Assembly: GCF_021484805.1 (NCBI RefSeq)
Contig: NZ_CP090557.1
Location: 2,926,001-2,990,000 of the forward strand
Source: Tellurirhabdus bombi
GTDB taxonomy: Bacteria; Bacteroidota; Bacteroidia; Cytophagales; Spirosomataceae
DNA: 64,000 bases
Direction: 5' to 3'
The position numbers and the translations under genes are program-made. The first letter of the stretch is position 1, and every line of letters starts with the position of its first letter. Below are positions 1 through 64,000 of this stretch, in pieces. The notes beneath the pieces are model-generated. The model was not told where the DNA came from. It worked only from the letters and a program-made list of their open reading frames with translations, and made no database searches.

Positions 1-1
1 A

Positions 2-139
2 CAGTTTGATCGATTCACGGTTGAGCAGTACCACGACTACGCCGCCGCCTGGCTCCGGGATGAGCGACGAAAAGTAGAGGAAGCCGAAAAGCGAAGCGGC
101 AAAAGTAAACCGGCATTCAATCTGGAAGCCGAGCAGTAA
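2..139 (+). CDS. C-terminal end of a small phage tail protein (partial)
   Basis: An open frame enters from the left edge and ends with TAA at 137-139, leaving 45 residues of a charged, helical C-terminus (ending LEAEQ). It lies 26 bp upstream of the tape measure gene. In long-tailed phages this position is usually held by a tail assembly chaperone or small tail protein, so that role is an inference from position only; no domain can be seen in the fragment. The reading frame has no internal stops and a composition like the following gene. Confidence 0.6.
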   Translation, partial: QFDRFTVEQYHDYAAAWLRDERRKVEEAEKRSGKSKPAFNLEAEQ

Positions 140-165
140 ACAACAATCACTATCCGTAACTTGAG

Positions 166-3100
166 ATGTCTTTTCGTCAGGAAAATGTCCGTGTCGTTAT
201 TCAGTCTGTCTCTGATCTGCCTACCGTCGCGGAACAGTATGAGCAGTTAATTAGTCTGACTCAGCGGCAAGCGCAGGAATCTGCCAAAGCGGCGGCTTCT
301 ATGAAAAGTGAATTTAGTAAGCTCACTGATGCGCAAAAGGCTGAACTGGCTCAACAGACCGCCACTCAGAAAGCCGAATTGCAGCAGCAAGGGGCGGCCC
401 AACGTGCCGAACTGCAGCAGCAGAACACCGCTTTTCGGGCCGAGAAAGCGCAGGAAACCGCCGCTTTTAAAGCCGAGGAGGAACGAAAGACAGCCATTCA
501 GAAGAATGAACTGTCGGAACGAAAAGCCTTACTGGATCAACAGACCTCGGCCACCAAAGCGGAAGCCCAGCAGCAGACGACAATTGTCCGCGGGGAACAG
601 GAGCGCCAAACCGCCGCTCAAAAAGCCGAGTTGTCTGAGCGCAAGGCCTTACTCGACCAACAGACCGCCGTTGTAAAATCTGAAGTAGCCCAGCAGACCG
701 CCGTTATTAAAGCCGAGCAGGATCGCCAAACCGCGATTCTTCGCGAAGAAGAGCGCCGTCGGACCATGCTCTTAAAGTCCGAACTGGCCGAAGCCAGAAC
801 GGAGTATGGCAGCCTTACGGATACCGTGAAGGATTATGCCGCCGTGATTGCCGCCGCTTTCACCTTTGGCGAGATCAAGCAGTTCGGGATGGACGTTATC
901 GATGCTAAATCGAAAATTGATCAACTGAAGATTGCGCTGGATGTGATGTTGGGAAGCAAACGCGAATCCAACGCAATCTATCAGGAGATTGTTCGCGTGG
1001 CCAAGGAAACCCCATTTACGTTAGAAGAATTAACCGAGAATGCGGTGAAGCTGAAAGGCTTCGGCGTCGAGACTAAAAACCTCATCCCGGATATGTTGGC
1101 CTTGGGGAACATGGCCGCAGCTGTGGGAAAAGACAAGCTCCCGCAGATGACTTTAGCCCTGGGACAGGTGGCCGCAACAGGCCGTTTAATGGGCGACGAG
1201 TTGAATCAATTCGTCGAGGCTGGTGTGCCCATGTATGACCTTTTGGCAGCCTCAATGGGCAAAACCCGGAAGGAGGTTGATGATTTGGCCAAGGCGCACC
1301 AGATCAGCTTCAAGGATATTGAGAAAGCCATTTTGGAGTCGTCCGAGAAGGGCGGCAAGTATTACCAGATGATGGCTCTCCAGTCGAAAACGCTGGGTGG
1401 CGAGGTGTCAAACCTGTCTGATCGCTTCTTTCTGGCTAAAGCGAAGATCGGAGACTTCTTCGAGGGTGAATTGAAGGGCGGAATCAAAATGTTGGGCGAC
1501 TTTATGGACGCCACCATTGGTTCGGATAACGCCATCAAGCGAACACTAAGCACCATTGCCTCAGCGGTTGCGGCATATGGTACCTGGCGAATAGCAACTA
1601 ACGCGCAGGCAATCGCTTCGACAGCCAATAAGGTAGTTACCGAGGCGTTAAGCTTGACCACCGGCACTTTAAACCTGGTGATGATCACAGCTACCCGTTC
1701 CACCGAGGGTTTCACCCGGGCGCAACAGGAATCGGCTGTAGCGGCTCGCTCCACGTGGGCAACCCTGGCCGCTAACCCTATCGGTGCTCTTGTAACAGTG
1801 GTTGGGCTGGCTGTGTCTGCCTACTTTGCTTTTCAGGCGGCAAACCAAAAAGTGACCGAGACGATGGGTGAGCAGGAGTACGCCCTAAAGCGGGAGCAGG
1901 AAGAAATGAATCGCCTGGCAGAGGCTGCTACGAACGCGTCCGATACAACCGGACGCCGAAAGCAGCTTATCGAGCAGTTGCTTGCCCGTTACCCAGATTA
2001 TTTTGCCGGGTTAAACTCGGAGAAGACCAGTAATGCCGAACTAAAAGGCATCCTAGATAAAGTCAACGTCGCATATGACCAACGGATTGCCTTGGCCAAA
2101 CAGGCGTATACAGTCGAAAAACTCAATGAGAACCGTCGATCGTTGTGGGATCAAGAGGCGGCGGCCATTGCCCGGCTGACCGAGCGGGTGCCCGATCTCA
2201 AGAAATATGGTAATGATTCAGCGGCCATTCTGGATCACCTCAACAAGAACATTGAAGACTTTCGCAAGGTCAATGGCTCTGACGGTTGGGTGTCCCTGCT
2301 TGACAATGTAGTTGCCGGTAAGCCGATGGATACGTTCCTGAAGGTTAAGAAGGGGCTGGAGGATAACAAAAAGCAGCTGGAGGAGGCCGAGAAGGACGTT
2401 CAGAAGTTCAAGGGGGAGGCCCAAAAAGCCGATATTGCTGCGGTTGAAAAATACTTTGACGAACTCCGCAAACAGCATGCTGGCAATAAGAAAATGCTTG
2501 CGGATCTCGATAAGCAGGAGCAAGCCCGGATTGATGAAATCAATGGCAAGGTTCGTCAGGAAGAAATCGCTACCATTGAAAAACATGGCAAGGAGAAAGT
2601 CAAAAAGGTTTCCCAAACTCTGATTGCTATTCAGGAGCTCGAAAACAAGCAGGGTGAATTAACGCTCAAGGAGCAGGAGCGTTTGCTTGATCTGCGGGAA
2701 AAACTGGAAATCGAAAATGTCAATAAGAGTAAAAGGCGCCTGAGTGATAAAGAGGAAGCAATTTTAAAAATTCAGCAGGATTATGCTGAAAAACGCCACG
2801 TATTCGACCTAGCACAGCAGGCAAAAGAAGAAAAGGCTTTTATCGATAAGGTCATCAAGTTCAACGCTGAGATTACCGAGATCAATGCCCAACGTGACGA
2901 TGCTGATGCGATCGCGGCCCGGCTCGGTGAGATTACTACTCAGGAAGAGCGCCTCGAGGTCATCAAAGAGTATGGTAAGAAAACGACCGATGAGCTGCGT
3001 GATCAGCAGATCGAACGGTTGCAGATCCGTCGTGACCAGGCTATTGCTGAGGTGGATCTAATTAAGGCCGAAAAGGGAGCCAAAAGTAAGGAATACTACG

Positions 3101-5871
3101 CGGCTTATCTGGATTACCTCAAACTGGAAAAAGAGTTCAGCCAGGCTTTACTAAGTCAGTCTAAAAACACGACTGATACCCGCCTGAAAGAAGCGACCAG
3201 TGCGGCTGAGCAACATAAGAAGGTCGAGGAGATGATTCAGGACAATTATCTCAAAACGGAGAAGGTTTCCCTTGAAACAGCGATGCGGGAGCGGGAAAAT
3301 CGTATGCAGACAATCAAGCTCGTTATCGGTCAGTTAAGCCAGATGGAGGGCTTAATCGGCCAGATGGCTAATGTAACCTTGCAAGCTACCAGCAACCTCG
3401 ATGTGTTATCCGGGAAAACTAAAGCCAAAGCGGAGGAGGATCTAAAAAGCGCTCAGAATCTGCTTGGTTATTATCAGGAGATGATGAAGGTCGGCGGTGA
3501 AGAGGGTGATAAGTGGGCTGAGAGGTATAAAAACCAGGTGGAAGTGGTAAATCAGGCAACGCAAAAATTCGCCGCCCTGAGTGAAATGACGACCAAGGCT
3601 CAGGTTGATTTCATTATGGCCGCCGTAGACATGATTGCTTCTGCAATCGACTTCGTGGTCGGTGGCTTAGCCGAGGCCAGCCGCACCGCCGCCGAATCAA
3701 TCCAGCGTCAGCGGGAAATCATTACTGGCTATCACGATGCGATGATTGAGATGAATCAGCGCGCGCTGGATGTGCAACTGGAAGCCTTTGCGGACTCTTA
3801 CGATCAACGGAAAAAAGTGCTTGACGAGTTTTACGCCAAGCAAAAGGGGATCGTCGAATCCCGCGACCTGGTAGACGCTCAGCTTGCTCATTCGCAGGAG
3901 GTATTACAGATTCAGGCAGATACCACCACCAAGATGGGGGAAATTTGGGACATCAAGAAAGGGGCATTTGGTCCGCTCTTCATGGTGGCGTTGGCTAAAA
4001 CGCTTATTGCCTGGAAAGCAAACAAAGATGAGATGGAGGCCGCTGAATGGCACCATCAGGCGAATCTGGAACGGGCGAAGATCAACCAGCTTCAACTCGA
4101 CATCGAACGTTTTGCCGCCGAACGGGATGCCAAGATTCAGGCCTTAGAGGAAGAACTGGCTGCTTACACTCAGGCTAAAGAGCAAGAAATTGATGCGGCT
4201 GAGGAAGCGGCTGATGCTAAAATAGATCTAATTGAACGAGCGCGCGATGCAAAGAAGGAAGCCTTACAGCTCCAGCTCGATGCAGTTAAAGAGGCATACA
4301 GTGCAGAAACCGAAAAGGTTAAAGAGAGCTATGAGACTCAACTATCTGCGTTGAGAGAAAGGCAGGCAGCTGAACAGGCCGCCTTGAAAGAAACGTATGC
4401 CCTTAAACAACAATTGCTTGAGCAGAGTAAAGCTGATGAGGTCACAACCGTCGGCATTCTTGACCGGGTTCGTCAAGAAGCCCTAGAGCGCTATCGTGTT
4501 GATGAGATAGCTCGTTTGCAAGCCACACGTGACCGTATTCTGAGTACCCTGACCGATGAAGGTGAACGGATGCAGGTGACTAATGAATATGCCAATCGAA
4601 TTGCGGATGTTCACAAACAGGTAGAAGAGGCCAAGCTTGATAAAACAAAAGGCGTATCGCTCGCCACAACTCAATTACGTACTGAGGAAAAAACTGAGGC
4701 AGAACGACTAAAAAAGGAAGAGGCCGCTACGGTTAAAGCCTTGCAGGATCAGCAGCAGCAGGAGTTTAAGCGACTAAGCCAGGAGAGAGATGACCTTCTA
4801 AAGAAAATGAAGGATGATAATCTCCAGCGTGAAAAAGACCTGAAAGAGCAGATTACAAAGCTGGAAGCTGACGCAAAATCTCAGATATCTCAAATTCAAA
4901 CCGACCTTACAGCCGAAATCAATAAGCTGAAAGACCAGATCGCGGCCAAGGATAAAGAAACTGCCGAGGCAATGAAGGCCGAGAATCAGAGCTACGCCAA
5001 GCAGGTCATCATGGCTGAATACGAGATCATGGAAGCCAAAAAGGCTGTGGCCATTGCCGAGCTTCGGGCTGAACAGGCCTTGCTTCGTTCCAAGCGTTGG
5101 TTTATGAATAAGGGCAAAATCAATGATGCTATTGCCGATATTGAAAACGCCATTAATGAGATTAATGGTGCCGGTGGCCGGTCTGAAGTAATTGATAAGA
5201 TGCAGCGTCAGGAGGAACTGGCCGAAGAGGTGAAAAACCTGAAAGCGAGGATTCCTGAACTGGAAAATCAATTAAAGGCAGTGCAGAGTGCCATAGAAGT
5301 AAAAAAGGCTGAAATCACCGCTGCTGAGGCTGCTGGACAGGACAGCTGGGGAGCGAAGATAGAACTAAGTAGCCTTTCTACTCAAGAATACAGCTACAAA
5401 GCAAATATCGACGAAATCGCTCGTCTAATCAAAGCCAAAGAGGATGAGATCGAACGCCTGAAGTTCTTCAAGGGTACCGAATTTGTGGACTCCAATAAAC
5501 ACCCGGATGGCATTGACACAATTCCCGCAATGCTTACTAAAGGCGAACGGGTGCTTACCGTTGATCAGAATCAAGCCCTGGCGGGTATTAGCAATGAAGC
5601 CTTGGTTCAGAAGGTTCAAGCGTTTGATCAATTGCTAATGGGTATTCCTCGCTTTGAGGTGCCGATTATGGGCTTGCCCGACTGGGCAACGGGCGCCAGC
5701 GGAGGCTCGACGATTGATTTGAGCGCTATGCTGGCCAAGATGGACGAGCTCAACCAGACGTTTGCCAATAAAAAGCATACCAGCATTAACGTTGACCGAA
5801 ACGGCTTTAGAATCTCGGAGATGAAGGGCCAATCCATCGAGCATTACTATACCAACCTATTTCATCAGTAA
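166..5871 (+). CDS. Phage tape measure protein
   Basis: This 1901-residue protein is the largest in the window. It should set tail length and line the tail tube. Residues ~45-215 are a run of 11-residue Gln/Lys/Glu/Ala-rich repeats typical of hendecad coiled coil. Residues ~235-420 match the conserved N-terminal tape measure domain (alternating helices with TPFTLEEL, LGNMAAAVG, FVEAGVPMYDLL). A hydrophobic stretch follows at ~536-560, then long coiled coil to ~1700. By the usual rule of about 0.15 nm per residue, the tail would be near 285 nm, which fits a siphovirus. The C-terminus (IDTIPAMLTKGERVLT) resembles the end motif of other tape measure proteins. The ATG at 166 sits 26 bp after the previous stop. 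Role is well supported; length prediction is inference. Confidence 0.93.
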   Translation: MSFRQENVRVVIQSVSDLPTVAEQYEQLISLTQRQAQESAKAAASMKSEFSKLTDAQKAELAQQTATQKAELQQQGAAQRAELQQQNTAFRAEKAQETAAFKAEEERKTAIQKNELSERKALLDQQTSATKAEAQQQTTIVRGEQERQTAAQKAELSERKALLDQQTAVVKSEVAQQTAVIKAEQDRQTAILREEERRRTMLLKSELAEARTEYGSLTDTVKDYAAVIAAAFTFGEIKQFGMDVIDAKSKIDQLKIALDVMLGSKRESNAIYQEIVRVAKETPFTLEELTENAVKLKGFGVETKNLIPDMLALGNMAAAVGKDKLPQMTLALGQVAATGRLMGDELNQFVEAGVPMYDLLAASMGKTRKEVDDLAKAHQISFKDIEKAILESSEKGGKYYQMMALQSKTLGGEVSNLSDRFFLAKAKIGDFFEGELKGGIKMLGDFMDATIGSDNAIKRTLSTIASAVAAYGTWRIATNAQAIASTANKVVTEALSLTTGTLNLVMITATRSTEGFTRAQQESAVAARSTWATLAANPIGALVTVVGLAVSAYFAFQAANQKVTETMGEQEYALKREQEEMNRLAEAATNASDTTGRRKQLIEQLLARYPDYFAGLNSEKTSNAELKGILDKVNVAYDQRIALAKQAYTVEKLNENRRSLWDQEAAAIARLTERVPDLKKYGNDSAAILDHLNKNIEDFRKVNGSDGWVSLLDNVVAGKPMDTFLKVKKGLEDNKKQLEEAEKDVQKFKGEAQKADIAAVEKYFDELRKQHAGNKKMLADLDKQEQARIDEINGKVRQEEIATIEKHGKEKVKKVSQTLIAIQELENKQGELTLKEQERLLDLREKLEIENVNKSKRRLSDKEEAILKIQQDYAEKRHVFDLAQQAKEEKAFIDKVIKFNAEITEINAQRDDADAIAARLGEITTQEERLEVIKEYGKKTTDELRDQQIERLQIRRDQAIAEVDLIKAEKGAKSKEYYAAYLDYLKLEKEFSQALLSQSKNTTDTRLKEATSAAEQHKKVEEMIQDNYLKTEKVSLETAMRERENRMQTIKLVIGQLSQMEGLIGQMANVTLQATSNLDVLSGKTKAKAEEDLKSAQNLLGYYQEMMKVGGEEGDKWAERYKNQVEVVNQATQKFAALSEMTTKAQVDFIMAAVDMIASAIDFVVGGLAEASRTAAESIQRQREIITGYHDAMIEMNQRALDVQLEAFADSYDQRKKVLDEFYAKQKGIVESRDLVDAQLAHSQEVLQIQADTTTKMGEIWDIKKGAFGPLFMVALAKTLIAWKANKDEMEAAEWHHQANLERAKINQLQLDIERFAAERDAKIQALEEELAAYTQAKEQEIDAAEEAADAKIDLIERARDAKKEALQLQLDAVKEAYSAETEKVKESYETQLSALRERQAAEQAALKETYALKQQLLEQSKADEVTTVGILDRVRQEALERYRVDEIARLQATRDRILSTLTDEGERMQVTNEYANRIADVHKQVEEAKLDKTKGVSLATTQLRTEEKTEAERLKKEEAATVKALQDQQQQEFKRLSQERDDLLKKMKDDNLQREKDLKEQITKLEADAKSQISQIQTDLTAEINKLKDQIAAKDKETAEAMKAENQSYAKQVIMAEYEIMEAKKAVAIAELRAEQALLRSKRWFMNKGKINDAIADIENAINEINGAGGRSEVIDKMQRQEELAEEVKNLKARIPELENQLKAVQSAIEVKKAEITAAEAAGQDSWGAKIELSSLSTQEYSYKANIDEIARLIKAKEDEIERLKFFKGTEFVDSNKHPDGIDTIPAMLTKGERVLTVDQNQALAGISNEALVQKVQAFDQLLMGIPRFEVPIMGLPDWATGASGGSTIDLSAMLAKMDELNQTFANKKHTSINVDRNGFRISEMKGQSIEHYYTNLFHQ

Positions 5872-5888
5872 AACCTACCTACCGTAAC

Positions 5889-6149
5889 ATGAAGGAGAAG
5901 AAAGGAGACCAGGGCAATCAGGTGCGCAAATTGCCACAACCTCGCAATCGCTACTACATTAATGAACCTGTCATTGTGTTGCGAATGGGTGAATTCGAAC
6001 GCCTGATCCATCACTTGGTCAGTTTGGGGCTTAAAGACGCTCAACCCGAGAATGTCCAACGGGGTTTGGAGCGGCGGCATACGATGATCCTTCAGGAATG
6101 CCGCCAAAAGTTAAGTGACGCCAAAAACCATTACCTGATAAAAGAATGA
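5889..6149 (+). CDS. Small phage protein of unknown function (86 aa)
   Basis: An 86-residue basic, helical protein with no recognised domain, starting 17 bp after the tape measure stop. Its TGA overlaps the ATG of the LytTR gene (ATGA, 6146-6149), so the two are probably translationally coupled. The first ~20 residues are rich in Lys/Gln/Gly and likely disordered; the rest has an MGEFERLIHHLVSLGL helix. Position suggests a tail or regulatory accessory protein, possibly a partner of the LytTR protein. No signal peptide or membrane segment is present. Confidence 0.65.
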   Translation: MKEKKGDQGNQVRKLPQPRNRYYINEPVIVLRMGEFERLIHHLVSLGLKDAQPENVQRGLERRHTMILQECRQKLSDAKNHYLIKE

Positions 6150-6472
6150 TCAAGCTAAGCATAGGCAACAAAATTATTGAAGTAAAGCCGGAACGGATCA
6201 TTCGGGTAAAGGGAGAAGGCAATTATGCGGTTTTCTTTCTGATTGATGGTCGAACGGTGCTTTCCGCCCGGCATCTGGGGCACTGGGAAACCAAGCTGCC
6301 GGGCTTCATCTTGGTGCACAAGGGCAATCTGGTGAATCCGGCCTTCATTACCGACATGGACACTGAGTCAGTGACCATTGATGGTACCGTTTTCCCCATA
6401 TCACGCCGTAGGCGCAAAATCGTATCCCAACTGATTATAAAAACCGACGTGGCTGATGCGATTCCTGCTTGA
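6146..6472 (+). CDS. Stand-alone LytTR-type DNA-binding protein
   Basis: This 108-residue protein is almost entirely a LytTR domain. It shows the pattern of a beta strand plus GNYxVFFLIDGR, an LGHWETKLPGFILVHKGNLVNPAFI core, and a closing IPISRRRRKIV basic segment. LytTR domains bind DNA and normally form the output half of LytR/AgrA response regulators. Here there is no receiver domain, so activity would not depend on phosphorylation. The gene overlaps both neighbours (4 bp upstream, 17 bp downstream), so it is made with the tail proteins. It may regulate phage late or host genes, or repurpose the fold; that is inference. The family call is firm, the role open. Confidence 0.8.
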   Translation: MIKLSIGNKIIEVKPERIIRVKGEGNYAVFFLIDGRTVLSARHLGHWETKLPGFILVHKGNLVNPAFITDMDTESVTIDGTVFPISRRRRKIVSQLIIKTDVADAIPA

Positions 6473-8357
6473 TGAACTACAAATACAGGCCCCACTTGGT
6501 AGTGATGGGTTGAAGCTGCGAAAGGACCGCCATCGGCTCTATTGGGGCTTTCTGTTTCAAAAGATCGGCTACGTCGAAGGCACGGGAAGCGTCATTTTTG
6601 CTGACCCCAAAGCTACGCGGCTTCTGCGCGATCGATTTGGCCGGTTCGGTGTGCAGGCTGAAACACGCTTTCGGATTCTGGAAGGGGACTACACTCTTTA
6701 TGACGGTTATATCGATTACACGCAGTATTCGGACGATGGTGAACGCGTTTCAGCGGCATTGCGGGACGATAAGACAGTGATCAGCCTGGCCACGAACCTA
6801 ACAACCCGCTATAGTTTCGAACCTACTGACCGCGTGAAGCTTCACGCCCGTCGGCTGTCGAGTCCGGCCAATCTCGTTCTCAATGCGGACGTGGCCACGG
6901 TTCGCCGGTCGGCTCCGTATAACATTTTGATCAATCACAGCGTGCCGCTCAAACGGGTTGATGAACGGGAGCAGCCCTTGCCCGGTACCATGGCCAGCAT
7001 CATTCGTCCGGAACTCAACACCGAAATTTACCAGAACACGACCGACCGACCGCAAAGCCTGGTCATTTCGGGTCTCGTCAAGGTGACGGCTTCAGCCAGT
7101 CACTCACTGGTTCCAACCCTGCGGGTTCGACTCACCGAACAGGAGCCTATACCGATCGGGTCATTCTCTGTTTCCAGTACACCGGAGCTAATAACGGCGG
7201 TGGTAAGTCTAACGGTTGTTGTATACCCCACCCAAAAACTGTGGCTTGATTGGTCTCATTCCGACAGCGTGAGCAGCTACTCGTTTGCCTACGATCCCGA
7301 CACGGCCATCACCGTTCAGGAATCGACCACGATTCCCGATTCGGAAGCCGCCTGCTTTACCGCTGGCGAATTGCTGGAAAAGCTAATCGACCGGGCGTCG
7401 GACGGAGCGTTATCGTTCCAATCGAATTTCTTCAGTTCCGGCGAAGGCTCTACGATGCTGCTCACCAACGGAGGTAATATTCGGGGGTTGGCTAAACCGG
7501 TTATTGCTTCCTTTCAGGAGGTGTTCGAAGGGCTGAACGCGCTATACAACCTGAAAATGGACATTGTGGGTAGTCATGTTGTCATTGAGCCGAAGAGCTT
7601 CAGGGGCGGTCCGTCGCACGGTGTGACTCGCATTCCCCAACTGAACAACTTTCGCCAGATTCCCAACACTGATTTATTGTTTTCAGAAGTGTTCACAGGC
7701 TTCGAGACGTGGCGGGGGGAGTCGCTCGCGTCAGGCTCAGAAGTCAACAGCCAGCGTCAGTATCGCACCGGAATCACCACGTTGCGCAATACGTTGGATT
7801 TACGCTCAAAACTCATTGCATCGGGAACACTCATCGAAGAACAGCGGCGAAAGCAGTTTCAACCCGACACGGCATCGAGTTCCAAAGCTGACACGCTTGA
7901 CGAAGCCCTATTTGTGATTTGCGCCATTCGGAAAGCGACGGGTTGGCAAGCTGAGCGCCTTGAAAATACAGACTTTATTTCAGGGGTTTTGGAGCCTGCC
8001 AGCTCGTATAATCTGCGTATCAATCCCCGGGCGAACCTGCAACGCTGGACCAATTTGCTGGCTGATTGTCTGCCCTTACGCCTGGAATCGTCCGTTGGCA
8101 ATGCCGCCGCCCGGATCGCTTATAATGGCCGCGAATACAGCGAACAGGGCATTCACTTCGTGGTTGATGTGCCCTTGGTCGGGACAACCATCACCGAAAT
8201 CGAAGCACCTATGTCAATGCTGGGTTATTCGCAGCTCACGGACTTGATTGAATATCCTGACCCGATCACTGGAAGCTGGAAACAGGGCCTGCTCATGGAT
8301 GCCAGTTGGCGCCGATCGCTGGAAGGCAATACTGTCACTTTTCTTCTTTACACGTAG
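6456..8357 (+). CDS. Large phage tail protein (633 aa), function not recognised
   Basis: A 633-residue protein directly after the tape measure module, where distal tail, tail-lysin or baseplate-hub proteins are usually encoded. It is rich in beta strand, has no signal peptide or membrane segment, and no catalytic motif could be identified. The N-terminus has an LYWGFLFQKIGYVEGTGS segment, and the C-terminal ~60 residues (LTDLIEYPDPITGSW...LEGNTVTFLLYT) look like a beta domain. The start overlaps the LytTR gene by 17 bp; the next gene starts 1 bp after its stop. A distal-tail or hub function is inferred from gene order only. Confidence 0.75.
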   Translation: MRFLLDELQIQAPLGSDGLKLRKDRHRLYWGFLFQKIGYVEGTGSVIFADPKATRLLRDRFGRFGVQAETRFRILEGDYTLYDGYIDYTQYSDDGERVSAALRDDKTVISLATNLTTRYSFEPTDRVKLHARRLSSPANLVLNADVATVRRSAPYNILINHSVPLKRVDEREQPLPGTMASIIRPELNTEIYQNTTDRPQSLVISGLVKVTASASHSLVPTLRVRLTEQEPIPIGSFSVSSTPELITAVVSLTVVVYPTQKLWLDWSHSDSVSSYSFAYDPDTAITVQESTTIPDSEAACFTAGELLEKLIDRASDGALSFQSNFFSSGEGSTMLLTNGGNIRGLAKPVIASFQEVFEGLNALYNLKMDIVGSHVVIEPKSFRGGPSHGVTRIPQLNNFRQIPNTDLLFSEVFTGFETWRGESLASGSEVNSQRQYRTGITTLRNTLDLRSKLIASGTLIEEQRRKQFQPDTASSSKADTLDEALFVICAIRKATGWQAERLENTDFISGVLEPASSYNLRINPRANLQRWTNLLADCLPLRLESSVGNAAARIAYNGREYSEQGIHFVVDVPLVGTTITEIEAPMSMLGYSQLTDLIEYPDPITGSWKQGLLMDASWRRSLEGNTVTFLLYT

Positions 8358-8358
8358 C

Positions 8359-11190
8359 ATGAATCCATTCATACATTTCCTCCGCTTTTTTACTCTGGCT
8401 GACAACGGAAAAGCGGTGCCGAATAATTACAACCAACCCGACAGCACCCACGCTGATCTGCCCGTTGTCGCTGGTGATCGCCTGCGGTTTCTGGTGCCCC
8501 GTTCGGATTTAGGTGGACTTGATTTTAGTCGTCTAGCCATCCATTTACTTCGTCATCCGGTGGACTTTCCGCCCCCGAACGATTCGATCATAAACTACCC
8601 CCCTCCCGAACCGGTTTTACCCGATCCGATTGGCGGTTTGCGGCCACAATTGGGGGAAATCAGCAGCGTGGTCAGGCTGCGCGTTAATTCCGCGCCGAAA
8701 GAAGGTGAACACCGCCAATTCGCGCTGTTAGTGGATATTCCCAATGCGCTCAACTCGTTTAATAATAATCTGGCTTTGAATAAGCCGGTTATGGTAAGTA
8801 GCGCGGCGGGTCCAGCCTGGGCATCCGAGCACTTGACCGATGGATTAGGCGGTATTGGGTGGAGTTCAGATGGTCAGCTGTCGGTTCAGGATCATGTCGA
8901 ATACGTGGTGATTGATCTGGAAGAATCCGCGCTCATTGAATCGGTTACGTTGGTGCCGACCTTTGGCCAAGGCTGGCCCATTGATTTTACGATTGATCTA
9001 TCAGACGATAATTCGACGTGGACAACGGCCATTACCAAAACGGGGGCTGTTCAGCCGCAGGCTCCACAAACCTTCGCCATGCCTGCCAAGGCTTACGGGC
9101 GGTACGTCAGGATTCGGGCCACGAAATTACGGTACATCAACCCGTTGGACCCGTATTACCGTTTCCAGTTAGGCGAAGTCCAGATTGCGGGAAAACTAGC
9201 CGACGAAGTGCGGACATTGGGCGGTACCTTTTCGGGGCAAAAAAGCGATCTGACTGAGTATGTGCAGGCTATCAAAGCCCACTTTCAGGCCAATCCATAC
9301 ACGCCCGTCAGTGTCATCGAGGATGGGAACGAACTGGAAATTCGCTTTCACCACTCCGAACGGTTCCGACTGGGACACGCGCCGGTTCGCGTTGGTCTCG
9401 GAGCCGTGACTGAATCCAACACCAACCAGCCGACGATGGCCGCGCGAAAAATGGAGACGGTTACCATTGGCGCAAAAGATGCCTACACATTGGTACTCAG
9501 TGATGACATCGAAGCGGGTAACGTCTTCACGTTGGCCGGTAAGAGCTACACCGCCTCCGGGAAGGAGCAGCCTGCCGCTATTTTACGGGCATTAGGCGTT
9601 CCGGACGGGAAAATCACGGTTCCTTCGGGTACGCCTGTCGGTCTGAGCGTTCAGAAAGGCAACTATACCTTGGCCAACACCAACCAGCCGCGCATCGAGC
9701 TGTTGTATACAGGTAATAACGGCGGTGGTCAGGATATCTACCAGGCGTTTGTCGGTGCCGACGTACAACCCGGAAACTTGTATCAGATTTCGGCTCCGGG
9801 CCTGACCACGCGCTCGAAAATCGCTACGGAGTCTGACACGAAAGTCAGCATCGAGGCTTTTTTCAATAACAGCGGCGATCCCGGGCGAATGGCTATTCCG
9901 CAGGGACAAGTCCCGACCGCTGTGGCGATAGCGGGTACCCGAACCTACGAAAACACGAATAACCCATCGCTCGGACTAACCGGAAAGGTAACCACCCCGG
10001 CCAAAGTCGTGGATCGGTACGCCATTTCGATTGGGTCGAGCATTCGGCGCGGAAACCAGTACGTGTTGGGAGCGGCCACGGTCATTGCCGATCAGGACGA
10101 CACCACGATCGACATTGCCCGTAAGTTTGGGCATGGGTCTAATCCGTTTACGGTTGAAATCCCGACCGGTCAACAGCTTACCGCCTACGCCACGCCGGGA
10201 CTGCTCTACGGGCCTGAACATATTGCGGATGTCGAAGTCATCGAGGGGGCCAATTGGACCAAAAGCGGCCAACTCGTGGCCGATGTCGTTATCCCCGAAG
10301 GCTTGAAAGGTGACCGGTACGCCTTAGCGCTGTGGGATTGGAAAGCTAAAAAAGTCATTGCCCAGTCGAACTACCTGCGCATTCGACCAACCGAAAAAGA
10401 TACGCTGGTGATCCGCTATGGTGACCCCGAACAAGTCTACGGCTACGAATACTCCGAGCCCGGCTTGTTTCAGCAAATGCGCTTACCCATCTGCCTTAAT
10501 GAGGGCAGGCTTCAGCAACAAGAAAACATCTGGGACACGCTCGACGAAATTCGGGTGCGGGACCGAACCACGGGCATCCTACAACGGGAGCTCATCACCC
10601 GGGCTTTACCCGAGTCATTCCATCTCGCACTTTGGGCGGCACTCAAACACCGTGAAGTGTGGATAAACGGGAAGCCTTTCCGTAGTGAGGGAGAGTACAA
10701 GCAATCGGCTGCCGTTGGAAAACGGAGGCTCATGAATGGCGTCGCAACGGTGGTGGAAACGGGGAAGCACTGGACGAATTACGCACAAAATAAGCCCTAC
10801 TTATCCAGTTATGAGTCAGCTGGTTATGCATTTGTAAAGTCGATTGTACCAAACACTACCTTGAATTGCTGGTTGCAGGAGGGCAATTTTGTTCAACGCA
10901 TTTACGGCGGACAGGCCATTGAGCCGCAGGTATACCAGCTTCTGGTACAGGGCACATCGGAGCGTTTGGCAGTGATCGTTTTTCTAAACGGCACTGCCAG
11001 CCTCCGAGCCATCTTAGAACCCACCATTCTGAACCGCATTGATTCGGTGTTGGTGGTCGAAGCAGGAAGCCAGGTGATCATCGAAGCCCGTCCGTTCACA
11101 ACCGATTTTGACGTAAATGCGTGGTTTAACCAGCTCGCTGAATCGGATCAGGGAGCCTTCACCAACGAATACACGGACGAGTTTTTATGA
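8359..11190 (+). CDS. Tail protein with discoidin-like (F5/8 type C) domain
   Basis: The start is placed at the ATG at 8359 rather than further upstream, because this leaves 1 bp after the previous stop and avoids a 110-bp overlap; the product is 943 aa. Residues ~135-278 form an F5/8 type C (discoidin) module: NLALNKPV..SS start, ASEHLTDG, a beta-sandwich core and GRYVRIRATKLRY..LGEVQIAG end. Such modules bind carbohydrate. Downstream are several beta-rich repeats sharing an N-T-N-Q/N-P pattern (TNQPTM, TNQPRI, TNNPSL). It probably acts in receptor recognition at the tail tip. The stop overlaps the next start (ATGA at 11187). Confidence 0.82.
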   Translation: MNPFIHFLRFFTLADNGKAVPNNYNQPDSTHADLPVVAGDRLRFLVPRSDLGGLDFSRLAIHLLRHPVDFPPPNDSIINYPPPEPVLPDPIGGLRPQLGEISSVVRLRVNSAPKEGEHRQFALLVDIPNALNSFNNNLALNKPVMVSSAAGPAWASEHLTDGLGGIGWSSDGQLSVQDHVEYVVIDLEESALIESVTLVPTFGQGWPIDFTIDLSDDNSTWTTAITKTGAVQPQAPQTFAMPAKAYGRYVRIRATKLRYINPLDPYYRFQLGEVQIAGKLADEVRTLGGTFSGQKSDLTEYVQAIKAHFQANPYTPVSVIEDGNELEIRFHHSERFRLGHAPVRVGLGAVTESNTNQPTMAARKMETVTIGAKDAYTLVLSDDIEAGNVFTLAGKSYTASGKEQPAAILRALGVPDGKITVPSGTPVGLSVQKGNYTLANTNQPRIELLYTGNNGGGQDIYQAFVGADVQPGNLYQISAPGLTTRSKIATESDTKVSIEAFFNNSGDPGRMAIPQGQVPTAVAIAGTRTYENTNNPSLGLTGKVTTPAKVVDRYAISIGSSIRRGNQYVLGAATVIADQDDTTIDIARKFGHGSNPFTVEIPTGQQLTAYATPGLLYGPEHIADVEVIEGANWTKSGQLVADVVIPEGLKGDRYALALWDWKAKKVIAQSNYLRIRPTEKDTLVIRYGDPEQVYGYEYSEPGLFQQMRLPICLNEGRLQQQENIWDTLDEIRVRDRTTGILQRELITRALPESFHLALWAALKHREVWINGKPFRSEGEYKQSAAVGKRRLMNGVATVVETGKHWTNYAQNKPYLSSYESAGYAFVKSIVPNTTLNCWLQEGNFVQRIYGGQAIEPQVYQLLVQGTSERLAVIVFLNGTASLRAILEPTILNRIDSVLVVEAGSQVIIEARPFTTDFDVNAWFNQLAESDQGAFTNEYTDEFL

Positions 11191-14100
11191 CCCTCGAAGA
11201 GTTTAACGCCAAAGTCGATCAGTATCTCCCTTCCAATATTACTCAGGCGATCAGCGCGACCGAACTGCGCACTATTCTCAAAGTATTAGGGCAAGAGCTT
11301 TTTGGCGTAGCGGACTCGCTACGGGGCGGCTGGACGCCTGAACTGGCCCTGGTGGTTAATGGGCAAAATCTAGTCGTTCAACTCAAAGACTGGTCGGGTG
11401 GTACCGGCAACAAGCCGACTTCCGTACCGGCTTACGTTGGGCAAAATGGCTACGTGACGAACATCGCCAACGCCATCAACATTCGGGGTATTCAGGGGCT
11501 GCCGGGCAACAAGGGAGATCAAGGTAACAAAGGGTGGACTCCCCGGCATATATCGGAAGTTGACGGCAGCCGGATTGTTTTCAAGCTTACTGGATACGTT
11601 GGTGGTGAAGGAACCGCGCCAACCACCGATGTCGGAAAGTATTTTGGGGTCAATGGGTATGTGACAAACATTGCCGATGCGTTAGACTACCGGGGGCCTA
11701 TTGGCAGCGTTACGCCTGAATTACAGACACTCCTCCAAAACACTCAGAATGCCGCTTCGGTTGCAACGCAGTCCAAAGATTTAGCTATGTCTGCGGCTCT
11801 CAATCTGACCCTTTCGGTTGAACAGATGACGGCTTCCAAGACGCAGACGCTCGCTAATTTCAGCGCTTTTCAATTCGCGGGCTTAGAAACCATCGAAGTT
11901 CGAATTATCGGCACCAGCATCCTCAATAATTCCAATTCGGCCCCCAAGCGTTTCTTAGCTTCTGCTACCAAGATACTTGGCGATTCGGGAAACCAGACCA
12001 GGCATCTGGGATCTACAGGTGGTTCGCTCGCTTCGTTAGGCTGGGATTATCAGGTGTACGGTGGCCACGTTTTCTCACGACTAGCCAGTAAAGCCGGTTC
12101 ACAGCCCCTAAAATTCCAACATAACATGAAGCGGTACGTCTTGCGCTATTCGAAAGAAGTGAGCGGGGGTACGTTCGAAGTATGGGCCGATGGCGTGCTG
12201 AAACAGACAGTAAGTTGCGCGGGCGCACAGGCCTATGGGCAAGAAGTGACGCTCACCTGGCCGAGCGCGGGAATGCACACGGTTGAGATCAAGAACATGG
12301 TGGGTACGGTCTATATTGAGAGCCACGACGTTTGTCTGGATCGGCCTGGTTTGTATATCGTTGATGGTTCCTACGGAGGTAGTGCGATTAACAACTACCT
12401 AACCCTGAAGGGGAAAGAATCTAACCAAATCGATGGGATTGCCATTCAGGGCTGGAATGGCATCGACGCAGCCTTTGGTTTTAATGCCACCATTAAGCCC
12501 AAAGTAATATTTCTGCACAGTTTGGTCAACGATGCCGGTAGACCCGCCAGCCTTTTCGACCAGTATTATAAGCCCGGCATTGAGTACATCGTTCAGCGAT
12601 GCAATGAGTTGGCGATACAATTAATCGCGGTGGTGGAAATGGGCGGGCATATGTCTATGCCCGCCAGTGGTAGCTACCAAAACTTCCAGAAGCACAGTCA
12701 ATTGCTACTGGATCAGCGCGGAAAGCCCAACGTTACCGTGCTGGACTGGCACGGCAAAAGTGGCATGAGGACCACCGACCTGGTTGAACTGGATCGGCTG
12801 TCGAAGCGGTACTACAGCGTTACCAACCTGAACGTAGCGGCGGGAACATTCGCGGGGGATTTCATCCACCCCAACAACGTGGGTTACGCGGTTGAATTGG
12901 ATATGTTGCACGCGGCTACTGGGCTTAATTTCGACGGGAAACAAGGCGAGGCATTTGACGTGGCGTTGCTCAACAACCGACCGCGCACACCTCTTTCGCT
13001 GGCCGCCAAATTATATGCAGAAAGTTTTGTCGGTCTGACCGGTGTCCAGCGTACCCAGAAAAATGCGTACGGAGCCTTCTGTACCTACAGGAATATTGGA
13101 GTCTCTACCCACGTAGCCACGGGCGAAATTGAGGCCGCCTGGGCATCGAGCGAAGAGATCAACTTCCTGCCTGACGTAAACACCACAATTGCAGCCGGGG
13201 CGGTGGACACGTATGGACCCTACGCCTCCTTCAATTTTAGCAACCTTGGTGGCAGCATCAGCAATGCTGTCAATAATCCAGCAGTTTTCACGATCACCCT
13301 CGTGGTTGGAAAAGGCACTGCATCAGTCCGAATCAATACCAACTCGAACAGTGCGGTTATCAATCAATCTATCAAGGGCGTTGTTTTTACCCCGGCTCAC
13401 GCCGTTACCAGTGGATTCAGCATCAAAAATGAGTCGGATACCCCAATTATTTGCCACTACACGGTTGAGGCCATTGGGGGGGCTTTCCCGCTCATCACTC
13501 TTTCAGCAACCAAGCTCTATGGGTTTTATTTGACTGGAACCGAGCACGCCTGTATCCCTGGACGAGCCTTGGATAAGCTGCGTGACATGATTCCAAGTGC
13601 CGTTGTGGCGGGTGAAATTCCAGTGGAGAAAATCAACATTGGGCAGCGTTATATTGAGTCCGTCAATGGCAAGTCAGTCAAGAGTGTCGCTATCGGGAAA
13701 GAAATCTACAAGCCATTCCAGAGCGGCTTTTTCGGGCTGTATCGGCTCCAAAACACAACGGAGGTCGATCTGCGCGAATTCACCATTGTAGGAACAGTGG
13801 TTAATAATAACTACTCCGAAAAGTACGGCTCGAACCTAACGACAGTTGATTCCAACCAGGCATACGCTCAGGCATCGGGAACGTTTAACGACACGTTTGC
13901 CGGTAAGACGTTTACGCTAGTGGGTGCGATTCCGGGCGAGGCCACTGGCATCTCAGTGCAGTTGTATGGCAACGCTACTTATTTAGGGCTTCGTGCTGAC
14001 GGAAGTTGGGCGAACGATGGCGGCAATCACGGCACCGCACCGGACGTATTGGCCAACACGCGTCACTACCGAGGCAAAACGTTTGCCATCACCTTCCAGA

Positions 14101-14225
14101 TGCCTCCTAGTGAGCTATTTGCGGGGGCAAACAGAGTCTTCCGGATTTACTATAAAACAGGAGGGGGTAACCACTCCTGGCTAGATTGGGCCTTATGCGA
14201 AGGCTCAAAAGCGACAGTGTACTAA
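11187..14225 (+). CDS. Tail fibre/tailspike with SGNH-hydrolase domain
   Basis: A 1012-residue protein. Residues ~50-175 hold two copies of a tail-fibre motif (VGQNGYVTNIANAINI / FGVNGYVTNIADALDY), separated by a short collagen-like GIQGLPGNKGDQGNKG segment. Residues ~238-570 form an SGNH-type hydrolase: a GTS nucleophile block (~242-244), an HSLVND block (~443-448) and a D558xxH561 pair in DFIHPNNVGY. SGNH enzymes cleave esters, including O-acetyl groups on polysaccharides, so this could deacetylate surface glycans during adsorption. The C-terminal ~400 residues are beta-rich and unassigned. The classic GDS is GTS here, so activity is likely but not certain. Confidence 0.8.
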   Translation: MTLEEFNAKVDQYLPSNITQAISATELRTILKVLGQELFGVADSLRGGWTPELALVVNGQNLVVQLKDWSGGTGNKPTSVPAYVGQNGYVTNIANAINIRGIQGLPGNKGDQGNKGWTPRHISEVDGSRIVFKLTGYVGGEGTAPTTDVGKYFGVNGYVTNIADALDYRGPIGSVTPELQTLLQNTQNAASVATQSKDLAMSAALNLTLSVEQMTASKTQTLANFSAFQFAGLETIEVRIIGTSILNNSNSAPKRFLASATKILGDSGNQTRHLGSTGGSLASLGWDYQVYGGHVFSRLASKAGSQPLKFQHNMKRYVLRYSKEVSGGTFEVWADGVLKQTVSCAGAQAYGQEVTLTWPSAGMHTVEIKNMVGTVYIESHDVCLDRPGLYIVDGSYGGSAINNYLTLKGKESNQIDGIAIQGWNGIDAAFGFNATIKPKVIFLHSLVNDAGRPASLFDQYYKPGIEYIVQRCNELAIQLIAVVEMGGHMSMPASGSYQNFQKHSQLLLDQRGKPNVTVLDWHGKSGMRTTDLVELDRLSKRYYSVTNLNVAAGTFAGDFIHPNNVGYAVELDMLHAATGLNFDGKQGEAFDVALLNNRPRTPLSLAAKLYAESFVGLTGVQRTQKNAYGAFCTYRNIGVSTHVATGEIEAAWASSEEINFLPDVNTTIAAGAVDTYGPYASFNFSNLGGSISNAVNNPAVFTITLVVGKGTASVRINTNSNSAVINQSIKGVVFTPAHAVTSGFSIKNESDTPIICHYTVEAIGGAFPLITLSATKLYGFYLTGTEHACIPGRALDKLRDMIPSAVVAGEIPVEKINIGQRYIESVNGKSVKSVAIGKEIYKPFQSGFFGLYRLQNTTEVDLREFTIVGTVVNNNYSEKYGSNLTTVDSNQAYAQASGTFNDTFAGKTFTLVGAIPGEATGISVQLYGNATYLGLRADGSWANDGGNHGTAPDVLANTRHYRGKTFAITFQMPPSELFAGANRVFRIYYKTGGGNHSWLDWALCEGSKATVY

Positions 14226-14237
14226 AAATGCATAACT

Positions 14238-14435
14238 GTGAAAAAAGCCTATAAGCCCAAACTACTCAGTGTCGATCAGGTGTCCGGGACGGTCGTCTTA
14301 TCGACCCGAGCGCCAGATAAAACTGAAATCCCGGTTCAGATTGATGATAAAAGCTATACCGGCATAGTAACCGGTGGCCAGGTCTGGATTCAAACGGGAA
14401 CCCCTTTTAAGAACACGCACTCCATTATTTTTTAA
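14238..14435 (+). CDS. Small phage protein (65 aa)
   Basis: A 65-residue basic protein starting with GTG at 14238, 12 bp after the tailspike stop and 2 bp before the next gene. The sequence is beta-rich (VSGTVVLSTRAPDKTEIPVQI) with no signal peptide or membrane segment. The tight packing on both sides supports it being real. It may be a small structural or fibre-assembly protein; no family was recognised. Confidence 0.6.
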   Translation: MKKAYKPKLLSVDQVSGTVVLSTRAPDKTEIPVQIDDKSYTGIVTGGQVWIQTGTPFKNTHSIIF

Positions 14436-14437
14436 TC

Positions 14438-15367
14438 ATGTCCGCACTCGCAGAAATCACATCGGGAGCCAAAGCAGGCAGTACGCAGGTCAAAGTGACC
14501 CGCACGGCGGCCAACGGCACGGGTATCTTCGTATACCGGGGGGCGTTACTGCTTGGTTCGGCTTCTTTGGTGGCGGGTGTGGCGCTGGTTAACCTGGCTA
14601 CGCCGCTGGCCACGGGCGATGTGATTCAGGCCAGTGTTACCAGCAAGGGCAACCAGTGCGGCAACCCTGTCACGGTTGTTGCCAATCCCATTAAGGTGAC
14701 GGGCTGGAAGTCGGCCACGGAGGTGAACGTAGTGCAGGAAAACGGTCAGCAACTGACCATGCCGGTAAGCCAGTTCGTTCAGATGTACGGCTACCAACCG
14801 GCTTCCGTTTTTGATTCGATTGGCACCAATGCCGTGCTGCAACCCGAATACGTTCCCGCTGAAGTCTGTCCAATTGCCTTCGACCTAAATACGGAGAAGC
14901 AGGCCGGTCAGACCGTTTTGACGGTGACCAATGTGCAAAACACCAAGGGAGGAACGCTGATCAGCTGGAACGAAGGCCCCTACTCAAATACCATCGCGCA
15001 GACCTACACCGAAGCCACGGCGGTAACCATCGACGTGAAAGGGGCGGACGATACCACACCCCTGCGCCGGTCGATTGCGGTAGCGATTCTGGAAGCAACG
15101 CCCGAAAACGGTTCCATTACGGGACTAAGCTGGAAATCCGACTCCATTAGGCGGGGTTTCAACGCCATTGCCCATTGTCAAAACCAGCTTCAGTTTCGCC
15201 TGGAAGGATTCGATTTCGCTTGGCGGGATGCGATTTTTTACCCGCCAACGCAGAATGAACAGATCTACCATCCCGTGCCGAACGGCAGCTACACCCTTTG
15301 GGCCCGGGAGAAAGGCGATTCAGCCGAAGCCAACTGGATGTCACTCACCTTTACGCTTAATACTTAA
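14438..15367 (+). CDS. Beta-rich phage structural protein (309 aa)
   Basis: A 309-residue, Thr/Val/Ala-rich protein between the tailspike and the head genes. Two halves can be seen: an N-terminal beta-rich part (to ~110) and a C-terminal part ending in a sandwich-like segment (NGSYTLWAREKGDSAEANWMSLTF). This resembles the Ig-like add-on domains common in phage tail and fibre proteins. No catalytic motif is visible. It is co-directional with, and 2 bp from, the small upstream gene. A tail-fibre-associated or decoration role is inferred from context. Confidence 0.7.
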   Translation: MSALAEITSGAKAGSTQVKVTRTAANGTGIFVYRGALLLGSASLVAGVALVNLATPLATGDVIQASVTSKGNQCGNPVTVVANPIKVTGWKSATEVNVVQENGQQLTMPVSQFVQMYGYQPASVFDSIGTNAVLQPEYVPAEVCPIAFDLNTEKQAGQTVLTVTNVQNTKGGTLISWNEGPYSNTIAQTYTEATAVTIDVKGADDTTPLRRSIAVAILEATPENGSITGLSWKSDSIRRGFNAIAHCQNQLQFRLEGFDFAWRDAIFYPPTQNEQIYHPVPNGSYTLWAREKGDSAEANWMSLTFTLNT

Positions 15368-15384
15368 CACAGTAAACAACAACC

Positions 15385-16338
15385 ATGAGCAATTTACAAG
15401 ATTTCGTTTCGGAATATTCCGGCAAAAACAGCGCGTTGCGCATTCCGGGATCACGCAAACCCCTGCCAAAAGGCCGCTACATCGCCTTAGCGCTGGTACC
15501 TAAAAACTTACTCCCGGATATCGGCTCTGCCACGGAGTTTACGCTGCCAGGCGGTGGTTCGGCTACCAAAATCACGACCGCCAACATCGTCTCGACGCTG
15601 GTCACGCTGGCGCTGCATTCGCAGGCCTGGTTCTTTGGCAACCATACCGTTTCGGGCCTACGGGGTAAGCCCACCGAAATGAAGGAAAGTGCCGTGTTCG
15701 GTACCCGCACGGAAGCGCTGGGAACGGGCGAAATCCGGGAGCAGATGGACTTTTTGTTCAAGTACTTCTTTTTGAACCGGGAATTCTTCAACGAACTGCG
15801 GGCCAACTATTCGGAGTATGACTTGTACGTATTTACCGATCGCTCCGTCGAGGTGATTCGCTACGACCTGGACGAGCCGATGTTCCTCAATATCGGTGAT
15901 GAGGTTTCGGGCGATATCAATACCAGCGTGATTGGCGGTTTCTCCATCATCTTCAGCCGCGAAGGACAGATTATTCCCTCGTTTGGCAAGTTCGAAACGC
16001 AGCTTTCGGCGTCGAATGCGCGGTTCACGTTTGGTGCAGGTAGCGCAACCGGTCTGACGCTGGTAGTGGGCACGAACAAACCGTACGTCTACACCATGGC
16101 GACCGGTACCGGTGGGTCGATTACCCGGGCGGTGGCCACGGGCAGCGGCGTCACTTACGCCATTTTTACGGGCGATGGGGAGCCAATTCCAACGGGTCAA
16201 CCCGTCACGATCGCAACCGGCACCGGCGTGATCACGGTCGGCAACGCGCTTCCAGCGGGTACGTACCGCTACAAAGTACTGGCCTCGAACAGCACGGGCG
16301 TGATGGGTGAATACGAAATCGAAATCCGCGTAGCCTAA
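15385..16338 (+). CDS. Phage structural protein (317 aa) with Ala/Gly/Thr-rich C-terminal region
   Basis: A 317-residue protein encoded just before the portal gene. Residues ~1-200 form a mixed alpha/beta domain. The C-terminal ~110 residues are Gly/Thr/Ala/Val-rich strands (e.g. TGTGGSITRAVATGSGVTYAIF), ending in an Ig-like motif (LPAGTYRYKVLASNSTGVMGEYEIEIRV). A two-domain body plus an Ig-like tail is common in phage tail-tube and head-decoration proteins, but which of these it is cannot be settled from the sequence. A 17-bp gap separates it from the previous gene. Confidence 0.7.
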   Translation: MSNLQDFVSEYSGKNSALRIPGSRKPLPKGRYIALALVPKNLLPDIGSATEFTLPGGGSATKITTANIVSTLVTLALHSQAWFFGNHTVSGLRGKPTEMKESAVFGTRTEALGTGEIREQMDFLFKYFFLNREFFNELRANYSEYDLYVFTDRSVEVIRYDLDEPMFLNIGDEVSGDINTSVIGGFSIIFSREGQIIPSFGKFETQLSASNARFTFGAGSATGLTLVVGTNKPYVYTMATGTGGSITRAVATGSGVTYAIFTGDGEPIPTGQPVTIATGTGVITVGNALPAGTYRYKVLASNSTGVMGEYEIEIRVA

Positions 16339-16348
16339 ACCGCAACCG

Positions 16349-18310
16349 ATGCTGACACTTGATCAAATCATGCCGTACCTGAACCTGTCCACCGGATCAA
16401 CCGGTGTGGTAGGAGTACGGCATGAATATCTCCAAAAAAGCATCGACCACCGCAAGCACCTCGAAAAGGTGTTTAGCAAAGCCTATCCGGATTATTTAGA
16501 CAAAACGCGTCCGAAAGAACGCGCCGAAAGCAAGCTGTACCGCAAGGAAGTCTACAAAAACACGTTTCGGGGGCTGCAAAAGCGCGTCATCAAATCGCTG
16601 GATTACATCCGGGAAGCCGACGACTTTAGCGTTGTGTGGCCCGAGTCGGAGGAGAAAGATACGCTGGAAGCGTTTGCTGACTCCCGTAAATTTTCTCCGG
16701 ATGGGTCTGCACTAAACTGGTTTTTCAAGCAGCTTCGGCCCCTGTATGTCAAAGATCCGAATGCGGTGCTGGTGGTGCTACCGATGCTGCAGGCTCCTTC
16801 CAATACCGAATACGTGGCACCGAAAGCCATGCTGGTACCCTGCGATAAGGTCTACATGCACCGGAAGGGTAAATTCGCCGTGTTGGAAGCGCCGGAAAAA
16901 TCGACGATTGTCACCCGTTCGGGGGATAAAGAGATTAAGTCCGAAACGGGCCGAATTCTTCTTTTTCTGGATGCGGACAGCTACACGATTGCCCGGCAAA
17001 TTGGCAAAACCAGCGAAACGGGGGGGCAAAACGACCTGATTCACTGGGAGATTTTAGGACTCACGGATGTCGAGAATGAGCAGGGTTTGAAGCTCAAAGC
17101 CTTTAGCCCGCCTTTGCACCATTGCCCTGTTATGCCTGCCGTGAAAATTGGTAAGGATGTCGAGGAAAGCAATGATTTCGGGGAGGAGTACTTTGAATCG
17201 ATTCTAGCCGATGCGTTACCGTCGATCGAACTCGCGCAGGGCAACCTGTCCGACATCCAGGTCGAAATGAACTTTCACGTGAGCTCGCAGGAGTGGCGTT
17301 ACGCGACCAAGCGATGTCCCGATGCGGGTAAGGAAGGCTATGGCCGTTGCGTTTCTGGATCGAAAGCCATCCTGAACGAAGAGGGTGTTCCTAAAGGCTG
17401 GACCCAGTGCACCAGCTGCAAAGGGACGGGCATGGAAATATCCGGTTCGGGCATGGACTTCATCGTTGTCAGTCCACCGTCCGCCAACAGTACGCAGGAA
17501 GAAGGCCGTCCCGCGCAATTGCCCACGCCGCCCGGAGGCTTCATTCCGCGCTCCATCGAGCCGCTCACCAAGTTTACCGAGCAGTATAACCGAAACAAGG
17601 AGGAAGCTTATCAGGAAATCAACATGCAATTCCTGATGCGCACCCCCTACGATGAATCGGGAGCCTCAAAGCGCTACGATCGGGAAGAAATGTACCGGGA
17701 ACTGAACACGCAAGGAGCTCACCTGTGCGGCATCCTGTCGGAGTTTTACACCTTCATCGGTCATTTGCGCTACCAGGGCAAGGTCGATAAGCAGTTGCCC
17801 AACGTACTGACGCCGGTGCGGTTTAACCTCGAAAATGCGGAGTTAACCCGGAATGAGCTCATCGAAGCGACCAAGAACAAATTCGATCCCAACCTGCGGA
17901 AAGCTTTAGAGAAAAAGCTGATTTCCTACCAGGCGGGGGAGAATTCGGACTATTACCGCCGCTACGAATTACGGGAAAAACTAGACCCGTTGCCGGGGCT
18001 GTCACCGGAAGAAAAAATGTTCCAGCTGTCGCTGGTCAAGCTGATTAACCCGCCCGGTTCACCGCAACTCCAAAAGGCGGTGGAGCGGATCATGTTTTCG
18101 ATTCATCTGGACGGACTCATCAGCGAAGCGATTCTGGAAGACAAGGATTTTCTGGGTCTGAAGCTGGATGCGCAACGCGAAAAGCTAATTACCGCCAATA
18201 AAGAGCTGGTGGGTGAACAGGGGACGTTCATTGGTCTGGATGGCAAGCCCGTTTCGGGATCATTCAGCCTGCAACCCCTGGTCGACGCCAAAAACCTGAA
18301 CCAGTTGTAA
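16349..18310 (+). CDS. Probable portal protein, with four-cysteine insertion
   Basis: A 653-residue protein immediately upstream of a MuF-like minor head gene, the usual portal position. The N-terminus is helical and charged; the middle contains a wing-like beta region; the C-terminal third is long helices (LIEATKNKFDPNLRKALEKKLISYQAGENSDYY split by turns), as in portal stems and crowns. An unusual insertion carries four cysteines (about C323, C334, C354, C357, the last two as CTSC), which looks like a zinc-binding knuckle. Portals form the dodecameric DNA channel of the capsid. The call rests on size, helical pattern and neighbours; no portal signature can be proven by eye. Confidence 0.75.
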   Translation: MLTLDQIMPYLNLSTGSTGVVGVRHEYLQKSIDHRKHLEKVFSKAYPDYLDKTRPKERAESKLYRKEVYKNTFRGLQKRVIKSLDYIREADDFSVVWPESEEKDTLEAFADSRKFSPDGSALNWFFKQLRPLYVKDPNAVLVVLPMLQAPSNTEYVAPKAMLVPCDKVYMHRKGKFAVLEAPEKSTIVTRSGDKEIKSETGRILLFLDADSYTIARQIGKTSETGGQNDLIHWEILGLTDVENEQGLKLKAFSPPLHHCPVMPAVKIGKDVEESNDFGEEYFESILADALPSIELAQGNLSDIQVEMNFHVSSQEWRYATKRCPDAGKEGYGRCVSGSKAILNEEGVPKGWTQCTSCKGTGMEISGSGMDFIVVSPPSANSTQEEGRPAQLPTPPGGFIPRSIEPLTKFTEQYNRNKEEAYQEINMQFLMRTPYDESGASKRYDREEMYRELNTQGAHLCGILSEFYTFIGHLRYQGKVDKQLPNVLTPVRFNLENAELTRNELIEATKNKFDPNLRKALEKKLISYQAGENSDYYRRYELREKLDPLPGLSPEEKMFQLSLVKLINPPGSPQLQKAVERIMFSIHLDGLISEAILEDKDFLGLKLDAQREKLITANKELVGEQGTFIGLDGKPVSGSFSLQPLVDAKNLNQL

Positions 18311-18311
18311 G

Positions 18312-19175
18312 ATGGACGAAATCGAAGACATCGAGCAGTTGGAACTAGACCAGGAAGCCTGGGTGAATGAGTTCTTGGCCGCGTTGCTGGTGATCAATTC
18401 CCGCCTTTTAGACGAGTTCGAAAGGTTGATTGACCGCCTGCAATTGAATGGCGGGGCCACGACATCGGAAGAATGGCGAAGCAACCTGCGGCAAACAACC
18501 CTGTTCCGGGCCGAACTAACCAGCTACCTGGTGAATCAGGCGGGACTGGGTGAAGCGGTGCGGAAACTGACTGAGCGGATGGGTGAGGGGGCCGGAAGGC
18601 TGAACACCTATTTCGCGGCCATTGATCCCGCCTTTTCCGCGTCCGAATACGGGGTGATGCTGCAAAACCTGACGAGTCAGACGGTGCAGCTCCTGTCGGG
18701 TTCGGTGCCGGATATGCTGTACAGCCGTCCCTTGGGCGATATTCTGGACTGGAATATCCTGAGTAAATCCACGGCCTCCGAACTGCGATCGGTGTTACGG
18801 ACGCAGCTCGCAGCGGATTCGGCACTCACCAAATCGCTGGGTCAACAGGCGTCGGATCTGCTGTACACGTTTTCGCGGGGTTATGCCAAAACGGTCGCGG
18901 AGGGTTTGAACCTGAAGCATTATTACTACATGGGGACGCAGATCGCGACGAGTCGGAGTTTCTGCATTGACCGGTTAGGCAAGGTCTACACGGAGGCAGA
19001 AGTAGAGGCTTGGGCGGACTTGATCTGGTCGGGTAAAATGGCCGGTACGACCAAGAAAACCATTTTCTGGTATCTGGGTGGGTACCGCTGTAAACACCGA
19101 CTACTTCCCATTTCCAAACAGCAATACGATCAAATTTATAAACTAAGACAAGCCAATGGCAAAACACATCAGTGA
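18312..19175 (+). CDS. MuF-like minor head (head morphogenesis) protein
   Basis: A 287-residue protein starting 1 bp after the portal stop. The C-terminal ~100 residues match the Mu gpF / SPP1 gp7 domain: helix, a RSFCIDRLGKVYTEAEVEAW segment, and the closing GGYRCKHRLLPIS motif (C260, H262). Members of this family are minor head proteins needed in capsid assembly or DNA injection and usually follow the portal gene. The N-terminal half is helical. The stop overlaps the start of the next gene by 20 bp. Confidence 0.85.
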   Translation: MDEIEDIEQLELDQEAWVNEFLAALLVINSRLLDEFERLIDRLQLNGGATTSEEWRSNLRQTTLFRAELTSYLVNQAGLGEAVRKLTERMGEGAGRLNTYFAAIDPAFSASEYGVMLQNLTSQTVQLLSGSVPDMLYSRPLGDILDWNILSKSTASELRSVLRTQLAADSALTKSLGQQASDLLYTFSRGYAKTVAEGLNLKHYYYMGTQIATSRSFCIDRLGKVYTEAEVEAWADLIWSGKMAGTTKKTIFWYLGGYRCKHRLLPISKQQYDQIYKLRQANGKTHQ

Positions 19176-19554
19176 GCTGGCACCCGCCGACAAGGTAATG
19201 GTGAAGCTAGGTTCCAAATCGCAGAACGATCCTGAATCGGGCGAACAGGTCGTGGTAGAAAAAGAAAAGACCATCGAAGTCACGTACGCCTATTTTCAAA
19301 GCGTCACGCAGGCAAGTGCCGAGGCCGACAAACGGCACGAATACAACGAAAAATCGGGCTATTCGCGGGTGTTGGGCCGAACGATCAAGTTGCTGGGTAC
19401 GGCCAAGTATTCGGACGTGACCGGACTGACGGGTGAAACCATTCAGGTTCCGTCGGTTGAAAAGTTTTCGACCAAAAAGCCAGCGGCTACCGATACTGGC
19501 GGCGGCGAAAACGGCGGTGAAGGTGGTGGCGATGGTGAAGGCGGCGAAAATTAA
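19156..19554 (+). CDS. Small phage head-region protein (132 aa)
   Basis: A 132-residue protein overlapping the minor head gene by 20 bp. Residues 1-105 are a mixed alpha/beta domain with no recognised family. The last ~25 residues are a low-complexity Gly/Glu-rich tail (GGGENGGEGGGDGEGGEN) that is likely disordered. Its place between MuF and scaffold suggests a head-completion or accessory capsid protein, but that is only positional. Confidence 0.65.
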   Translation: MAKHISELAPADKVMVKLGSKSQNDPESGEQVVVEKEKTIEVTYAYFQSVTQASAEADKRHEYNEKSGYSRVLGRTIKLLGTAKYSDVTGLTGETIQVPSVEKFSTKKPAATDTGGGENGGEGGGDGEGGEN

Positions 19555-19638
19555 TCCACCTTTCTAGTAGTGCCTATTTTTTAGTACCGGCCCTTCGGGG
19601 CAAAAATCCGTAACGCTGGCCGCAAGGCAAACTAACCA

Positions 19639-20493
19639 ATGAAAGCAAAAGAATTTCTTAAAATCCTGGCGACCCGGGCAGGCATTGCCGATACCGACGC
19701 AAACCTCACAGCCTTCCTCGATAAGTTGGCGGACATTGATGCCGATGACGATCTGGCCAAGCAATTCACCACCAACCTCATTACCGAGAAAGAGGCCGAA
19801 AACCGACCCACCATCAAGGCGAAATTCACGGCGCAGGCGCTGAATGGTGTCGATGCGTTGATCGATGCGGATCTGGCTGAATTCCTCACTCCTGAAGAAA
19901 TTGAGGCAGTGAAGAAGGAAGAAAAGTCGACGATGAAGAAAATCAGCAAGATACTGGCGAAAGGAAAAGAGCTGAAAGCGTCGAACAAACCTGCCGATAA
20001 AGCGCAGGCGAACGACCTGCAAAAGCAGTACAACGAAGAGATCGAGAAGCTGAAGGCTTCGGCTAAGGAGATCGAAACCAAGAAAGACGCTGAGATCGAA
20101 GGCCTCAAAAAGCAACACGTGCAGGATCGGTTCAATGATCGGTTAGCCGCTAAAATCCTCACGCGTACCGACGTGGTTGACGCGGTCAAATCGTTCGATG
20201 GGCTTTTGGGCCTCAAAGCGCTGGAGAAAACGCTGGAAAAGGTGGGTGGTCAAATTGATTACAGCACGGGCAAGCTCGTGCAGACCAAGAATCCAGAATT
20301 GGCGCTGTATGTCGATAACAAGGAAGCTACCCTGGATGGCCTTCTGGACATGTCGTTGAAAGACAACGATTACCTGAAGAAATCCGATCCGGCTCCGTCG
20401 ACAACCGTAGTCACCAAGACGGAGCCAGCTGCGGGCAGTGGTCAGATCTCCGAAGCGCAGCGCCGGAATGCTGAGCGGCTCAAAGCAGCCTAG
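19639..20493 (+). CDS. Probable capsid scaffolding protein
   Basis: A 284-residue, Lys/Glu/Ala-rich protein directly upstream of the major capsid gene. Residues ~90-170 are strongly predicted coiled coil. The rest is short helices, and the end (SGQISEAQRRNAERLKAA) is a basic helix of the kind scaffolds use to bind coat protein. Scaffolds guide shell assembly and then leave. No protease domain is visible. A 67-bp gap with a GTG-started capsid gene follows. The role is inferred from composition plus position. Confidence 0.75.
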   Translation: MKAKEFLKILATRAGIADTDANLTAFLDKLADIDADDDLAKQFTTNLITEKEAENRPTIKAKFTAQALNGVDALIDADLAEFLTPEEIEAVKKEEKSTMKKISKILAKGKELKASNKPADKAQANDLQKQYNEEIEKLKASAKEIETKKDAEIEGLKKQHVQDRFNDRLAAKILTRTDVVDAVKSFDGLLGLKALEKTLEKVGGQIDYSTGKLVQTKNPELALYVDNKEATLDGLLDMSLKDNDYLKKSDPAPSTTVVTKTEPAAGSGQISEAQRRNAERLKAA

Positions 20494-20560
20494 TAGTCCA
20501 ATGCTTCGGCGGTTCGAAAGGCAGGCAAAACAAGTAAACCAACAGTAAACAACAACGAAA

Positions 20561-21718
20561 GTGAGCAAAAACATCAACTTAGGTGGCTCCCGCATTGCGA
20601 TGGCGGCCATCAACCTGACGCTGGGCAACCGCAAGAAGTTTCAGAACCACGGTACCCTGCAAGCCCTGCGTTCCCCGCAGGTAGCGGCTTTGATTGCGGA
20701 AATGAACCCCATCAACGCCAAAAACCAGAACCGGCTGAGCATTATTCAGGGCCAAGCTACCCCGCAGGCCCGGGTGCAACTCAACTACCGTCCGCAGGTG
20801 GAAGCGAGCGTGGATACCAGCCGTACGGTAGCTACGGGTGCCAATCCAGTCGGTGCCACGTCGCTGAACGTGGATTACAACCTGCACCGGGAATTCAAAT
20901 TAACTTATCGCACGGTTGACCTGCTTGCGCTGGAAGCCGAGGCGGAGAAGTACCTGGAGCAGGTAAACGCGGGTAGCCTGTCGGTGAACATGCCCGGTTT
21001 TCAATTGCTTTCTGACATGGGGGACCAGACCATGCGGAAAATCGATTCGGTGTTTGCCAGCTCAAACACAGCAGCGCTGAACGCCGTGATCGGTGCGGTA
21101 GGCGGAAACAAACTGATCGGTAACACGGCCCCCGATAACGCCGCTGTACCCAACGTGAAGGGCTTCAAAGCGGACGGATCCATCCATTTGGACTTGCACG
21201 ACTGGTTTGCCAACCTGCAAACCGTGCACTCTTTCGAGGGCAAGCCCATCGTGATCGGTGGCCTGAAGGCTTTGAACTGGTTCAACCGGAAAGGGATCGT
21301 TTCGGCGGCATCGCTGGGTTACGATTACGCCAAGGCGTACGATCTGTTGGATGTGGAGTTCTACTACGATCCGTTGGTGGATACGCTATCAGGTCAGGAT
21401 CACATCATCGTTCTGGATCCGGGCGCGGCCTGCCTGGAAACGATCATGGAACACCAGAGCATTATCTCGCTGCCGAAAGTGGCCAATACAACCTACGGCA
21501 CCGTTTCGGTTTCCGTGGCACAGACGGGTGCACCAACGTTCACGCTGGACATGGATTTGCGCGTTCGGGAAGATGATTCGACGGCTTACCCAAGCTGGAC
21601 CATCACCCCATCGATGAAGTTCGGCGTGTTCACGCGGCCAGCGGGCTTCCACAAGGGCTATGATGGCTGGGACACAGTGACGGGCATCTTCCGGGCGAAG
21701 ATCACCAACGCTACCTAG
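20561..21718 (+). CDS. Major capsid protein
   Basis: A 385-residue protein beginning with GTG at 20561. Length, position after the scaffold gene and overall pattern fit an HK97-fold coat protein: an N-terminal arm, an E-loop-like TLDMDLRVREDDSTAYPSW region and a central beta domain with WFNRKGIVSAASLGY. An inverted repeat with a T-rich tail lies 30 bp downstream of the stop. The HK97 fold cannot be proven by eye, but nothing else in the window is as good a candidate for the main shell protein. Confidence 0.85.
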   Translation: MSKNINLGGSRIAMAAINLTLGNRKKFQNHGTLQALRSPQVAALIAEMNPINAKNQNRLSIIQGQATPQARVQLNYRPQVEASVDTSRTVATGANPVGATSLNVDYNLHREFKLTYRTVDLLALEAEAEKYLEQVNAGSLSVNMPGFQLLSDMGDQTMRKIDSVFASSNTAALNAVIGAVGGNKLIGNTAPDNAAVPNVKGFKADGSIHLDLHDWFANLQTVHSFEGKPIVIGGLKALNWFNRKGIVSAASLGYDYAKAYDLLDVEFYYDPLVDTLSGQDHIIVLDPGAACLETIMEHQSIISLPKVANTTYGTVSVSVAQTGAPTFTLDMDLRVREDDSTAYPSWTITPSMKFGVFTRPAGFHKGYDGWDTVTGIFRAKITNAT

Positions 21719-21747
21719 TCTCTGAGTTTGTAGGCCAGATTATTGCC

Positions 21748-21780
21748 GGTAAGCCGGGCCGGTTCCGGCTTACCTATTTC
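21748..21780 (+). terminator. Hairpin after the capsid gene
   Basis: A perfect 10-bp inverted repeat (GGTAAGCCGG at 21748-21757 and CCGGCTTACC at 21765-21774) with a 7-nt loop, followed by a T-rich stretch. It sits between the capsid and lysis genes and could be a partial terminator, raising capsid expression over downstream genes. Confidence 0.6.
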
Positions 21781-21804
21781 TCATTGTATTATCTCAAAAG
21801 TCTT

Positions 21805-21993
21805 ATGCAACCCACTCAGGAACAACAAAAATTAAGTACCGACGATGCAGCCATGCAAATCTTTGATCAGCTGACGAGCGAAGGCTTTTCAGTCGAGGAA
21901 AAGATCGCCATTCGCAAATCCTTCGACGTGCTGATTCGCACCGACATCGACCAGCAAGTTCAAAAACTGCAAAATCTCCGCGCGGCCATTTAA
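21805..21993 (+). CDS. Small phage protein (62 aa)
   Basis: A 62-residue helical protein; ATG 21805 is preferred to an upstream TTG. It consists mostly of two amphipathic helices (MQIFDQLTSEGFSVEEKIAI and VLIRTDIDQQVQKLQNL). It ends in the same base position where the next ORF starts (TAATG overlap), implying translational coupling with the holin-like gene. No family recognised; it may belong to the lysis or late module. Confidence 0.6.
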   Translation: MQPTQEQQKLSTDDAAMQIFDQLTSEGFSVEEKIAIRKSFDVLIRTDIDQQVQKLQNLRAAI

Positions 21994-22568
21994 TGAAACT
22001 GAATTTAAAACCCAAAGTGGTGGCCAATCAGCCACTACCAGAAGCGGCTCATGTGGAAGTGCCTGAGCCGATTGAACGCAGCGACATCACGATGTCCAGC
22101 GCTAATGAGCCGGAAGTAAAGGTGCCGGTAGCCAGTGAGTTTCGGTCTGAAGAAGAATCAGTTGCTTCGTCGCTCATTAACCGCTTCTACAGCGCCCGGG
22201 TGCTCATCGGCTTGGCCATTGCCTTTATTTCCGCCTGGCTGCTGGCTGACTGGACGAGTTCGACGAATGCGCAGATGCGACCGGGTCAAATTGCCTATTC
22301 CAACGAAATGCAACAACTGTGGACAGCCACGTATCGACTGGCCTTCGTGGTCATCGCGGCTGTAGCGATTATTCGCCTGACGATTCCGTCGCTGGTTCAA
22401 TACATGCGACAGGACTCCGGCTTTGTGCTGGATGCAGCAGAAGATTTTAAAAAGCTATCCCCTCAACAGCGTTTATGGTTTGCTTTCGCGGTCTTGTTTT
22501 CGCTCTGTTATTTGTTTGTGTCGCTTCTTTCGGTCAAACTGCCCGAATCGCTGAGCGTAGGGCCGTAA
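21993..22568 (+). CDS. Membrane protein in lysis position (holin-like)
   Basis: A 191-residue protein with a long charged N-terminus (~65 residues) and three hydrophobic segments: ~70-88 (VLIGLAIAFISAWLLADW), ~113-130 (LAFVVIAAVAIIRLTIP) and ~165-180 (FAFAVLFSLCYLFVSLL). Three transmembrane helices, next to peptidoglycan hydrolase genes, fit a holin. Its 3' end overlaps the next gene by 94 bp in another frame, and both frames encode hydrophobic sequence there. The holin function is inferred; the long N-terminal cytoplasmic part is larger than in most small holins. Confidence 0.62.
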   Translation: MKLNLKPKVVANQPLPEAAHVEVPEPIERSDITMSSANEPEVKVPVASEFRSEEESVASSLINRFYSARVLIGLAIAFISAWLLADWTSSTNAQMRPGQIAYSNEMQQLWTATYRLAFVVIAAVAIIRLTIPSLVQYMRQDSGFVLDAAEDFKKLSPQQRLWFAFAVLFSLCYLFVSLLSVKLPESLSVGP

Positions 22569-23032
22569 TCCAGACGGCGGAAAAGTTCGTTGGCACCGTT
22601 GAAAAAGGCGAGAACCGGGGACGGCCTTACGAGCTTTTTATGAAGCCTTATGGCTACCCGCCTGGTACCGCCTGGTGTGGGTTGTTTGTTCACCACGTTT
22701 TTACCGTGGCCAAAGTTGCCCATGGCGTGAAAGGAGCGGCACTGGCGGCCAACTGGAGTGTTCCGGCGGCGGTGATCGTCTCCAAATCCGGCAAGCTGAC
22801 GGGTAATCGGGTACCCGTAGCGGGTGATTTAGCCTTGTATCGGTTTCAGTCAACGCGCATAAACCACGTCGAACTGATTGTTCGGTGGTCACTCGATAAC
22901 GAAGAATCATACTTCTACGCGCTGGGTGGCAACACCTCCAATCCAGCGAATGCCAAACAACAAGGGGTGTACATTAAAAAGCGCTCGAAGCGAGAGGCAT
23001 ATTTAGTCATCAACCGCATCGATGCCATTTAG
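22475..23032 (+). CDS. Secreted CHAP-like peptidoglycan hydrolase (endolysin candidate)
   Basis: A 185-residue protein with a signal peptide (hydrophobic run FALLFVCVASFGQ). It has a CHAP/NlpC-type thiol hydrolase pattern: GTAWCGLFVHHV with catalytic Cys at C68, and INHVELIV with His at H131. CHAP enzymes cleave peptide bonds in peptidoglycan. A signal peptide would make it a SAR- or Sec-exported lysin rather than one needing a holin pore. It begins inside the upstream gene (94-bp overlap), a tightly packed arrangement. The two catalytic residues are visible; the third (Asp/Asn/Glu) was not assigned. Confidence 0.78.
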   Translation: MVCFRGLVFALLFVCVASFGQTARIAERRAVIQTAEKFVGTVEKGENRGRPYELFMKPYGYPPGTAWCGLFVHHVFTVAKVAHGVKGAALAANWSVPAAVIVSKSGKLTGNRVPVAGDLALYRFQSTRINHVELIVRWSLDNEESYFYALGGNTSNPANAKQQGVYIKKRSKREAYLVINRIDAI

Positions 23033-23071
23033 GGATTCCGTAGTCCAACCGTAAATAACAACTTGTGCCTA

Positions 23072-23446
23072 ATGAAACTTTTGAAACTAATAGAAGTCTG
23101 GCTATTGGGAGTGCTTTTACTCCTGATGGCTTTCAGGCCCTGGAAAGAGGTGAATCACGCCGTTGGCCTGGAGCCGATCGCTGCCGATTCGGTTGCCACG
23201 GCGGAAAACGTGGACAGTCTACTGATGCAACCGATAACGGTCGTTCTGCCTCCGTCATCGGTGGATACCCTTCTAATGCGGGTGGCCTCGAAAGACAGCC
23301 TGGCAAAAGCCCGAAAGAAGGAGCTTAAAGTTTTGGATAAAAAGCTCGCTGATTTGCAGCAGAGGATTCAAAAGCAGCAGCAGAACATCATCACCCTGGA
23401 AGAAATTGACGCTATGACAGCCAGGCAGTCGGGTGGTGGTCCTTAG
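23072..23446 (+). CDS. Membrane-anchored coiled-coil protein, spanin-like
   Basis: A 124-residue protein from ATG 23072 (a TTG at 23063 is also possible). It has an N-terminal hydrophobic anchor (LIEVWLLGVLLLLMAF), then a Ser/Pro/Val linker, then a C-terminal coiled coil (KKELKVLDKKLADLQQRIQK). One membrane segment followed by periplasmic coiled coil is the pattern of an inner-membrane spanin, though other lysis proteins can look like this. Its last 14 bp overlap the glucosaminidase-like gene. Confidence 0.55.
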   Translation: MKLLKLIEVWLLGVLLLLMAFRPWKEVNHAVGLEPIAADSVATAENVDSLLMQPITVVLPPSSVDTLLMRVASKDSLAKARKKELKVLDKKLADLQQRIQKQQQNIITLEEIDAMTARQSGGGP

Positions 23447-23849
23447 CGTTCCAAAAACAAACAGAAAAACGCGCTGGAGTCAGTGCGTTACCCGCATCTA
23501 CCAGGCAGGACTGGTTTACCCGAAAACGGCGGCGGCTATTTCTCACCTCGAAACCGGAGGCTGGAATGGCCGGCATACCATCGTAAAGTATAACAATTGG
23601 TTTGCCTTCAAGCAGAACAGCCGCAACTATTCCTCTGGCCTTGGTTCGGGTGGTTACTGCATCTACGCAACCGCAGACGCATCGATCGCTGATTACAAGG
23701 CTTACGAAAAGCAGGTCATTGAACGCTACCGACTCAATTCGGAAGAACGGTACCAGGATTATATCTGCCAGACCTACAGTGCTGACCGGCATTATCGGAA
23801 AAAACTGAATAAGGCGATCAAAACCACGCAGGAGCTACTCGTACCATGA
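23433..23849 (+). CDS. Glucosaminidase-like cell-wall hydrolase
   Basis: A 138-residue protein starting at GTG 23433. It resembles a GH73/lysozyme-like glucosaminidase domain: YPKTAAAISHLETGGW contains a probable catalytic Glu (E40), followed by VKYNNWFAFK and a late DASIADYKAYEKQVIERY helix, matching the usual NN-x-FxxK and SI-x-DY-x-x-Y blocks. It would cleave glycan strands and act with the CHAP-like enzyme. No signal peptide is present, so it would need a holin. It overlaps the upstream ORF by 14 bp and ends with ATGA overlapping the next. Confidence 0.72.
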   Translation: MVVLSVPKTNRKTRWSQCVTRIYQAGLVYPKTAAAISHLETGGWNGRHTIVKYNNWFAFKQNSRNYSSGLGSGGYCIYATADASIADYKAYEKQVIERYRLNSEERYQDYICQTYSADRHYRKKLNKAIKTTQELLVP

Positions 23850-24268
23850 AAGCGAATCTATTGTTGTTACTAGCCAACGTGCCGGGGCTACTTATAGGGG
23901 GAATTGCAAAGGTGTGGAATTGGCTTTGGAATCCGTTAACGATCCGTCCAATTGTCCTGATCACCGCGATCGGTTGGGGGCTGGGCTGGTACTTCTATAG
24001 TCATAGGACGCAGGAAGATTCCGAAAGTAACGCGGCTATTCTAAATAAAAAAATAATTCAGCTCGAAGATAGCCTGGCCATTTATAGTCAAGACTACTAC
24101 GAGCTTAAAACGGATAAACGAAATCTCGAAAAACAAAACCGCTTCTATGCGTACCAAAATGACTCCCTCAGACAGGCAAGCCAGACGTATTATCGAATGG
24201 TGGAGGCTTTTTCTGACCCTGCTCTTCAGTCTCAGCTTGACTGGCTTTACAACAGCCGGTCTCGATAG
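23846..24268 (+). CDS. Membrane/coiled-coil protein, inner spanin-like
   Basis: A 140-residue protein starting with ATGA overlap at 23846. It has two hydrophobic stretches (residues ~3-22 and ~33-52, IRPIVLITAIGWGLGWYFY), then a charged coiled coil (SNAAILNKKIIQLEDSLAIY, LKTDKRNLEKQNRFYAYQ). A membrane anchor followed by a heptad-rich domain is typical of Rz-type i-spanins. Another ORF begins inside its 3' end in the +1 frame, the classic nested Rz/Rz1 layout. Spanin identity is an inference from architecture. Confidence 0.6.
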   Translation: MKANLLLLLANVPGLLIGGIAKVWNWLWNPLTIRPIVLITAIGWGLGWYFYSHRTQEDSESNAAILNKKIIQLEDSLAIYSQDYYELKTDKRNLEKQNRFYAYQNDSLRQASQTYYRMVEAFSDPALQSQLDWLYNSRSR

Positions 24269-24590
24269 TACCAAAACGCTAGTCCCAAAACAGTTTACGC
24301 TAAACCGTCAGGGGGCGGAGTGGGTGCTGAAAGATCATTTTGAACTGGTCAGCAACCGAATCAGGTTAAAGACAGCCGACAGTCTGTTGATTGCTAAAGA
24401 CACGATAATCGCCAAGCAGGATCGGCAAATTGTACGGTTGGAAACGCAATTGAAAAAGCGTGGCTCTGAAGTACAGCCGGTGGCTCGCAGCGATACCGGT
24501 AGGCAGAAAAGACAATTGGTATACAGAACAATTGAGGCGTGGGGATGGCGAGCGCTGGCGGTGTACGTGCTGGTTCGAAATATTAAGTAA
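24147..24590 (+). CDS. Nested membrane protein overlapping the spanin-like gene
   Basis: A 147-residue protein whose ATG (24147) lies 122 bp inside the preceding gene, in the +1 frame. It has an N-terminal hydrophobic segment (LFLTLLFSLSLTGFTTAGL), a coiled-coil middle (DTIIAKQDRQIVRLETQLKK) and a hydrophobic C-terminus (AWGWRALAVYVLVRNI). The nested layout recalls Rz1 in Rz, but there is no lipobox cysteine, so it is not a standard o-spanin lipoprotein. It may pair with the upstream protein in final envelope disruption. Confidence 0.6.
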   Translation: MRTKMTPSDRQARRIIEWWRLFLTLLFSLSLTGFTTAGLDSTKTLVPKQFTLNRQGAEWVLKDHFELVSNRIRLKTADSLLIAKDTIIAKQDRQIVRLETQLKKRGSEVQPVARSDTGRQKRQLVYRTIEAWGWRALAVYVLVRNIK

Positions 24591-24614
24591 AAATAGGTTA
24601 GGGTAAAAGGTTTA

Positions 24615-24646
24615 AATCCCGCTGGCGCTTGCTAGTGGGATTTTTT
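24615..24646 (+). terminator. Rho-independent terminator ending the late operon
   Basis: A 9-bp stem (AATCCCGCT at 24615-24623 and AGTGGGATT at 24634-24642, one G-T pair) with a 10-nt loop and a T6 tract. Its 3' half is almost identical to a second terminator at 26807-26833. Confidence 0.85.
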
Positions 24647-24666
24647 ATATTGGGCTAAAAATTACT

Positions 24667-25602
24667 ATGTACAAACCTGTAGAAGATATCCTACCGCTGA
24701 ACGAGCCAAGTGGACGAGTAAAGGCTTATCTAGACTTATGCGCAGATGGCATCGAAGCGGTTGTAAGCTATGGAACACATGTTTTGAAATGGGAATTAGA
24801 AAATTTGCCGAAAACAGAGGCTGACACTGTAGCGCCGGTTTTACTTCGGCACTTGATCGAAATACTTGATAGTATTGGGGCTTGTTACCGAAACTCAATG
24901 ATTGGCCCAAGTAAAATACTAGCTCGTTCAGCATTAGAGACATCATTCTCTTTGCACTATCTACTTAAAGAGGATACCGAGAGAAGAGCTCTTTGTTTTA
25001 AGGTAACTGAGTTATTTAGGAAGCTTGCTGTTACTGAGTCTTATGAGCCAGGTACCGAGAGGTTTAAGCAGCTCAAAACAACCTTCAAAAATCACGCCCG
25101 TTTAGTGCCCGATCTTCCAGAATCCCCATTTGTTGTAAAAGAGATAAATGCAATACAGAAAGAAATCGATCTGCCTATATACGACGAGGTGAGATCAGAG
25201 TATTTACGAGTGAAGAATAGCAAGAAGGGAAATGAGATAAAATGGTATTCTCTGTTCAGTAAAAATGGAAGTATCGTTGACTTGGCAACTGTTCTTAATA
25301 AGTACGATTTTTACCATGTTTTATATAAGCCATATTCAGAGGCAACTCATGCTAGTAGGCTATCCAGTGAGGCTTTTTTACCTGATGAAAATGGGAATGC
25401 TGCGTTATCCCAGATACGAAGTCCAAAGTCAGCGCGCGACCATATAATCTTTTTGTTTCATATGGCTATTGAAGCTTACCATGCAATGATTGACAAGCGA
25501 ATTCCTAGTAAAAAGCATGAGCATACAGCTTGGGCACTTTGGTTTATCCATAATTATGCAGATAGAATACATAAATTAAACCGCTTAGTGAAAGATCTAT
25601 AA
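24667..25602 (+). CDS. DUF5677-family protein (first of tandem pair)
   Basis: A 311-residue soluble, mostly helical protein. It matches the DUF5677 pattern: LARSALETSFSLHYLLKED (residues ~79-98) and a later conserved KPYSEATHASRL block. It is AT-richer than the surrounding phage genes and lies between two terminators, a hallmark of independently transcribed morons. It has a paralogue directly downstream (25659-26588) with shared blocks GTHxL, APxLxxRxLEIxDSI, KWYxL and YSxxTH. No enzymatic function is established for the family that I can assert; an immunity or defence role is a hypothesis. Confidence 0.75.
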   Translation: MYKPVEDILPLNEPSGRVKAYLDLCADGIEAVVSYGTHVLKWELENLPKTEADTVAPVLLRHLIEILDSIGACYRNSMIGPSKILARSALETSFSLHYLLKEDTERRALCFKVTELFRKLAVTESYEPGTERFKQLKTTFKNHARLVPDLPESPFVVKEINAIQKEIDLPIYDEVRSEYLRVKNSKKGNEIKWYSLFSKNGSIVDLATVLNKYDFYHVLYKPYSEATHASRLSSEAFLPDENGNAALSQIRSPKSARDHIIFLFHMAIEAYHAMIDKRIPSKKHEHTAWALWFIHNYADRIHKLNRLVKDL

Positions 25603-25658
25603 GGTCTAATTCAATACTTTGGTATAGTATTAAAAGGCTCAAATTGTAGCAAATAAAT

Positions 25659-26588
25659 ATGATAAATCCCGTAGATACGTTATTCCCAAAAAAGATAGAG
25701 GATGAGAAAACTAGGGAGGCTCTAGAGGAATACTCTAAAATCCTGCATGAGATGGTTTGCATGGGGACACACCTTCTTGAAGGTAGTTTATTAAAAACTA
25801 AAGGAGTATATGAAGAATATGTCGCCCCATTATTATTTAAAAGAATACTTGAAATTATAGACTCAATTTCAATTCTTGTAAAAGAAGGATCTATTAGATC
25901 ATGTGAGATTTTACTTCGTAGTTTTGTAGAGACTGGTTTTTCGCTCGAGTTTTTATTGGAGCAAAATGTAGATTATAGATCTAAATGCTATGTAGTTGTT
26001 GATATTTACAGCAAAATATCTAGGTTGAAAAAAGAGCTACAACAACACCCAGATACAGCAAATGCTAATTTGAATTACAAGAATAATTCATTTTTATACA
26101 ATGATACTCCAGAGCTGTTTGACAAAGAAAAATCCAAGGAATTGTTAAAGTATTACGAAGAGAAACTATTAGAGCCAGGCTATGATGAGATTAATAAAAT
26201 ATATCTTATAAAGTGCAGTAATAAGCCATACTCAGGTAAGGTAAAATGGTACTACTTAGATTCAAATGTTAACAACTTATCGCAGTTGGCAATTCAACTA
26301 AAGAAATTTGATATGTATGACCTAATATATAGACAATATTCAAGTCCAACCCATGGTGATGATATATTAAATCACGACTTACGTTTATCCGAAGGTAATA
26401 TACATGTTGCCCCATTACGAAATTATGCTACCGCTCCATATACTGCTAATTTCGTATTGACTTTGGGGATTTTGTATTTTGATCTTTTCATGGCAAGTGG
26501 GCTGTGTAGGCCCATAAACTATTATAACAGGTGGAAACAACTGTTTATACCTAATAGTATTCAAAAGCTAAGTCAAGGAGTGCGATAA
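25659..26588 (+). CDS. DUF5677-family protein (second of tandem pair)
   Basis: A 309-residue paralogue of the preceding gene. Shared landmarks: MGTHLLEG, VAPLLFKRILEIIDSI, LLRSFVETGFSLEFLLEQN (the DUF5677 core), VKWYYLDS and YSSPTHGDDI. Divergence is high, so the duplication is not recent or the copies were acquired together. Codon use is strongly AT-rich, unlike the late genes. The 56-bp gap upstream has no clear terminator, so the two may form one transcript. The function is unknown. The 193 bp after it (26589-26781) hold no supported gene. Confidence 0.73.
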   Translation: MINPVDTLFPKKIEDEKTREALEEYSKILHEMVCMGTHLLEGSLLKTKGVYEEYVAPLLFKRILEIIDSISILVKEGSIRSCEILLRSFVETGFSLEFLLEQNVDYRSKCYVVVDIYSKISRLKKELQQHPDTANANLNYKNNSFLYNDTPELFDKEKSKELLKYYEEKLLEPGYDEINKIYLIKCSNKPYSGKVKWYYLDSNVNNLSQLAIQLKKFDMYDLIYRQYSSPTHGDDILNHDLRLSEGNIHVAPLRNYATAPYTANFVLTLGILYFDLFMASGLCRPINYYNRWKQLFIPNSIQKLSQGVR

Positions 26589-26781
26589 ATTGAGATAGTA
26601 CAAATTTCCTAAGTCGTTTTCAAGATCGTTTTATCCATATTCAAATTACGAGGCTTCTGTGGTTGCTTGTAACGAGCAGACAAGGGGTAAAGGCGGTTTG
26701 CGGACGATTAAAGTATGAAGTTGGCGAACTTTACGGTTTAGTTGCTGGTATTGCAGATAAATTGTTTTTTAGAAAGTTTAA

Positions 26782-27453
26782 TTATAGGTTAAATAGTTTG
26801 AAAACACCGTTAGCTTTGCTAGCGGGATTTTTTGTTTTTGGGTCCTTAGTAATAATATCCTTTATAAGCTGATCCCGTATGTTGTTTAAATGACCCAATA
26901 ATGTTTGTAATTCTGTTGATTTGTTAGCGTCACTTCCTCTATATTGATTTTCTAGCTCATTTCGCTCTTCAAAATCATCGGGATCACAATGCGCTTTTTC
27001 AATGACACCACTTGCATGATGGAACATTTGAGTTTCAATTGAGTATGCCTTTATTACAAATTCCCTTAGGAGCTTACGTGAATCTTCGCTGAGATAAAAA
27101 GCAGCAGCGTGAACTCTATGGTTGACCTCATTAAAATTGGTATATTTTAGTAGATTATTATTTAGCGAACCCCTGTATGCGTAGCCTTCTTTATAGCTTG
27201 GAAAATTTGGCTTTAGATTATAATTGTCACGGATATAGCTATAATATTGGAAGGTAGACTCATAAAGTTTTTCAAGTTTTTCAAGTTTTCGCTCAATGTA
27301 TTTTGTGTAAAAAATATTGTCTCTACCAAGATCAGCTTTGACGTTCTCGATTGTTGTATTTAAACTTCTATTGAAAATATAATTAAAGAGGACTACGGAT
27401 ATGGCGGAAATGATTGGAGCAACTACTGGCCAGTTTATTGTTGAAAAATCCAT
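26782..27453 (-). CDS. Membrane-anchored protein of unknown function (223 aa)
   Basis: A 223-residue protein with one N-terminal transmembrane segment (VVAPIISAISVVLFNYIF, residues ~10-27), then helices with coiled-coil character (ERKLEKLEKLYESTFQYYSY). The rest is soluble and helical. It is AT-rich and minus-strand, convergent with the DUF5677 pair; its 3' end contains their terminator. No domain was recognised. A single anchor with a cytoplasmic sensor-like domain is seen in several phage exclusion proteins, but that is only a suggestion. Confidence 0.65.
   Translation of the reverse strand: MDFSTINWPVVAPIISAISVVLFNYIFNRSLNTTIENVKADLGRDNIFYTKYIERKLEKLEKLYESTFQYYSYIRDNYNLKPNFPSYKEGYAYRGSLNNNLLKYTNFNEVNHRVHAAAFYLSEDSRKLLREFVIKAYSIETQMFHHASGVIEKAHCDPDDFEERNELENQYRGSDANKSTELQTLLGHLNNIRDQLIKDIITKDPKTKNPASKANGVFKLFNL
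26807..26833 (+). terminator. Terminator closing the DUF5677 cassette
   Basis: An 8-bp stem (CCGTTAGC at 26807-26814 and GCTAGCGG at 26818-26825) with a TTT loop and a T6 tract on the plus strand. The segment 26816-26833 matches 24629-24646 at 17 of 18 positions. The hairpin lies inside the 3' end of the minus-strand gene at 26782-27453. Confidence 0.75.
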
Positions 27454-27519
27454 GTTGATAGTGATCTGCTTCTTGAGCTCATTAATAATTTAATTTTAAA
27501 CCAAAGTCAAAATAATTAA

Positions 27520-27553
27520 GTAAAAGAACCGACTGTTGAGCCGGTTCTTTTAC
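27520..27553 (-). terminator. Bidirectional hairpin terminator
   Basis: A 12-bp stem (GTAAAAGAACCG at 27520-27531, CGGTTCTTTTAC at 27542-27553) whose A/T-rich ends give a U-tract on either strand. It is placed to end transcription of the 27572-28339 minus-strand gene. Confidence 0.75.
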
Positions 27554-27571
27554 AAGTTTACTTATCAGCTT

Positions 27572-28339
27572 TTAGAAAATAATTCCAAGAGAATCTATTT
27601 CAGTAACAGATAGGTCATCCAGATACATAATATCAGCATACAATTCTCCGAGAAGAGTCAACTGCATTTGATTCGTTACAATGTATTTGATTGAAGGGAC
27701 CATAATATTATCACCCCTCATCATTAAGCCTAAATTTAACAAATCTAAGTAGTCTTGCAGTATTAGTTGTATATTGATGGGTATCTGCTGTTGGCTATAA
27801 TCTTGCTCTGAAAGATTGTAGCCATTTAACTGATTTAACTTATTCTTACGTACTAAAGCAAGAATACACAACTTTCTATAAGATAAAGTTTCAGCAGTGA
27901 TCAGTATTTGATTAGCATCTTCAGGTACTATATTTTGTTGAAATATAGTACTCTCAAATATCTTTGAAATAAACTTTATCTTTTTCTCTTCATAGGCATC
28001 CTTGCATTTCAAGAGAACTCCTTCAAACAGTTCTTCAGCTTTACTTCTTTTAAGTTCATCAGGAGCAAAAAAATTATCATTTCGAACCTGATCACCGCGG
28101 CCTAATCGATCATTTATTCCAGAAAGCACATAAGTTGCAGAGACAGCAACTCTTATTTTTTCTCTATCCGATAGAAATCTTTCCGCTACTTCTGCAACTA
28201 CTTTCGCTGTCACAACTCCAGCTGCTCCACCACCAACAGCGCCAGCTACTCCACCTAATAATCCGATTGCACCCCCTACTACTCCACCTGCGATTTCTCC
28301 TCCCTGCTTAACAAACTTTATCAGTGATTCCTTGTCCAT
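27572..28339 (-). CDS. Glycine-zipper membrane protein of unknown function
   Basis: The product is 255 aa from ATG 28339; a longer form from TTG 28378 is less likely. Residues ~10-45 are a Gly/Ala/Val-rich hydrophobic stretch with repeated GxxxG spacing (GGVVGGAIGLLGGVAGAVGG), a glycine-zipper that can insert in or permeabilise membranes. The C-terminal ~200 residues are helical and soluble, with no recognised enzyme domain. A zipper joined to a sensor-like domain is a layout found among toxins and abortive-infection effectors, but no evidence here proves that. The gene ends just before a strong terminator. Confidence 0.62.
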   Translation of the reverse strand: MDKESLIKFVKQGGEIAGGVVGGAIGLLGGVAGAVGGGAAGVVTAKVVAEVAERFLSDREKIRVAVSATYVLSGINDRLGRGDQVRNDNFFAPDELKRSKAEELFEGVLLKCKDAYEEKKIKFISKIFESTIFQQNIVPEDANQILITAETLSYRKLCILALVRKNKLNQLNGYNLSEQDYSQQQIPINIQLILQDYLDLLNLGLMMRGDNIMVPSIKYIVTNQMQLTLLGELYADIMYLDDLSVTEIDSLGIIF

Positions 28340-28395
28340 ATTTCGTATGAAATTTGTTGAATAATAATTATACGACAATTATTTGAAAGTTTTAT

Positions 28396-28623
28396 TCACA
28401 GCAATCGTAACAACAAAATCCTACTTCTCCTCAATCCGCGCCACAACTTCAGCACGTTGCGGATTTTCATTCCGATTCCACCAGAGAGCTGGCTAGAGCA
28501 AAAAGCAACAAATTCACGCTCACTTTTTCCCTGATAATGCGCTTCCATGCCAGCGAAAGCAGGTAGGAGGTAGGTAACGGACTCGTCTAAAGTGACGGGT
28601 AATTTTTGATTCGATTGATTCAT
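28396..28623 (-). CDS. DUF6794-like small protein
   Basis: A 75-residue protein. The segment LPVTLDESVTYLL (residues ~8-20) and GIGMKIRNVLKLW (~49-61) resemble the LP-TLDEAV start and G-GMWIRN-LW block of DUF6794 proteins. Those are small, Bacteroidota-enriched proteins of unknown function. The last residues (GLRRSRILLLRLL) depart from that pattern, so the 3' end may be frameshifted. It is minus-strand, 13 bp downstream of the DUF3850 gene. Confidence 0.55.
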   Translation of the reverse strand: MNQSNQKLPVTLDESVTYLLPAFAGMEAHYQGKSEREFVAFCSSQLSGGIGMKIRNVLKLWRGLRRSRILLLRLL

Positions 28624-28636
28624 GGGGAAAATAGAT

Positions 28637-28951
28637 TTATTGACTCATTAAAGTTTCGTACATCTCTTTTTGCTCATTGAAGGACAGGCTAGAAAATGTT
28701 CCTGATAAACCCAGGACACAATAGCCTTCTTCAATTCCAAATTGCCCACCGGGAAGCAGGTAGCAAACTTCCTTGATAAGCCATTCATCATCCTCGTATT
28801 GATTTTGATCTGGATTCCATTTAGCTAGTATCAAGTAATCTCCAAGTTGAAAGTTGCGGTCATTTTTACGAACCTCGAAGGGTTTCCAGCCAAGAGCTAT
28901 TTCATCGAAATATTTTGGTAAAGTCTTCAGTAAATGCGTTTTCTTAGGCAT
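28637..28951 (-). CDS. DUF3850 (ASCH/PUA-like) protein
   Basis: A 104-residue protein with the DUF3850 signature: HLLKTLPKYFDEIALGWKPFEVRKNDRNFQLGDYLIL, then a WLIKEVCYLL..GIEEGYCVLGL strand block. The ASCH/PUA-like fold binds RNA. Such genes are widespread in phages and mobile elements, and their precise role there is unknown. The motif match is strong and the length is normal for the family. It lies 8 bp from the next upstream minus-strand gene. Confidence 0.88.
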   Translation of the reverse strand: MPKKTHLLKTLPKYFDEIALGWKPFEVRKNDRNFQLGDYLILAKWNPDQNQYEDDEWLIKEVCYLLPGGQFGIEEGYCVLGLSGTFSSLSFNEQKEMYETLMSQ

Positions 28952-28959
28952 GGCTAGTA

Positions 28960-29316
28960 CTATACAAGTGTGTTTTTAGGGTTTTTTTGGACCCATGAAC
29001 TGATATAAAGTCCTGTCAGGCTGGCAAATGCGCCGAATAATTTGGGGCCAATATTGATATTCAGAATTGACGTGTAAAATGCCAGAATAAGGAAGAGTAC
29101 ATATAAAGTAAGTAAGGCCAGAAGTTTGTGTCTGTCGCTCTCGGGCCATTTCATAGCCCACCATTTATTGTCAGCCAAGAAGCTATTTTGTAGGCTCTCA
29201 ATAATTTGCTTTATATCTGCAATTGCCTGTAAATAGTTGACAGTAATACTCCAAAGCAGCACTACATGGTAGATAATGGTTATAGCTACTAAAAAGTGTT
29301 TTCTGAAATTTTTCAT
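28960..29316 (-). CDS. Small multi-pass membrane protein (118 aa)
   Basis: A 118-residue protein with three hydrophobic segments: ~8-28 (LVAITIIYHVVLLWSITVNY), ~68-84 (LLALLTLYVLFLILAFY) and ~92-108 (IGPKLFGAFASLTGLYIS). A charged loop with a WWAMKWPESDRHK patch lies between the first two. No family was recognised. It is AT-rich and in the same minus-strand accessory group as the DUF3850 gene. Such small phage membrane proteins often act in superinfection exclusion, but nothing in the sequence proves it. Confidence 0.62.
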   Translation of the reverse strand: MKNFRKHFLVAITIIYHVVLLWSITVNYLQAIADIKQIIESLQNSFLADNKWWAMKWPESDRHKLLALLTLYVLFLILAFYTSILNINIGPKLFGAFASLTGLYISSWVQKNPKNTLV

Positions 29317-29438
29317 TTTTGTATTTCGAAGTTTAATCAGGTTCGTTGTGATGGTTGGGCCCGTTAACGATTGCCCGAATGACTAGGTAGGTGGCAATCA
29401 TAGCAAAATGAGGAGATAAGCCATGCAGGTAGGAGCAA

Positions 29439-29460
29439 GCCCCGTCCGGATAGACGGGGC
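29439..29460 (-). terminator. GC-rich hairpin downstream of the early operon
   Basis: An 8-bp stem (GCCCCGTC at 29439-29446, GACGGGGC at 29453-29460), 9 bp after the stop of the 29470-30330 gene. There is no T-tract on the minus strand, so it may act as a weak or factor-assisted terminator, or to stabilise the RNA end. Confidence 0.5.
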
Positions 29461-29469
29461 GTTGATTTG

Positions 29470-30330
29470 TTACGAAAGTGGCGTTAGCAAATACAGTTGC
29501 TCATTTCCTGCGGGAATCGGCTGATCGTTTACCAGCAGCTTTAACGTATCCTGATCGCTATTGAAACCTTTGAGCAAGGCATCAACCATTTTTAGAGAGC
29601 CAAATTTGAACGTGCTTTTTTGCTTTGGAATTGGCTGAAAATCGTGTACACCGGAAGACTTCGCGATAAACCACTGTCCAGAACTAGGATGCTCGTAAAA
29701 GGCAACTTTGCCATCTGAATTCAACTGGAGATAATCCATTAATCCTTTAGAAAGAAAAATAGTCCCTTTCTTTCGCGACACAGCAATCGTTAATCCTAAT
29801 TCCTTACCAAATGACTGCTTATCATACCGTACCAACTCATCCAGCTGTAGGCAGGTCGATTTCGCTTCCAGAGCAGTTACAACTTCCTCCTTTGGTGCAT
29901 CAGAAAAGTCGTCTTTCCGCTGCGGCTCTGGAATCGCTTCGTTGATTGGATAATTGACTTTTAATTCAACCTTGCCCCCTAGCATTGTTGGTAGTTCAAG
30001 CGCATCATTTTTCGTTGGCTTCTTAGCTGGCCGCTTTTTGGTAATGGCCATTTGAGCCTGCACATCGTCGGCTGTAATCGACTCTAAAGTTGGCAGCTTT
30101 CTTAGGTATTGATGCCGTTCTGACCCCTTGGTCAAGTCACGCTCAACCGCATCCAGATCCCGCAGCGCCGTCAGAAAATTTGGCTCGACGTTATTCGCCG
30201 TGCAGAATTCAGCTACGTGGACAACTCGGTGAGTCATTATCGACAAGGTGCTGCGCAGGGCAACTAACGCACTTTCAAGGCTGCTGTTTTTAGTCTCTAC
30301 AGCTGATTGTTCTAAAACGTCAGTGTTCAT
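29470..30330 (-). CDS. Early-region protein of unknown function (286 aa)
   Basis: A 286-residue protein at the downstream end of the early operon. Residues 1-90 are helical; the middle is Lys/Pro-rich and probably disordered (TKKRPAKKPTKNDALELP). Residues ~175-225 form a beta segment (LGLTIAVSRKKGTIFLSKGL, YLQLNSDGKVAFYEH, WFIAKS), like a small barrel. A compact C-terminal domain follows. No family was recognised. Position next to the PRTRC-like genes suggests it belongs to that module. Confidence 0.65.
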   Translation of the reverse strand: MNTDVLEQSAVETKNSSLESALVALRSTLSIMTHRVVHVAEFCTANNVEPNFLTALRDLDAVERDLTKGSERHQYLRKLPTLESITADDVQAQMAITKKRPAKKPTKNDALELPTMLGGKVELKVNYPINEAIPEPQRKDDFSDAPKEEVVTALEAKSTCLQLDELVRYDKQSFGKELGLTIAVSRKKGTIFLSKGLMDYLQLNSDGKVAFYEHPSSGQWFIAKSSGVHDFQPIPKQKSTFKFGSLKMVDALLKGFNSDQDTLKLLVNDQPIPAGNEQLYLLTPLS

Positions 30331-30428
30331 GATTTGGGATTATTTATCGTTTTTGGAAATTTTTATTACACTTTCTGCCGCATCGGCGGTCCGAAATTTT
30401 TTGCTCGTTTTTGGCAAGAATTGATCCG

Positions 30429-31214
30429 CTACGCTACTTTCAAAGGCTGAGTGCGGAAGTCGGACAGGTTAAGGAAAAAGCCCCGGTTCTCGGTCATGCC
30501 GTTGCGGAATAAGGACCAAAGCAGACTACTGCCCATGTTGGCCAGCGTCGAGTTGATGAACAGGTCCTGCTTTTCCAGGGCTTCCGCCAGTGAGCAGCTG
30601 GGGGTATTGGTTGTAGCTTCCCCCTTGGCTAGCTCTTCGCCGTATAAGTCCGTGACAAAAGGTAAAGACCCGACCGGCCTGTACTTTTTGGATTTGGGTT
30701 GTTTGAGAGTCCCAACCGTAGCCAGGATGACCTGACCGGTAAACTGATCATTACCAAAATCCAGCCAGTACTTGGGGCAGTCCCGATGATATTCCCCGTA
30801 CTGCCGAACAGCTGATCTTAGCGTCTTGGCGATGTCTAAACGCGCGGAAACCGTGTCGACGCAGGAAATGGTCAGACTGGCTCCGGCTATTCGCTTGGGA
30901 GTATATTTACTAATGTTGGCTTTCCAGTTGGTGCCAAAAAACCGATTCGTGCGATTGATCAGGGCTACGGCCTTGGCCAGGCCTAACTCACTTTTGGCAA
31001 AAAGCTGACGGCCAAGGTTGGCGCCGGTGATCACATCATCATCCCATACGGTCACCTGAAAGCCGGGATGCCCCAGTTCGTACATGGATAAATTCATCCG
31101 GGCCAGGGCCGTCAGTACCTGCGAACCCGTGCCGCCAGCGCCAATTAGATTCACTGTGATGGGATTCGGCGGAGCCAGCATCGTGGCGGGCAAATAATGA
31201 ACCGGTGTTTTCAT
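30429..31214 (-). CDS. PRTRC-type ThiF-like protein
   Basis: A 261-residue protein of the ThiF/E1-like superfamily. An N-terminal nucleotide-binding loop VNLIGAGGTGSQ (G25-G30) is followed by NLGRQLF and TISCVDTVSAR blocks, the E1-like adenylation pattern. In PRTRC cassettes the ThiF protein is encoded beside the B protein, exactly as here (ATGA overlap at 31211-31214). E1-like enzymes adenylate C-termini of Ub-like proteins or carry sulfur. No clear catalytic cysteine could be fixed by eye. The substrate is unknown; the small PRTRC-C-like protein is a possible candidate. Confidence 0.85.
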   Translation of the reverse strand: MKTPVHYLPATMLAPPNPITVNLIGAGGTGSQVLTALARMNLSMYELGHPGFQVTVWDDDVITGANLGRQLFAKSELGLAKAVALINRTNRFFGTNWKANISKYTPKRIAGASLTISCVDTVSARLDIAKTLRSAVRQYGEYHRDCPKYWLDFGNDQFTGQVILATVGTLKQPKSKKYRPVGSLPFVTDLYGEELAKGEATTNTPSCSLAEALEKQDLFINSTLANMGSSLLWSLFRNGMTENRGFFLNLSDFRTQPLKVA

Positions 31215-31933
31215 ATGTCAAGCAGGGATGAGAGTTTGACGCTCGACGCAACGAGCGCGTTCAGGGGGAAAGGCTTATCGGTACTGATCAGCTCATTCCA
31301 GAGCGGCACAATCGGAATCGACAGCGGATTGGTATTATTGAGGTGCGAAAAGTAGGAGTTGAAAAAGTGCGACTGCCAGAGTTGAATGAAGTCCTCCAGC
31401 GAACAGTCAGCGGGAATGCGGGGGACGGCGGTCCCCATACAGACGAGTCCCTGCGCGCTAATGTTGAAGAAGGGGGCATTGTAAAGCTTGCTCTTCAGGG
31501 TTGGGCGTTTCTTGTCTTTCAAGGCAAACACCTCCAGCAGATTCCGGCTGGCTCTGAACAAGAGAGCGGGGGTATTAGCTTTACCGCTGGGAATACCCAG
31601 ATCTGTCTGGAAGAATAATTCCTGCTCTCCGGCGGGGAGGTACCAAATAACCTGTCCTGCCGAATACCGAATCGACAGCACCGATTCGGGCAACAAGCCG
31701 CTCGACTCCAGGTATACTTGGCGCTTTTCTTTGGTGGTGACCAGTTTTCGGGCCAGTGCCCGGCCTTCCACTTCAGTTAGCGGGTGGGCATTGATGGGCT
31801 GACCTTTGTCGGAAATGTCGTAGGATTCCACGTACACCGAATCGGTCCGGTAACTATCCTGCTTTTTGAAAAACACCAGGGCCTTAACCGGCACGTAAGT
31901 ATTTTGACTAAAGAGATGAGTGATGTTGCGCAT
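31211..31933 (-). CDS. PRTRC system protein B-like
   Basis: A 240-residue protein immediately upstream of the ThiF gene. It has the PRTRC-B pattern: an N-terminal beta domain, then PTLKSKLYNAPFFNISAQG, VCMGTAVPRIP, and a late LEDFIQLWQSHFFNSYFSH block. PRTRC-B is always found with ThiF in this cassette, but its biochemical role is not known. It overlaps the F-like ORF by 26 bp and the ThiF gene by 4 bp, indicating one operon. Confidence 0.8.
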   Translation of the reverse strand: MRNITHLFSQNTYVPVKALVFFKKQDSYRTDSVYVESYDISDKGQPINAHPLTEVEGRALARKLVTTKEKRQVYLESSGLLPESVLSIRYSAGQVIWYLPAGEQELFFQTDLGIPSGKANTPALLFRASRNLLEVFALKDKKRPTLKSKLYNAPFFNISAQGLVCMGTAVPRIPADCSLEDFIQLWQSHFFNSYFSHLNNTNPLSIPIVPLWNELISTDKPFPLNALVASSVKLSSLLDI

Positions 31934-33187
31934 CGTCGGGTTTTGTTAGGAGGTTTTCTAATGCCAGCAGATAATCGTAGAGGTCCAGGATACTTTCGAA
32001 TAATCCCTGCTCGAAGTCCACCGATAGATCGATGGTTTGCTGCGGCTCGTTAAAGAGCTGCCAGGCCTTGGGCATGTTTTGCTGAAGGTTTTCGGAGAGA
32101 TCACAATCCAGCGATTGGATGGCGTAATCGTAAATGACGCCTTGATCCTCGTAAACAAACGAGAGGTACTTGTCCAGGTCAATCATGCCCCCGCCATCTG
32201 GAGCTTCCAGTTCTTCGATAAAAGCATCCCATTTGACGCTGGGTAGAATCGAGCGATCGGGATACTCCTGATACATGCGATAAAACCGCTGGGCTACCTG
32301 CTTCAGTTGCTTATCTAGGGATGAAGACGCCGCCAGGCTCTGAATGCGTTTGCCGAAGTTTTTCAGGTGAACGGGCTTTCTAAAATGATCGAAACAGGCT
32401 TTTCCGTTGGCCATATCGGTTTTGATCATCGCCAGGTAACCCATGGCTTCATCTTCATCCATGTCGCTGCCAAATGCCGGGTCGGACTGCTCTTCCAGCC
32501 AGTCGTATTGACTGCCGATAAACGTGCCTTCATCCGTAAACCGGGGGATATCAACCACCTCGCTGAGGTAGGAGAAAATGCTATCCAGTACATCCAGATG
32601 CTGCTTATAGCCGCCTTCAATGATGGGAAGATTGTCAATCAGGGTCTTACTGAATTTTACTTTCCAGTACGTCTCCAGAGGAATGTAATACAGCGTCGGG
32701 CCAGTAGCGTATTCCCGGTAGGTAGCCAAACAGCATTCGGCAATAGGTCCGCTTATCTCCATTGCTACTAGCGTCAGATTGATGTCAGGATCGATATTGT
32801 GCAGCGCCTTTTCAGCCAAGGCCAACGATTGCTCAATGTTGCCGGGAAACGGCTTCTGGCTGGTCAGGAGTTGGTAAGGCAATTCATACAAGTCAGCCAG
32901 GTGCTTTAGTGACCGAAAAAAATGCTGTTGTACGATCCGGTGATTGGTGAAATGCCGTCCGTCGATGAACTGAATCGGCTCGAACTGGCATCTCAGAAAG
33001 GCATCGGGAGCTGGTCGACGGGCAGCGATGCCGCCGGGTTTCTGAGAACGTTTGCCGTGTCGGGTATTTCGGGCAGGCTTCCCCAAAACGAATTGATGTG
33101 CGCGTGATAAGACCATTGCTCGTGATTGATAATTCGGGTGGAAGGGGGTACGACCGTTGCCGTACCCCGTTTAGCTTTTTGCTTCAT
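31908..33187 (-). pseudogene. PRTRC protein F-like, split across two frames
   Basis: The N-terminal 64 codons (ATG 33187, MKQKAKRGTATVVPPS...) end at TGA 32993-32995. The homologous reading continues in the -1 frame (LRCQFEPIQFIDGRHFTNHR...) to 31908. Joined, the product would be about 425 aa, and its place between C and B fits PRTRC-F. The longer track in the second frame begins with an out-of-frame Arg-rich stretch, so its N-terminus is not native. The shift sits at CCT TTC TGA, where tRNA-Phe could slip to TTT, so a programmed -1 shift is possible; a 1-bp indel or sequencing error is simpler. Confidence 0.7.
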
Positions 33188-33189
33188 GA

Positions 33190-33411
33190 TTAGCCTTTGG
33201 TGCCCATGACTGTCTCGAATTTGTACTCGAGTTGATCGTTGTCGAATTTGGGTTCGGAAATCTTGGCCGTAATCAGTTCGGGATACGTGTTGGCGTAGAA
33301 GTTCAGTACAGCCTGGGGGCTCATTCCTGGATCTGGATCTGTCAGATCAAGCGTTTGGCCTTTATTGATAAATTTGAATTTGCGTTCGAGTTGGGTGGCA
33401 AGTAAGGGCAT
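33190..33411 (-). CDS. PRTRC system protein C-like
   Basis: A 73-residue protein between the E-like and F-like genes. It has a beta-rich N-terminus (RKFKFINKGQTLDLTDPDPG), then a helix MSPQAVLNFYANTYPELI and closing strands (LEYKFETVMGTKG). This is the pattern and size of PRTRC-C. Its fold may be ubiquitin-like (small beta-grasp), which would be notable beside a ThiF/E1-like gene, though it ends in GTKG, not a GG tail. Spacing: 2 bp to the F-like start and 3 bp from the E-like stop. Confidence 0.8.
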   Translation of the reverse strand: MPLLATQLERKFKFINKGQTLDLTDPDPGMSPQAVLNFYANTYPELITAKISEPKFDNDQLEYKFETVMGTKG

Positions 33412-33414
33412 GGC

Positions 33415-34038
33415 TTAAGCGTTTAAAAGTTGGGAAATGGGATTCTCCTGGTTCAGGAGCGTGATTAGCTCGGTTTTGCGTTTGGTGAGGATCTCCGCAT
33501 GTTCGGGTTCGGGGTAATCCGCCGCGTTGGGCAGTTTAGCGATGGCCTCCCGGTACTTCTTTTCGGTGGCCAATGCGTCAGACTTCTGCATGGCGGCATC
33601 ATAAGCGGCTTTTTTGGGATCGATTGCTGGTTTTTCGGGAGCTGGCTTTTCAGCAGCTGGTTTCTCTACGACCGGCTTTTCGGTTGGTTTTTCTTCCACT
33701 TTCTCCGCTGGCTTATCAGCGGGTTTAGCTTTGGTCTTATCTTTATCCATAGCCGATTGCTTTTTGGCATCATCGGTTTGCTTCAGCCAGGCTTCCATGT
33801 CCACCATCAGGCCGTTGGCCTGTTTGATGGGACCGTCGATGGTAGTGAAAAAGCCTTCATCCAATTCTTCCGGAGTGCCTCGGAGAATGAGCGGCGGGAT
33901 AGACTTTCGCGCATTATCGCCGCATTTTTCGTTATTGAGCAGTACACTGACCACTTGAGACTGCGCAGAGGTGGAGGTTACCACGATCTTCAGATCGCCA
34001 GTAAGGCCCATTTGATGGATTCGTTGAAAGAAATTCAT
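33415..34038 (-). CDS. PRTRC system protein E-like
   Basis: A 207-residue protein. Residues 1-90 carry the conserved part of PRTRC-E (MNFFQRIHQMGLTGDLKIVV, ending in FFTTIDGPIKQANGLMVDME). Residues ~105-150 are a Lys/Pro/Glu-rich linker (KPAEKVEEKPTEKPVVEKP), and the C-terminus is helical. It is the first gene of the PRTRC-like group in the operon, 16 bp downstream of the clamp homologue. The role is unknown. Confidence 0.8.
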   Translation of the reverse strand: MNFFQRIHQMGLTGDLKIVVTSTSAQSQVVSVLLNNEKCGDNARKSIPPLILRGTPEELDEGFFTTIDGPIKQANGLMVDMEAWLKQTDDAKKQSAMDKDKTKAKPADKPAEKVEEKPTEKPVVEKPAAEKPAPEKPAIDPKKAAYDAAMQKSDALATEKKYREAIAKLPNAADYPEPEHAEILTKRKTELITLLNQENPISQLLNA

Positions 34039-34054
34039 GAATAGGATTGGGTAA

Positions 34055-35188
34055 TTAAGCGTTGGAAATGTCTTGGGGCATGAAAAGGATTCGGCGCTTC
34101 TCTTCGTTGGATTGAAGCAAAACAGCGCGGCGGTTGGTAACGGTAATGGACTGGCGCTCGCCCTCGAAGAATTTGAGCGATGTTTCGAATTTGATGGGTT
34201 CCAAGCCGAAGGGCTTGACCTGGCTAGCCTGCTTCCGATCTTCCTGACCAGCTTCTTCGACCGTCAAACCTTCTTCAAATTGATAATCGCTAAAAGCACC
34301 TTTCAGGGTCACTTCGTCAAGGCCGGGGTAAAAACCGATGAAATCGGTCCCTTGATGAGGAATTGTTTTGATGCGACGGATCGAGGCGACTAGTTCGCGA
34401 CGGTCTACGGTATACGTTGCTCCATCGTCACCCCACAAATCTTCAAATTTAGGCCGGTCTGCTTCGACGCGTTGAATCTGAATGGCGGCTCCGGGAAACC
34501 AAAGGGTGAGCCAGCTTTCTCCCAGAGACAGTTCCAGCTTATCGTCGTAATTGGCCAGCTTCAGTACGTCTGAAAGCGCTGTTACACCCCAATAAGGCAC
34601 AATGAACTGATGCAATCCTTTCAGCTCTGAATCGTGATCAATGATTTCCTCCGCGATGAAACGACCGTCGAAGCCAATCAACCCGATGGAGGTAGGGAGT
34701 ACGTCAAACCAGATACCCGATTGAGCCGGGAAAAACTCAGGTTCGTTTTTGCAGAAGGAGAGCAATTTTCTGAGTGGTCCGGCCAGACTGGAGGCAATAG
34801 GAACCTTGGTACCATGATCCGTCTTTGGTGTCGGGTAATCCTTGCCGGCAAAGGCGGGAAAAGTAACAAAATTCCATTTGGCTCCGAGCTGGTAATGCAC
34901 CGTCAGCTTTTTGTCCGCGACTTCCAGCCGGATCGGCTGAGTGGGCAGGGTGGATAGAAAACTAGACAGGGGTTTGATCTGCGGACAGATGGACCATTCT
35001 CCTTCGACGGGTGCAACCTGAATGGTGAGCAGGCAGGGCTGCGATCCAGCGGTGGCCATGAGCATTCCCTGAATGATTTCCAGACGAACGGCGGTGTAAG
35101 CGGGAACCAGCGACTTTTCATTGACGTGAGCGGCCAGTGTGAGTAACACGTCGCGCAGACGTCCAGCATCGACAACAGTTGGATTCAT
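34055..35188 (-). CDS. DNA sliding clamp (DnaN-like) homologue
   Basis: The start at ATG 35188 removes a 32-bp overlap with the nuclease gene and gives 377 aa, close to the ~366 of bacterial DnaN. Visible beta-clamp features: LVPAYTAVRLEIIQGMLMATA near the N-terminus, LSSFLSTLPTQPIRLEVADK and FVTFPAFAGKDYP in the middle, IGLIGFDGRFIAEEII and a beta-rich third domain ending RRILFMPQD. The clamp would tether a polymerase to DNA. A phage-encoded one suggests replication partly independent of the host clamp. No polymerase gene is in view. Confidence 0.82.
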   Translation of the reverse strand: MNPTVVDAGRLRDVLLTLAAHVNEKSLVPAYTAVRLEIIQGMLMATAGSQPCLLTIQVAPVEGEWSICPQIKPLSSFLSTLPTQPIRLEVADKKLTVHYQLGAKWNFVTFPAFAGKDYPTPKTDHGTKVPIASSLAGPLRKLLSFCKNEPEFFPAQSGIWFDVLPTSIGLIGFDGRFIAEEIIDHDSELKGLHQFIVPYWGVTALSDVLKLANYDDKLELSLGESWLTLWFPGAAIQIQRVEADRPKFEDLWGDDGATYTVDRRELVASIRRIKTIPHQGTDFIGFYPGLDEVTLKGAFSDYQFEEGLTVEEAGQEDRKQASQVKPFGLEPIKFETSLKFFEGERQSITVTNRRAVLLQSNEEKRRILFMPQDISNA

Positions 35189-35201
35189 GATTGAATAGGG
35201 A

Positions 35202-35648
35202 TTATAAGTTGAGATAGTCGTTAATGGCGACAATGAATTCGTTGAGTTCGTAGCAGATGACTACCTGATAGCCTTGCTCCAGTAGTTCCTCGACTCGTTT
35301 TTTCTGCTCCGGACTGGAATAGTTCTTCTTACCGGTGGCATACTTGACTTTCATTTCGATAAAAAGTCCGTGAAAGCGTCCACGGGGCAGGGCCAGTTGC
35401 AGATCGGGAACGCCCGGCAATACGCCTTCCATTTTCAGTTTGGCCGCTACTACCTTGTTGCGGTGGCCACCGTTGGGAATCGCAAAGAGCAGGTTTTCAA
35501 GCGGTTTATACTGCGTGCGAAACCAATGGACGCAGGCGATTTGCAGGCCGGATTCGGGTTCTGCCTTCTTTTTTCGCTGCTTGGGTCCCTTCTGAGGCAC
35601 GTAGCCAAGCTGCCGGACGTGAGCCAGGTATTCTTCCCGGTCCATCAT
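35202..35648 (-). CDS. VRR-NUC domain nuclease
   Basis: A 148-residue protein of the VRR-NUC family (PD-(D/E)XK). Motifs: ESGLQIACVHWF, LFAIPNGG, GVPDLQLALPRG and HGLFIEMK, giving probable catalytic D82, E98 and K100. Stand-alone VRR-NUC proteins are common in phage early operons and are thought to process branched DNA. A basic N-terminal extension (KGPKQRKKKAEPE) may bind DNA. Its start overlaps the stop of the DUF4494 gene by 4 bp. Confidence 0.9.
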   Translation of the reverse strand: MMDREEYLAHVRQLGYVPQKGPKQRKKKAEPESGLQIACVHWFRTQYKPLENLLFAIPNGGHRNKVVAAKLKMEGVLPGVPDLQLALPRGRFHGLFIEMKVKYATGKKNYSSPEQKKRVEELLEQGYQVVICYELNEFIVAINDYLNL

Positions 35649-36169
35649 GCCGCAGCGGGTTCAGAAGCCCTTTTTTTGAAATCAATCTCCAGCTGGTTGA
35701 TGCCCACGCTTTCGTGGCCAGCCTCCCGCAGATCCTCCATGCGCTGTTTGAAATCGTTTTGCCAATCTTCACTGGCCGGGTTCCAGACGCCGAGGATGGC
35801 GGATTTCGTAGCGCCGTCGATGGTAAAGCCGATCAGCGAATTTTTCAGATACGCCTCTACGCGTTTTTGGGCATCGGCTACATCACTGGCGGCCACCAGG
35901 TGGTGTAAGGTGCGCTTTTTGTCTCCAATCTCTTCCACCACCTTAACCTTGTAAAAGTCACCACCGGCGAAGGTGTCATAGACGGCACTGAATTTAGCAT
36001 TGTCACTGATGGAGTAATCGAAGTCTTTAACCCGGCCTTCGAGGATTGTGTATAACTGCGCTTCCACTTCGGCGTACGTAATGGCCTCGTGCAGGAAGAC
36101 CTCCGTGCGGGTAATGCGCTTCATGTCATCACCCAGCGCCCCGTATTTGATTTTTGATTGGTACCACAT
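35645..36169 (-). CDS. DUF4494-family protein
   Basis: A 174-residue protein matching DUF4494: MWYQSKIKYGALGDDMKRITRTEVFLHEAITYAEVEA at the N-terminus, then DFYKVKVVEEIG and KRTLHHLVAASDVADAQKRV. Family members occur in Bacteroidota genomes and phages, and no function is established that I can cite. It sits in the replication operon with 4-bp overlap to the nuclease gene. The C-terminus ends in a short acidic/basic helix (LEIDFKKRASEPAAA). Confidence 0.85.
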   Translation of the reverse strand: MWYQSKIKYGALGDDMKRITRTEVFLHEAITYAEVEAQLYTILEGRVKDFDYSISDNAKFSAVYDTFAGGDFYKVKVVEEIGDKKRTLHHLVAASDVADAQKRVEAYLKNSLIGFTIDGATKSAILGVWNPASEDWQNDFKQRMEDLREAGHESVGINQLEIDFKKRASEPAAA

Positions 36170-36188
36170 AGGATTCGTGAGTTGAAGG

Positions 36189-37139
36189 TTAGCGGCGGCG
36201 GCTTTTGGCTGTTTTGGGGAATTGGATCAGGTTAAACATTTGCACCATGCGGTCATAAACGCGTTCGCCGTACGCTTTTTCCAGTTGCTCAATCTCTCCG
36301 TTTGTGGTCAGGTGTGTGAGTGGCCCTCGACAGTGCCGGTAGCGATCTTCCAGAATGCGCTCCATGACGTTGAGCGTTTTTCCGTAATGCTTCCCATCCG
36401 CTTCGTTCCCGAGGTCATCAAAACAATACCCTAGTGTTTTATGGCCGTAGTGCCTGCCGGGATCATTGACAATGAGTCTGTTTGAATACCGGTCAATGAC
36501 CTCTACGCCGTCTTTTTCGAATTCACGTTCAATCTGGGTGCAGGGGATGACTAAGAACGGCTGGTAAGGATTATGGGCGAATAGCTCCATCAGAACCGTT
36601 TTGCCAACACCCCGATTGCCAAAAAGGAGCAAACCCTTGTTGAGCGAAAGCTTCGCGTTAGGCGTTCCAAGTAGGGAAGGGCCTTCTGTTTCAAAGGATT
36701 CTAAACCCATGAAATAAGCCGATAGAGCCACGTAAATGCCTGTGTTATCCTTATCGTAGGCAAATGGGTCGCGCCAGAATTCGCGCTGTGCCAATGCTTG
36801 GGCCCGTTTAGAAACTTCATCCAGCAGCTTTTCTGGGGTTTCCGGTACGTAAGTGAGCTGCGCAACTTTTGCCGCATGCTTTTCCCGCTCAATACGTGTG
36901 TTTTTTTGTTTCTGAGCCTCTTTGAGTAAAACAGGGATGCCGGTTTCAAGCGCCAGTTGCTCTTCTTCCTGGGTGAGTGTTGGCCAGGCCTCCGAAGGGT
37001 ACACCGAACCAGCGGGAATCTCGATCTCAAACCGACGGCTAGGTGTTGAATCCGTGGTTGCTCCCGAACCCGCGGCCATCGCTTGGTTGAATCCGGCTGC
37101 TAGGCCTGCGATGGGTTTCGGATTTTGTAGTTTTTCCAT
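36189..37139 (-). CDS. DnaC-like helicase loader ATPase
   Basis: A 316-residue AAA+ ATPase, started at ATG 37139 (an upstream TTG is less likely). Walker A is GNRGVGKT (residues 174-181) and Walker B ends GYCFDDLG (D241, D242). A sensor-like HLTTNGE and an arginine-finger-like YGERVYDRMVQMF block follow, the pattern of DnaC/IstB loaders. The N-terminal ~130 residues are helical and could bind a helicase. It overlaps the 3' end of the initiator gene by 101 bp in another frame. Together with the initiator this forms a lambda O/P-like pair. Confidence 0.87.
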   Translation of the reverse strand: MEKLQNPKPIAGLAAGFNQAMAAGSGATTDSTPSRRFEIEIPAGSVYPSEAWPTLTQEEEQLALETGIPVLLKEAQKQKNTRIEREKHAAKVAQLTYVPETPEKLLDEVSKRAQALAQREFWRDPFAYDKDNTGIYVALSAYFMGLESFETEGPSLLGTPNAKLSLNKGLLLFGNRGVGKTVLMELFAHNPYQPFLVIPCTQIEREFEKDGVEVIDRYSNRLIVNDPGRHYGHKTLGYCFDDLGNEADGKHYGKTLNVMERILEDRYRHCRGPLTHLTTNGEIEQLEKAYGERVYDRMVQMFNLIQFPKTAKSRRR

Positions 37140-38130
37140 TGCGGTCAATGATTTCGTCGTTAAAAGTTTTATCAATCAGGTAATTCAGCGGGTGTGGCCG
37201 GAAACGCTTGTTTGGGTTAGCGGCCACAAAGGGCGGCGTGTGCTGCATGGCCTGCGTTCGCTCCTCATCCGTCAGCTCGATCCAGTGTCTTCGGCAAACG
37301 TGCTCCCTGACTTTGGAATCGTAGGCTGTCCACCAGTCCGTGAAAGGGACGTTCACCAGGTCAGCGTTGCTTGGTATGTTTGGATCAAGTCGCTGCGGCT
37401 TTTCCAGTTTCGGCGGGGGAGGAGGTACCTGCTCTGGCGGCGGATCTTCGGTGACTGGCTCTGAATTTTCACTCGACACGGATGTCGAGTGAATGGGGGG
37501 GCGCGCGCAACTGGGGGGGCAATCGACGACGTCAAACTCGGCAGTTGGGTCGCTGATATAATTCATATAAGCCAGATCACTCGTCAGCGTTACACGCACT
37601 CTCCCTTTTAGAGAGTTTTGAAAAGAAGGTTTTAAAGAGTTTTCATTCCTTATATAGCTAGGCTCATTTTGAGCCGATGATAGGCTCATTTTGGTCCTAG
37701 TACTAGGCTCATTTTGGTCTGATGGTAGGCTCATTTTGAGCTTAGTGCTAGGCTCATTTTGGTCCGACCGTCGGCTCATTTTGGTCCTATGGCTAGGCTC
37801 ATTTTGGTCCCATACTAGGCTCATTTTGAGCCGATCAAATTCCTTTTCATCGTAGTAGGAAGCAATCACCTCGGGATGTGCACAAATGATTCGCTCATTG
37901 GCCGTACCGGTCAGGATATTGCTACGTACCAGATCCTCTTTCTCGAGTTCCACCAGCAAGCGCTTAATGGTGCTAACTGGTATTTTCAAAGCGATAGACA
38001 TCTCTGGATTTGAGTCCCGGCACAGCCCATCATTAATGGATGCACGGTAGCACACCAGCGCCAGTAACAGCCGGGCACTGGTAGTAATTCCCAAGTCAAG
38101 AATTGTCCTGTCAATCCACAATCCTTTCAT
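37039..38130 (-). CDS. Replication initiator with winged helix and embedded origin repeats
   Basis: A 363-residue protein. Residues ~1-85 are a winged-helix DNA-binding domain (ARLLLALVCYRASINDG, MSIALKIPVSTIKRLLVELEKEDLV). Residues ~100-157 are three to four copies of a 15-residue repeat (DQNEPSxRTKMSxxS type), encoded by DNA iterons described separately. A Pro-rich linker follows, then a C-terminal domain with WWTAYDSKVREHVCRRHW. Initiators such as lambda O bind iterons inside their own gene; the layout here is the same, followed by a DnaC-like loader. The function is strongly suggested; binding is untested. Confidence 0.83.
   Translation of the reverse strand: MKGLWIDRTILDLGITTSARLLLALVCYRASINDGLCRDSNPEMSIALKIPVSTIKRLLVELEKEDLVRSNILTGTANERIICAHPEVIASYYDEKEFDRLKMSLVWDQNEPSHRTKMSRRSDQNEPSTKLKMSLPSDQNEPSTRTKMSLSSAQNEPSYIRNENSLKPSFQNSLKGRVRVTLTSDLAYMNYISDPTAEFDVVDCPPSCARPPIHSTSVSSENSEPVTEDPPPEQVPPPPPKLEKPQRLDPNIPSNADLVNVPFTDWWTAYDSKVREHVCRRHWIELTDEERTQAMQHTPPFVAANPNKRFRPHPLNYLIDKTFNDEIIDRNGKTTKSETHRRPSSRIQPSDGRGFGSNHGFNT
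37618..37660. other. AT-rich stretch next to the iterons (possible unwinding element)
   Basis: About 43 bp rich in A/T (TTTTGAAAAGAAGG, TTTTAAAGAGTTTTCATTCC, TTATATAG) lie immediately beside the first iteron. In lambda-type origins an AT-rich region next to the iterons is where the duplex opens. That role is inferred from position and composition. Confidence 0.55.
37661..37832. repeat. Eight ~22.5-bp iterons (candidate replication origin)
   Basis: Eight copies of a GGCTCATTTTG core start at 37661, 37683, 37706, 37728, 37751, 37773, 37796 and 37818. Spacing alternates 22/23 bp, so the helical phase is regular. The outer copies are perfect palindromes (GGCTCATTTTGAGCC, with TTT as centre); copy 4 is nearly so, and most inner copies end in GGTC. 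The array lies within the initiator ORF and encodes its 15-residue repeats, two iterons per repeat. Confidence 0.88.
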
Positions 38131-38131
38131 T

Positions 38132-38272
38132 TCAAAATAGAGCTAGTAGTACGCGAATCATTGGCCATATCCAGCCCATGAAGAGAAAGCCGACAGCGAT
38201 TGTAAGGGCAATGGCCAGGATAGGGAGCGCGTATAAAGCCCGCTCCGGGTTTTTGTCGATCGGTGATGTCAT
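38132..38272 (-). CDS. Small membrane protein (46 aa) upstream of the initiator
   Basis: Reading the minus strand from ATG 38272 gives 46 residues with one transmembrane segment (LYALPILAIALTIAVGFLFMGWIW), ending 1 bp before the initiator ATG at 38130. N-terminus MTSPIDKNPERA is polar. The tight spacing supports translation with the initiator. Function unknown; small phage membrane proteins here may influence host physiology or replication localisation. Confidence 0.55.
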   Translation of the reverse strand: MTSPIDKNPERALYALPILAIALTIAVGFLFMGWIWPMIRVLLALF

Positions 38273-38284
38273 TACGGTAGAGGA

Positions 38285-38392
38285 TTAGTTCAGTTTATAT
38301 CCGAGCTTGTGCAGCAGCCAGAAACTTCCGATTAGTCCGATCCAGAACAGGATCATCATGACTGAGTAGCCAATGAGTTCAGAGCGCTTCAT
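38285..38392 (-). CDS. Very small membrane protein (35 aa)
   Basis: From ATG 38392 on the minus strand, 35 residues: MKRSELIGYSV then a hydrophobic segment MMILFWIGLIGSFWLLHKL. It overlaps the 3' end of the 38389-38847 gene by 4 bp and is 12 bp from the next small membrane ORF, so three genes are packed head to tail. The positive N-terminus and clean hydrophobic helix support a real membrane peptide. No homology can be claimed by eye. Confidence 0.5.
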   Translation of the reverse strand: MKRSELIGYSVMMILFWIGLIGSFWLLHKLGYKLN

Positions 38393-38847
38393 GCCGCTTG
38401 CCGGTTAGGAGTGGAAAACAGTTGCGCCACGGGTGTTGTAGCGGCCTTCCCGCTTAATCCTCCGAGTTGCTGGTCGATCATAAGCAGGATGTCGCCGTAG
38501 GTCAAAAAGGACTCTGAACCGGCGTACTGCTTCAGGAGCGATACGGGAACGTGGTAGGTGGCTACGGGTCGGCTAATGTTGCTTCGGGTCAGATGCAATT
38601 CCAGTTCCACCATCTCGACTTTCAGGATGTGCGATACTTGATCGTCTGCTTCCCGGTGGTCCAGGGTGATCTGGAATACCTGCGAATCAAGCAGTGCATT
38701 AATGCCCCGCTCAGCCCGGCCTTCGAAATTGCCATCGCAGGTTGCTTCAATGCGGATGCATTCGCCGTTATAACCCGCTTCGTCTTTTTGGTAGGTGAGC
38801 AGGTCAAATAAGTCCAGTTGCAGAATTGCTTTGTGTGTTAGTCGCAT
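38389..38847 (-). CDS. Early-region protein of unknown function (152 aa)
   Basis: A 152-residue soluble protein in the early operon. It has mixed alpha/beta character (CIRIEATCDGNFEGRAERGINAL split by turns, MVELELHLTRSNIS) and no recognised domain or motif. It lies upstream of the small membrane ORFs and downstream of the folding element at 38864-38947. An early regulatory or DNA-metabolism role is possible, but only by position. Confidence 0.62.
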   Translation of the reverse strand: MRLTHKAILQLDLFDLLTYQKDEAGYNGECIRIEATCDGNFEGRAERGINALLDSQVFQITLDHREADDQVSHILKVEMVELELHLTRSNISRPVATYHVPVSLLKQYAGSESFLTYGDILLMIDQQLGGLSGKAATTPVAQLFSTPNRQAA

Positions 38848-38863
38848 GATTTAGACAATAGTT

Positions 38864-38947
38864 TTCCCGGAAGCCCGGACCGCCAAGTGGCAGCCACGGG
38901 ACTTGTACTCACCGCACACCGGCCTATGAGAGCCGGACTTCCGGGAA
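38864..38947 (-). ncRNA. Strongly folding intergenic element (candidate structured RNA)
   Basis: A terminal stem pairs TTCCCGGAAG (38864-38873) perfectly with CTTCCGGGAA (38938-38947). It extends inward through a 1-nt mismatch to CCGG/CCGG, closing ~50 nt that itself contains GTGG-CAG-CCAC (38887-38897) and a competing CCGGC/GCCGG hairpin (38919-38936). The element fills almost the whole gap between two early genes. It may be a leader, attenuator, processing site or small RNA. A T-tract is absent, so it is not a simple terminator. Confidence 0.5.
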
Positions 38948-38962
38948 GGTTAGAAGATTGAA

Positions 38963-39277
38963 TTAGTAGCTATACATCAGGGATCGTTCGGTGTCCAGGC
39001 TCATGGCGTCCTGATTGGCCTGCCATTCCCGGTGTTCCATTTCGGTTTGGAGTTGCGTCAGGATGCTCTGAAGGGATTCAGCAGGGCCAACCGGCCAGTC
39101 GAAAGACTCGCACTCATCGAGTAGCGGGTAAGTGATTTTCAGGGTGTTCTCGTCGGAGAAATCAGCTGTGCCACCGGTAATACATTCGCAATTATCCAGA
39201 AAGATTAGTGTGTCTTCGAGATAGCCTTTGTCTACCTGTCGGTTGAGATCATTGATCGTTGTGGTTGAGAAATTCAT
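38963..39277 (-). CDS. Small early protein of unknown function (104 aa)
   Basis: A 104-residue acidic protein (MNFSTTTINDLNRQVDKGYL...). It is mixed alpha/beta and has no recognised domain. A TAGAGATATTGCTT leader repeat lies about 20 bp upstream of its ATG, the same spacing as upstream of the 39324-39644 gene. The shared leader suggests common control with the HTH genes. It may be an anti-host or regulatory protein; that is speculation. Confidence 0.6.
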   Translation of the reverse strand: MNFSTTTINDLNRQVDKGYLEDTLIFLDNCECITGGTADFSDENTLKITYPLLDECESFDWPVGPAESLQSILTQLQTEMEHREWQANQDAMSLDTERSLMYSY

Positions 39278-39295
39278 ACTTAAGCAGTGGTTTTA

Positions 39296-39730
39296 ATCTT
39301 AGAGATATTGCTTGGTTGGGTATTTACACTGCTTTTGCGGAGGGAAAGTGAGATAGAAAATCCTCTAACTCATCAGCATGAATCCGTACTCCACGATCGA
39401 CAACGCCTTTCGCTGGTTTCAAGAAGATGCGCCTGTTGCTATCGATTGATGGACGACCTTTATAAATCCAGTTCTTGACCGTATCCACCGAGAAGCTGGT
39501 GAGGAAAGCAACCTCCGAGATGTCGAAGAGTAGCTTTTGCCGAACCGATGACAAGCGAGTCAGCTCCTTAATTTCGGCCAGTTCTTTGGTAATAGTTTCG
39601 GTTAGGCGTTCGAAGTCGGCAACCGTAATAGGGGATAAATTCATAGTTTTGCGGTGATTTAAATTTTTAGAGATACTGCTTACAGGGCTCGGCACGTTGA
39701 CCGGGCTTTTGTTTTTAGAGATATTACCGT
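39296..39730 (-). repeat. Three copies of a TAGAGATAyTgCTT leader repeat
   Basis: Copies at 39296-39315 (TCTTAGAGATATTGCTTGG), 39664-39683 (TTTTTAGAGATACTGCTTAC) and 39712-39730 (TTTTTAGAGATATTACCG). Two lie ~20 bp upstream of gene starts (39277 and 39644); the third overlaps the stop of the 39724-40035 gene. They could be operators, promoter elements or translational control sites. Confidence 0.5.
39324..39644 (-). CDS. Excisionase-like HTH protein (106 aa)
   Basis: Start set at ATG 39644, 106 residues; a longer frame to 39752 adds a polar, non-conserved N-terminus that overlaps the upstream gene. The C-terminal half resembles an excisionase/MerR-type HTH: DISEVAFLTSFSVDTVKNWIYKGRP, then RRIFLKPAKG wing. 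A helical N-terminus with a coiled coil (ETITKELAEIKEL) may allow dimerisation. It could be excisionase or a regulator of the early operon. Confidence 0.72.
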   Translation of the reverse strand: MNLSPITVADFERLTETITKELAEIKELTRLSSVRQKLLFDISEVAFLTSFSVDTVKNWIYKGRPSIDSNRRIFLKPAKGVVDRGVRIHADELEDFLSHFPSAKAV

Positions 39731-40035
39731 TGAGGTCTTGTATGCCGGGCAACCGGCACCTCTGATTTGGTCTTTTCGCCCCGGATGTGGGCTAGTAGTT
39801 CCGCCTCAAAGAAGTACAGCCGGTTATGGCGCTTAAAATGCGGAATCTTATCAATGCTGCTATAAAGCGTACTCTTGGAGATACCGAGGAAAACGGCGGC
39901 AGCATCGGGCCCAATGGGTTTCGGGTTGAAGGCCTGCGCAGTCTGCCCGGCAGGTTTTAGGCTTTCGACTGCCTGACGCACCGCTTCGGTGATCATCTGG
40001 CTCAGGTCTTCGGGCGTAGTGACGATCAGGTTCAT
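39724..40035 (-). CDS. Excisionase-like HTH protein (103 aa)
   Basis: A 103-residue protein with a helical N-terminus (PEDLSQMITEAVRQAVESLK) and an HTH_17-like domain: IGPDAAAVFLGISKSTLYSSIDKIPHF, then RHNRLYFFEAELLAHIRG. The short Lys/Arg-rich C-terminus (HTRPQR) may contact DNA. It is one of two adjacent excisionase-type proteins; which, if either, acts with the integrase is not decidable. It ends beside a copy of the TAGAGATA leader repeat. Confidence 0.75.
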   Translation of the reverse strand: MNLIVTTPEDLSQMITEAVRQAVESLKPAGQTAQAFNPKPIGPDAAAVFLGISKSTLYSSIDKIPHFKRHNRLYFFEAELLAHIRGEKTKSEVPVARHTRPQR

Positions 40036-40037
40036 GG

Positions 40038-40766
40038 CTATTGTAGATTTTGCTGTTTGCGGTTTTTGACCAGAGCCGTAGCCACGGAGCGGGAGGCGTG
40101 ATTGCAGGCCAGTTCACACTGCGCATTGCCGTACAAGCCCTGAGATTCAATGGCGGATGTAGCCAGCAATTCGGCCAGATTCACCGCGGCCAGTTCAACG
40201 GCATTCATGTTGTCCCGGATATTGACCTTCTCACTGAGGCCTTTCCGAAGCCGAACCACGGCGGTTGACCCACCGTACAAAGGGGTGTAGATGGCGTTGG
40301 TGCAAGCCCGAAACCCGTTGTTTTTGACGCCGTGACCGCCAAGGGTGCGGGTGAAGTTGTTACGAGTCGCTACCGCCTGCAACCGGCCTTCGATCCAGCT
40401 GGCATCTTTGCCTAGCCGCTGGTAGCGGTTGGCTTTTTTGCTCAGGTTGGCCGATTGGCGTTGCAGTCGTTTTTCACAATTCAGGAAGTATTCCCGAACC
40501 TGCTCGCCTTTCTCCGATTGAGCCATCATTGCCAGGCGCTTGGCAAAGTCCAGTGTTAGGGCATAATCGACCGATTTGTTACCGTTCGACATGATGTCGA
40601 ACCCTACCCAGTCTTCGTTTTCCCGGGCAAAGGGATTGCGAGCAATGTTCTTTTTCGACCAGCGAGCCCACTGGCTGCGGTTGAATTCGAGGAACTCATA
40701 AAGCTCCCGGGCCGAGACGACCTGCGCACCTTGCGCGTTGACGGATACGTTGACCAGATCTTTCAT
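40038..40766 (-). CDS. AntA/AntB-type antirepressor
   Basis: A 242-residue protein. Residues ~10-90 match the AntA/AntB domain: VVSARELYEFLEFNRSQWARW, NEDWVGF, and VDYALTLDFAKRLAMMAQSEKGEQVREYFLNCEKRL. Phage antirepressors of this class inactivate the CI repressor and trigger lytic growth. The C-terminal half is helical with SAIESQGLYGNAQCELACNHAS. It lies 3 bp from the upstream small gene and near the repressor switch, consistent with a role in induction. Confidence 0.85.
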   Translation of the reverse strand: MKDLVNVSVNAQGAQVVSARELYEFLEFNRSQWARWSKKNIARNPFARENEDWVGFDIMSNGNKSVDYALTLDFAKRLAMMAQSEKGEQVREYFLNCEKRLQRQSANLSKKANRYQRLGKDASWIEGRLQAVATRNNFTRTLGGHGVKNNGFRACTNAIYTPLYGGSTAVVRLRKGLSEKVNIRDNMNAVELAAVNLAELLATSAIESQGLYGNAQCELACNHASRSVATALVKNRKQQNLQ

Positions 40767-40769
40767 GAT

Positions 40770-41009
40770 CTATACGGTTGCGGGTTCTTGATAGGGTTTA
40801 TAGTCCTCCATCCATTCGCACTCTTGCTCTGTGACGGTATATAGGCCGCACCGTTTTTTTCGAAAGGTTTCAGCGCTAATTCGGTGGTATTTGCAGAATG
40901 CTATAATTGCATCTGGGCGCAAGCTCGGTGAGACCCGCTTGTAGGCTTTTTTTAACCGTTCGCTCAAACCATCGGCCTTTTTTTTCTCCTGTGCTAATGC
41001 CGTGTTCAT
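40770..41009 (-). CDS. Small protein at the Cro position
   Basis: A 79-residue protein from ATG 41009 (an earlier start would run into the operator region). It is Lys-rich and helical (KKADGLSERLKKAYKRVS, PDAIIAFCKYHRISAETFRKKRCG), with a helix-turn-helix-like second half. As the first gene leftward from the switch it is a candidate Cro or early regulator. The divergent CI-like gene starts at 41132. No family could be named with certainty. Confidence 0.6.
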   Translation of the reverse strand: MNTALAQEKKKADGLSERLKKAYKRVSPSLRPDAIIAFCKYHRISAETFRKKRCGLYTVTEQECEWMEDYKPYQEPATV

Positions 41010-41131
41010 TTTGTGGTTAATTTGTGCTGTTATTGTGCTGGCAAATATGCGCAAACTTCTCAAAATGTGCAATAATTGTGAGATAATTATTTCTCTTTTT
41101 GTGAAGTATTTTTATAAATACTTGATTTTCA
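41010..41131. promoter_or_regulatory. Divergent switch region with operator-like repeats
   Basis: The 122 bp between the Cro-position gene and the CI-like repressor are AT-rich. They contain TTGTGCTG and ATTGTGCTG repeats, then TGTGCAATAATTGTGAG, and an 8-bp inverted repeat AAGTATTT-TTAT-AAATACTT (41104-41123) just upstream of the repressor start. This is where divergent promoters and operators are expected; individual sites were not resolved. Confidence 0.62.
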
Positions 41132-41812
41132 ATGAATGTTAATGCTAGTAAGATAAGGGGTAGGATGAGGGAAATGGGTCTAAGCCAAGAAGAATTGGCT
41201 GATAAGATCAGTATTAGTAGGCGTACCTTGAATACAATATTGCAAACTGGGAAAATTAGTAAGGCCGATACTCTCTCAAAAATTGCACATGTGCTACAGT
41301 TGCGAGAAGACGAGTTTTTGATCGAAGAGGGGCCAGTAGTCACTACTGGTAATATACGTTCATTTGATACTAACGTCGGTGAACACATACACGCATTACC
41401 TTTGATAAGTATTCGTGGGGCCGCATCCATTGTGGATAAAAGCATGGATGGTTTTCAATTGAAATTTATTGAAGAGACGTACCCGGTTTACCTGCCAGAA
41501 GGGTTGGGTCGACAAAAGTTTGTTGTCGTTGAGGTGGACGGTGACAGTATGGAGCCGCAAATTCGAGATCGATCAAAAGTTTTGACGCTCCCGATACCTA
41601 TGGAAGATATAAAATATGAAAGTGGGGGCGTGTATGCTATTTTTTTTGCTAATCGATTTGTCGTCAAGCGCATTAAAACGAACGACATAAACACAACTGG
41701 CTTTTTGACGCTACACAGTGACAATGAGCAATATGGCGCGATCACAATCCCAGCTGATGAAATTAGAGCAATGCTGAAAGTTGCCCATGTTGTATTTTCT
41801 GGTGTACGCTAA
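41132..41812 (+). CDS. CI-like phage repressor (HTH plus S24 peptidase)
   Basis: A 226-residue protein. Residues ~5-65 are an HTH_XRE domain (MREMGLSQEELADKISISRRTLNTIL). Residues ~125-215 are a LexA/S24 domain with GDSMEP (catalytic S139) and GGVYAIFFANRFVVKRI (probable K179). The protein should bind operators in the adjacent region, hold lysogeny, and lose activity through RecA-stimulated self-cleavage or via the antirepressor. Length is normal for this class. It is the first rightward gene of the lysogeny region. Confidence 0.92.
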   Translation: MNVNASKIRGRMREMGLSQEELADKISISRRTLNTILQTGKISKADTLSKIAHVLQLREDEFLIEEGPVVTTGNIRSFDTNVGEHIHALPLISIRGAASIVDKSMDGFQLKFIEETYPVYLPEGLGRQKFVVVEVDGDSMEPQIRDRSKVLTLPIPMEDIKYESGGVYAIFFANRFVVKRIKTNDINTTGFLTLHSDNEQYGAITIPADEIRAMLKVAHVVFSGVR

Positions 41813-41838
41813 TATCTAATTAATCCATTTAGTTATTC

Positions 41839-42348
41839 ATGAAGAAACTGTTACTGTTTCTGCTGCTATCGTTTCCTGCTCTTGCACAAGAAGCTTTTGA
41901 TGTTCGTAAGACACGATGGGGGATGGCAAAGGCGGAAGTGATGAGCTCTGAGTTGTCAAAACCCAGTTCTGACAGTACTTGGTTTATAACTTACAAAGAT
42001 GTTGAACTGGGTCGTTTCAGGGCAAACATTGATTATTTCTTTCAAAACGATCAGCTTGCTACAGTCAGAATGCGGCTTATGCGCCAGTCTCTGCCCAAGG
42101 AGAAAATGCTCACCGAAGATTTTGAGGCACTTCTTGATGTCTTAAAAGCAAAATATGGTAAGCCAAAGTACTCAACAACACCCACTAAATTTGCGAGTAA
42201 TGGCTTTGCTGGATGGGAAACTGATCGCACATTTATCAAAATGGGTTATAAGGTGGAGACAGCCGAGATGGCAAAGTTCCATTATTATTTGATTTACCAC
42301 CCCAATAAAGATATTAAACCAAAAGCTGAAAATCCTGCTGACTTCTAA
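41839..42348 (+). CDS. Secreted protein of unknown function (169 aa)
   Basis: A 169-residue protein with a clear signal peptide (MKKLLLFLLLSFPALAQ, cleavage after the Ala-x-Ala region). The mature part is a beta-rich domain (DVRKTRWGMAKAEVMSSE, FRANIDYFFQNDQLATVRMRL, AKYGKPKYS), which resembles small periplasmic proteins that follow a WGMSKxEV motif. It is co-directional with the repressor, 26 bp downstream, so likely expressed in lysogens. It could alter the host envelope or block superinfection. Confidence 0.72.
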   Translation: MKKLLLFLLLSFPALAQEAFDVRKTRWGMAKAEVMSSELSKPSSDSTWFITYKDVELGRFRANIDYFFQNDQLATVRMRLMRQSLPKEKMLTEDFEALLDVLKAKYGKPKYSTTPTKFASNGFAGWETDRTFIKMGYKVETAEMAKFHYYLIYHPNKDIKPKAENPADF

Positions 42349-42379
42349 TTACAAATCAATCCTAAATCCTTAGAAAACT

Positions 42380-42661
42380 ATGCAAACCAATCCCAATTCT
42401 ACCTACCCAATTCTGGGAGCCTATCTGATCGAAAGCATCAGCGATAACTTTAAAAGATTCCTTACCAAGGGCGGCCAAATAGCAGAGAATATTAAAGATT
42501 TAGTTGAAAGAGGCGATTTTGAAGAAATACTCACTGATTCAAAACTTCGTAGGTTCCGTAATTTAAACCCGAAGTTTATCGAGAATATGCGAGCCGATAA
42601 TGAGACTTGGTTGTTTGTTGTCGATGCAAGCGGAAGCATAACCTCTCTTCAATTTATTTAG
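42380..42661 (+). CDS. Small soluble protein of unknown function (93 aa)
   Basis: A 93-residue protein with a helical N-terminal half (LIESISDNFKRFLTKGGQIA) and a C-terminal FVVDASGSITSLQFI strand end. No signal peptide, membrane segment or known motif is seen. It follows the secreted protein by 31 bp in the same direction, in the repressor-side conversion region. The function cannot be assigned. Confidence 0.58.
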   Translation: MQTNPNSTYPILGAYLIESISDNFKRFLTKGGQIAENIKDLVERGDFEEILTDSKLRRFRNLNPKFIENMRADNETWLFVVDASGSITSLQFI

Positions 42662-42690
42662 CAGTACCCTTTAAATGATTACCTAGATTT

Positions 42691-43092
42691 ATGAGGAAAG
42701 CGAAGTGGCTGATTTATACAGTATTGATAGGTTTGATACCCTTTTTCGTTCGTCTCCTCTTTTTCATAGGATTTAAAAATCTATCACCTGTATATCTACT
42801 AAACGAGATAGATTTTGCCGCTTTCGGTTTGGTGCTGTACGTGACTAATCTAAACGAGCTTCAGGAGAACTATACAGGTTCACAGGACTGGAAAAACATA
42901 AACATCGGGTTGTGCATATTCGCTCTGGTGATATATTCAATCGTACTGGCGGTAGCTTATTTCACGGAAATTGACACCAAAGAGCTGTACACTAACCGCT
43001 TAAAGATAAAATATTGTTCATTAGTGCTCAGTGCACTATCTTTAGTCTATAGTTACTTTATTTGTGGCGTATTGACCGATCAAAAGGCATGA
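42691..43092 (+). CDS. Four-helix membrane protein of the DUF6414-like operon
   Basis: A 133-residue protein with four hydrophobic segments: ~6-24 (WLIYTVLIGLIPFFVRLLFF), ~38-50, ~74-92 (GLCIFALVIYSIVLAVAYF) and ~108-126 (LVLSALSLVYSYFICGVL). It starts 30 bp after the previous gene, and its TGA overlaps the next ATG (ATGA at 43089). It forms a tight three-gene set with a single-pass protein and a DUF6414-like protein, so membrane attachment of the operon's product is likely. Confidence 0.68.
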   Translation: MRKAKWLIYTVLIGLIPFFVRLLFFIGFKNLSPVYLLNEIDFAAFGLVLYVTNLNELQENYTGSQDWKNINIGLCIFALVIYSIVLAVAYFTEIDTKELYTNRLKIKYCSLVLSALSLVYSYFICGVLTDQKA

Positions 43093-43253
43093 TCCTCAGA
43101 AACTTGGATAACATAATTATTGGGCTAACTGCTATTGCAGTTATAGCAATTATAGTCGTGTCCATTAAGAACTACAGAGACGCCAAGATACGCAAAGAGC
43201 ACTACGAAGCTTTCTTAAAAAGAAGAGAACAACGTAGACGCGACTTTGAATGA
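43089..43253 (+). CDS. Small single-pass membrane protein (54 aa)
   Basis: A 54-residue protein from ATG 43089: MILRNLDN, one hydrophobic segment (IIIGLTAIAVIAIIVVSI), then a basic C-terminus (KEHYEAFLKRREQRRRDF). ATGA overlaps link it to both neighbours (43089 and 43250), implying coupled translation. The positive tail after the membrane segment predicts a cytoplasmic C-terminus that could contact the next protein. Confidence 0.65.
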   Translation: MILRNLDNIIIGLTAIAVIAIIVVSIKNYRDAKIRKEHYEAFLKRREQRRRDFE

Positions 43254-44245
43254 AATCAATTAAATCCTTCATATACCTTGATAACGATAAAATGTATTCA
43301 ATATCCTCCCAAATATTTGAGGGGTTAACAGAATACATTATTGCTTCTTCCGAAAAAAGCTTTAACCAGACAGATTATCAGGAGGGCTCAAAAAAGAGTG
43401 GCCACTTGCTCGCAGATATTCTAAAAAAGTCTGCAATGCTTGAAGAAAAAAAGTTTTTGCACGATTTTGCCTTCAACCTTTTCGAAGAGGCCTTGATCAA
43501 AGAAGGCAAGGTCTTAGAGCTGAACGCTGATAATATTCAAGAAGAAATTCATAAAATAGAGGATGTAAACTTTGTAAAAATACGAGGGCGGGTTGGTTTT
43601 AATGATACAAGTATAGTTGAGTCAACACTTAGAAATTTTAATAGCTTAGGTTATGCTATTGGGTATATAACGCAAGATGATAAGTTTAAAAATGATTTAA
43701 ATAATCTCGAAAATACGGTCAAAAATATTAAAGATCGGAACAAAAAAGCAAAAGCCACTGAACTGCTAAAAAATAGAGATTATTTAAGAAAAGTACTCTC
43801 TGAAATAGGCTTGTTGCAAGATCAGACTAACTTGGACCAAATGGCCTATATTGTAAACTATGGTTACAATGGGCAATTTGAAATTCAAATGCCTTTCAGT
43901 AATGATTTGGAGCATTATTTATTTTCTGGCATTCTGAGACGGGCTATGCTCAAAGAAAGCGAACAAGAACTTCTTCATAAATACTCGAGAACAACGGAAA
44001 AAGAATTTGTGCTATTTGGAGTACCCACTCGGACCGCCAAAACCGTTGAGCGCCTGCAAATGTATAGAGAGTCTACAGATGATCAAGGTGAAAAAGATGG
44101 CGAGAGTGGTTCAAACGACAAACCTAAAATTAAAGAAGGAGTAATGGGTATCGTTTCAGCGCTTACAAATCTTGAAAATTTGTTCATAGGTAAGTTAGAC
44201 TATGAGTATGTTATTGATCCAATTGCCGTATACCGGGAATTATGA
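43250..44245 (+). CDS. DUF6414-like protein (331 aa)
   Basis: A 331-residue protein that resembles DUF6414: the N-terminal KSFIYLDNDKMYSISSQIFEGLTEYI motif, a coiled-coil-prone centre (LENTVKNIKDRNKKAKATELL) and VKIRGRVGFND, with a C-terminal hydrophobic-charged helix (NLENLFIGKLDYEYVIDPIAVYREL). It is soluble. Members of the family are found near other defence-like genes, but the function is not known to me. It is the last gene of a three-gene coupled operon with two membrane proteins. Acidic low-complexity linker at ~278-292. Confidence 0.68.
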   Translation: MKSIKSFIYLDNDKMYSISSQIFEGLTEYIIASSEKSFNQTDYQEGSKKSGHLLADILKKSAMLEEKKFLHDFAFNLFEEALIKEGKVLELNADNIQEEIHKIEDVNFVKIRGRVGFNDTSIVESTLRNFNSLGYAIGYITQDDKFKNDLNNLENTVKNIKDRNKKAKATELLKNRDYLRKVLSEIGLLQDQTNLDQMAYIVNYGYNGQFEIQMPFSNDLEHYLFSGILRRAMLKESEQELLHKYSRTTEKEFVLFGVPTRTAKTVERLQMYRESTDDQGEKDGESGSNDKPKIKEGVMGIVSALTNLENLFIGKLDYEYVIDPIAVYREL

Positions 44246-44350
44246 TATCTAGCGCGGGTGACTGTGAATAGAATAATTATACACTCACTGGATAGAGGCC
44301 TTTCATGATACTTGTAATACTCTTTTAACTAGCTTGTGTAAACAATAAAG

Positions 44351-44524
44351 CTAAGCTAGAACGGACGCAATAAGCAAAGCCGAACTGCTGAGCAGTAAAA
44401 CAGCTAAGGTTAAAGCACCTTTTCGAGCTAGTCCGTCAGGTGAGTCATTGGTCATAGTGCCACGGAAGACGAATACACCAGTCAAAGCATCCAATAAACC
44501 TATTGTTATGATAATCGCGCTCAT
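44351..44524 (-). CDS. Small two-helix membrane protein (57 aa)
   Basis: Minus strand, ATG 44524 to TAG 44351: 57 residues with two hydrophobic segments (AIIITIGLLDALTGVFVF and LTLAVLLLSSSALLIASVL) and a charged hairpin loop. It is divergent from the 44530 gene, whose ATG is 5 bp away. The region 44246-44350 to its left contains no supported gene. Composition and clean hydrophobic helices support a real small protein; nothing is known of its function. Confidence 0.45.
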   Translation of the reverse strand: MSAIIITIGLLDALTGVFVFRGTMTNDSPDGLARKGALTLAVLLLSSSALLIASVLA

Positions 44525-44529
44525 TTTAT

Positions 44530-44766
44530 ATGTACGAACTTGAAGTTACTTACGAAGGGCAGGGATTTAACGACCTGCCTAATATAATCCGACAGCAAAT
44601 AGAATTAATATATACGCGCCATATAGAATCCTTTGCTGAAGAGATAAATGCACACGGTGGCAAGGTTGTTTTTAGCGTTTCCGATGATTATGAAAGCCTA
44701 GACATAAAGTTCATTGACCTTCCAGATAAGTTAGTTGACCGGATAATGGAAACTTTAGACCAATAG
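44530..44766 (+). CDS. Small soluble protein (78 aa)
   Basis: A 78-residue acidic alpha/beta protein (MYELEVTYEGQGFNDLPNII...HGGKVVFSVSDDYESLDIKF). No known motif or membrane segment. Its 3' end overlaps a minus-strand small ORF by 56 bp, so at least one of the two may be non-coding; this one has the better amino-acid composition. Confidence 0.55.
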   Translation: MYELEVTYEGQGFNDLPNIIRQQIELIYTRHIESFAEEINAHGGKVVFSVSDDYESLDIKFIDLPDKLVDRIMETLDQ

Positions 44767-44896
44767 TAACTTTTAATTCAACAATCTCTTTTGCGAGCTT
44801 CTGCGCTTCTTGTAGATGAAAGGCTAATTGTTCAGATTTACTCTGAAGCTGATCAAGTCCTGTAGAGTCAATTTGCAATGTTACGGTCCTCTCCAT
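44711..44896 (-). CDS. Possible small coiled-coil protein (61 aa)
   Basis: A 61-residue ORF whose first part (TLQIDSTGLDQLQSKSEQLAF) and middle (QEAQKLAKEIVELKVTIGLK) look like a short coiled-coil protein. It converges on the 44530-44766 gene with a 56-bp overlap. Phage genomes often contain such short helical proteins, and the composition is plausible, but no independent evidence was found. Confidence 0.42.
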   Translation of the reverse strand: MERTVTLQIDSTGLDQLQSKSEQLAFHLQEAQKLAKEIVELKVTIGLKFPLSGQLTYLEGQ

Positions 44897-44941
44897 TGTA
44901 GTTGTTGTTTTTACTCACCAAGATAACTAACATTTCAATAA

Positions 44942-45376
44942 GTGACGAAATATCCCGAAACCGCCCAACGCATCAATCAATTCATTGCTACAACCGGCAA
45001 GAGCCAGGCCGAGATAGCTCGAATGGCTAAACTGAACGCAGCTACTATTTCCCGGATTTCCAAAGGGGATCAGGTTCTCGGTAAGCACGTTATTGCAGCG
45101 CTGTCCAGTGCATTTCCGGTGAATCCCGCCTGGCTGGAAGAGGGAGAGGGCAATATGCTGTTGCCTCTTCCAGACAAGCCCAAAACGGTAGCAAAAACCG
45201 CCATTTCGGTGGAAGAGAATTTGCAGCAGGGGGATATTGTGCAGATCCGTTCAGGTGGCCCGGCTATGACAGTCATAAGCTTGGAAGTAGAAGGGTTAAA
45301 GTGCATCTGGTTTTCGACAGCCAATGAACTGCAAACTGCTCTTTTTCCAGAGTTTGTTCTGATGAAAGTTATTTAA
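44942..45376 (+). CDS. HTH-DUF2158 fusion protein
   Basis: A 144-residue protein starting with GTG. Residues ~5-65 are a Cro/CI-type HTH (TTGKSQAEIARMAKLNAATISRI). Residues ~93-144 resemble DUF2158/YodC: GDIVQIRSGGPAMTVISL and LKCIWF. DUF2158 proteins are usually small stand-alone proteins, so the fusion to an XRE HTH is uncommon. It probably acts as a transcription regulator with a small beta-barrel effector domain. It is divergent or convergent to neighbours on the opposite strand and sits near the Mrr gene. Confidence 0.75.
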   Translation: MTKYPETAQRINQFIATTGKSQAEIARMAKLNAATISRISKGDQVLGKHVIAALSSAFPVNPAWLEEGEGNMLLPLPDKPKTVAKTAISVEENLQQGDIVQIRSGGPAMTVISLEVEGLKCIWFSTANELQTALFPEFVLMKVI

Positions 45377-45402
45377 GAGCAATAGGTATTTAGAGGTTGA
45401 TA

Positions 45403-46350
45403 TTAACCTCGAAAATTTAAAGATTCTATAATTGTTAAGGGTATCTCAAGCTTGATGCTAAGGTTATTGGAAATAGGTATTTCATTGGGATCTACTTCAA
45501 CATAGCTATCATCTAACTCAATACTAAAATTGTCAATCAAAAAATTAAGTGGAGTTGCTTCTTGGGTAATATGATCTCTGATTTGTGAGTACTCTTCTGG
45601 AGTTATGTATTTCAAATAGTACTTTTTTTCATGGTTAAATTGTACTTTGAAGGAGACTGGAGTCCAAATTCCCCAAATTCTTATTTTTAAATTAGGATCA
45701 TTCAACTCAAGATTGGGTGTAACAGAAAAGTCTATATTGTTCGCGGAAAGGATATGATTAATATAATCAACTAAGCTTGTAGATGATCGTCCTTCATCTA
45801 GACTAACTTCCTTGATGGCTTCCCCAATGGCTGCTGAAATGTTTGTGTGTGTTTCTTTTTCAAGTCTATCATACATTTCTGGAATTGGTATAAGTTGCAA
45901 ATTAACATTAGCTGACTTACCCTGTTTTTGAATATATATTACGGGGATTTTTTTTTCCACATGCCATTGGGAAGAATTAACGTCCTCTACAGACCAAAGC
46001 TCAATTCCAAGCTTCTGGGCATACTGATGTATTGTTCTTGTAAATCCTCCAGAACAAATCAGGAACCCTTTAGATGCTCCGACATCCTGCATAACTGATG
46101 ACAATTCACCAACTTTATTAATATCAGCTCGTCGAGTGTAATCTTTGCATTGTACTAAGTATAAAATATCTACTCCACTTACTTGCCCTTTTATTGATAT
46201 ATCTATTTGGCGCCTAACACCGCTTTGTGTTCCCACAATATTATCGTCTAAAGTAACTTCTAGTTCCGGGAATAAACCTGTTAGTTTATTGAAGACAAAC
46301 TCTTCATACTCTTTACCTGGGTTTGACATATTCATTAAGGCATTTATCAT
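45403..46350 (-). CDS. Mrr-like restriction endonuclease
   Basis: A 315-residue protein with an N-terminal PD-(D/E)XK Mrr_cat domain: GKEYEEFVFNKL, VRRQIDISIKG (D50), YLVQCKDYTRRADINKVGEL (Q67, K69) and SKGFLICSGGFT. Mrr-type enzymes cut modified DNA and are a common host and prophage defence. The C-terminal ~150 residues are a beta/helix domain of unknown type, perhaps for target or effector recognition. It is AT-rich and minus-strand, between the HTH-DUF2158 gene and the integrase, a position where phages often carry defence genes. Confidence 0.82.
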   Translation of the reverse strand: MINALMNMSNPGKEYEEFVFNKLTGLFPELEVTLDDNIVGTQSGVRRQIDISIKGQVSGVDILYLVQCKDYTRRADINKVGELSSVMQDVGASKGFLICSGGFTRTIHQYAQKLGIELWSVEDVNSSQWHVEKKIPVIYIQKQGKSANVNLQLIPIPEMYDRLEKETHTNISAAIGEAIKEVSLDEGRSSTSLVDYINHILSANNIDFSVTPNLELNDPNLKIRIWGIWTPVSFKVQFNHEKKYYLKYITPEEYSQIRDHITQEATPLNFLIDNFSIELDDSYVEVDPNEIPISNNLSIKLEIPLTIIESLNFRG

Positions 46351-46373
46351 TAAGTTTTCTTTTTACTCATTTC

Positions 46374-47705
46374 TTATAATAGCGATTTAAGGTATTTCTT
46401 TTTCTTCTCATCCCCAAAGCTGCCGAGGTAGGATTCCGTTGTCTTTAGGTTGGTATGGCCCAAGGCCTGCGAAATAAAGGCAACCGGCGCTTCCGATTGC
46501 AAAAGGATTGTAGCAAAGGAGTGCCGCGCCTCGTAGGTGTTTACATCGGCCTGAATACCCACGGCTTCGGCAATCCGGTTGACATATTTATTCGTCATCT
46601 TGATCACCTGGTGAATGACCGTCTTTTGTTGCCGGGCATCCATGGCATCATTGATGAAGGGAAACACAAAATCATTCGGTGATCGGGTGGGGGTGCACCA
46701 GCGCTCAATGATGGACTCGGTTTCAGGAAACAGATCGACGGAGATCTGCGTCTGGTTGCCTTTTCGGGACCGGCGCGTTTTCTCCCGGACAAACGTAATG
46801 GTACCGGCCTGCTGATCGATGGCTTTCCAGCGCAGGCGGCAAATGTCGGCTACATTCATCCCGTTACTCAAATAAGAGAAAATCCACAAATCCCGGCCAC
46901 GCTGCTCCATTCCTTCGGCGCACGAGTAATTAATGATCTTCAGTACTTCTTCTTTGCTGAGAGCTTTCTTGGCGTTTTGACCGGCGGGAATGGTGTACCC
47001 TTTTTTGGAAAACGGGTAATCTTCCATTTTTGCCAATCCTTTTTCGATAGCTTGATTGTATAAGGTTCGCAGCGTCCGTAGGTAAATGCCCACCGTCGTC
47101 AGCGTTGCCGGTCCCGGTTTGCCACCAGGCTTGCGGGATGCTTTGCCGTACTTCAGCATCCATTTTTCGTAGGCACCAAGAAAAGCGGGTGTGATATGCC
47201 GATAGGTCAGCACTTCTTCGGAACCTAGCAGGGCTTTGCGATCGCTGGCCGAAATGCTTTTTAAAAACCGCTCCAGAGAACTGGCCGTGGTCAGGTTGCC
47301 ATCCGCCGTACTGATCCGGTCTTCTTTGTTCATCCTGGTGGCCATCTCGCGCAAAGCGGCAATCACATCAACAACGTTCGACGGCTCTTGCTGTTCTTTG
47401 TAAAAAGCCTCCAGAAAGGAATCAAGCGCAAATGGTTGTAGTTTCTCACACAGGTCTTCGGCCTTCTGTAGGTGGGGCTCCAGCCGGGCATACAGCAGCT
47501 TGATATCTTCCGCTGTCCGGGCGGATTTAGTCTGGTGATATTTATCTAACTTTTCGTAGCTTGCCGGGGAAATAATCACGCCTTCTTTGATGGGGAAGGA
47601 AAAGCGGCGCTGCTGCCTTTGAAAGGTAACGCGCATCTGAACCGACACCATTCCGTCTTTGGCAGGGCGGGTAGTAAGCTTAATGGTCGCTTGGTTGATG
47701 TTCAT
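46374..47705 (-). CDS. int: Phage tyrosine recombinase (integrase)
   Basis: A 443-residue protein: an N-terminal arm-binding domain (residues 1-90), a SAM-like core-binding domain (~110-235) and a catalytic domain. Visible active-site residues: K309 (VREKT), R394 (ARHSFATIL), H417 (LGHTNLKTTESYL) and Y426. The usual first catalytic Arg is not present: the motif reads YLSNGMNVADICRLRW, with N281 in its place; a related variant seems common in this Bacteroidota subfamily. It ends at the right prophage end, next to the tRNA-Met fragment. Confidence 0.93.
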   Translation of the reverse strand: MNINQATIKLTTRPAKDGMVSVQMRVTFQRQQRRFSFPIKEGVIISPASYEKLDKYHQTKSARTAEDIKLLYARLEPHLQKAEDLCEKLQPFALDSFLEAFYKEQQEPSNVVDVIAALREMATRMNKEDRISTADGNLTTASSLERFLKSISASDRKALLGSEEVLTYRHITPAFLGAYEKWMLKYGKASRKPGGKPGPATLTTVGIYLRTLRTLYNQAIEKGLAKMEDYPFSKKGYTIPAGQNAKKALSKEEVLKIINYSCAEGMEQRGRDLWIFSYLSNGMNVADICRLRWKAIDQQAGTITFVREKTRRSRKGNQTQISVDLFPETESIIERWCTPTRSPNDFVFPFINDAMDARQQKTVIHQVIKMTNKYVNRIAEAVGIQADVNTYEARHSFATILLQSEAPVAFISQALGHTNLKTTESYLGSFGDEKKKKYLKSLL

Positions 47706-47856
47706 TGTCTGGCCTACAAATGTGCCTACAAGTTAACCAAACTCCGGCAAACAGGCAAAACCAGAAGCAAAGTGTTATATTTGTAAAGTGTTGGTAATAA
47801 GAGTCTTAATAAGGAGTGATAAATAGAAACAATAATAGTGGCAAATCTGGCTCTAC

Positions 47857-47901
47857 GACTCATAATCAGGTGGTCGCAGGTTCGAGCCCTGCTGGGCCCA
47901 C
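47857..47901 (+). other. Right attachment site: 3' fragment of a tRNA-Met gene
   Basis: The 45 bp begin inside the anticodon stem (GACTCATAATCAGG, anticodon CAT) and run through a full T-arm (GCAGGTTCGAGCCCTGC) to the 3' acceptor strand GGGCCCA. The 5' half of the tRNA is missing: upstream sequence cannot pair with this acceptor. Phages that integrate in a tRNA 3' end leave such a fragment at the far end, with the intact gene at the other side, here expected left of the window. Confidence 0.85.
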
Positions 47902-47912
47902 TTCATAATCAG

Positions 47913-47944
47913 GCACTTAGCAGAAATGTTAAGTGCTTTTTTGT
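47913..47944 (+). terminator. Rho-independent terminator after the tRNA fragment
   Basis: A 7-bp stem (GCACTTA at 47913-47919, TAAGTGC at 47930-47936) with a 10-nt loop and a T-rich tail. It would end tRNA transcription. Confidence 0.75.
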
Positions 47945-48159
47945 TTTAGCTCGCTCACATTAAGACAGGTAATAAGTAGGATAGGGGGCTGTCAGGTGTA
48001 TTTTACGGTTTCCAAAAGACTATATTATATGAACGCGTATGACTTTGTAATCGCCGAACTCAAGGCGAAGTAACCTGCTCCACTGGACAAAGATGAACTC
48101 TATGACAGGGGCCACCCAGAAAGCGAAGTGAACGAGGCAATCCGGGTGGGGAGGCATGG

Positions 48160-48497
48160 CTATTTCTTTGATCGGTCTTTGTTGTTCTTTCGGGAGTGGC
48201 ACTTCATACACAAGGCCTGCCAGTTGGTCTGATCCCAGGGGTCAGCACCTTTGTTGATCGGCACAACATGGTCGGTGACTCCCTTACCTCCGCCCGGCGT
48301 TACGTCGGCAAGAACCCTTTTCTTCAGGCAGTGAGCACAAAACGGGTTATCCCTTCGGAATTGAGCAGACAAGCGCTTCCATTTCTCCGTGGAGTAGATA
48401 TGCCGATTCGGGGAGGATCGGCCCTGGTTGGGCTCAGGGGAGGCTTGGCACCGGAAGATTTCTCCCAGGGACGCTTGATTTTGTTAACGGTTGGCAT
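48160..48497 (-). pseudogene. HNH endonuclease, apparently frameshifted
   Basis: The clear part is an HNH domain (NPFCAHCLKKR, TDHVVPINKG, NWQALCMKCHSRKNNK) with Cys pairs and catalytic His. In that frame upstream residues (HIYSTEKWKRLSAQF) are natural for the family but run back to a stop without a good start. A plausible N-terminus (MPTVNKIKRPWEK, ATG 48497) is in another frame, so one shift between them seems likely. HNH genes often mark phage packaging or mobile regions. It could also be translated from TTG at 48372 as a 70-aa protein. Confidence 0.65.
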
Positions 48498-48576
48498 GAG
48501 ACGGTAGGTACAACTGCTTATAAAACAAAGTTATTAGAAAGCTCAATATTTACCCATATTCGTAACTTAAGGTTAT

Positions 48577-48611
48577 AATAAAAAGTCCCTGGTAGCTCAA
48601 CCACCAGGGAC
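48577..48611 (-). terminator. Terminator of the curlin-repeat gene
   Basis: On the minus strand, a 9-bp stem (GTCCCTGGT / ACCAGGGAC, plus-strand positions 48585-48593 and 48603-48611) is followed by TTTTTATTAT. It lies 28 bp past the gene's stop. Confidence 0.88.
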
Positions 48612-48638
48612 CTCCACTTTACAAAAAATAGTAAAACC

Positions 48639-49955
48639 TTAAGGCAAATTAGACTGGGTAATGGTGGCCGTGTTACCAGTACCATCTTGACGGACATTTG
48701 AGGTATTAATGTCACCTAATTGGCTAATAATGCCACTATTACTAAGGCCTAGTTGCTCTATTGTTACTGAATTGCCATCACCTGCCTGGGTAATCTGAAC
48801 CAGGCTACTTTCGGCGTTGGTAAAGAAAACTCCTTGGTATACAAAAGCAGAATTTTGATCCCCGGATTGATCAACACTAACGGTGTTGTCAGTGGATGTG
48901 CCAGTGACTCCCTGGACTATATAAGCAAGATTTTGATCCCCAGATTGATCAACGATGGTTGTGTTTCCGATAGAAATGGTGTTCAATCCCCCGCCGCTCA
49001 CTCCCCTTCCCTGGGATACTTCAGCAACGTTCCCGTTACCCGACTGATCAAAGATAGCCGTATTGCCCGTGCCAATAGCAGCGACTGCCTGATTTATAGT
49101 AGCCGTGTTTTGGTCCCCGGACTGATTAATGATAGCCGTATTATCTGCCGAAACGCCAATAATACACTGGAATAGAATGGCCGTGTTTTGATCCCCGGAT
49201 TGATCAATGATAGCCGTATTGTTCATGACATCGTCCCCAATACCAGTCGACTGGGATAAGGTAGCGCTATTATAATTGCCCGACTGATCAATATTAGCAG
49301 TGCTGTTAGATAAAATGGAAGGGCTATAAGGATTATAAGCTCCCTGGGATAGAGAAGCGCCGTTATTATCACCTGACTGATCAACACTAGCTGTGCTGTT
49401 AGTGAGACGGCCATAACTGCCCTGATTGGATTGAACATAATTCCCGCTACCCGACTGATCAATACTGGCTGTATTGCCCGTGGCAGTGCCATAATCGCCC
49501 TGGAATAGATAAGCGAAGTTTTGATCTCCAGATTGATCAATGCTGGCTGTATTGCCCGTGGCAGTGCCAAAATTGGCCTGATCGAATAGAACATAGTTCC
49601 CGCTACCCGACTGATTAATACTGGCTGTATTGTCCGTGGCATTACCATCCTGCCCTTGAGCTAGCGTGGCCGTATTGTCATCACCTAGTTGATCAATATA
49701 CGCCTGGTTGGTAGTCCCAAACTGGTATACATCGGCGGTATTGCCCTGAACCGGGTTAGCGGAAGTACCCTGATTGATGGTTGTCTCATTCTGGCTCCCC
49801 CGCTGAGTGGTGATGATTTGATTACTAGCCCCGGTCTGCGAGAGGGTAGCCCTTAGCTCAGTTCCGCTCTGATCCAGAGTAGCCGTGTTGGTCTGCCCGT
49901 AGCTAGCCGCCGATAAGGCTAAAAGGGCAGCTCCCGAAAGTAAAATTCGTTTCAT
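48639..49955 (-). CDS. Curlin-repeat protein (functional amyloid subunit-like)
   Basis: A 438-residue protein with a signal peptide (MKRILLSGAALLALSAASYGQ) and many ~20-25-residue repeats of the type NTAxIDQSGDQNxAxLxQG. This alternation of Gln, Asn, Gly and hydrophobic residues is the curlin (CsgA/CsgB) repeat, which stacks as a beta-solenoid amyloid. It is larger than E. coli CsgA (about 150 aa). Export would need a CsgG-type channel, not seen here. A surface adhesin or biofilm role is inferred from the family. Confidence 0.87.
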   Translation of the reverse strand: MKRILLSGAALLALSAASYGQTNTATLDQSGTELRATLSQTGASNQIITTQRGSQNETTINQGTSANPVQGNTADVYQFGTTNQAYIDQLGDDNTATLAQGQDGNATDNTASINQSGSGNYVLFDQANFGTATGNTASIDQSGDQNFAYLFQGDYGTATGNTASIDQSGSGNYVQSNQGSYGRLTNSTASVDQSGDNNGASLSQGAYNPYSPSILSNSTANIDQSGNYNSATLSQSTGIGDDVMNNTAIIDQSGDQNTAILFQCIIGVSADNTAIINQSGDQNTATINQAVAAIGTGNTAIFDQSGNGNVAEVSQGRGVSGGGLNTISIGNTTIVDQSGDQNLAYIVQGVTGTSTDNTVSVDQSGDQNSAFVYQGVFFTNAESSLVQITQAGDGNSVTIEQLGLSNSGIISQLGDINTSNVRQDGTGNTATITQSNLP

Positions 49956-50591
49956 AAAAAGGGATGTGGACTAGGTATCGTTCTGTGTTTTGTTAGCCGT
50001 AAATATAGACGATTTACCCACGGGCTCTACGGGCTAGCATACGATTCGTTGTCAATGACTTATATTGATAGGTAAGCGCCTCTTTTTTGGCAGGGAATGT
50101 TCCCTTCGCTTGTTTTTTGTCAGTGCTCTATAGACGGGTAGGCTACCTTGTTACTATGCTTATAAGACAAAAAAATCCCTGAACAGATAAATGCTCAGGG
50201 ATTCCGTACCACCGTACTTAGTAGTATAAAAGCTATTGTTACGAAGATACGAAAGGATACAGTAGGGTAGGGAAAGGTTTATTGAGCGGCGTAGGGGGTG
50301 GGTAGGCTTAATAATCAAGTGAAAGCTAAACTAATCAATAAGCTACCAGAATATCTTTCCACTTTATTGATAGCAACGGCTCAGCCACTTTTGCTTCATT
50401 AGCCAAGTCTTATCAGGGGTTATGGGTTTAATTGACATGATCGGTAAATTATTAATTGTAAGGTTTAGAAAAAAATGAGAAGTAAAAAGTAGCTTCCCCT
50501 AGTGTCTAAATTATAGGCACTTCATGAATTTATTTGCTATTTTTATTCCACCGAGGATCAAGGGGACTGGCTTCGGTAACTTCTTTAAATA
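49956..50591. other. Intergenic stretch with one terminator
   Basis: 636 bp with no supported gene. It contains the curlin promoter region (a TATATTTA element on the minus strand near 50005) and a minus-strand terminator at 50171-50203. The ORF that could feed that terminator (50511-50729, minus) overlaps a better plus-strand ORF, so a small RNA or a lost gene is possible. Confidence 0.5.
50171..50203 (-). terminator. Minus-strand terminator without an obvious gene
   Basis: A 9-bp stem (AATCCCTGA at 50174-50182, TCAGGGATT at 50195-50203) followed on the minus strand by a T7 tract. No annotated minus-strand gene ends here. Confidence 0.75.
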
Positions 50592-50831
50592 ATGGACCAA
50601 TCCATTAATCCTTGCCCTTACTACAGGGCGTTTATCGCACTCAATCAAGCTGGTATTTTTACAGGAGCAGTAAATGTATTTGTTGAGAACGGGTGCTGGT
50701 TTATTTTCGAAACTCTTTCTTCTGATCATGCTTCAATGATTGCAGAAATCTTTGGCGAACACAAACTGTCTGTCATAAGCTGTAATCAATTAGCTGGCAT
50801 GATGACAGTCAAAGCTAGGGTAATCAGGTAA
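50592..50831 (+). CDS. Small hypothetical protein (79 aa)
   Basis: A 79-residue protein (MDQSINPCPYYRAFIALNQAG...). It has a beta-alpha-beta look (AVNVFVENGCWFIFETL, ASMIAEIFGEHKLSVISCN) and no signal peptide. The 12-bp hairpin at 50839-50870 lies 8 bp after its stop, which supports it being a transcribed gene. No family was recognised. Confidence 0.55.
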   Translation: MDQSINPCPYYRAFIALNQAGIFTGAVNVFVENGCWFIFETLSSDHASMIAEIFGEHKLSVISCNQLAGMMTVKARVIR

Positions 50832-50838
50832 ATCTTGT

Positions 50839-50870
50839 AAGCTCGGCTCTGAAGTGATAGAGCCGAGCTT
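50839..50870 (+). terminator. Strong hairpin after the 79-aa gene
   Basis: A perfect 12-bp stem (AAGCTCGGCTCT at 50839-50850, AGAGCCGAGCTT at 50859-50870) with an 8-nt loop. The T-tract is missing, so termination would be weak or factor-dependent. Confidence 0.6.
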
Positions 50871-50931
50871 GGATTGTCTAATGCTAGATTCAGGCTTGTA
50901 TGGTAAAAGTTAAGCGAAAGGACCCTCTACC

Positions 50932-51255
50932 ATGGTAAACGAAAACTTACTCTGGCAGCGACTTATTGAAAAGTTGGATGAATTTGCTAGACATATGCTG
51001 ACGAATGCGAAGAATGACCCAGCGTGGGAAAAATATGCAAAATACGTAAAGGAAGCATATGTCTCTATTACCGATACCTACGCCAATCCCGCTTTAATAT
51101 CCGAGGTCAGCATAGGAGGAATTGTATCTGGATTGGTCAGGTATTTTGACGAATTTGATTGGAATCTACAGGGCTATGATAAAGCCTTGATTTATCTAGA
51201 TCAGTTAACGGAACTAGCCAATCAATTACGAAATAAGTCCGAAACCCAAGTCTGA
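50932..51255 (+). CDS. Hypothetical helical protein (107 aa)
   Basis: A 107-residue helical protein (LLWQRLIEKLDEFARHMLTN... WNLQGYDKALIYLDQL). No signal peptide, membrane segment or known motif. It starts 61 bp after the hairpin and runs toward the minus-strand UvrA-like gene. It looks like a real small cytosolic protein of unknown role. Confidence 0.6.
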   Translation: MVNENLLWQRLIEKLDEFARHMLTNAKNDPAWEKYAKYVKEAYVSITDTYANPALISEVSIGGIVSGLVRYFDEFDWNLQGYDKALIYLDQLTELANQLRNKSETQV

Positions 51256-51410
51256 TTCATCGCTGACCATTCACCACAAACCTCGAAAGCCGCCTGAGCA
51301 TGTGGAGCAGGAGCATTTGCATCTCACACCATTCTGTCAATGCTGTACTAATAAATTCGGGCCGCGGTGGCGGACCAATTGAAGAGCTTTCAATGGGCTT
51401 TTGTTAACGT

Positions 51411-53930
51411 CTACACATACTGCCTCAAATACGGAGCGGTTCGGCTGGTAGGATGTTGAGCCACGTCGAGCGGAGGCCCCTGAGCTACTACCTGGCCACC
51501 TTCATCGCCCGCTCCCGGACCCATGTCGATGACCCAATCGCTAGCCCCAACTACCCGCATCGTGTGTTCAACGACAACGACCGTATTACCGCCCGCCACC
51601 AGGTTACGAAGTTGAGCCAGCAGTCGGTCTACGTCAGCCGGATGCAAGCCCGTAGTCGGTTCATCGAGGATATAAAGCGACGAGCCATTATTAGTGCGCT
51701 GTAGTTCTGTTGCCAGTTTAATGCGCTGGGCTTCACCGCCTGATAACTCCGTAGCAGGCTGACCCAATCGCAGATACCCTAATCCCACTTCTCCCAGCGC
51801 CGTCAGGGAGCGTAAAACCGCCGGCTCGTCCCGGAAAAACAAGAGGGCTTCACTGACGGTGAGACTCAATACCTCAGCGATGTTTTTGTCCCGGTACCGG
51901 ACCGCCAGGGTCTGCTCATTGTAGCGGGCTCCGTGGCAAACAGGGCAGGGTTTATAAACGCTAGGCAGAAACAAAAGCTCGACCATCACAAAACCTTCGC
52001 CCTGGCAATGTGGACAGCGACCTTTGGCTACATTGAACGAAAACTGACCCGCATCGTAGCCCCGATCGCGGGCCGTGGGAGTTGCCGCAAACAGTTTCCG
52101 GACGGCATCAAAAAGACCCGTATAAGTAGCCATGTTTGAGCGGGGCGTGCGGCCAATGGGCTTTTGATCGACGCGCACCAAACGCTTAATCCGATCCAGG
52201 CCACTGGTGATTTTACCCCCCGTTGTAACAGGCTTTTCCTCGCCGATGGAATCTCCTTCGTCCTCATCGGCGAGCGCCTGCCCCAGGTGAGCCGCCACAA
52301 GTTCGACCAGCACCTGGCTAATCAGGCTGGACTTGCCCGAACCCGATACCCCGGTCACCGTTGTCAGTACGCCCAAAGGAATCGCCAAATCCAGGTTCTG
52401 TAAATTATTCCGGCTTACCCCAACTAACTGAAGCCAGTTTGAAGGAGAAAGGGGTGGGACTGAAGAGCCTTTGTCCGAAGCAAACAAGTAAGGGCGGGTC
52501 TGGGATAGCTCAATATCGGCTAAACCCGCTGGTGGTCCGCTGTACAGGATCTGGCCCCCTTGTTCACCAGCAGCCGGTCCGACATCGACCAGCCAATCGG
52601 CCTGCCGGATCACATCCAGATTATGCTCGACAACAAATAAGGAATTACCCGCCTTTTTCAAACCCGCTAAAGCCGCAAGTAAGGCTTCGGTATCTGAGGG
52701 ATGCAAGCCCGCCGAGGGCTCGTCTAGCACATACACCACTCCAAATAAATTCGAATAAAGCTGCGTAGCCAGCCGCAACCGCTGAAGTTCGCCCGGCGAT
52801 AGCGTTGGCGTGCTTCGCTCCAGAGATAAATACCCCAGCCCCAGTTGGAGTAAGACCTGTAGGCGTGCTACGAGATCAGTCGCGATCCGGCGAATCACCT
52901 CTGCCCGTTCGGGGTGGGTTTCGTTAGTTTCCGGTTTCTGGTCTTCGGTGTAAGGCTGTAGCAGCGTCGCCAGGCGTTTGAGGGGTAGTTCGGAGAGGTC
53001 GGCAATATCCAGTCCCGCAAAGGTGACGCTTAACGATTCGGGGCGTAGCCGTTTCCCCTGGCAGGTCGGGCAGCGCGTTTGGAGCATAAAAGCCGAAACC
53101 CGCTTTTTCATCAATTGACTCTGGGTATTGGCGAAGGTATGCAGCACATGCCGCCGGGCACTGCTGAAGGTGCCCATATAGTCGGGTGGTTCTTGCCGTT
53201 TGATCGCACGCCGGGTTTGCTCGGGAGTATAGCCGGGATAAACCGGAACGACAGGTTGCTCATCAGTAAATAAAATCCAGTCCCGCTGTTGCTGAGGAAG
53301 TTCCTGCCAGGGCTTGTCTACATCGTAGCCTAGCGAAACCAGAATATCACGCAGGTTCTGACCACCCCAGGCTTGTGGCCAGGCAGCCACCGCTCGCTCC
53401 CGGATCGTGAGGGAAGGGTCAGGCACCATCGATTCCTCGGTAACCTCGTACATGCTGCCCAAGCCGTGACAGGTAGGGCAGGCTCCTTCGGGCGTATTGG
53501 CGGAAAAGGATTCGGCATAGAGGATACCCTGGCCCGGAGGGTAATCACCGGCTCGGGAATAGAGCATTCGTACCAGGTTGTTAAGCGTGGTAACACTGCC
53601 TACCGAGGAACGGGTGGTTGGCGTGCCCCGCTGCTGTTGCAGGGCAACGGCCGGAGGTAAACCGTCAATGGCGTCGACTTCGGGAACGGCCATTTGATTA
53701 AAGAGCCGTCGGGTATAGGGCGACACCGATTCCAAATAGCGGCGTTGTGCCTCGGCGTAAAGCGTTCCGAAGGCCAGAGAGGATTTGCCCGAGCCAGATA
53801 CACCGGTAAACACCACCAGCGCGTCCCGAGGAATGGCTACGTCGATATTTTTAAGGTTATGCTGCCGGGCCCCACGGACGCGGATGAAGCCCTGGAACTC
53901 CTGTTCAGATGGTGAATGCGCTTTGCTCAT
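51411..53930 (-). CDS. UvrA2-like ABC-type DNA-repair ATPase
   Basis: An 839-residue protein from ATG 53930 (upstream codons to 54005 look non-coding). Two nucleotide-binding modules are visible: [12 protein letters not shown] and [11 protein letters not shown] Walker A loops, [12 protein letters not shown] and [12 protein letters not shown] signatures, and [13 protein letters not shown] and [13 protein letters not shown] Walker B. Zinc knuckles [16 protein letters not shown] and [13 protein letters not shown] are present. It is shorter than UvrA (~940 aa), as in UvrA2-type proteins that lack the UvrB-binding insert. UvrA2 proteins are linked to DNA-damage or antibiotic resistance. Confidence 0.9.
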
Positions 53931-54079
53931 AGCTGACTTGTTTCTGGATAACCGCCGATACCCGGCTGTTGTTAGAACGGCGGCATCCAGCGCGGTCCGG
54001 ATCAAGTCAGTTGAGCGACCATTTCGCTACAGAAATGCATAGAGGCAGGTAACGCTTTTTTAGATAGGGCGTTTATGGC

Positions 54080-56461
54080 TCATTCGACGCGTAGGCTTTT
54101 GACCGGATTCGCCAAGGCGGCCTTAATGCTCTGAACACTGATTGTCACGATGGCAATGCCGACTGCCAGAACGCCAGCCAAAGCGAAATACCACCACTGA
54201 ATGGATGTCTTATAAGCAAAGTAATTCAGCATCAAAGCGCCCAGCCACCAAGCTACGGGCGAGCCAATCAGATAGGCCAGACACACAAGCTTTACAAAAT
54301 CTTTCGACAGTAGAGCGGTGATATGGAAAGTGCTTGCTCCCAGTACTTTCCGGACACCAATTTCTTTAACCCGACGTTTCGTTACCAGCGCAACCAGTCC
54401 GAAGATACCGGCGCAGGCAGTCATGATGGCAATTATAGTGACAAAGCTGATCATGCTCCAGAGGTTGTCGATGGGCTGATAGATTTTATCCACTTCGTCG
54501 GTCAGATAGAAATATGAGAGTGCCCGCCGGGCCGGTAATTTCTTAAATTCGGTTTCCAGTTCTCGTATTAAAGCCGGTGCTTTACCTTCGTCGGTGAGTC
54601 TGACGCTGAGGTAACTATTTAGCGTTTGGCGGCCGCCGTACCAATGGAGTAAAGGTTCGATTTTCCCCTGAAGACTCTGATAGTGATAGTCTTTGGTGAC
54701 GCCGATCACCGTATAAACCGCCTTGTTGTTCTGCTCGCGTAGTTTTTTACCAACGGCACTTGTCCAGCCCAACGCTTTCACGGCGGCTTCGTTTATGATA
54801 ACGGCATTGTTAACCGAGTCGGCGGGGGTAAGGGCGGAAAATGTCCGCCCTTCGACCAGCGGAATTCCGTAGGTTTCAAAATAATTGATGGCTCCTGCGG
54901 TATGCCGGAAATTTACCTTCCGGTTCTCCTGTCCTTCCGGGTAATAGTTGTTGTAATTAAACCGGTAATTAACAGGCGTAACTTCCGAGCTGGTAAACGA
55001 CTCCACGGCGCTGTGCTGGCGCAATTTGTCCAGGATACCCTGCCCCTGCGATAGGGCAATGTTCTCATCGCGGTAGGACAGATCAGTCTTAAAAACAAGA
55101 ATGTTCTCTTTCTGATAACCCAGGTTAGCGCGTTTCATGAACTGAATCTGTTGGCGCATACCAATGGTGCCGATGATAAAAATGATCGCCAACGCAAATT
55201 GCAGAACAATCAGGGTGTTCTGACGTGCCCGGCCCCGGTGTGGATCGGTCGAAAGTTTGCCCTTCACGGCGTTGGCTGTTTTCAGACCGAGCAGATAGAG
55301 AGCAGGATAGGTGCCGGCCAGCGCAGCCACTACCAGTGCAAGGCCTAGAATAAGCAGAATCGTCGGCGAGTCACTGGACCAATTAATCTCCAGCTGCATA
55401 TTGCCGTCGCGCAACTGATTGAACGCCGGAATCAAATAATAGATGGCGAACAAGCCCGATAAAACCACGGAAGTAATGACCACAAGTGCCGACTCAACCC
55501 AGAATTGTTGCAGAACTCGTTTTCGGGTAGCACCAACCACCTGGCGCATGGCGACCTCTTTGGCTCTTGGTAGCGCCGTGGCCATGTTCAGATTGATCAG
55601 ATTAATGCTAATGATCAAAAGTAAAAACCCTGCAATGATGATAGCGCCCAAAATAAGGCCCGAAAAGGTAGGATTTACGTCGTTTATAAAATCCCCGTAG
55701 GCATTCAGTAGCACCCTGCGGTTTTGGGCGTCCGCCGAGAAATGCGTTTTAACCAATTGCGGCAATTTGGCTTCCAGTTGCGATTTATGGACATCTTTTT
55801 TCAGGAGTAAAAAGACCGAAGCAAACCCATTGTACCAGTCGGCGTTTTCTTTAAAGCTCGGGATATTAAGGAGCGTTTCTGTCGAAAGCAGCACCTCGAA
55901 TTGCTGGGAAGAGTTGGCTGGTATTTTAGCCAAAACGCCGGTAACAATGTACTGAGTAGTGTCGTTGAGGGTCAGGTTCTTACCCACTGGATTGGCATCC
56001 CCGAACAGGTTTTGTGCTACTTTTTCACTTAGAATAATGGCATTTTTTGGGCGCAGAGCCGTTTGTCGGTTACCATATTTTAACTCAAAGCTGAACACCT
56101 TAAAAAAATCAGGATCGACATAAGCGGTATATTCCTGAATGTTCTTATTGCCGTGACGAATCCAGGGGTTGCTCCAGGTTTGAATATGCGTCCCTGCTTC
56201 AATTTCGGGGTAATCTTTCAGCATTTGGTCCAGAATGGGATAAACCGTCCGATTGTGGGTATGGCCGTTTGTTTCGGTTTGGAGGTAGTAAATCCGATCA
56301 ATATTGGCGTGAAAGCGATCCCATGTCAGGCATTTCTGGGCAAACAGAATCAAGACGATGACGCAGGCCAGCCCAATGGAAAGGCCAACGGTGTTAATCA
56401 GGGTAAAAAGTCGGTTTTTCCACAAATTCCGGATGGCAATTTTAAGGTAGTTTTGGAGCAT
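54080..56461 (-). CDS. MacB/FtsX-family ABC transporter permease
   Basis: A 793-residue protein from ATG 56461. The order is TM1 (~10-38, NLWKNRLFTLINTVGLSIGL), a long MacB-type periplasmic domain, TM2-4, a second periplasmic domain (~430-650), and three C-terminal TM helices with a LVTKRRVKEIGVRKVLGAS coupling motif. This double-domain form is common in Cytophagales. The ATPase partner is not adjacent. It may export or sense small molecules; the substrate is unknown. Confidence 0.9.
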   Translation of the reverse strand: MLQNYLKIAIRNLWKNRLFTLINTVGLSIGLACVIVLILFAQKCLTWDRFHANIDRIYYLQTETNGHTHNRTVYPILDQMLKDYPEIEAGTHIQTWSNPWIRHGNKNIQEYTAYVDPDFFKVFSFELKYGNRQTALRPKNAIILSEKVAQNLFGDANPVGKNLTLNDTTQYIVTGVLAKIPANSSQQFEVLLSTETLLNIPSFKENADWYNGFASVFLLLKKDVHKSQLEAKLPQLVKTHFSADAQNRRVLLNAYGDFINDVNPTFSGLILGAIIIAGFLLLIISINLINLNMATALPRAKEVAMRQVVGATRKRVLQQFWVESALVVITSVVLSGLFAIYYLIPAFNQLRDGNMQLEINWSSDSPTILLILGLALVVAALAGTYPALYLLGLKTANAVKGKLSTDPHRGRARQNTLIVLQFALAIIFIIGTIGMRQQIQFMKRANLGYQKENILVFKTDLSYRDENIALSQGQGILDKLRQHSAVESFTSSEVTPVNYRFNYNNYYPEGQENRKVNFRHTAGAINYFETYGIPLVEGRTFSALTPADSVNNAVIINEAAVKALGWTSAVGKKLREQNNKAVYTVIGVTKDYHYQSLQGKIEPLLHWYGGRQTLNSYLSVRLTDEGKAPALIRELETEFKKLPARRALSYFYLTDEVDKIYQPIDNLWSMISFVTIIAIMTACAGIFGLVALVTKRRVKEIGVRKVLGASTFHITALLSKDFVKLVCLAYLIGSPVAWWLGALMLNYFAYKTSIQWWYFALAGVLAVGIAIVTISVQSIKAALANPVKSLRVE

Positions 56462-56838
56462 GGCCGTGAAGGAGTAACAGATTAACACCAGCAGTTATCC
56501 TATAATGGCTCAAATTACCTGCCAGTTTTATAAAAGGGCTGATTATGAGTTGGTAAGAGCTATTTTGTAGATGAATTAAGGAATATTTCGTCCATTTTCG
56601 GACGTTAAGCTGTACTGTTTTGGACAGCTTACGCGCTCCAGTTAAATGTTCCGTTGCCTTTTTTACGGTTAGCCATCAGAGTATCAAAGCCGCGCTGGTG
56701 AATCCTGTGAAATCACTGCGATCCGAATGGATAACCAAAAGTAGGGCGCTCACGGTGCCAGCCTGTTAACCAGGAATAGGCACCGTGAGCGCGATTGCCG
56801 TTTGAGCGGCCTGTTTTTATCGAACAGCGTTGCCGCGA
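56462..56838. other. Intergenic stretch with a long hairpin
   Basis: 377 bp without a supported gene. It contains a perfect 14-bp inverted repeat (GCGCTCACGGTGCC at 56746-56759, GGCACCGTGAGCGC at 56779-56792) with a 19-nt loop, just downstream of the minus-strand gene ending at 56839. There is no T-tract, so it may be an RNA-stabilising end or a REP-like element. Confidence 0.6.
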
Positions 56839-58677
56839 TTAGTTAATTAAAACGGCGTGGACGGCATTTCCCTGCATGGGTATATTGATTGTTTTTCCGT
56901 TACCAATTGAAACCGTAATCACGCGGGAATCCCACGGCATGCAAAAGAAATCGACGGCGACAATCGCTTTTTTACCGGTGCGGCTGTTGCTGTAGAGTTC
57001 CACGATAGGGCGGCAGTAATAGGCGGAATGAGCCATTCCCATGCCATTAGCGGGTGGGGTATAGGTCTTGCCGCCCAGGGTGTAAGCCACGTGCGCCCAG
57101 CTTGGCGAATCAGTGCCCAAATGAGCCAGCACCTTAACGGCCTTGCGGTATCCGGCAAAGTAGCTGTCGTAGCCGATGTAGGGAAACCGGGGCCGTGCCG
57201 GTCCGTTCGTAAACTTAAATTCACGCGCGTTATGGCCTGGTAGTGGAATAATCCGGGCGTGGCTAGGGTCATTGGGCGCTTGAATGGCGTTGGGATTGTC
57301 AACCACGTTGTGATGGTCGGCCCAGAGCAGGAGGCCGTCGCCTTTCAATGTATGTTGCAGGGCAATCCACTCCTGACCAATTAAATCGGGAATCCCGCCC
57401 GCGATCCGGCGGACAATTACGCTACTGGTCTTCAAATCATACTCGGTTGCGTCCCAGCGCGCTGAACCGGGCGTTTCGAGCCAGGGCCAGCCAAAAAGAA
57501 TACTTTTGCGCAAGGGTTGCCCACCAGCATAAGACTGGCGGAGTTTGACTTCCAGTTTGAGGGCGGTCTGAATGAAAAAATCCGGGTCGCCCGGGTCATC
57601 GGGGTACACCTGATTCAGGAAGGAGATGCCCGCGCTCCAAAAGCTCTTGTTGTTCCATCTAACCTGGAAAAAAGGGTCTGTCTGGCCATTTGGCTGAATG
57701 CGGGGGTCGCCCTCCCAGTAGTGAACCCAGTCAGAATGGAGGTAGTTACGTCCTTGATTCGGCTTCTGAAACTGCACATTTTCCCCGTAGCCAGCGTATA
57801 CTTTACGGTCTGGATACACCTCTTTCAGGCGCGATACAAAGCCCAGGTGGCCGGGACTAATGACTGGCACAGCGTTTTGCTCCGGGTTTGCCTCGCTGAT
57901 CTGATCAATCCAGATAGGATAATTAAAGCCCGAGAATGCGTTGGCTGCTTTTACGCCCTGTTCAAAAGTAGGAGCGGCGTGAGGCGGGTAAATGACCGGG
58001 CCTGTGTAGGGCGCACCACCCAAAAATTCGTTCTTGAACTGACTTCCATTCGGTATCTGAAACACTTCGTTGCCCGCCAGTTTTCGCCCGTTCACGCTGC
58101 GTGCCTCGGTGAATTTCCAGCCGCGGGCGCGCATGTCCGTTACCGAAGCCTTGCTATCGGGCATCGTTCCCCCGAACACTTTGTTCTTTTGGATGGCCAA
58201 TTCTGCGGGCGTAAAGGGCGGGGCATTTCTGAGAAAAGTCGGAAACCAGCCTTCCGTTTGCAAATACCATTTCTCGAACAGCGGCAAGAGGACAGCACTG
58301 GCTCCCTTACCCGAAAGTGGCTTGTTGGTGATCGGTATGTCTGGTCGGTAGGTATCTCGAATGAGTACATCTCTCTGCAAGATAGACGCTTGGTTGTTGG
58401 CCCAGCCGCTGGCAAAGTCTACGTATTGGAACCCGTTGGCACCAGTTTGAATCGGCAGCGTTGTACGCACCCGCCAGACCAGAAACTTATGATTGGGAGG
58501 CATCGGCTGATCAGGGGGCTTGGTTCCGACCAGCTTTGGGTTAATGTAATAAACGTCCGTTTGACCCGGTGGTGGGGGCGTTGACGTTGGCAGTTGTTTT
58601 AGCCGGACGACCTGCGCTTCGGTGAGCAGCGGAACCGTAAGAAAAAGCAGAATAAAGAGTCTAAAAATTTGTCTCAT
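56839..58677 (-). CDS. Large secreted protein of unknown function (612 aa)
   Basis: A 612-residue protein from ATG 58677, with a signal peptide (FRLFILLFLTVPLLTEAQ). The mature chain is rich in Trp, Tyr and Gly and looks like a folded extracellular enzyme or surface protein; WIDQISEANPEQN, LHSDWVHYWEGDPRI and LIGQEWIALQHTL are conserved-looking patches, and GLLLWADHHN may contribute to a catalytic site. It has no lipobox, TonB box or C-terminal T9SS domain that I can see. No family name can be given; a glycoside-hydrolase-like fold is a guess. Confidence 0.72.
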   Translation of the reverse strand: MRQIFRLFILLFLTVPLLTEAQVVRLKQLPTSTPPPPGQTDVYYINPKLVGTKPPDQPMPPNHKFLVWRVRTTLPIQTGANGFQYVDFASGWANNQASILQRDVLIRDTYRPDIPITNKPLSGKGASAVLLPLFEKWYLQTEGWFPTFLRNAPPFTPAELAIQKNKVFGGTMPDSKASVTDMRARGWKFTEARSVNGRKLAGNEVFQIPNGSQFKNEFLGGAPYTGPVIYPPHAAPTFEQGVKAANAFSGFNYPIWIDQISEANPEQNAVPVISPGHLGFVSRLKEVYPDRKVYAGYGENVQFQKPNQGRNYLHSDWVHYWEGDPRIQPNGQTDPFFQVRWNNKSFWSAGISFLNQVYPDDPGDPDFFIQTALKLEVKLRQSYAGGQPLRKSILFGWPWLETPGSARWDATEYDLKTSSVIVRRIAGGIPDLIGQEWIALQHTLKGDGLLLWADHHNVVDNPNAIQAPNDPSHARIIPLPGHNAREFKFTNGPARPRFPYIGYDSYFAGYRKAVKVLAHLGTDSPSWAHVAYTLGGKTYTPPANGMGMAHSAYYCRPIVELYSNSRTGKKAIVAVDFFCMPWDSRVITVSIGNGKTINIPMQGNAVHAVLIN

Positions 58678-58975
58678 AACAGGAATAGAGGCGTGAGTCA
58701 TTCATCAACTTACAGCGATTTGTCTAATCGTTGTTGCTAGTCACGCCGTAAAAGAATGCGGCAGCTGGTAAAAGAAAGCCTCAATAGAGCTAATACGGCT
58801 AATATACACCAGTCTAGTATGAAGAATAGGGAGATTATTTATTAAGAGGACAATAATGAAGAAAAACCGTGTGTGTTTAACAAAGACTTGAGCACAAACT
58901 TAAACGGTTTGCATTTCCGCTTTCGCGGGTATGTATGGCTTCTTACGGAAAAAGATGCACGGAATTAATCCATGA

Positions 58976-59188
58976 CTAGAAGAACATATTGACCCGTTTA
59001 ATGATGAATCGGGCACCAAACCAGGTGTAGAGTAGCAGCATGGAGGTCTCTAGCACAGCTTCCACGTGGTGTCGAGCGTAAACTCCTTGCTGAACATCTG
59101 TTATCCAATCTTTTAGCGCCAGGTAATACCAGACAAAGCTCAGAAAACAGCCGGTAGCCAGGAGAATGAGAAGCAGGTATTGGCGCAC
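58976..59188 (-). CDS. Small two-helix membrane protein (70 aa)
   Basis: A 70-residue protein starting at GTG 59188. It has two hydrophobic segments (LLLILLATGCFLSFVWYYLAL and VLETSMLLLYTWFGARFII), separated by a charged loop (KDWITDVQQGVYARHH). A stand-alone gene with no close co-directional neighbour. The function is unknown. Confidence 0.55.
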   Translation of the reverse strand: MRQYLLLILLATGCFLSFVWYYLALKDWITDVQQGVYARHHVEAVLETSMLLLYTWFGARFIIKRVNMFF

Positions 59189-59451
59189 AATTCAGTAGTT
59201 TGTTCTTGGTGAAATCCCGCCTTAAATATTGTAAGTCAGTAGCATAATAACAAGAACGCAGCGCTTTTCTTATCCAAAATGGCGGAATGAATGGCTATGA
59301 ACTTATTTGAATTTGATTCGGTTCCTTCGTCTGGATAGCCCGAAATGGCGTAACCTTTATCGCTGAACATCACTAGACGTACTTTTTCAGGTATTGTTGG
59401 TTACTTTGGGCTTAATTTCCGACTAAGCTACTCATCAAGCCAAGAACGTTC

Positions 59452-59928
59452 ATGAATGCCTCCCCACTCGACTTAATCCGTCTGGCAACCGCTGCTGATA
59501 CCGATAAATTGCTTCAGCTAATGGATGCCTTTTGCCGTCATTTCGATTATCCTTTCGATGAATTTACCAGACATAAGCTGATCGTTCAATTGCTGGAAAC
59601 GCCATCTCTGGGAACATTGTGGCTCGTTGAGCCGAAAGGCGAGGCGGTTGGCTACGTGGTTTTGACCAATAGTTTTACGTTGGAATTTGGTGGTGTAACG
59701 GCTTTTGTGGATGAGCTATTCATTGAAGCGGCCTGGCGCGGGGCGGGTCTGGGGCACCAGGTGCTGCTCATTCTTCAGCAGGAAGCCCGCCAAATGGGAT
59801 TTATGGGGCTGCATCTGGTAACGGAAAAGTACAACACCCGAGCCAAGCAACTGTACGAATCGCTGGGTTTTGTCGATTCGGAGCGAAGCCTGCTGACCTG
59901 GCTCTGGAAACCAGAGCGGCTGGCCTAA
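59452..59928 (+). CDS. GNAT-family N-acetyltransferase
   Basis: A 158-residue GNAT protein: IRLATAADTDKLLQLMDAF start, then GYVVLTNSFT, FVDELFIEAAWRGAGLG (acetyl-CoA loop, R/Q-x-x-G-x-G/A type) and MGFMGLHLVTEKYNTRAKQLYESLGF. The enzyme would transfer an acetyl group from acetyl-CoA to an amine; the substrate is unknown. Length is normal. It is alone, 135 bp upstream of the Hsp70-like gene. Confidence 0.9.
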   Translation: MNASPLDLIRLATAADTDKLLQLMDAFCRHFDYPFDEFTRHKLIVQLLETPSLGTLWLVEPKGEAVGYVVLTNSFTLEFGGVTAFVDELFIEAAWRGAGLGHQVLLILQQEARQMGFMGLHLVTEKYNTRAKQLYESLGFVDSERSLLTWLWKPERLA

Positions 59929-59984
59929 GGGCATAGCAGACAATATAGTAGTTAATCTGGCTGGTAATACAAAATAAATAGCCC

Positions 59985-59992
59985 TAAATTTG
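59985..59992 (+). promoter_or_regulatory. TAAATTTG element (Bacteroidota -7 type)
   Basis: A TAnnTTTG match 71 bp upstream of the Hsp70-like ATG, as in Bacteroidota promoters. The expected TTG near -33 is not clear. Confidence 0.45.
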
Positions 59993-60063
59993 CCCGTTTA
60001 GGCCGTCACTCAATCAGTCTTCTACGGTGTAGATTGATTGGGTGACATTTTTTGACCGGAAGA

Positions 60064-61341
60064 ATGACAACTACTTCTTGTGGAATTGATTTTGGTACAT
60101 CAAACTCAACCATTGCCCTCGATCTTGACGGAAAAATCAGTTTAGTGCCGATCGAACAGGACCACGTAACCATTCCTAGTGCTATATTTTTTCAACGGAC
60201 TACCAACAAAGCATTCTACGGCAGAAAGGCAATAGATCTATTTTTCGACCGGCAGGAGGGACGGTTCATGCGGAGTCTGAAACGGGTTTTAGGGACTTCT
60301 CTGATGAAGCAAGGGACGCTGGTAAATGGCGCTTCCATGAACTTTGGGATCATTATTACTGCTTTTCTGAAACACCTCAAAGACAAGGCCGATTTGTACG
60401 CTGATCAGGCTATTGAAAGCGTGGTGATGGGGCGGCCCGTGCATTTTGTCGATAATGATCCCAAAGCCGACGCCCAGGCACAGGAAGAACTGAAAACGAT
60501 TGCTCAACGGCTTGGCTTTAAACACATTGAGTTTCAATTTGAGCCCATTGCCGCCGCATTTGCCCACGAAGCGCGGATAAGCGGAGAAAAGTTAGCCATT
60601 GTGGCCGATTTAGGCGGGGGAACCTCCGATTTTACAGTTATCCGCTTATCATCCCAACACGTCAGCAAGTCCGATCGGTCATCCGATATTTTAGCCAATA
60701 CTGGGGTTCGTATTGGGGGTAATGATTTTGATAAAGCGTTAAGCCTGAGTGCTATTATGCCTGAGCTGGGTTACCGGAGCACGTACGGAGCTAAACACCT
60801 GGAAGTACCCTTAAAACCCTATCAGGACCTGGCCGAGTGGAGTAAAGTGAACTTCCTGTATACGCCCCGACTGATTATGCAGATCCGGCAGATTCTGCAC
60901 GAAGCAGATGATAAGCAACGCTACCGACGCCTTCTAAGCGTGCTTGAGCAGGAAACTGGACACATGCTGCTCGCTGGAGCAGAAGGAGCAAAGATTGCGC
61001 TTTCGGGCCAGGAGGAGTACGTCGCGCAATTCGATTTTATCGAAGCGGATTTTACCATTGCCATTCAACGGGCGCTCTTTGAGCAAGCCATCGACGGGGA
61101 GGTGGAGAAAATAGCGGCTTCTGCCTTGCAATGTCTTCAGGAAGCCGGGGTTCGGCAAGAAGCTATTGATTTAGTGATTCTGACGGGGGGGTCAACCGAA
61201 GTGCGCTCCGTGCAAGACATTTTCAAGCGGCTTTTTCCGAACGCAGCCATTGCCGACCAGAACAAACTTTCCAGCGTGGGGCTGGGTTTAGGCTACGACA
61301 GTCGGCTTAAATTTGGTCCGCAGACTAGCCCCGTCCGTTAG
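60064..61341 (+). CDS. Hsp70-family protein, YegD-like
   Basis: A 425-residue protein from ATG 60064. It shows the Hsp70 ATPase core: GIDFGTSNSTIALD near the N-terminus, VVMGRPVHF, EPIAAAFAHEA, ADLGGGTSDFTVIRL and LTGGSTEVRSVQDIF. It lacks the usual substrate-binding domain, so it belongs to the short YegD-type branch. The role is unclear; chaperone-like or regulatory ATPase activity is assumed from the fold. Confidence 0.88.
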   Translation: MTTTSCGIDFGTSNSTIALDLDGKISLVPIEQDHVTIPSAIFFQRTTNKAFYGRKAIDLFFDRQEGRFMRSLKRVLGTSLMKQGTLVNGASMNFGIIITAFLKHLKDKADLYADQAIESVVMGRPVHFVDNDPKADAQAQEELKTIAQRLGFKHIEFQFEPIAAAFAHEARISGEKLAIVADLGGGTSDFTVIRLSSQHVSKSDRSSDILANTGVRIGGNDFDKALSLSAIMPELGYRSTYGAKHLEVPLKPYQDLAEWSKVNFLYTPRLIMQIRQILHEADDKQRYRRLLSVLEQETGHMLLAGAEGAKIALSGQEEYVAQFDFIEADFTIAIQRALFEQAIDGEVEKIAASALQCLQEAGVRQEAIDLVILTGGSTEVRSVQDIFKRLFPNAAIADQNKLSSVGLGLGYDSRLKFGPQTSPVR

Positions 61342-61392
61342 GGTAGGTTTCACCAGGTTATAGGGATTAAAGCACCAGGATTCATCGTCTGG

Positions 61393-62159
61393 TTGGCGTC
61401 ATTTGCCCTAATCTTTTCAAGCCAGCTTGAGATGTATTCTAAAAACTGGTATGAGTATAACTTCACGACTGATGAATGGACGCTGGTAACCCCGATAGAC
61501 CCTCCCCGCGGTGGCGGTTTTGCTGGTGTTCGGGGTGCTTCTGGCTTTAGCTACCAAGGCCTTGGTTTTCTGCTTTTCGGGGAACCCGACAAGGCAGTCT
61601 CAATACCTTCCATTACCTGACGGCAACGGCCTATTCTCCCGCTACCGGCTGGAAACCGGTCAAAGTGAAAATCTTTGATACACCCATTTTTGCGACACCA
61701 ACCTGGGAATACGAGGATTTTGTGGGCAAGATGACCGTTTTTCGCTTTGATGGATTTACGTTTATCATCGATAACCAGTTGTATCATGGGGGCGGCTTTA
61801 GCGGTACTCCAGCTGGATTTTATTTGTTCCCAAAGTCTGAATTTGGCGACATTTTCATGCGGGATATGTTTGTGTACGACATCAACGCGTCTGACCCTGC
61901 TACCTTACAACTAAGTCTGAAAAAACGCCTCCAAACGCCCTCGGCTGACTACAATCTGGAAGGCGCTACGAATGGATTTGCCGTAGGCAACAAAGGATAT
62001 ATTCTGCTGGCTAACGGCGAACTGGCTCGCTTTACCCCGTAAACTGAAACCTGGGAAAAAGTAAGTAACGCGCCTGATTCCCTAAAGGCGGGGACACTAC
62101 TAAATAATAAAGCCTTTTTCCTAAGAGCCCAGAAACTGTATTCGTATACACCCGATTAA
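61393..62159 (+). pseudogene. Decayed Kelch-like beta-propeller gene
   Basis: Two ORFs and a tail share one Kelch-like sequence. ORF 1 (WYEYNFTTDEWTLVTPID) ends at 61620. The reading continues in another frame (LTATAYSPATGWKPVKVKIF) through 61665-62042, then stops at TAA 62040-62042. Past that stop the same frame stays open (TETWEKVSNAPDSLKAG...) to 62159. At least one frameshift and one in-frame stop are present. It would have been a small secreted or periplasmic propeller of unknown function. Confidence 0.8.
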
Positions 62160-62194
62160 AACCGCTCATGCAAAACAGCACTATTGTCTACTAA

Positions 62195-63844
62195 TTATTT
62201 TTTATTCAATAAATGACTAAGGTCACCCGCCCGAAACCAGCGATACCCGTAGGCTTCCAGCATGATTTTATGCACTCCCTGCGAATCGGCCTCACTTTGT
62301 TCATTGTTCATCAAATCGATGAGACGCGATGCCTTGGGCTGCTTCAGATTGAGAATGGCTTCCTGCGGGTGATGGTCGAAATTATGCAGAATAACCACCG
62401 AATTGCCCTTCCAACTGTAGTGCATGGCCAGGACTTCAGTGCGCTCGGTAGACAAAATCTGCCACTGGCCCCAGCCAATTTCAGGGCATTCTTTCCGTAA
62501 ACGAATCAGCATGGTCATCCATTTCAGGAGGGAGCTTGAATCACGGCGCTGGGCTTCTACGTTAACGTGCGAAAAGGCATAAGGACCTTCATCAATGATG
62601 GGGTGCACCAGCTTCTCCGCCGCAGAAAAACCCGCCTGGGGATCAGAACACCACTGCATGGGCGTCCGCACCGCTTCGCGTTCCTTGAGGGTCAGGTCAT
62701 CGCCCATGCCAATTTCATCGCCGTAGCGAATTACCGGCGCACCGGGTAATGAGAACATTAAACTATAGGCCAATTCGGTTTGCTGCCGACTGCCGATCAT
62801 GGAAGCCAGCCGCCGCCGCAGTCCCCGGCCATAAATCTGCATGGATGGATCAGGCCCGAAGCGGGCAAAAACGGCTTGGCGTTGCTCTTCGGTCAGGTTG
62901 CCTAAATCGAGTTCGTCATGGTTGCGCAGGAAATTGGCCCATTGAGCGGTGATCGGAATCGTTCGGGTTGCTTCCAGCGCCTTGATCAGTGAGGTCGTGT
63001 CGGCGGTAGCTAAACTGTGGAAAAGGTGCTGATTGACAAAAAAATTGAACAGTAAATGAACGCCTTCCCCGTCTTCCCCGAAAAACGGATAGCTTTCTTC
63101 GGGGAGTACATTGGCTTCGCCCAAAATGATGGCATCGCCCTTGCGCCATTGCAGAAAGCGACGCATTTCCCGGAGGTAGTCGAAATTCATGGGCGGAAAA
63201 ACCGTACCCGGCTCCGTTGATTCCAGCACAAAAGGCAGCGCATCGACGCGAAAACCCGCCACGCCCAACTGAAGCCAGTAGCCCATGATGCGGCGAATTT
63301 CGGCCCGAACATTTTCGTTGTCCATGTTCAAATCGGGCTGAAAGCTGTAAAAACGGTGGAAATAATACGCCTGCGCCTGTTTATCGTAGGTCCAGGTCGT
63401 TTTCTCAACGCCGGGGAAGGCCATGCCTTTGTCCGAATTTGCTGGTTTTTTCTTCGACCAGATATACCAGTCGCGGTACAGGGAATCCTCACTGCTGCGG
63501 GCGTCCTGAAACCAGGGATGTTTTATCGAGGTATGATTGACAACCAGATCGATAAGCACTTTAATACCCCGTTTATTGGCTTGATGCATGAACTCAACAA
63601 AGTCACCGCTTGAGCCGTGTCGCGGGTCTACCCCGTAATAGTCTTTGATGTCGTACCCATTGTCCTGGTTGGGAGTTGGCTGGAAGGGGGCCAGCCAGAC
63701 TGCATCGACACCCAGCGCCTGAAGGTAATCCAGCCGACGGTTAAGCCCCGTAAAATCGCCAACACCGTCGCCGTTGGCGTCCATAAATGTCTCTAAGTCG
63801 AGGCTGTAGATAATTGCGTTTTTATACCAAAGTTCTTCAATCAT
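62195..63844 (-). CDS. GH13 alpha-amylase-family enzyme, trehalose-synthase-like
   Basis: A 549-residue protein of glycoside hydrolase family 13. Visible motifs: IIYSLDLETFMDANGDGVGD, VLIDLVVNHTS, GFRVDALPF (nucleophile D201), ILGEANV (acid/base E243) and FLRNHDELD (D310). The pattern and length fit the trehalose synthase / maltase-like (GH13_16) group, which interconverts maltose and trehalose or hydrolyses alpha-glucosides. No signal peptide, so it acts in the cytosol. Exact specificity cannot be told from motifs. Confidence 0.9.
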   Translation of the reverse strand: MIEELWYKNAIIYSLDLETFMDANGDGVGDFTGLNRRLDYLQALGVDAVWLAPFQPTPNQDNGYDIKDYYGVDPRHGSSGDFVEFMHQANKRGIKVLIDLVVNHTSIKHPWFQDARSSEDSLYRDWYIWSKKKPANSDKGMAFPGVEKTTWTYDKQAQAYYFHRFYSFQPDLNMDNENVRAEIRRIMGYWLQLGVAGFRVDALPFVLESTEPGTVFPPMNFDYLREMRRFLQWRKGDAIILGEANVLPEESYPFFGEDGEGVHLLFNFFVNQHLFHSLATADTTSLIKALEATRTIPITAQWANFLRNHDELDLGNLTEEQRQAVFARFGPDPSMQIYGRGLRRRLASMIGSRQQTELAYSLMFSLPGAPVIRYGDEIGMGDDLTLKEREAVRTPMQWCSDPQAGFSAAEKLVHPIIDEGPYAFSHVNVEAQRRDSSSLLKWMTMLIRLRKECPEIGWGQWQILSTERTEVLAMHYSWKGNSVVILHNFDHHPQEAILNLKQPKASRLIDLMNNEQSEADSQGVHKIMLEAYGYRWFRAGDLSHLLNKK

Positions 63845-64000
63845 ACCTATTCAACTAATTTAGGCCTTCGCGGTTTGCCACTTCTAGGCCAGGAACAGGC
63901 TAAAGGCGATAGCTTTTACTGAGAATGGATGGCTTTGTGGAAAACTGACAAAGGGGTAGAAGTGAGCACGTTCCGTTGGCGTAAATGATGTTTAATAGCC

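Follow-up and report, generated by a model that had tools for sequence, protein, structure and literature searches.

The eight iterons found inside a prophage gene of Tellurirhabdus bombi very probably form a replication origin of the lambda type, situated within the gene for its own initiator, as judged from the sequence and by analogy with characterised origins. The analysed DNA, referred to as the window, was a stretch of 64,000 nucleotides (contig NZ_CP090557.1, 2,926,001-2,990,000), and positions are given within it. The array is an unusually regular case of an origin type that is already known. Possibly new are the wide occurrence of its core and the rule that it follows, namely one core, gene-specific arms and any open frame.

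Anatomy and coding frames of the iteron array

The initiator gene was identified as an open reading frame of 363 amino acids on the minus strand (37039-38130). Within it, GGCTCATTTTG occurred as eight exact copies spanning 37661-37832, with first bases at 37661, 37683, 37706, 37728, 37751, 37773, 37796 and 37818. The spacing was 22, 23, 22, 23, 22, 23 and 22 bp, thus strictly alternating, and Tandem Repeats Finder scored the array at 191-259 for periods of 22, 45 and 90. In gene orientation, the 11-bp sequence CAAAATGAGCC was invariant in all eight copies, while the adjoining bases varied. The 11-mer had 17 copies in the 4.94-Mb genome, eight of them in the array, and the reversed 11-mer had a single copy.

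The two outermost iterons (37661-37675, encoding AQNEPS, and 37818-37832, encoding LKMS) were perfect 15-bp inverted repeats, GGCTCATTTTGAGCC, each with arms of 6 bp flanking TTT. The copy at 37728-37742 (GGCTCATTTTGAGCT, encoding LKMS) was a near-perfect palindrome with 5-bp arms. The other five were poor palindromes with only two contiguous pairs, namely those at 37683-37697 (GGCTCATTTTGGTCC, TKMS), 37706-37720 (GGCTCATTTTGGTCT, DQNEPS), and 37751-37765, 37773-37787 and 37796-37810 (all GGCTCATTTTGGTCC, encoding DQNEPS, TKMS and DQNEPS, respectively). A preliminary description of this DNA had reported eight iterons at alternating 22/23 bp, which was confirmed. It had called the outer two perfect palindromes and the inner ones imperfect; this holds except that the copy at 37728 is nearly perfect. 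Its further claim that the sites are kept in helical phase was not supported, since with 10.5 bp per turn a distance of 22.5 bp makes about 2.14 turns and the iterons are therefore not strictly in phase. That two sites per 45-bp codon repeat preserve the reading frame was borne out by the 22/23 spacing and the in-frame repeat of 15 amino acids.

The iterons were read alternately in frame 2 (KMS) and frame 0 (QNEP), which resulted in a 15-residue repeat covering residues 101-156. The half-site variants CT and AC, located just 5' of the core, were each present in both frames. The sequence CAAAATGA contains TGA and can therefore be read in just two of the three frames; this stop-codon rule, by which one of three frames is closed, accounts for both the 22/23 spacing and the KMS/QNE repeats.

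The repeat could also be a matter of the protein alone, a disordered linker grown by tandem duplication of 45 bp in DNA that has no function of its own. The 45-bp unit is in frame and its copies are 81% matching (Tandem Repeats Finder), as this explanation would have it, and a linker is probably tolerant of changes in length. However, when the array was recoded synonymously 20,000 times using the codon usage of 23 other open reading frames of the window (9,266 codons), the recoded versions contained a mean of 0.83 and at most six CAAAATGA sites, and none reached the eight of the real gene. The eight sites are not accounted for by synonymous recoding, and the synonymous positions of the array are non-random. 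Moreover, the 11-bp core is invariant next to variable bases, and in other initiators the core lies in other frames or outside genes. A functionless duplication is thus very improbable. If the array is an origin, which we consider highly probable, the linker with its KMS and QNE repeats would be mainly a by-product of the DNA sites.

The initiator and its prophage surroundings

The protein was divided into a winged helix (approximately residues 1-95), the iteron-encoded linker (101-156) and a C-terminal part. The predicted winged-helix DNA-binding domain corresponds to 37846-38130 (minus strand), with its boundary placed by inference. AlphaFold2 modelled residues 1-110 as a winged helix with a mean pLDDT of 87.3; among solved structures the model most resembled MarR-family regulators, although the scores were modest (best E=6.9e-4). 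The likely recognition helix contains STIKR.

Sequence comparison gave a weak match to the DnaD-like phrog_186 (E=0.0047). At E<=0.001 no PHROG family was matched, including the families with CAAAATG-type initiators (phrog_428, phrog_678 and related ones), and at E<=0.01 no Pfam family was matched, neither Phage_rep_O (PF04492) nor RepA_N (PF06970). Relatives of the whole initiator were absent from the viral contigs and genome contigs in a direct search. A whole-initiator search returned only partial matches, in five of 59 related genomes and in nine phage records, none of which covered 80%. A relative of the N-terminus was detected at locus L053, with 36% identity over residues 1-101, and the L053 protein itself matched O-like PHROG initiator families (best E=8.7e-7).

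Directly 3' of the last iteron in the direction of the gene begins an AT-rich stretch (37607-37656), which is a candidate unwinding element; with 76% AT it is the highest 50-bp window in the gene. The next gene downstream, which overlaps the 3' end of the initiator gene, encodes a DnaC-like helicase loader (36189-37139, minus strand) matching phrog_50 (E of about 1.7e-15 to 1.8e-15) and phrog_3277 (E=5.4e-11). The surroundings are prophage-like and include genes for an integrase (46374-47705), a virion structural protein (6456-8357), a CI-like repressor (41132-41812) and an Ant-like antirepressor (40038-40766).

Several other features were observed in the window. A PRTRC cassette encoding ThiF-like, B and E proteins (30429-34038) is located inside the prophage and adjoins the replication genes. 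The replication region also encodes a sliding-clamp-like protein (34055-35233), which matched phrog_947 (E=1.6e-17) and, weakly, Pfam DNA_pol3_beta (E=0.0018). A stretch of low GC content (0.32-0.41) at 25001-29000 separates the structural-gene side from the replication genes, and a 78-bp repeat of about three copies was found at 49410-49656, inside the open reading frame 48639-49955.

Plasmid iterons are often regulatory or serve in incompatibility. Such a role would mean that the initiator or the CI-like repressor controls transcription or copy number through the array and that the origin is elsewhere, and the repressor gene is indeed nearby. However, the array is intragenic, about 300 bp from the start of the gene, and has an AT-rich neighbour and a loader gene following it, like the lambda origin. 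A purely regulatory or incompatibility array is therefore very unlikely.

Counting the window's own, 22 of the 121 genomes of the family had a relative of the loader. At 14 of 26 other loader loci, three or more copies of a 9-mer were present in an upstream open reading frame, in some cases in a single frame, and at the remaining 12 none was found. In locus L492, CGGACAGCA occurred six times and in all three frames, and in L488, GGTAAAGAA occurred seven times. An array of CAAAATG like that of the window was found at none of the 26 loci. Other repeats are carried by L053 (at about 1310-1550), whose DNA-binding domain is the nearest to that of the initiator; it has six copies of TATAAGGA and four of AAGGAAATTCC, the latter in all three frames, so the site is not conserved together with the protein at this distance. 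Among these relatives the layout is found again, with a different site sequence. The genome of the window harbours a second DnaC-like loader (L504, C1:4313161-4313904), and the initiator-like open reading frame upstream of it is without a CAAAATG array.

Comparison with lambda and RepA_N plasmids

The preliminary description had likened the arrangement to lambda O/P, with the iterons beside AT-rich DNA and upstream of a DnaC-like loader. This was supported by the eight sites inside the 363-residue open reading frame, the adjacent AT-richest 50 bp of the gene and the phrog_50 match of the following gene (E=1.8e-15), as well as by the predicted winged-helix N-terminus and the core of lambda iteron 1. 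In lambda the iterons lie inside the initiator gene, O, and are read in several frames, both as in the window, and gene P follows O. The annotated lambda iteron 1, ATCCCTCAAAACGAGGGA, reads IPQNEG, and QNE also occurs in the repeat of the window. Its core, CTCAAAACGAG, differs by one base from that of the window, CTCAAAATGAG. Lambda iterons 2-4 (TAAAACGA, CAAATTGG and CAAAACAG) depart further from the shared core, and the four iterons are read in frames 0, 2, 2 and 1. Lambda has four iterons at 20, 24 and 23 bp, whereas the window has eight at strict 22/23. Furthermore, the initiator of the window is without a Phage_rep_O match and its loader, unlike that of lambda, is DnaC-like.

An AT-rich region adjoining the iterons, as in the window, is described for the lambda origin (PMC7466680). 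The same source describes a plasmid of a lambdoid phage in which alteration of two iterons, with the O protein unchanged, reduced transformation to below detection (PMC7466680).

For plasmid pSK41, the winged-helix N-terminus of the initiator is described as binding four Rep boxes that are central in its own rep gene, and the linker encoded by the Rep boxes as dispensable (PMC5703833). Of the characterised iterons of the RepA_N group, most are described as inverted repeats that converge on a poly-A tract (PMC7145576). In the window the inverted arms were 6 bp long in two of the eight iterons and 5 bp in one, and the other five had only two contiguous pairs. The window also differs from RepA_N plasmids such as pSK41 in being a prophage and in having no RepA_N match.

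The CAAAATG core in other initiator genes

The core of the sites in the window was also found in phage initiators of the phrog_428, phrog_678 and related families. In these it lies predominantly on the coding strand and in frames 0 and 2, with spacing inside the searched range of 19-26 bp and with gene-specific arms. A shared CAAAATG iteron core was not reported earlier in the literature searched, which covered titles and abstracts with partial coverage.

When viral contigs were searched for TCATTTTG occurring three times at gaps of 11-18, at least 120 stretches were detected, against 23 for the reversed motif. In a set of 149 loci, 123 three-copy clusters were found, of which 98 were in an open reading frame on the CAAAATGA strand, five in a longer opposite one and 20 in none. 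The frames of CAAAATGA in the 149 loci were 0 (255) and 2 (148). An open reading frame over at least two copies was present at 120 of the 149 loci, and these were reduced to 66 representatives by clustering at 50% identity. Among these and the window, 44 of 67 matched phrog_428 ('replication initiation protein') and 32 of 67 matched phrog_678 ('O-like'). With redundant loci included and a search range of 19-26 bp, the spacing peaked at 21-24 bp (85, 61, 77 and 57 cases). For the 63 of 66 representatives that had the required flanks, the AT fraction was 0.652 after the array vs 0.624 before it, and it was higher in 37 of 63 genes, which is a weak trend (p=0.04).

Among the open reading frames of the reversed-motif control, one of the 10 scanned (of 18) encoded an initiator. 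This match (L182, 8378-9124) carries repeats of its own, AGTAAAAC, which indicates that other iteron classes exist.

The three-copy pattern was present in three of 395 genomes in a survey of the phylum (reversed control, one of 395) and in two of 200 genomes in a survey of the family (reversed control, none of 200). Besides the genome of the window, the matches in the phylum (L200 and L201) were not recognisable as initiators by eye, and the second match in the family (L192) was an initiator. A scan of genome contigs detected at least 115 stretches; among those listed, 45 were in an open reading frame on the same strand, 49 in a longer opposite one and 21 in non-coding DNA. About 17 of the 45 same-strand frames listed begin like initiators, by eye, and the hosts of the initiator-like matches include Staphylococcus equorum, Providencia, Helicobacter equorum and a Bacteroidales assembly. 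In genome contigs the three-copy pattern by itself is unspecific, as 70 of the 115 listed stretches were outside a same-strand frame or in a longer opposite one. CAAAATG was absent from the initiators of TP901-1, Tuc2009 and 80alpha; the records of Tuc2009 and 80alpha place an origin in the initiator gene.

Two further sets were picked by similarity of the DNA-binding domain, using the best 80 loci each, and comprised 37 and 63 non-redundant genes; these are not a neutral sample, because most of the queries were motif carriers. CAAAATG was counted 78 times in the first set vs 36.3 (sd 4.3, max 46) in 60 synonymous shuffles, and 45 times in the second vs 24.9 (sd 4.2, max 35), also in 60 shuffles. 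In a stricter count, six genes also located on motif-selected contigs were removed; the remaining 34 and 60 genes had 66 copies vs 32.5 (max 42) and 34 vs 20.2 (max 27) in 100 shuffles. QNE in frame 0 is equally encoded by the synonymous variant CAAAACGA, which was found three times in the first set vs 12.5 in shuffles and once in the second vs 2.7. However, the control GTAAAAC, the reversed 7-mer, also exceeded the shuffles in the first set (6 vs 1.8, max 5; stricter count 5 vs 1.9, max 5), so the enrichment of CAAAATG may be partly unspecific. In the second domain-selected set the control showed no rise above shuffles. CAAAATG ranked ninth among the enriched 7-mers of the first set and was outside the top 15 in the second. 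In the initiator genes of L319-L398, the enrichment over synonymous shuffles was greater for 7-mers such as AGAGACT (37 vs 3.9) and AGACTAC than for CAAAATG.

Arms and frames were counted in 59 of the 66 representatives, omitting L018, L061, L062, L064, L066, L101 and L148, which were unlike initiators or short. Over the three sets, CAAAATGA was found 210, 0 and 86 times in frames 0, 1 and 2, and CAAAATG before C, G or T 10, 17 and 17 times. The zero for CAAAATGA in frame 1 is forced by the TGA stop, since the open reading frames were taken from stop to stop, and is not evidence. What is informative in these counts is the use of all the open frames.

Non-coding arrays were inspected in 13 of 50 cases, the pool consisting of 29 from the 149-locus set and 21 from the genome-contig scan. 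Seven of the 13 were located 13-111 bp 3' of a short open reading frame (L063, L080, L081, L087, L132, L137 and L147), and all seven of these frames matched replication-initiation, O-like or DnaD-like families, those of L063, L081 and L087 being similar to one another. In three of the seven (L063, L080 and L137) the sites were oriented against the gene, so the orientation of the site is not strict. At L013, an initiator was found about 0.9 kb from the non-coding array. The use of several frames and the presence of non-coding arrays point to selection on the DNA. The preliminary description had raised the case of a protein repeat that is kept while its DNA repeat is lost at synonymous sites; we saw the opposite, as CAAAATG in the domain-selected initiators exceeded its count in synonymous shuffles by a factor of 1.7 to 2.1 and arrays were found in non-coding DNA beside initiator-like genes as well.

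In the first domain-selected set (23 genes), the two arms of a site paired at bases 1-4 outside CAAAATG with frequencies of 0.74, 0.80, 0.70 and 0.59, vs 0.42, 0.25, 0.42 and 0.30 for arms taken from different genes. The motif-selected set gave 0.60, 0.75, 0.61 and 0.56 at positions 2-5 vs 0.27, 0.42, 0.31 and 0.27 between genes, with no difference at position 1 (0.73 vs 0.73). In the second domain-selected set (10 genes) complementarity of the arms was not clear. Thus, in two of the three sets the arms were complementary within genes and gene-specific. This bears on the idea that the sites are bound by some protein of the host or a different one of the phage, and not by the encoded initiator. 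One core shared by initiators of several families would suit such a factor, but gene-specific arms that are complementary within genes fit a co-evolving phage-encoded dimer better than a single conserved factor, and binding by such another protein is extremely unlikely.

In the aligned domain, the 33 initiators with clustered CAAAATG had T at position 67 in 27 cases and Q in one, vs 17 and 34, respectively, of the 67 initiators without clustered CAAAATG. Position 67 was dropped as a candidate specificity code; once kinship was considered, four independent pairs were left on supported branches.

Proposed mechanism and significance

Binding by the initiator of the window, opening, loading and their direction are what we infer for the array. 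The N-terminal winged helix would bind as a dimer to each iteron, with the inverted arms contacted by the recognition helices and the central A-run recognised by bending and wing contacts. The eight adjacent sites, about two turns apart, could then assemble a nucleoprotein complex that opens the neighbouring AT-rich stretch, and the DnaC-like loader encoded by the next gene would put the replicative helicase on the opened stretch.

More broadly, and only tentatively, a large share of winged-helix phage initiators of different families and bacterial phyla may use one iteron class, with a fixed CAAAATG centre and gene-specific complementary arms, commonly 21-24 bp apart. A shared feature of the winged helix would read the centre, specificity would be encoded by the arms and could change with them, the frame would be irrelevant except for stops, and the lambda iterons would be a variant. 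This is weakened by samples seeded with motif carriers, by the rise of the control 7-mer in one of them and by the divergence of lambda iterons 2-4.

The array of the window is a clean case in which a single stretch of DNA is both a putative origin and code. If the shared CAAAATG core holds, sequence could suffice to locate the origin in many uncharacterised phages and to predict origin position and specificity, and the sequence of the arms set against the recognition helix would constitute a testable specificity code.
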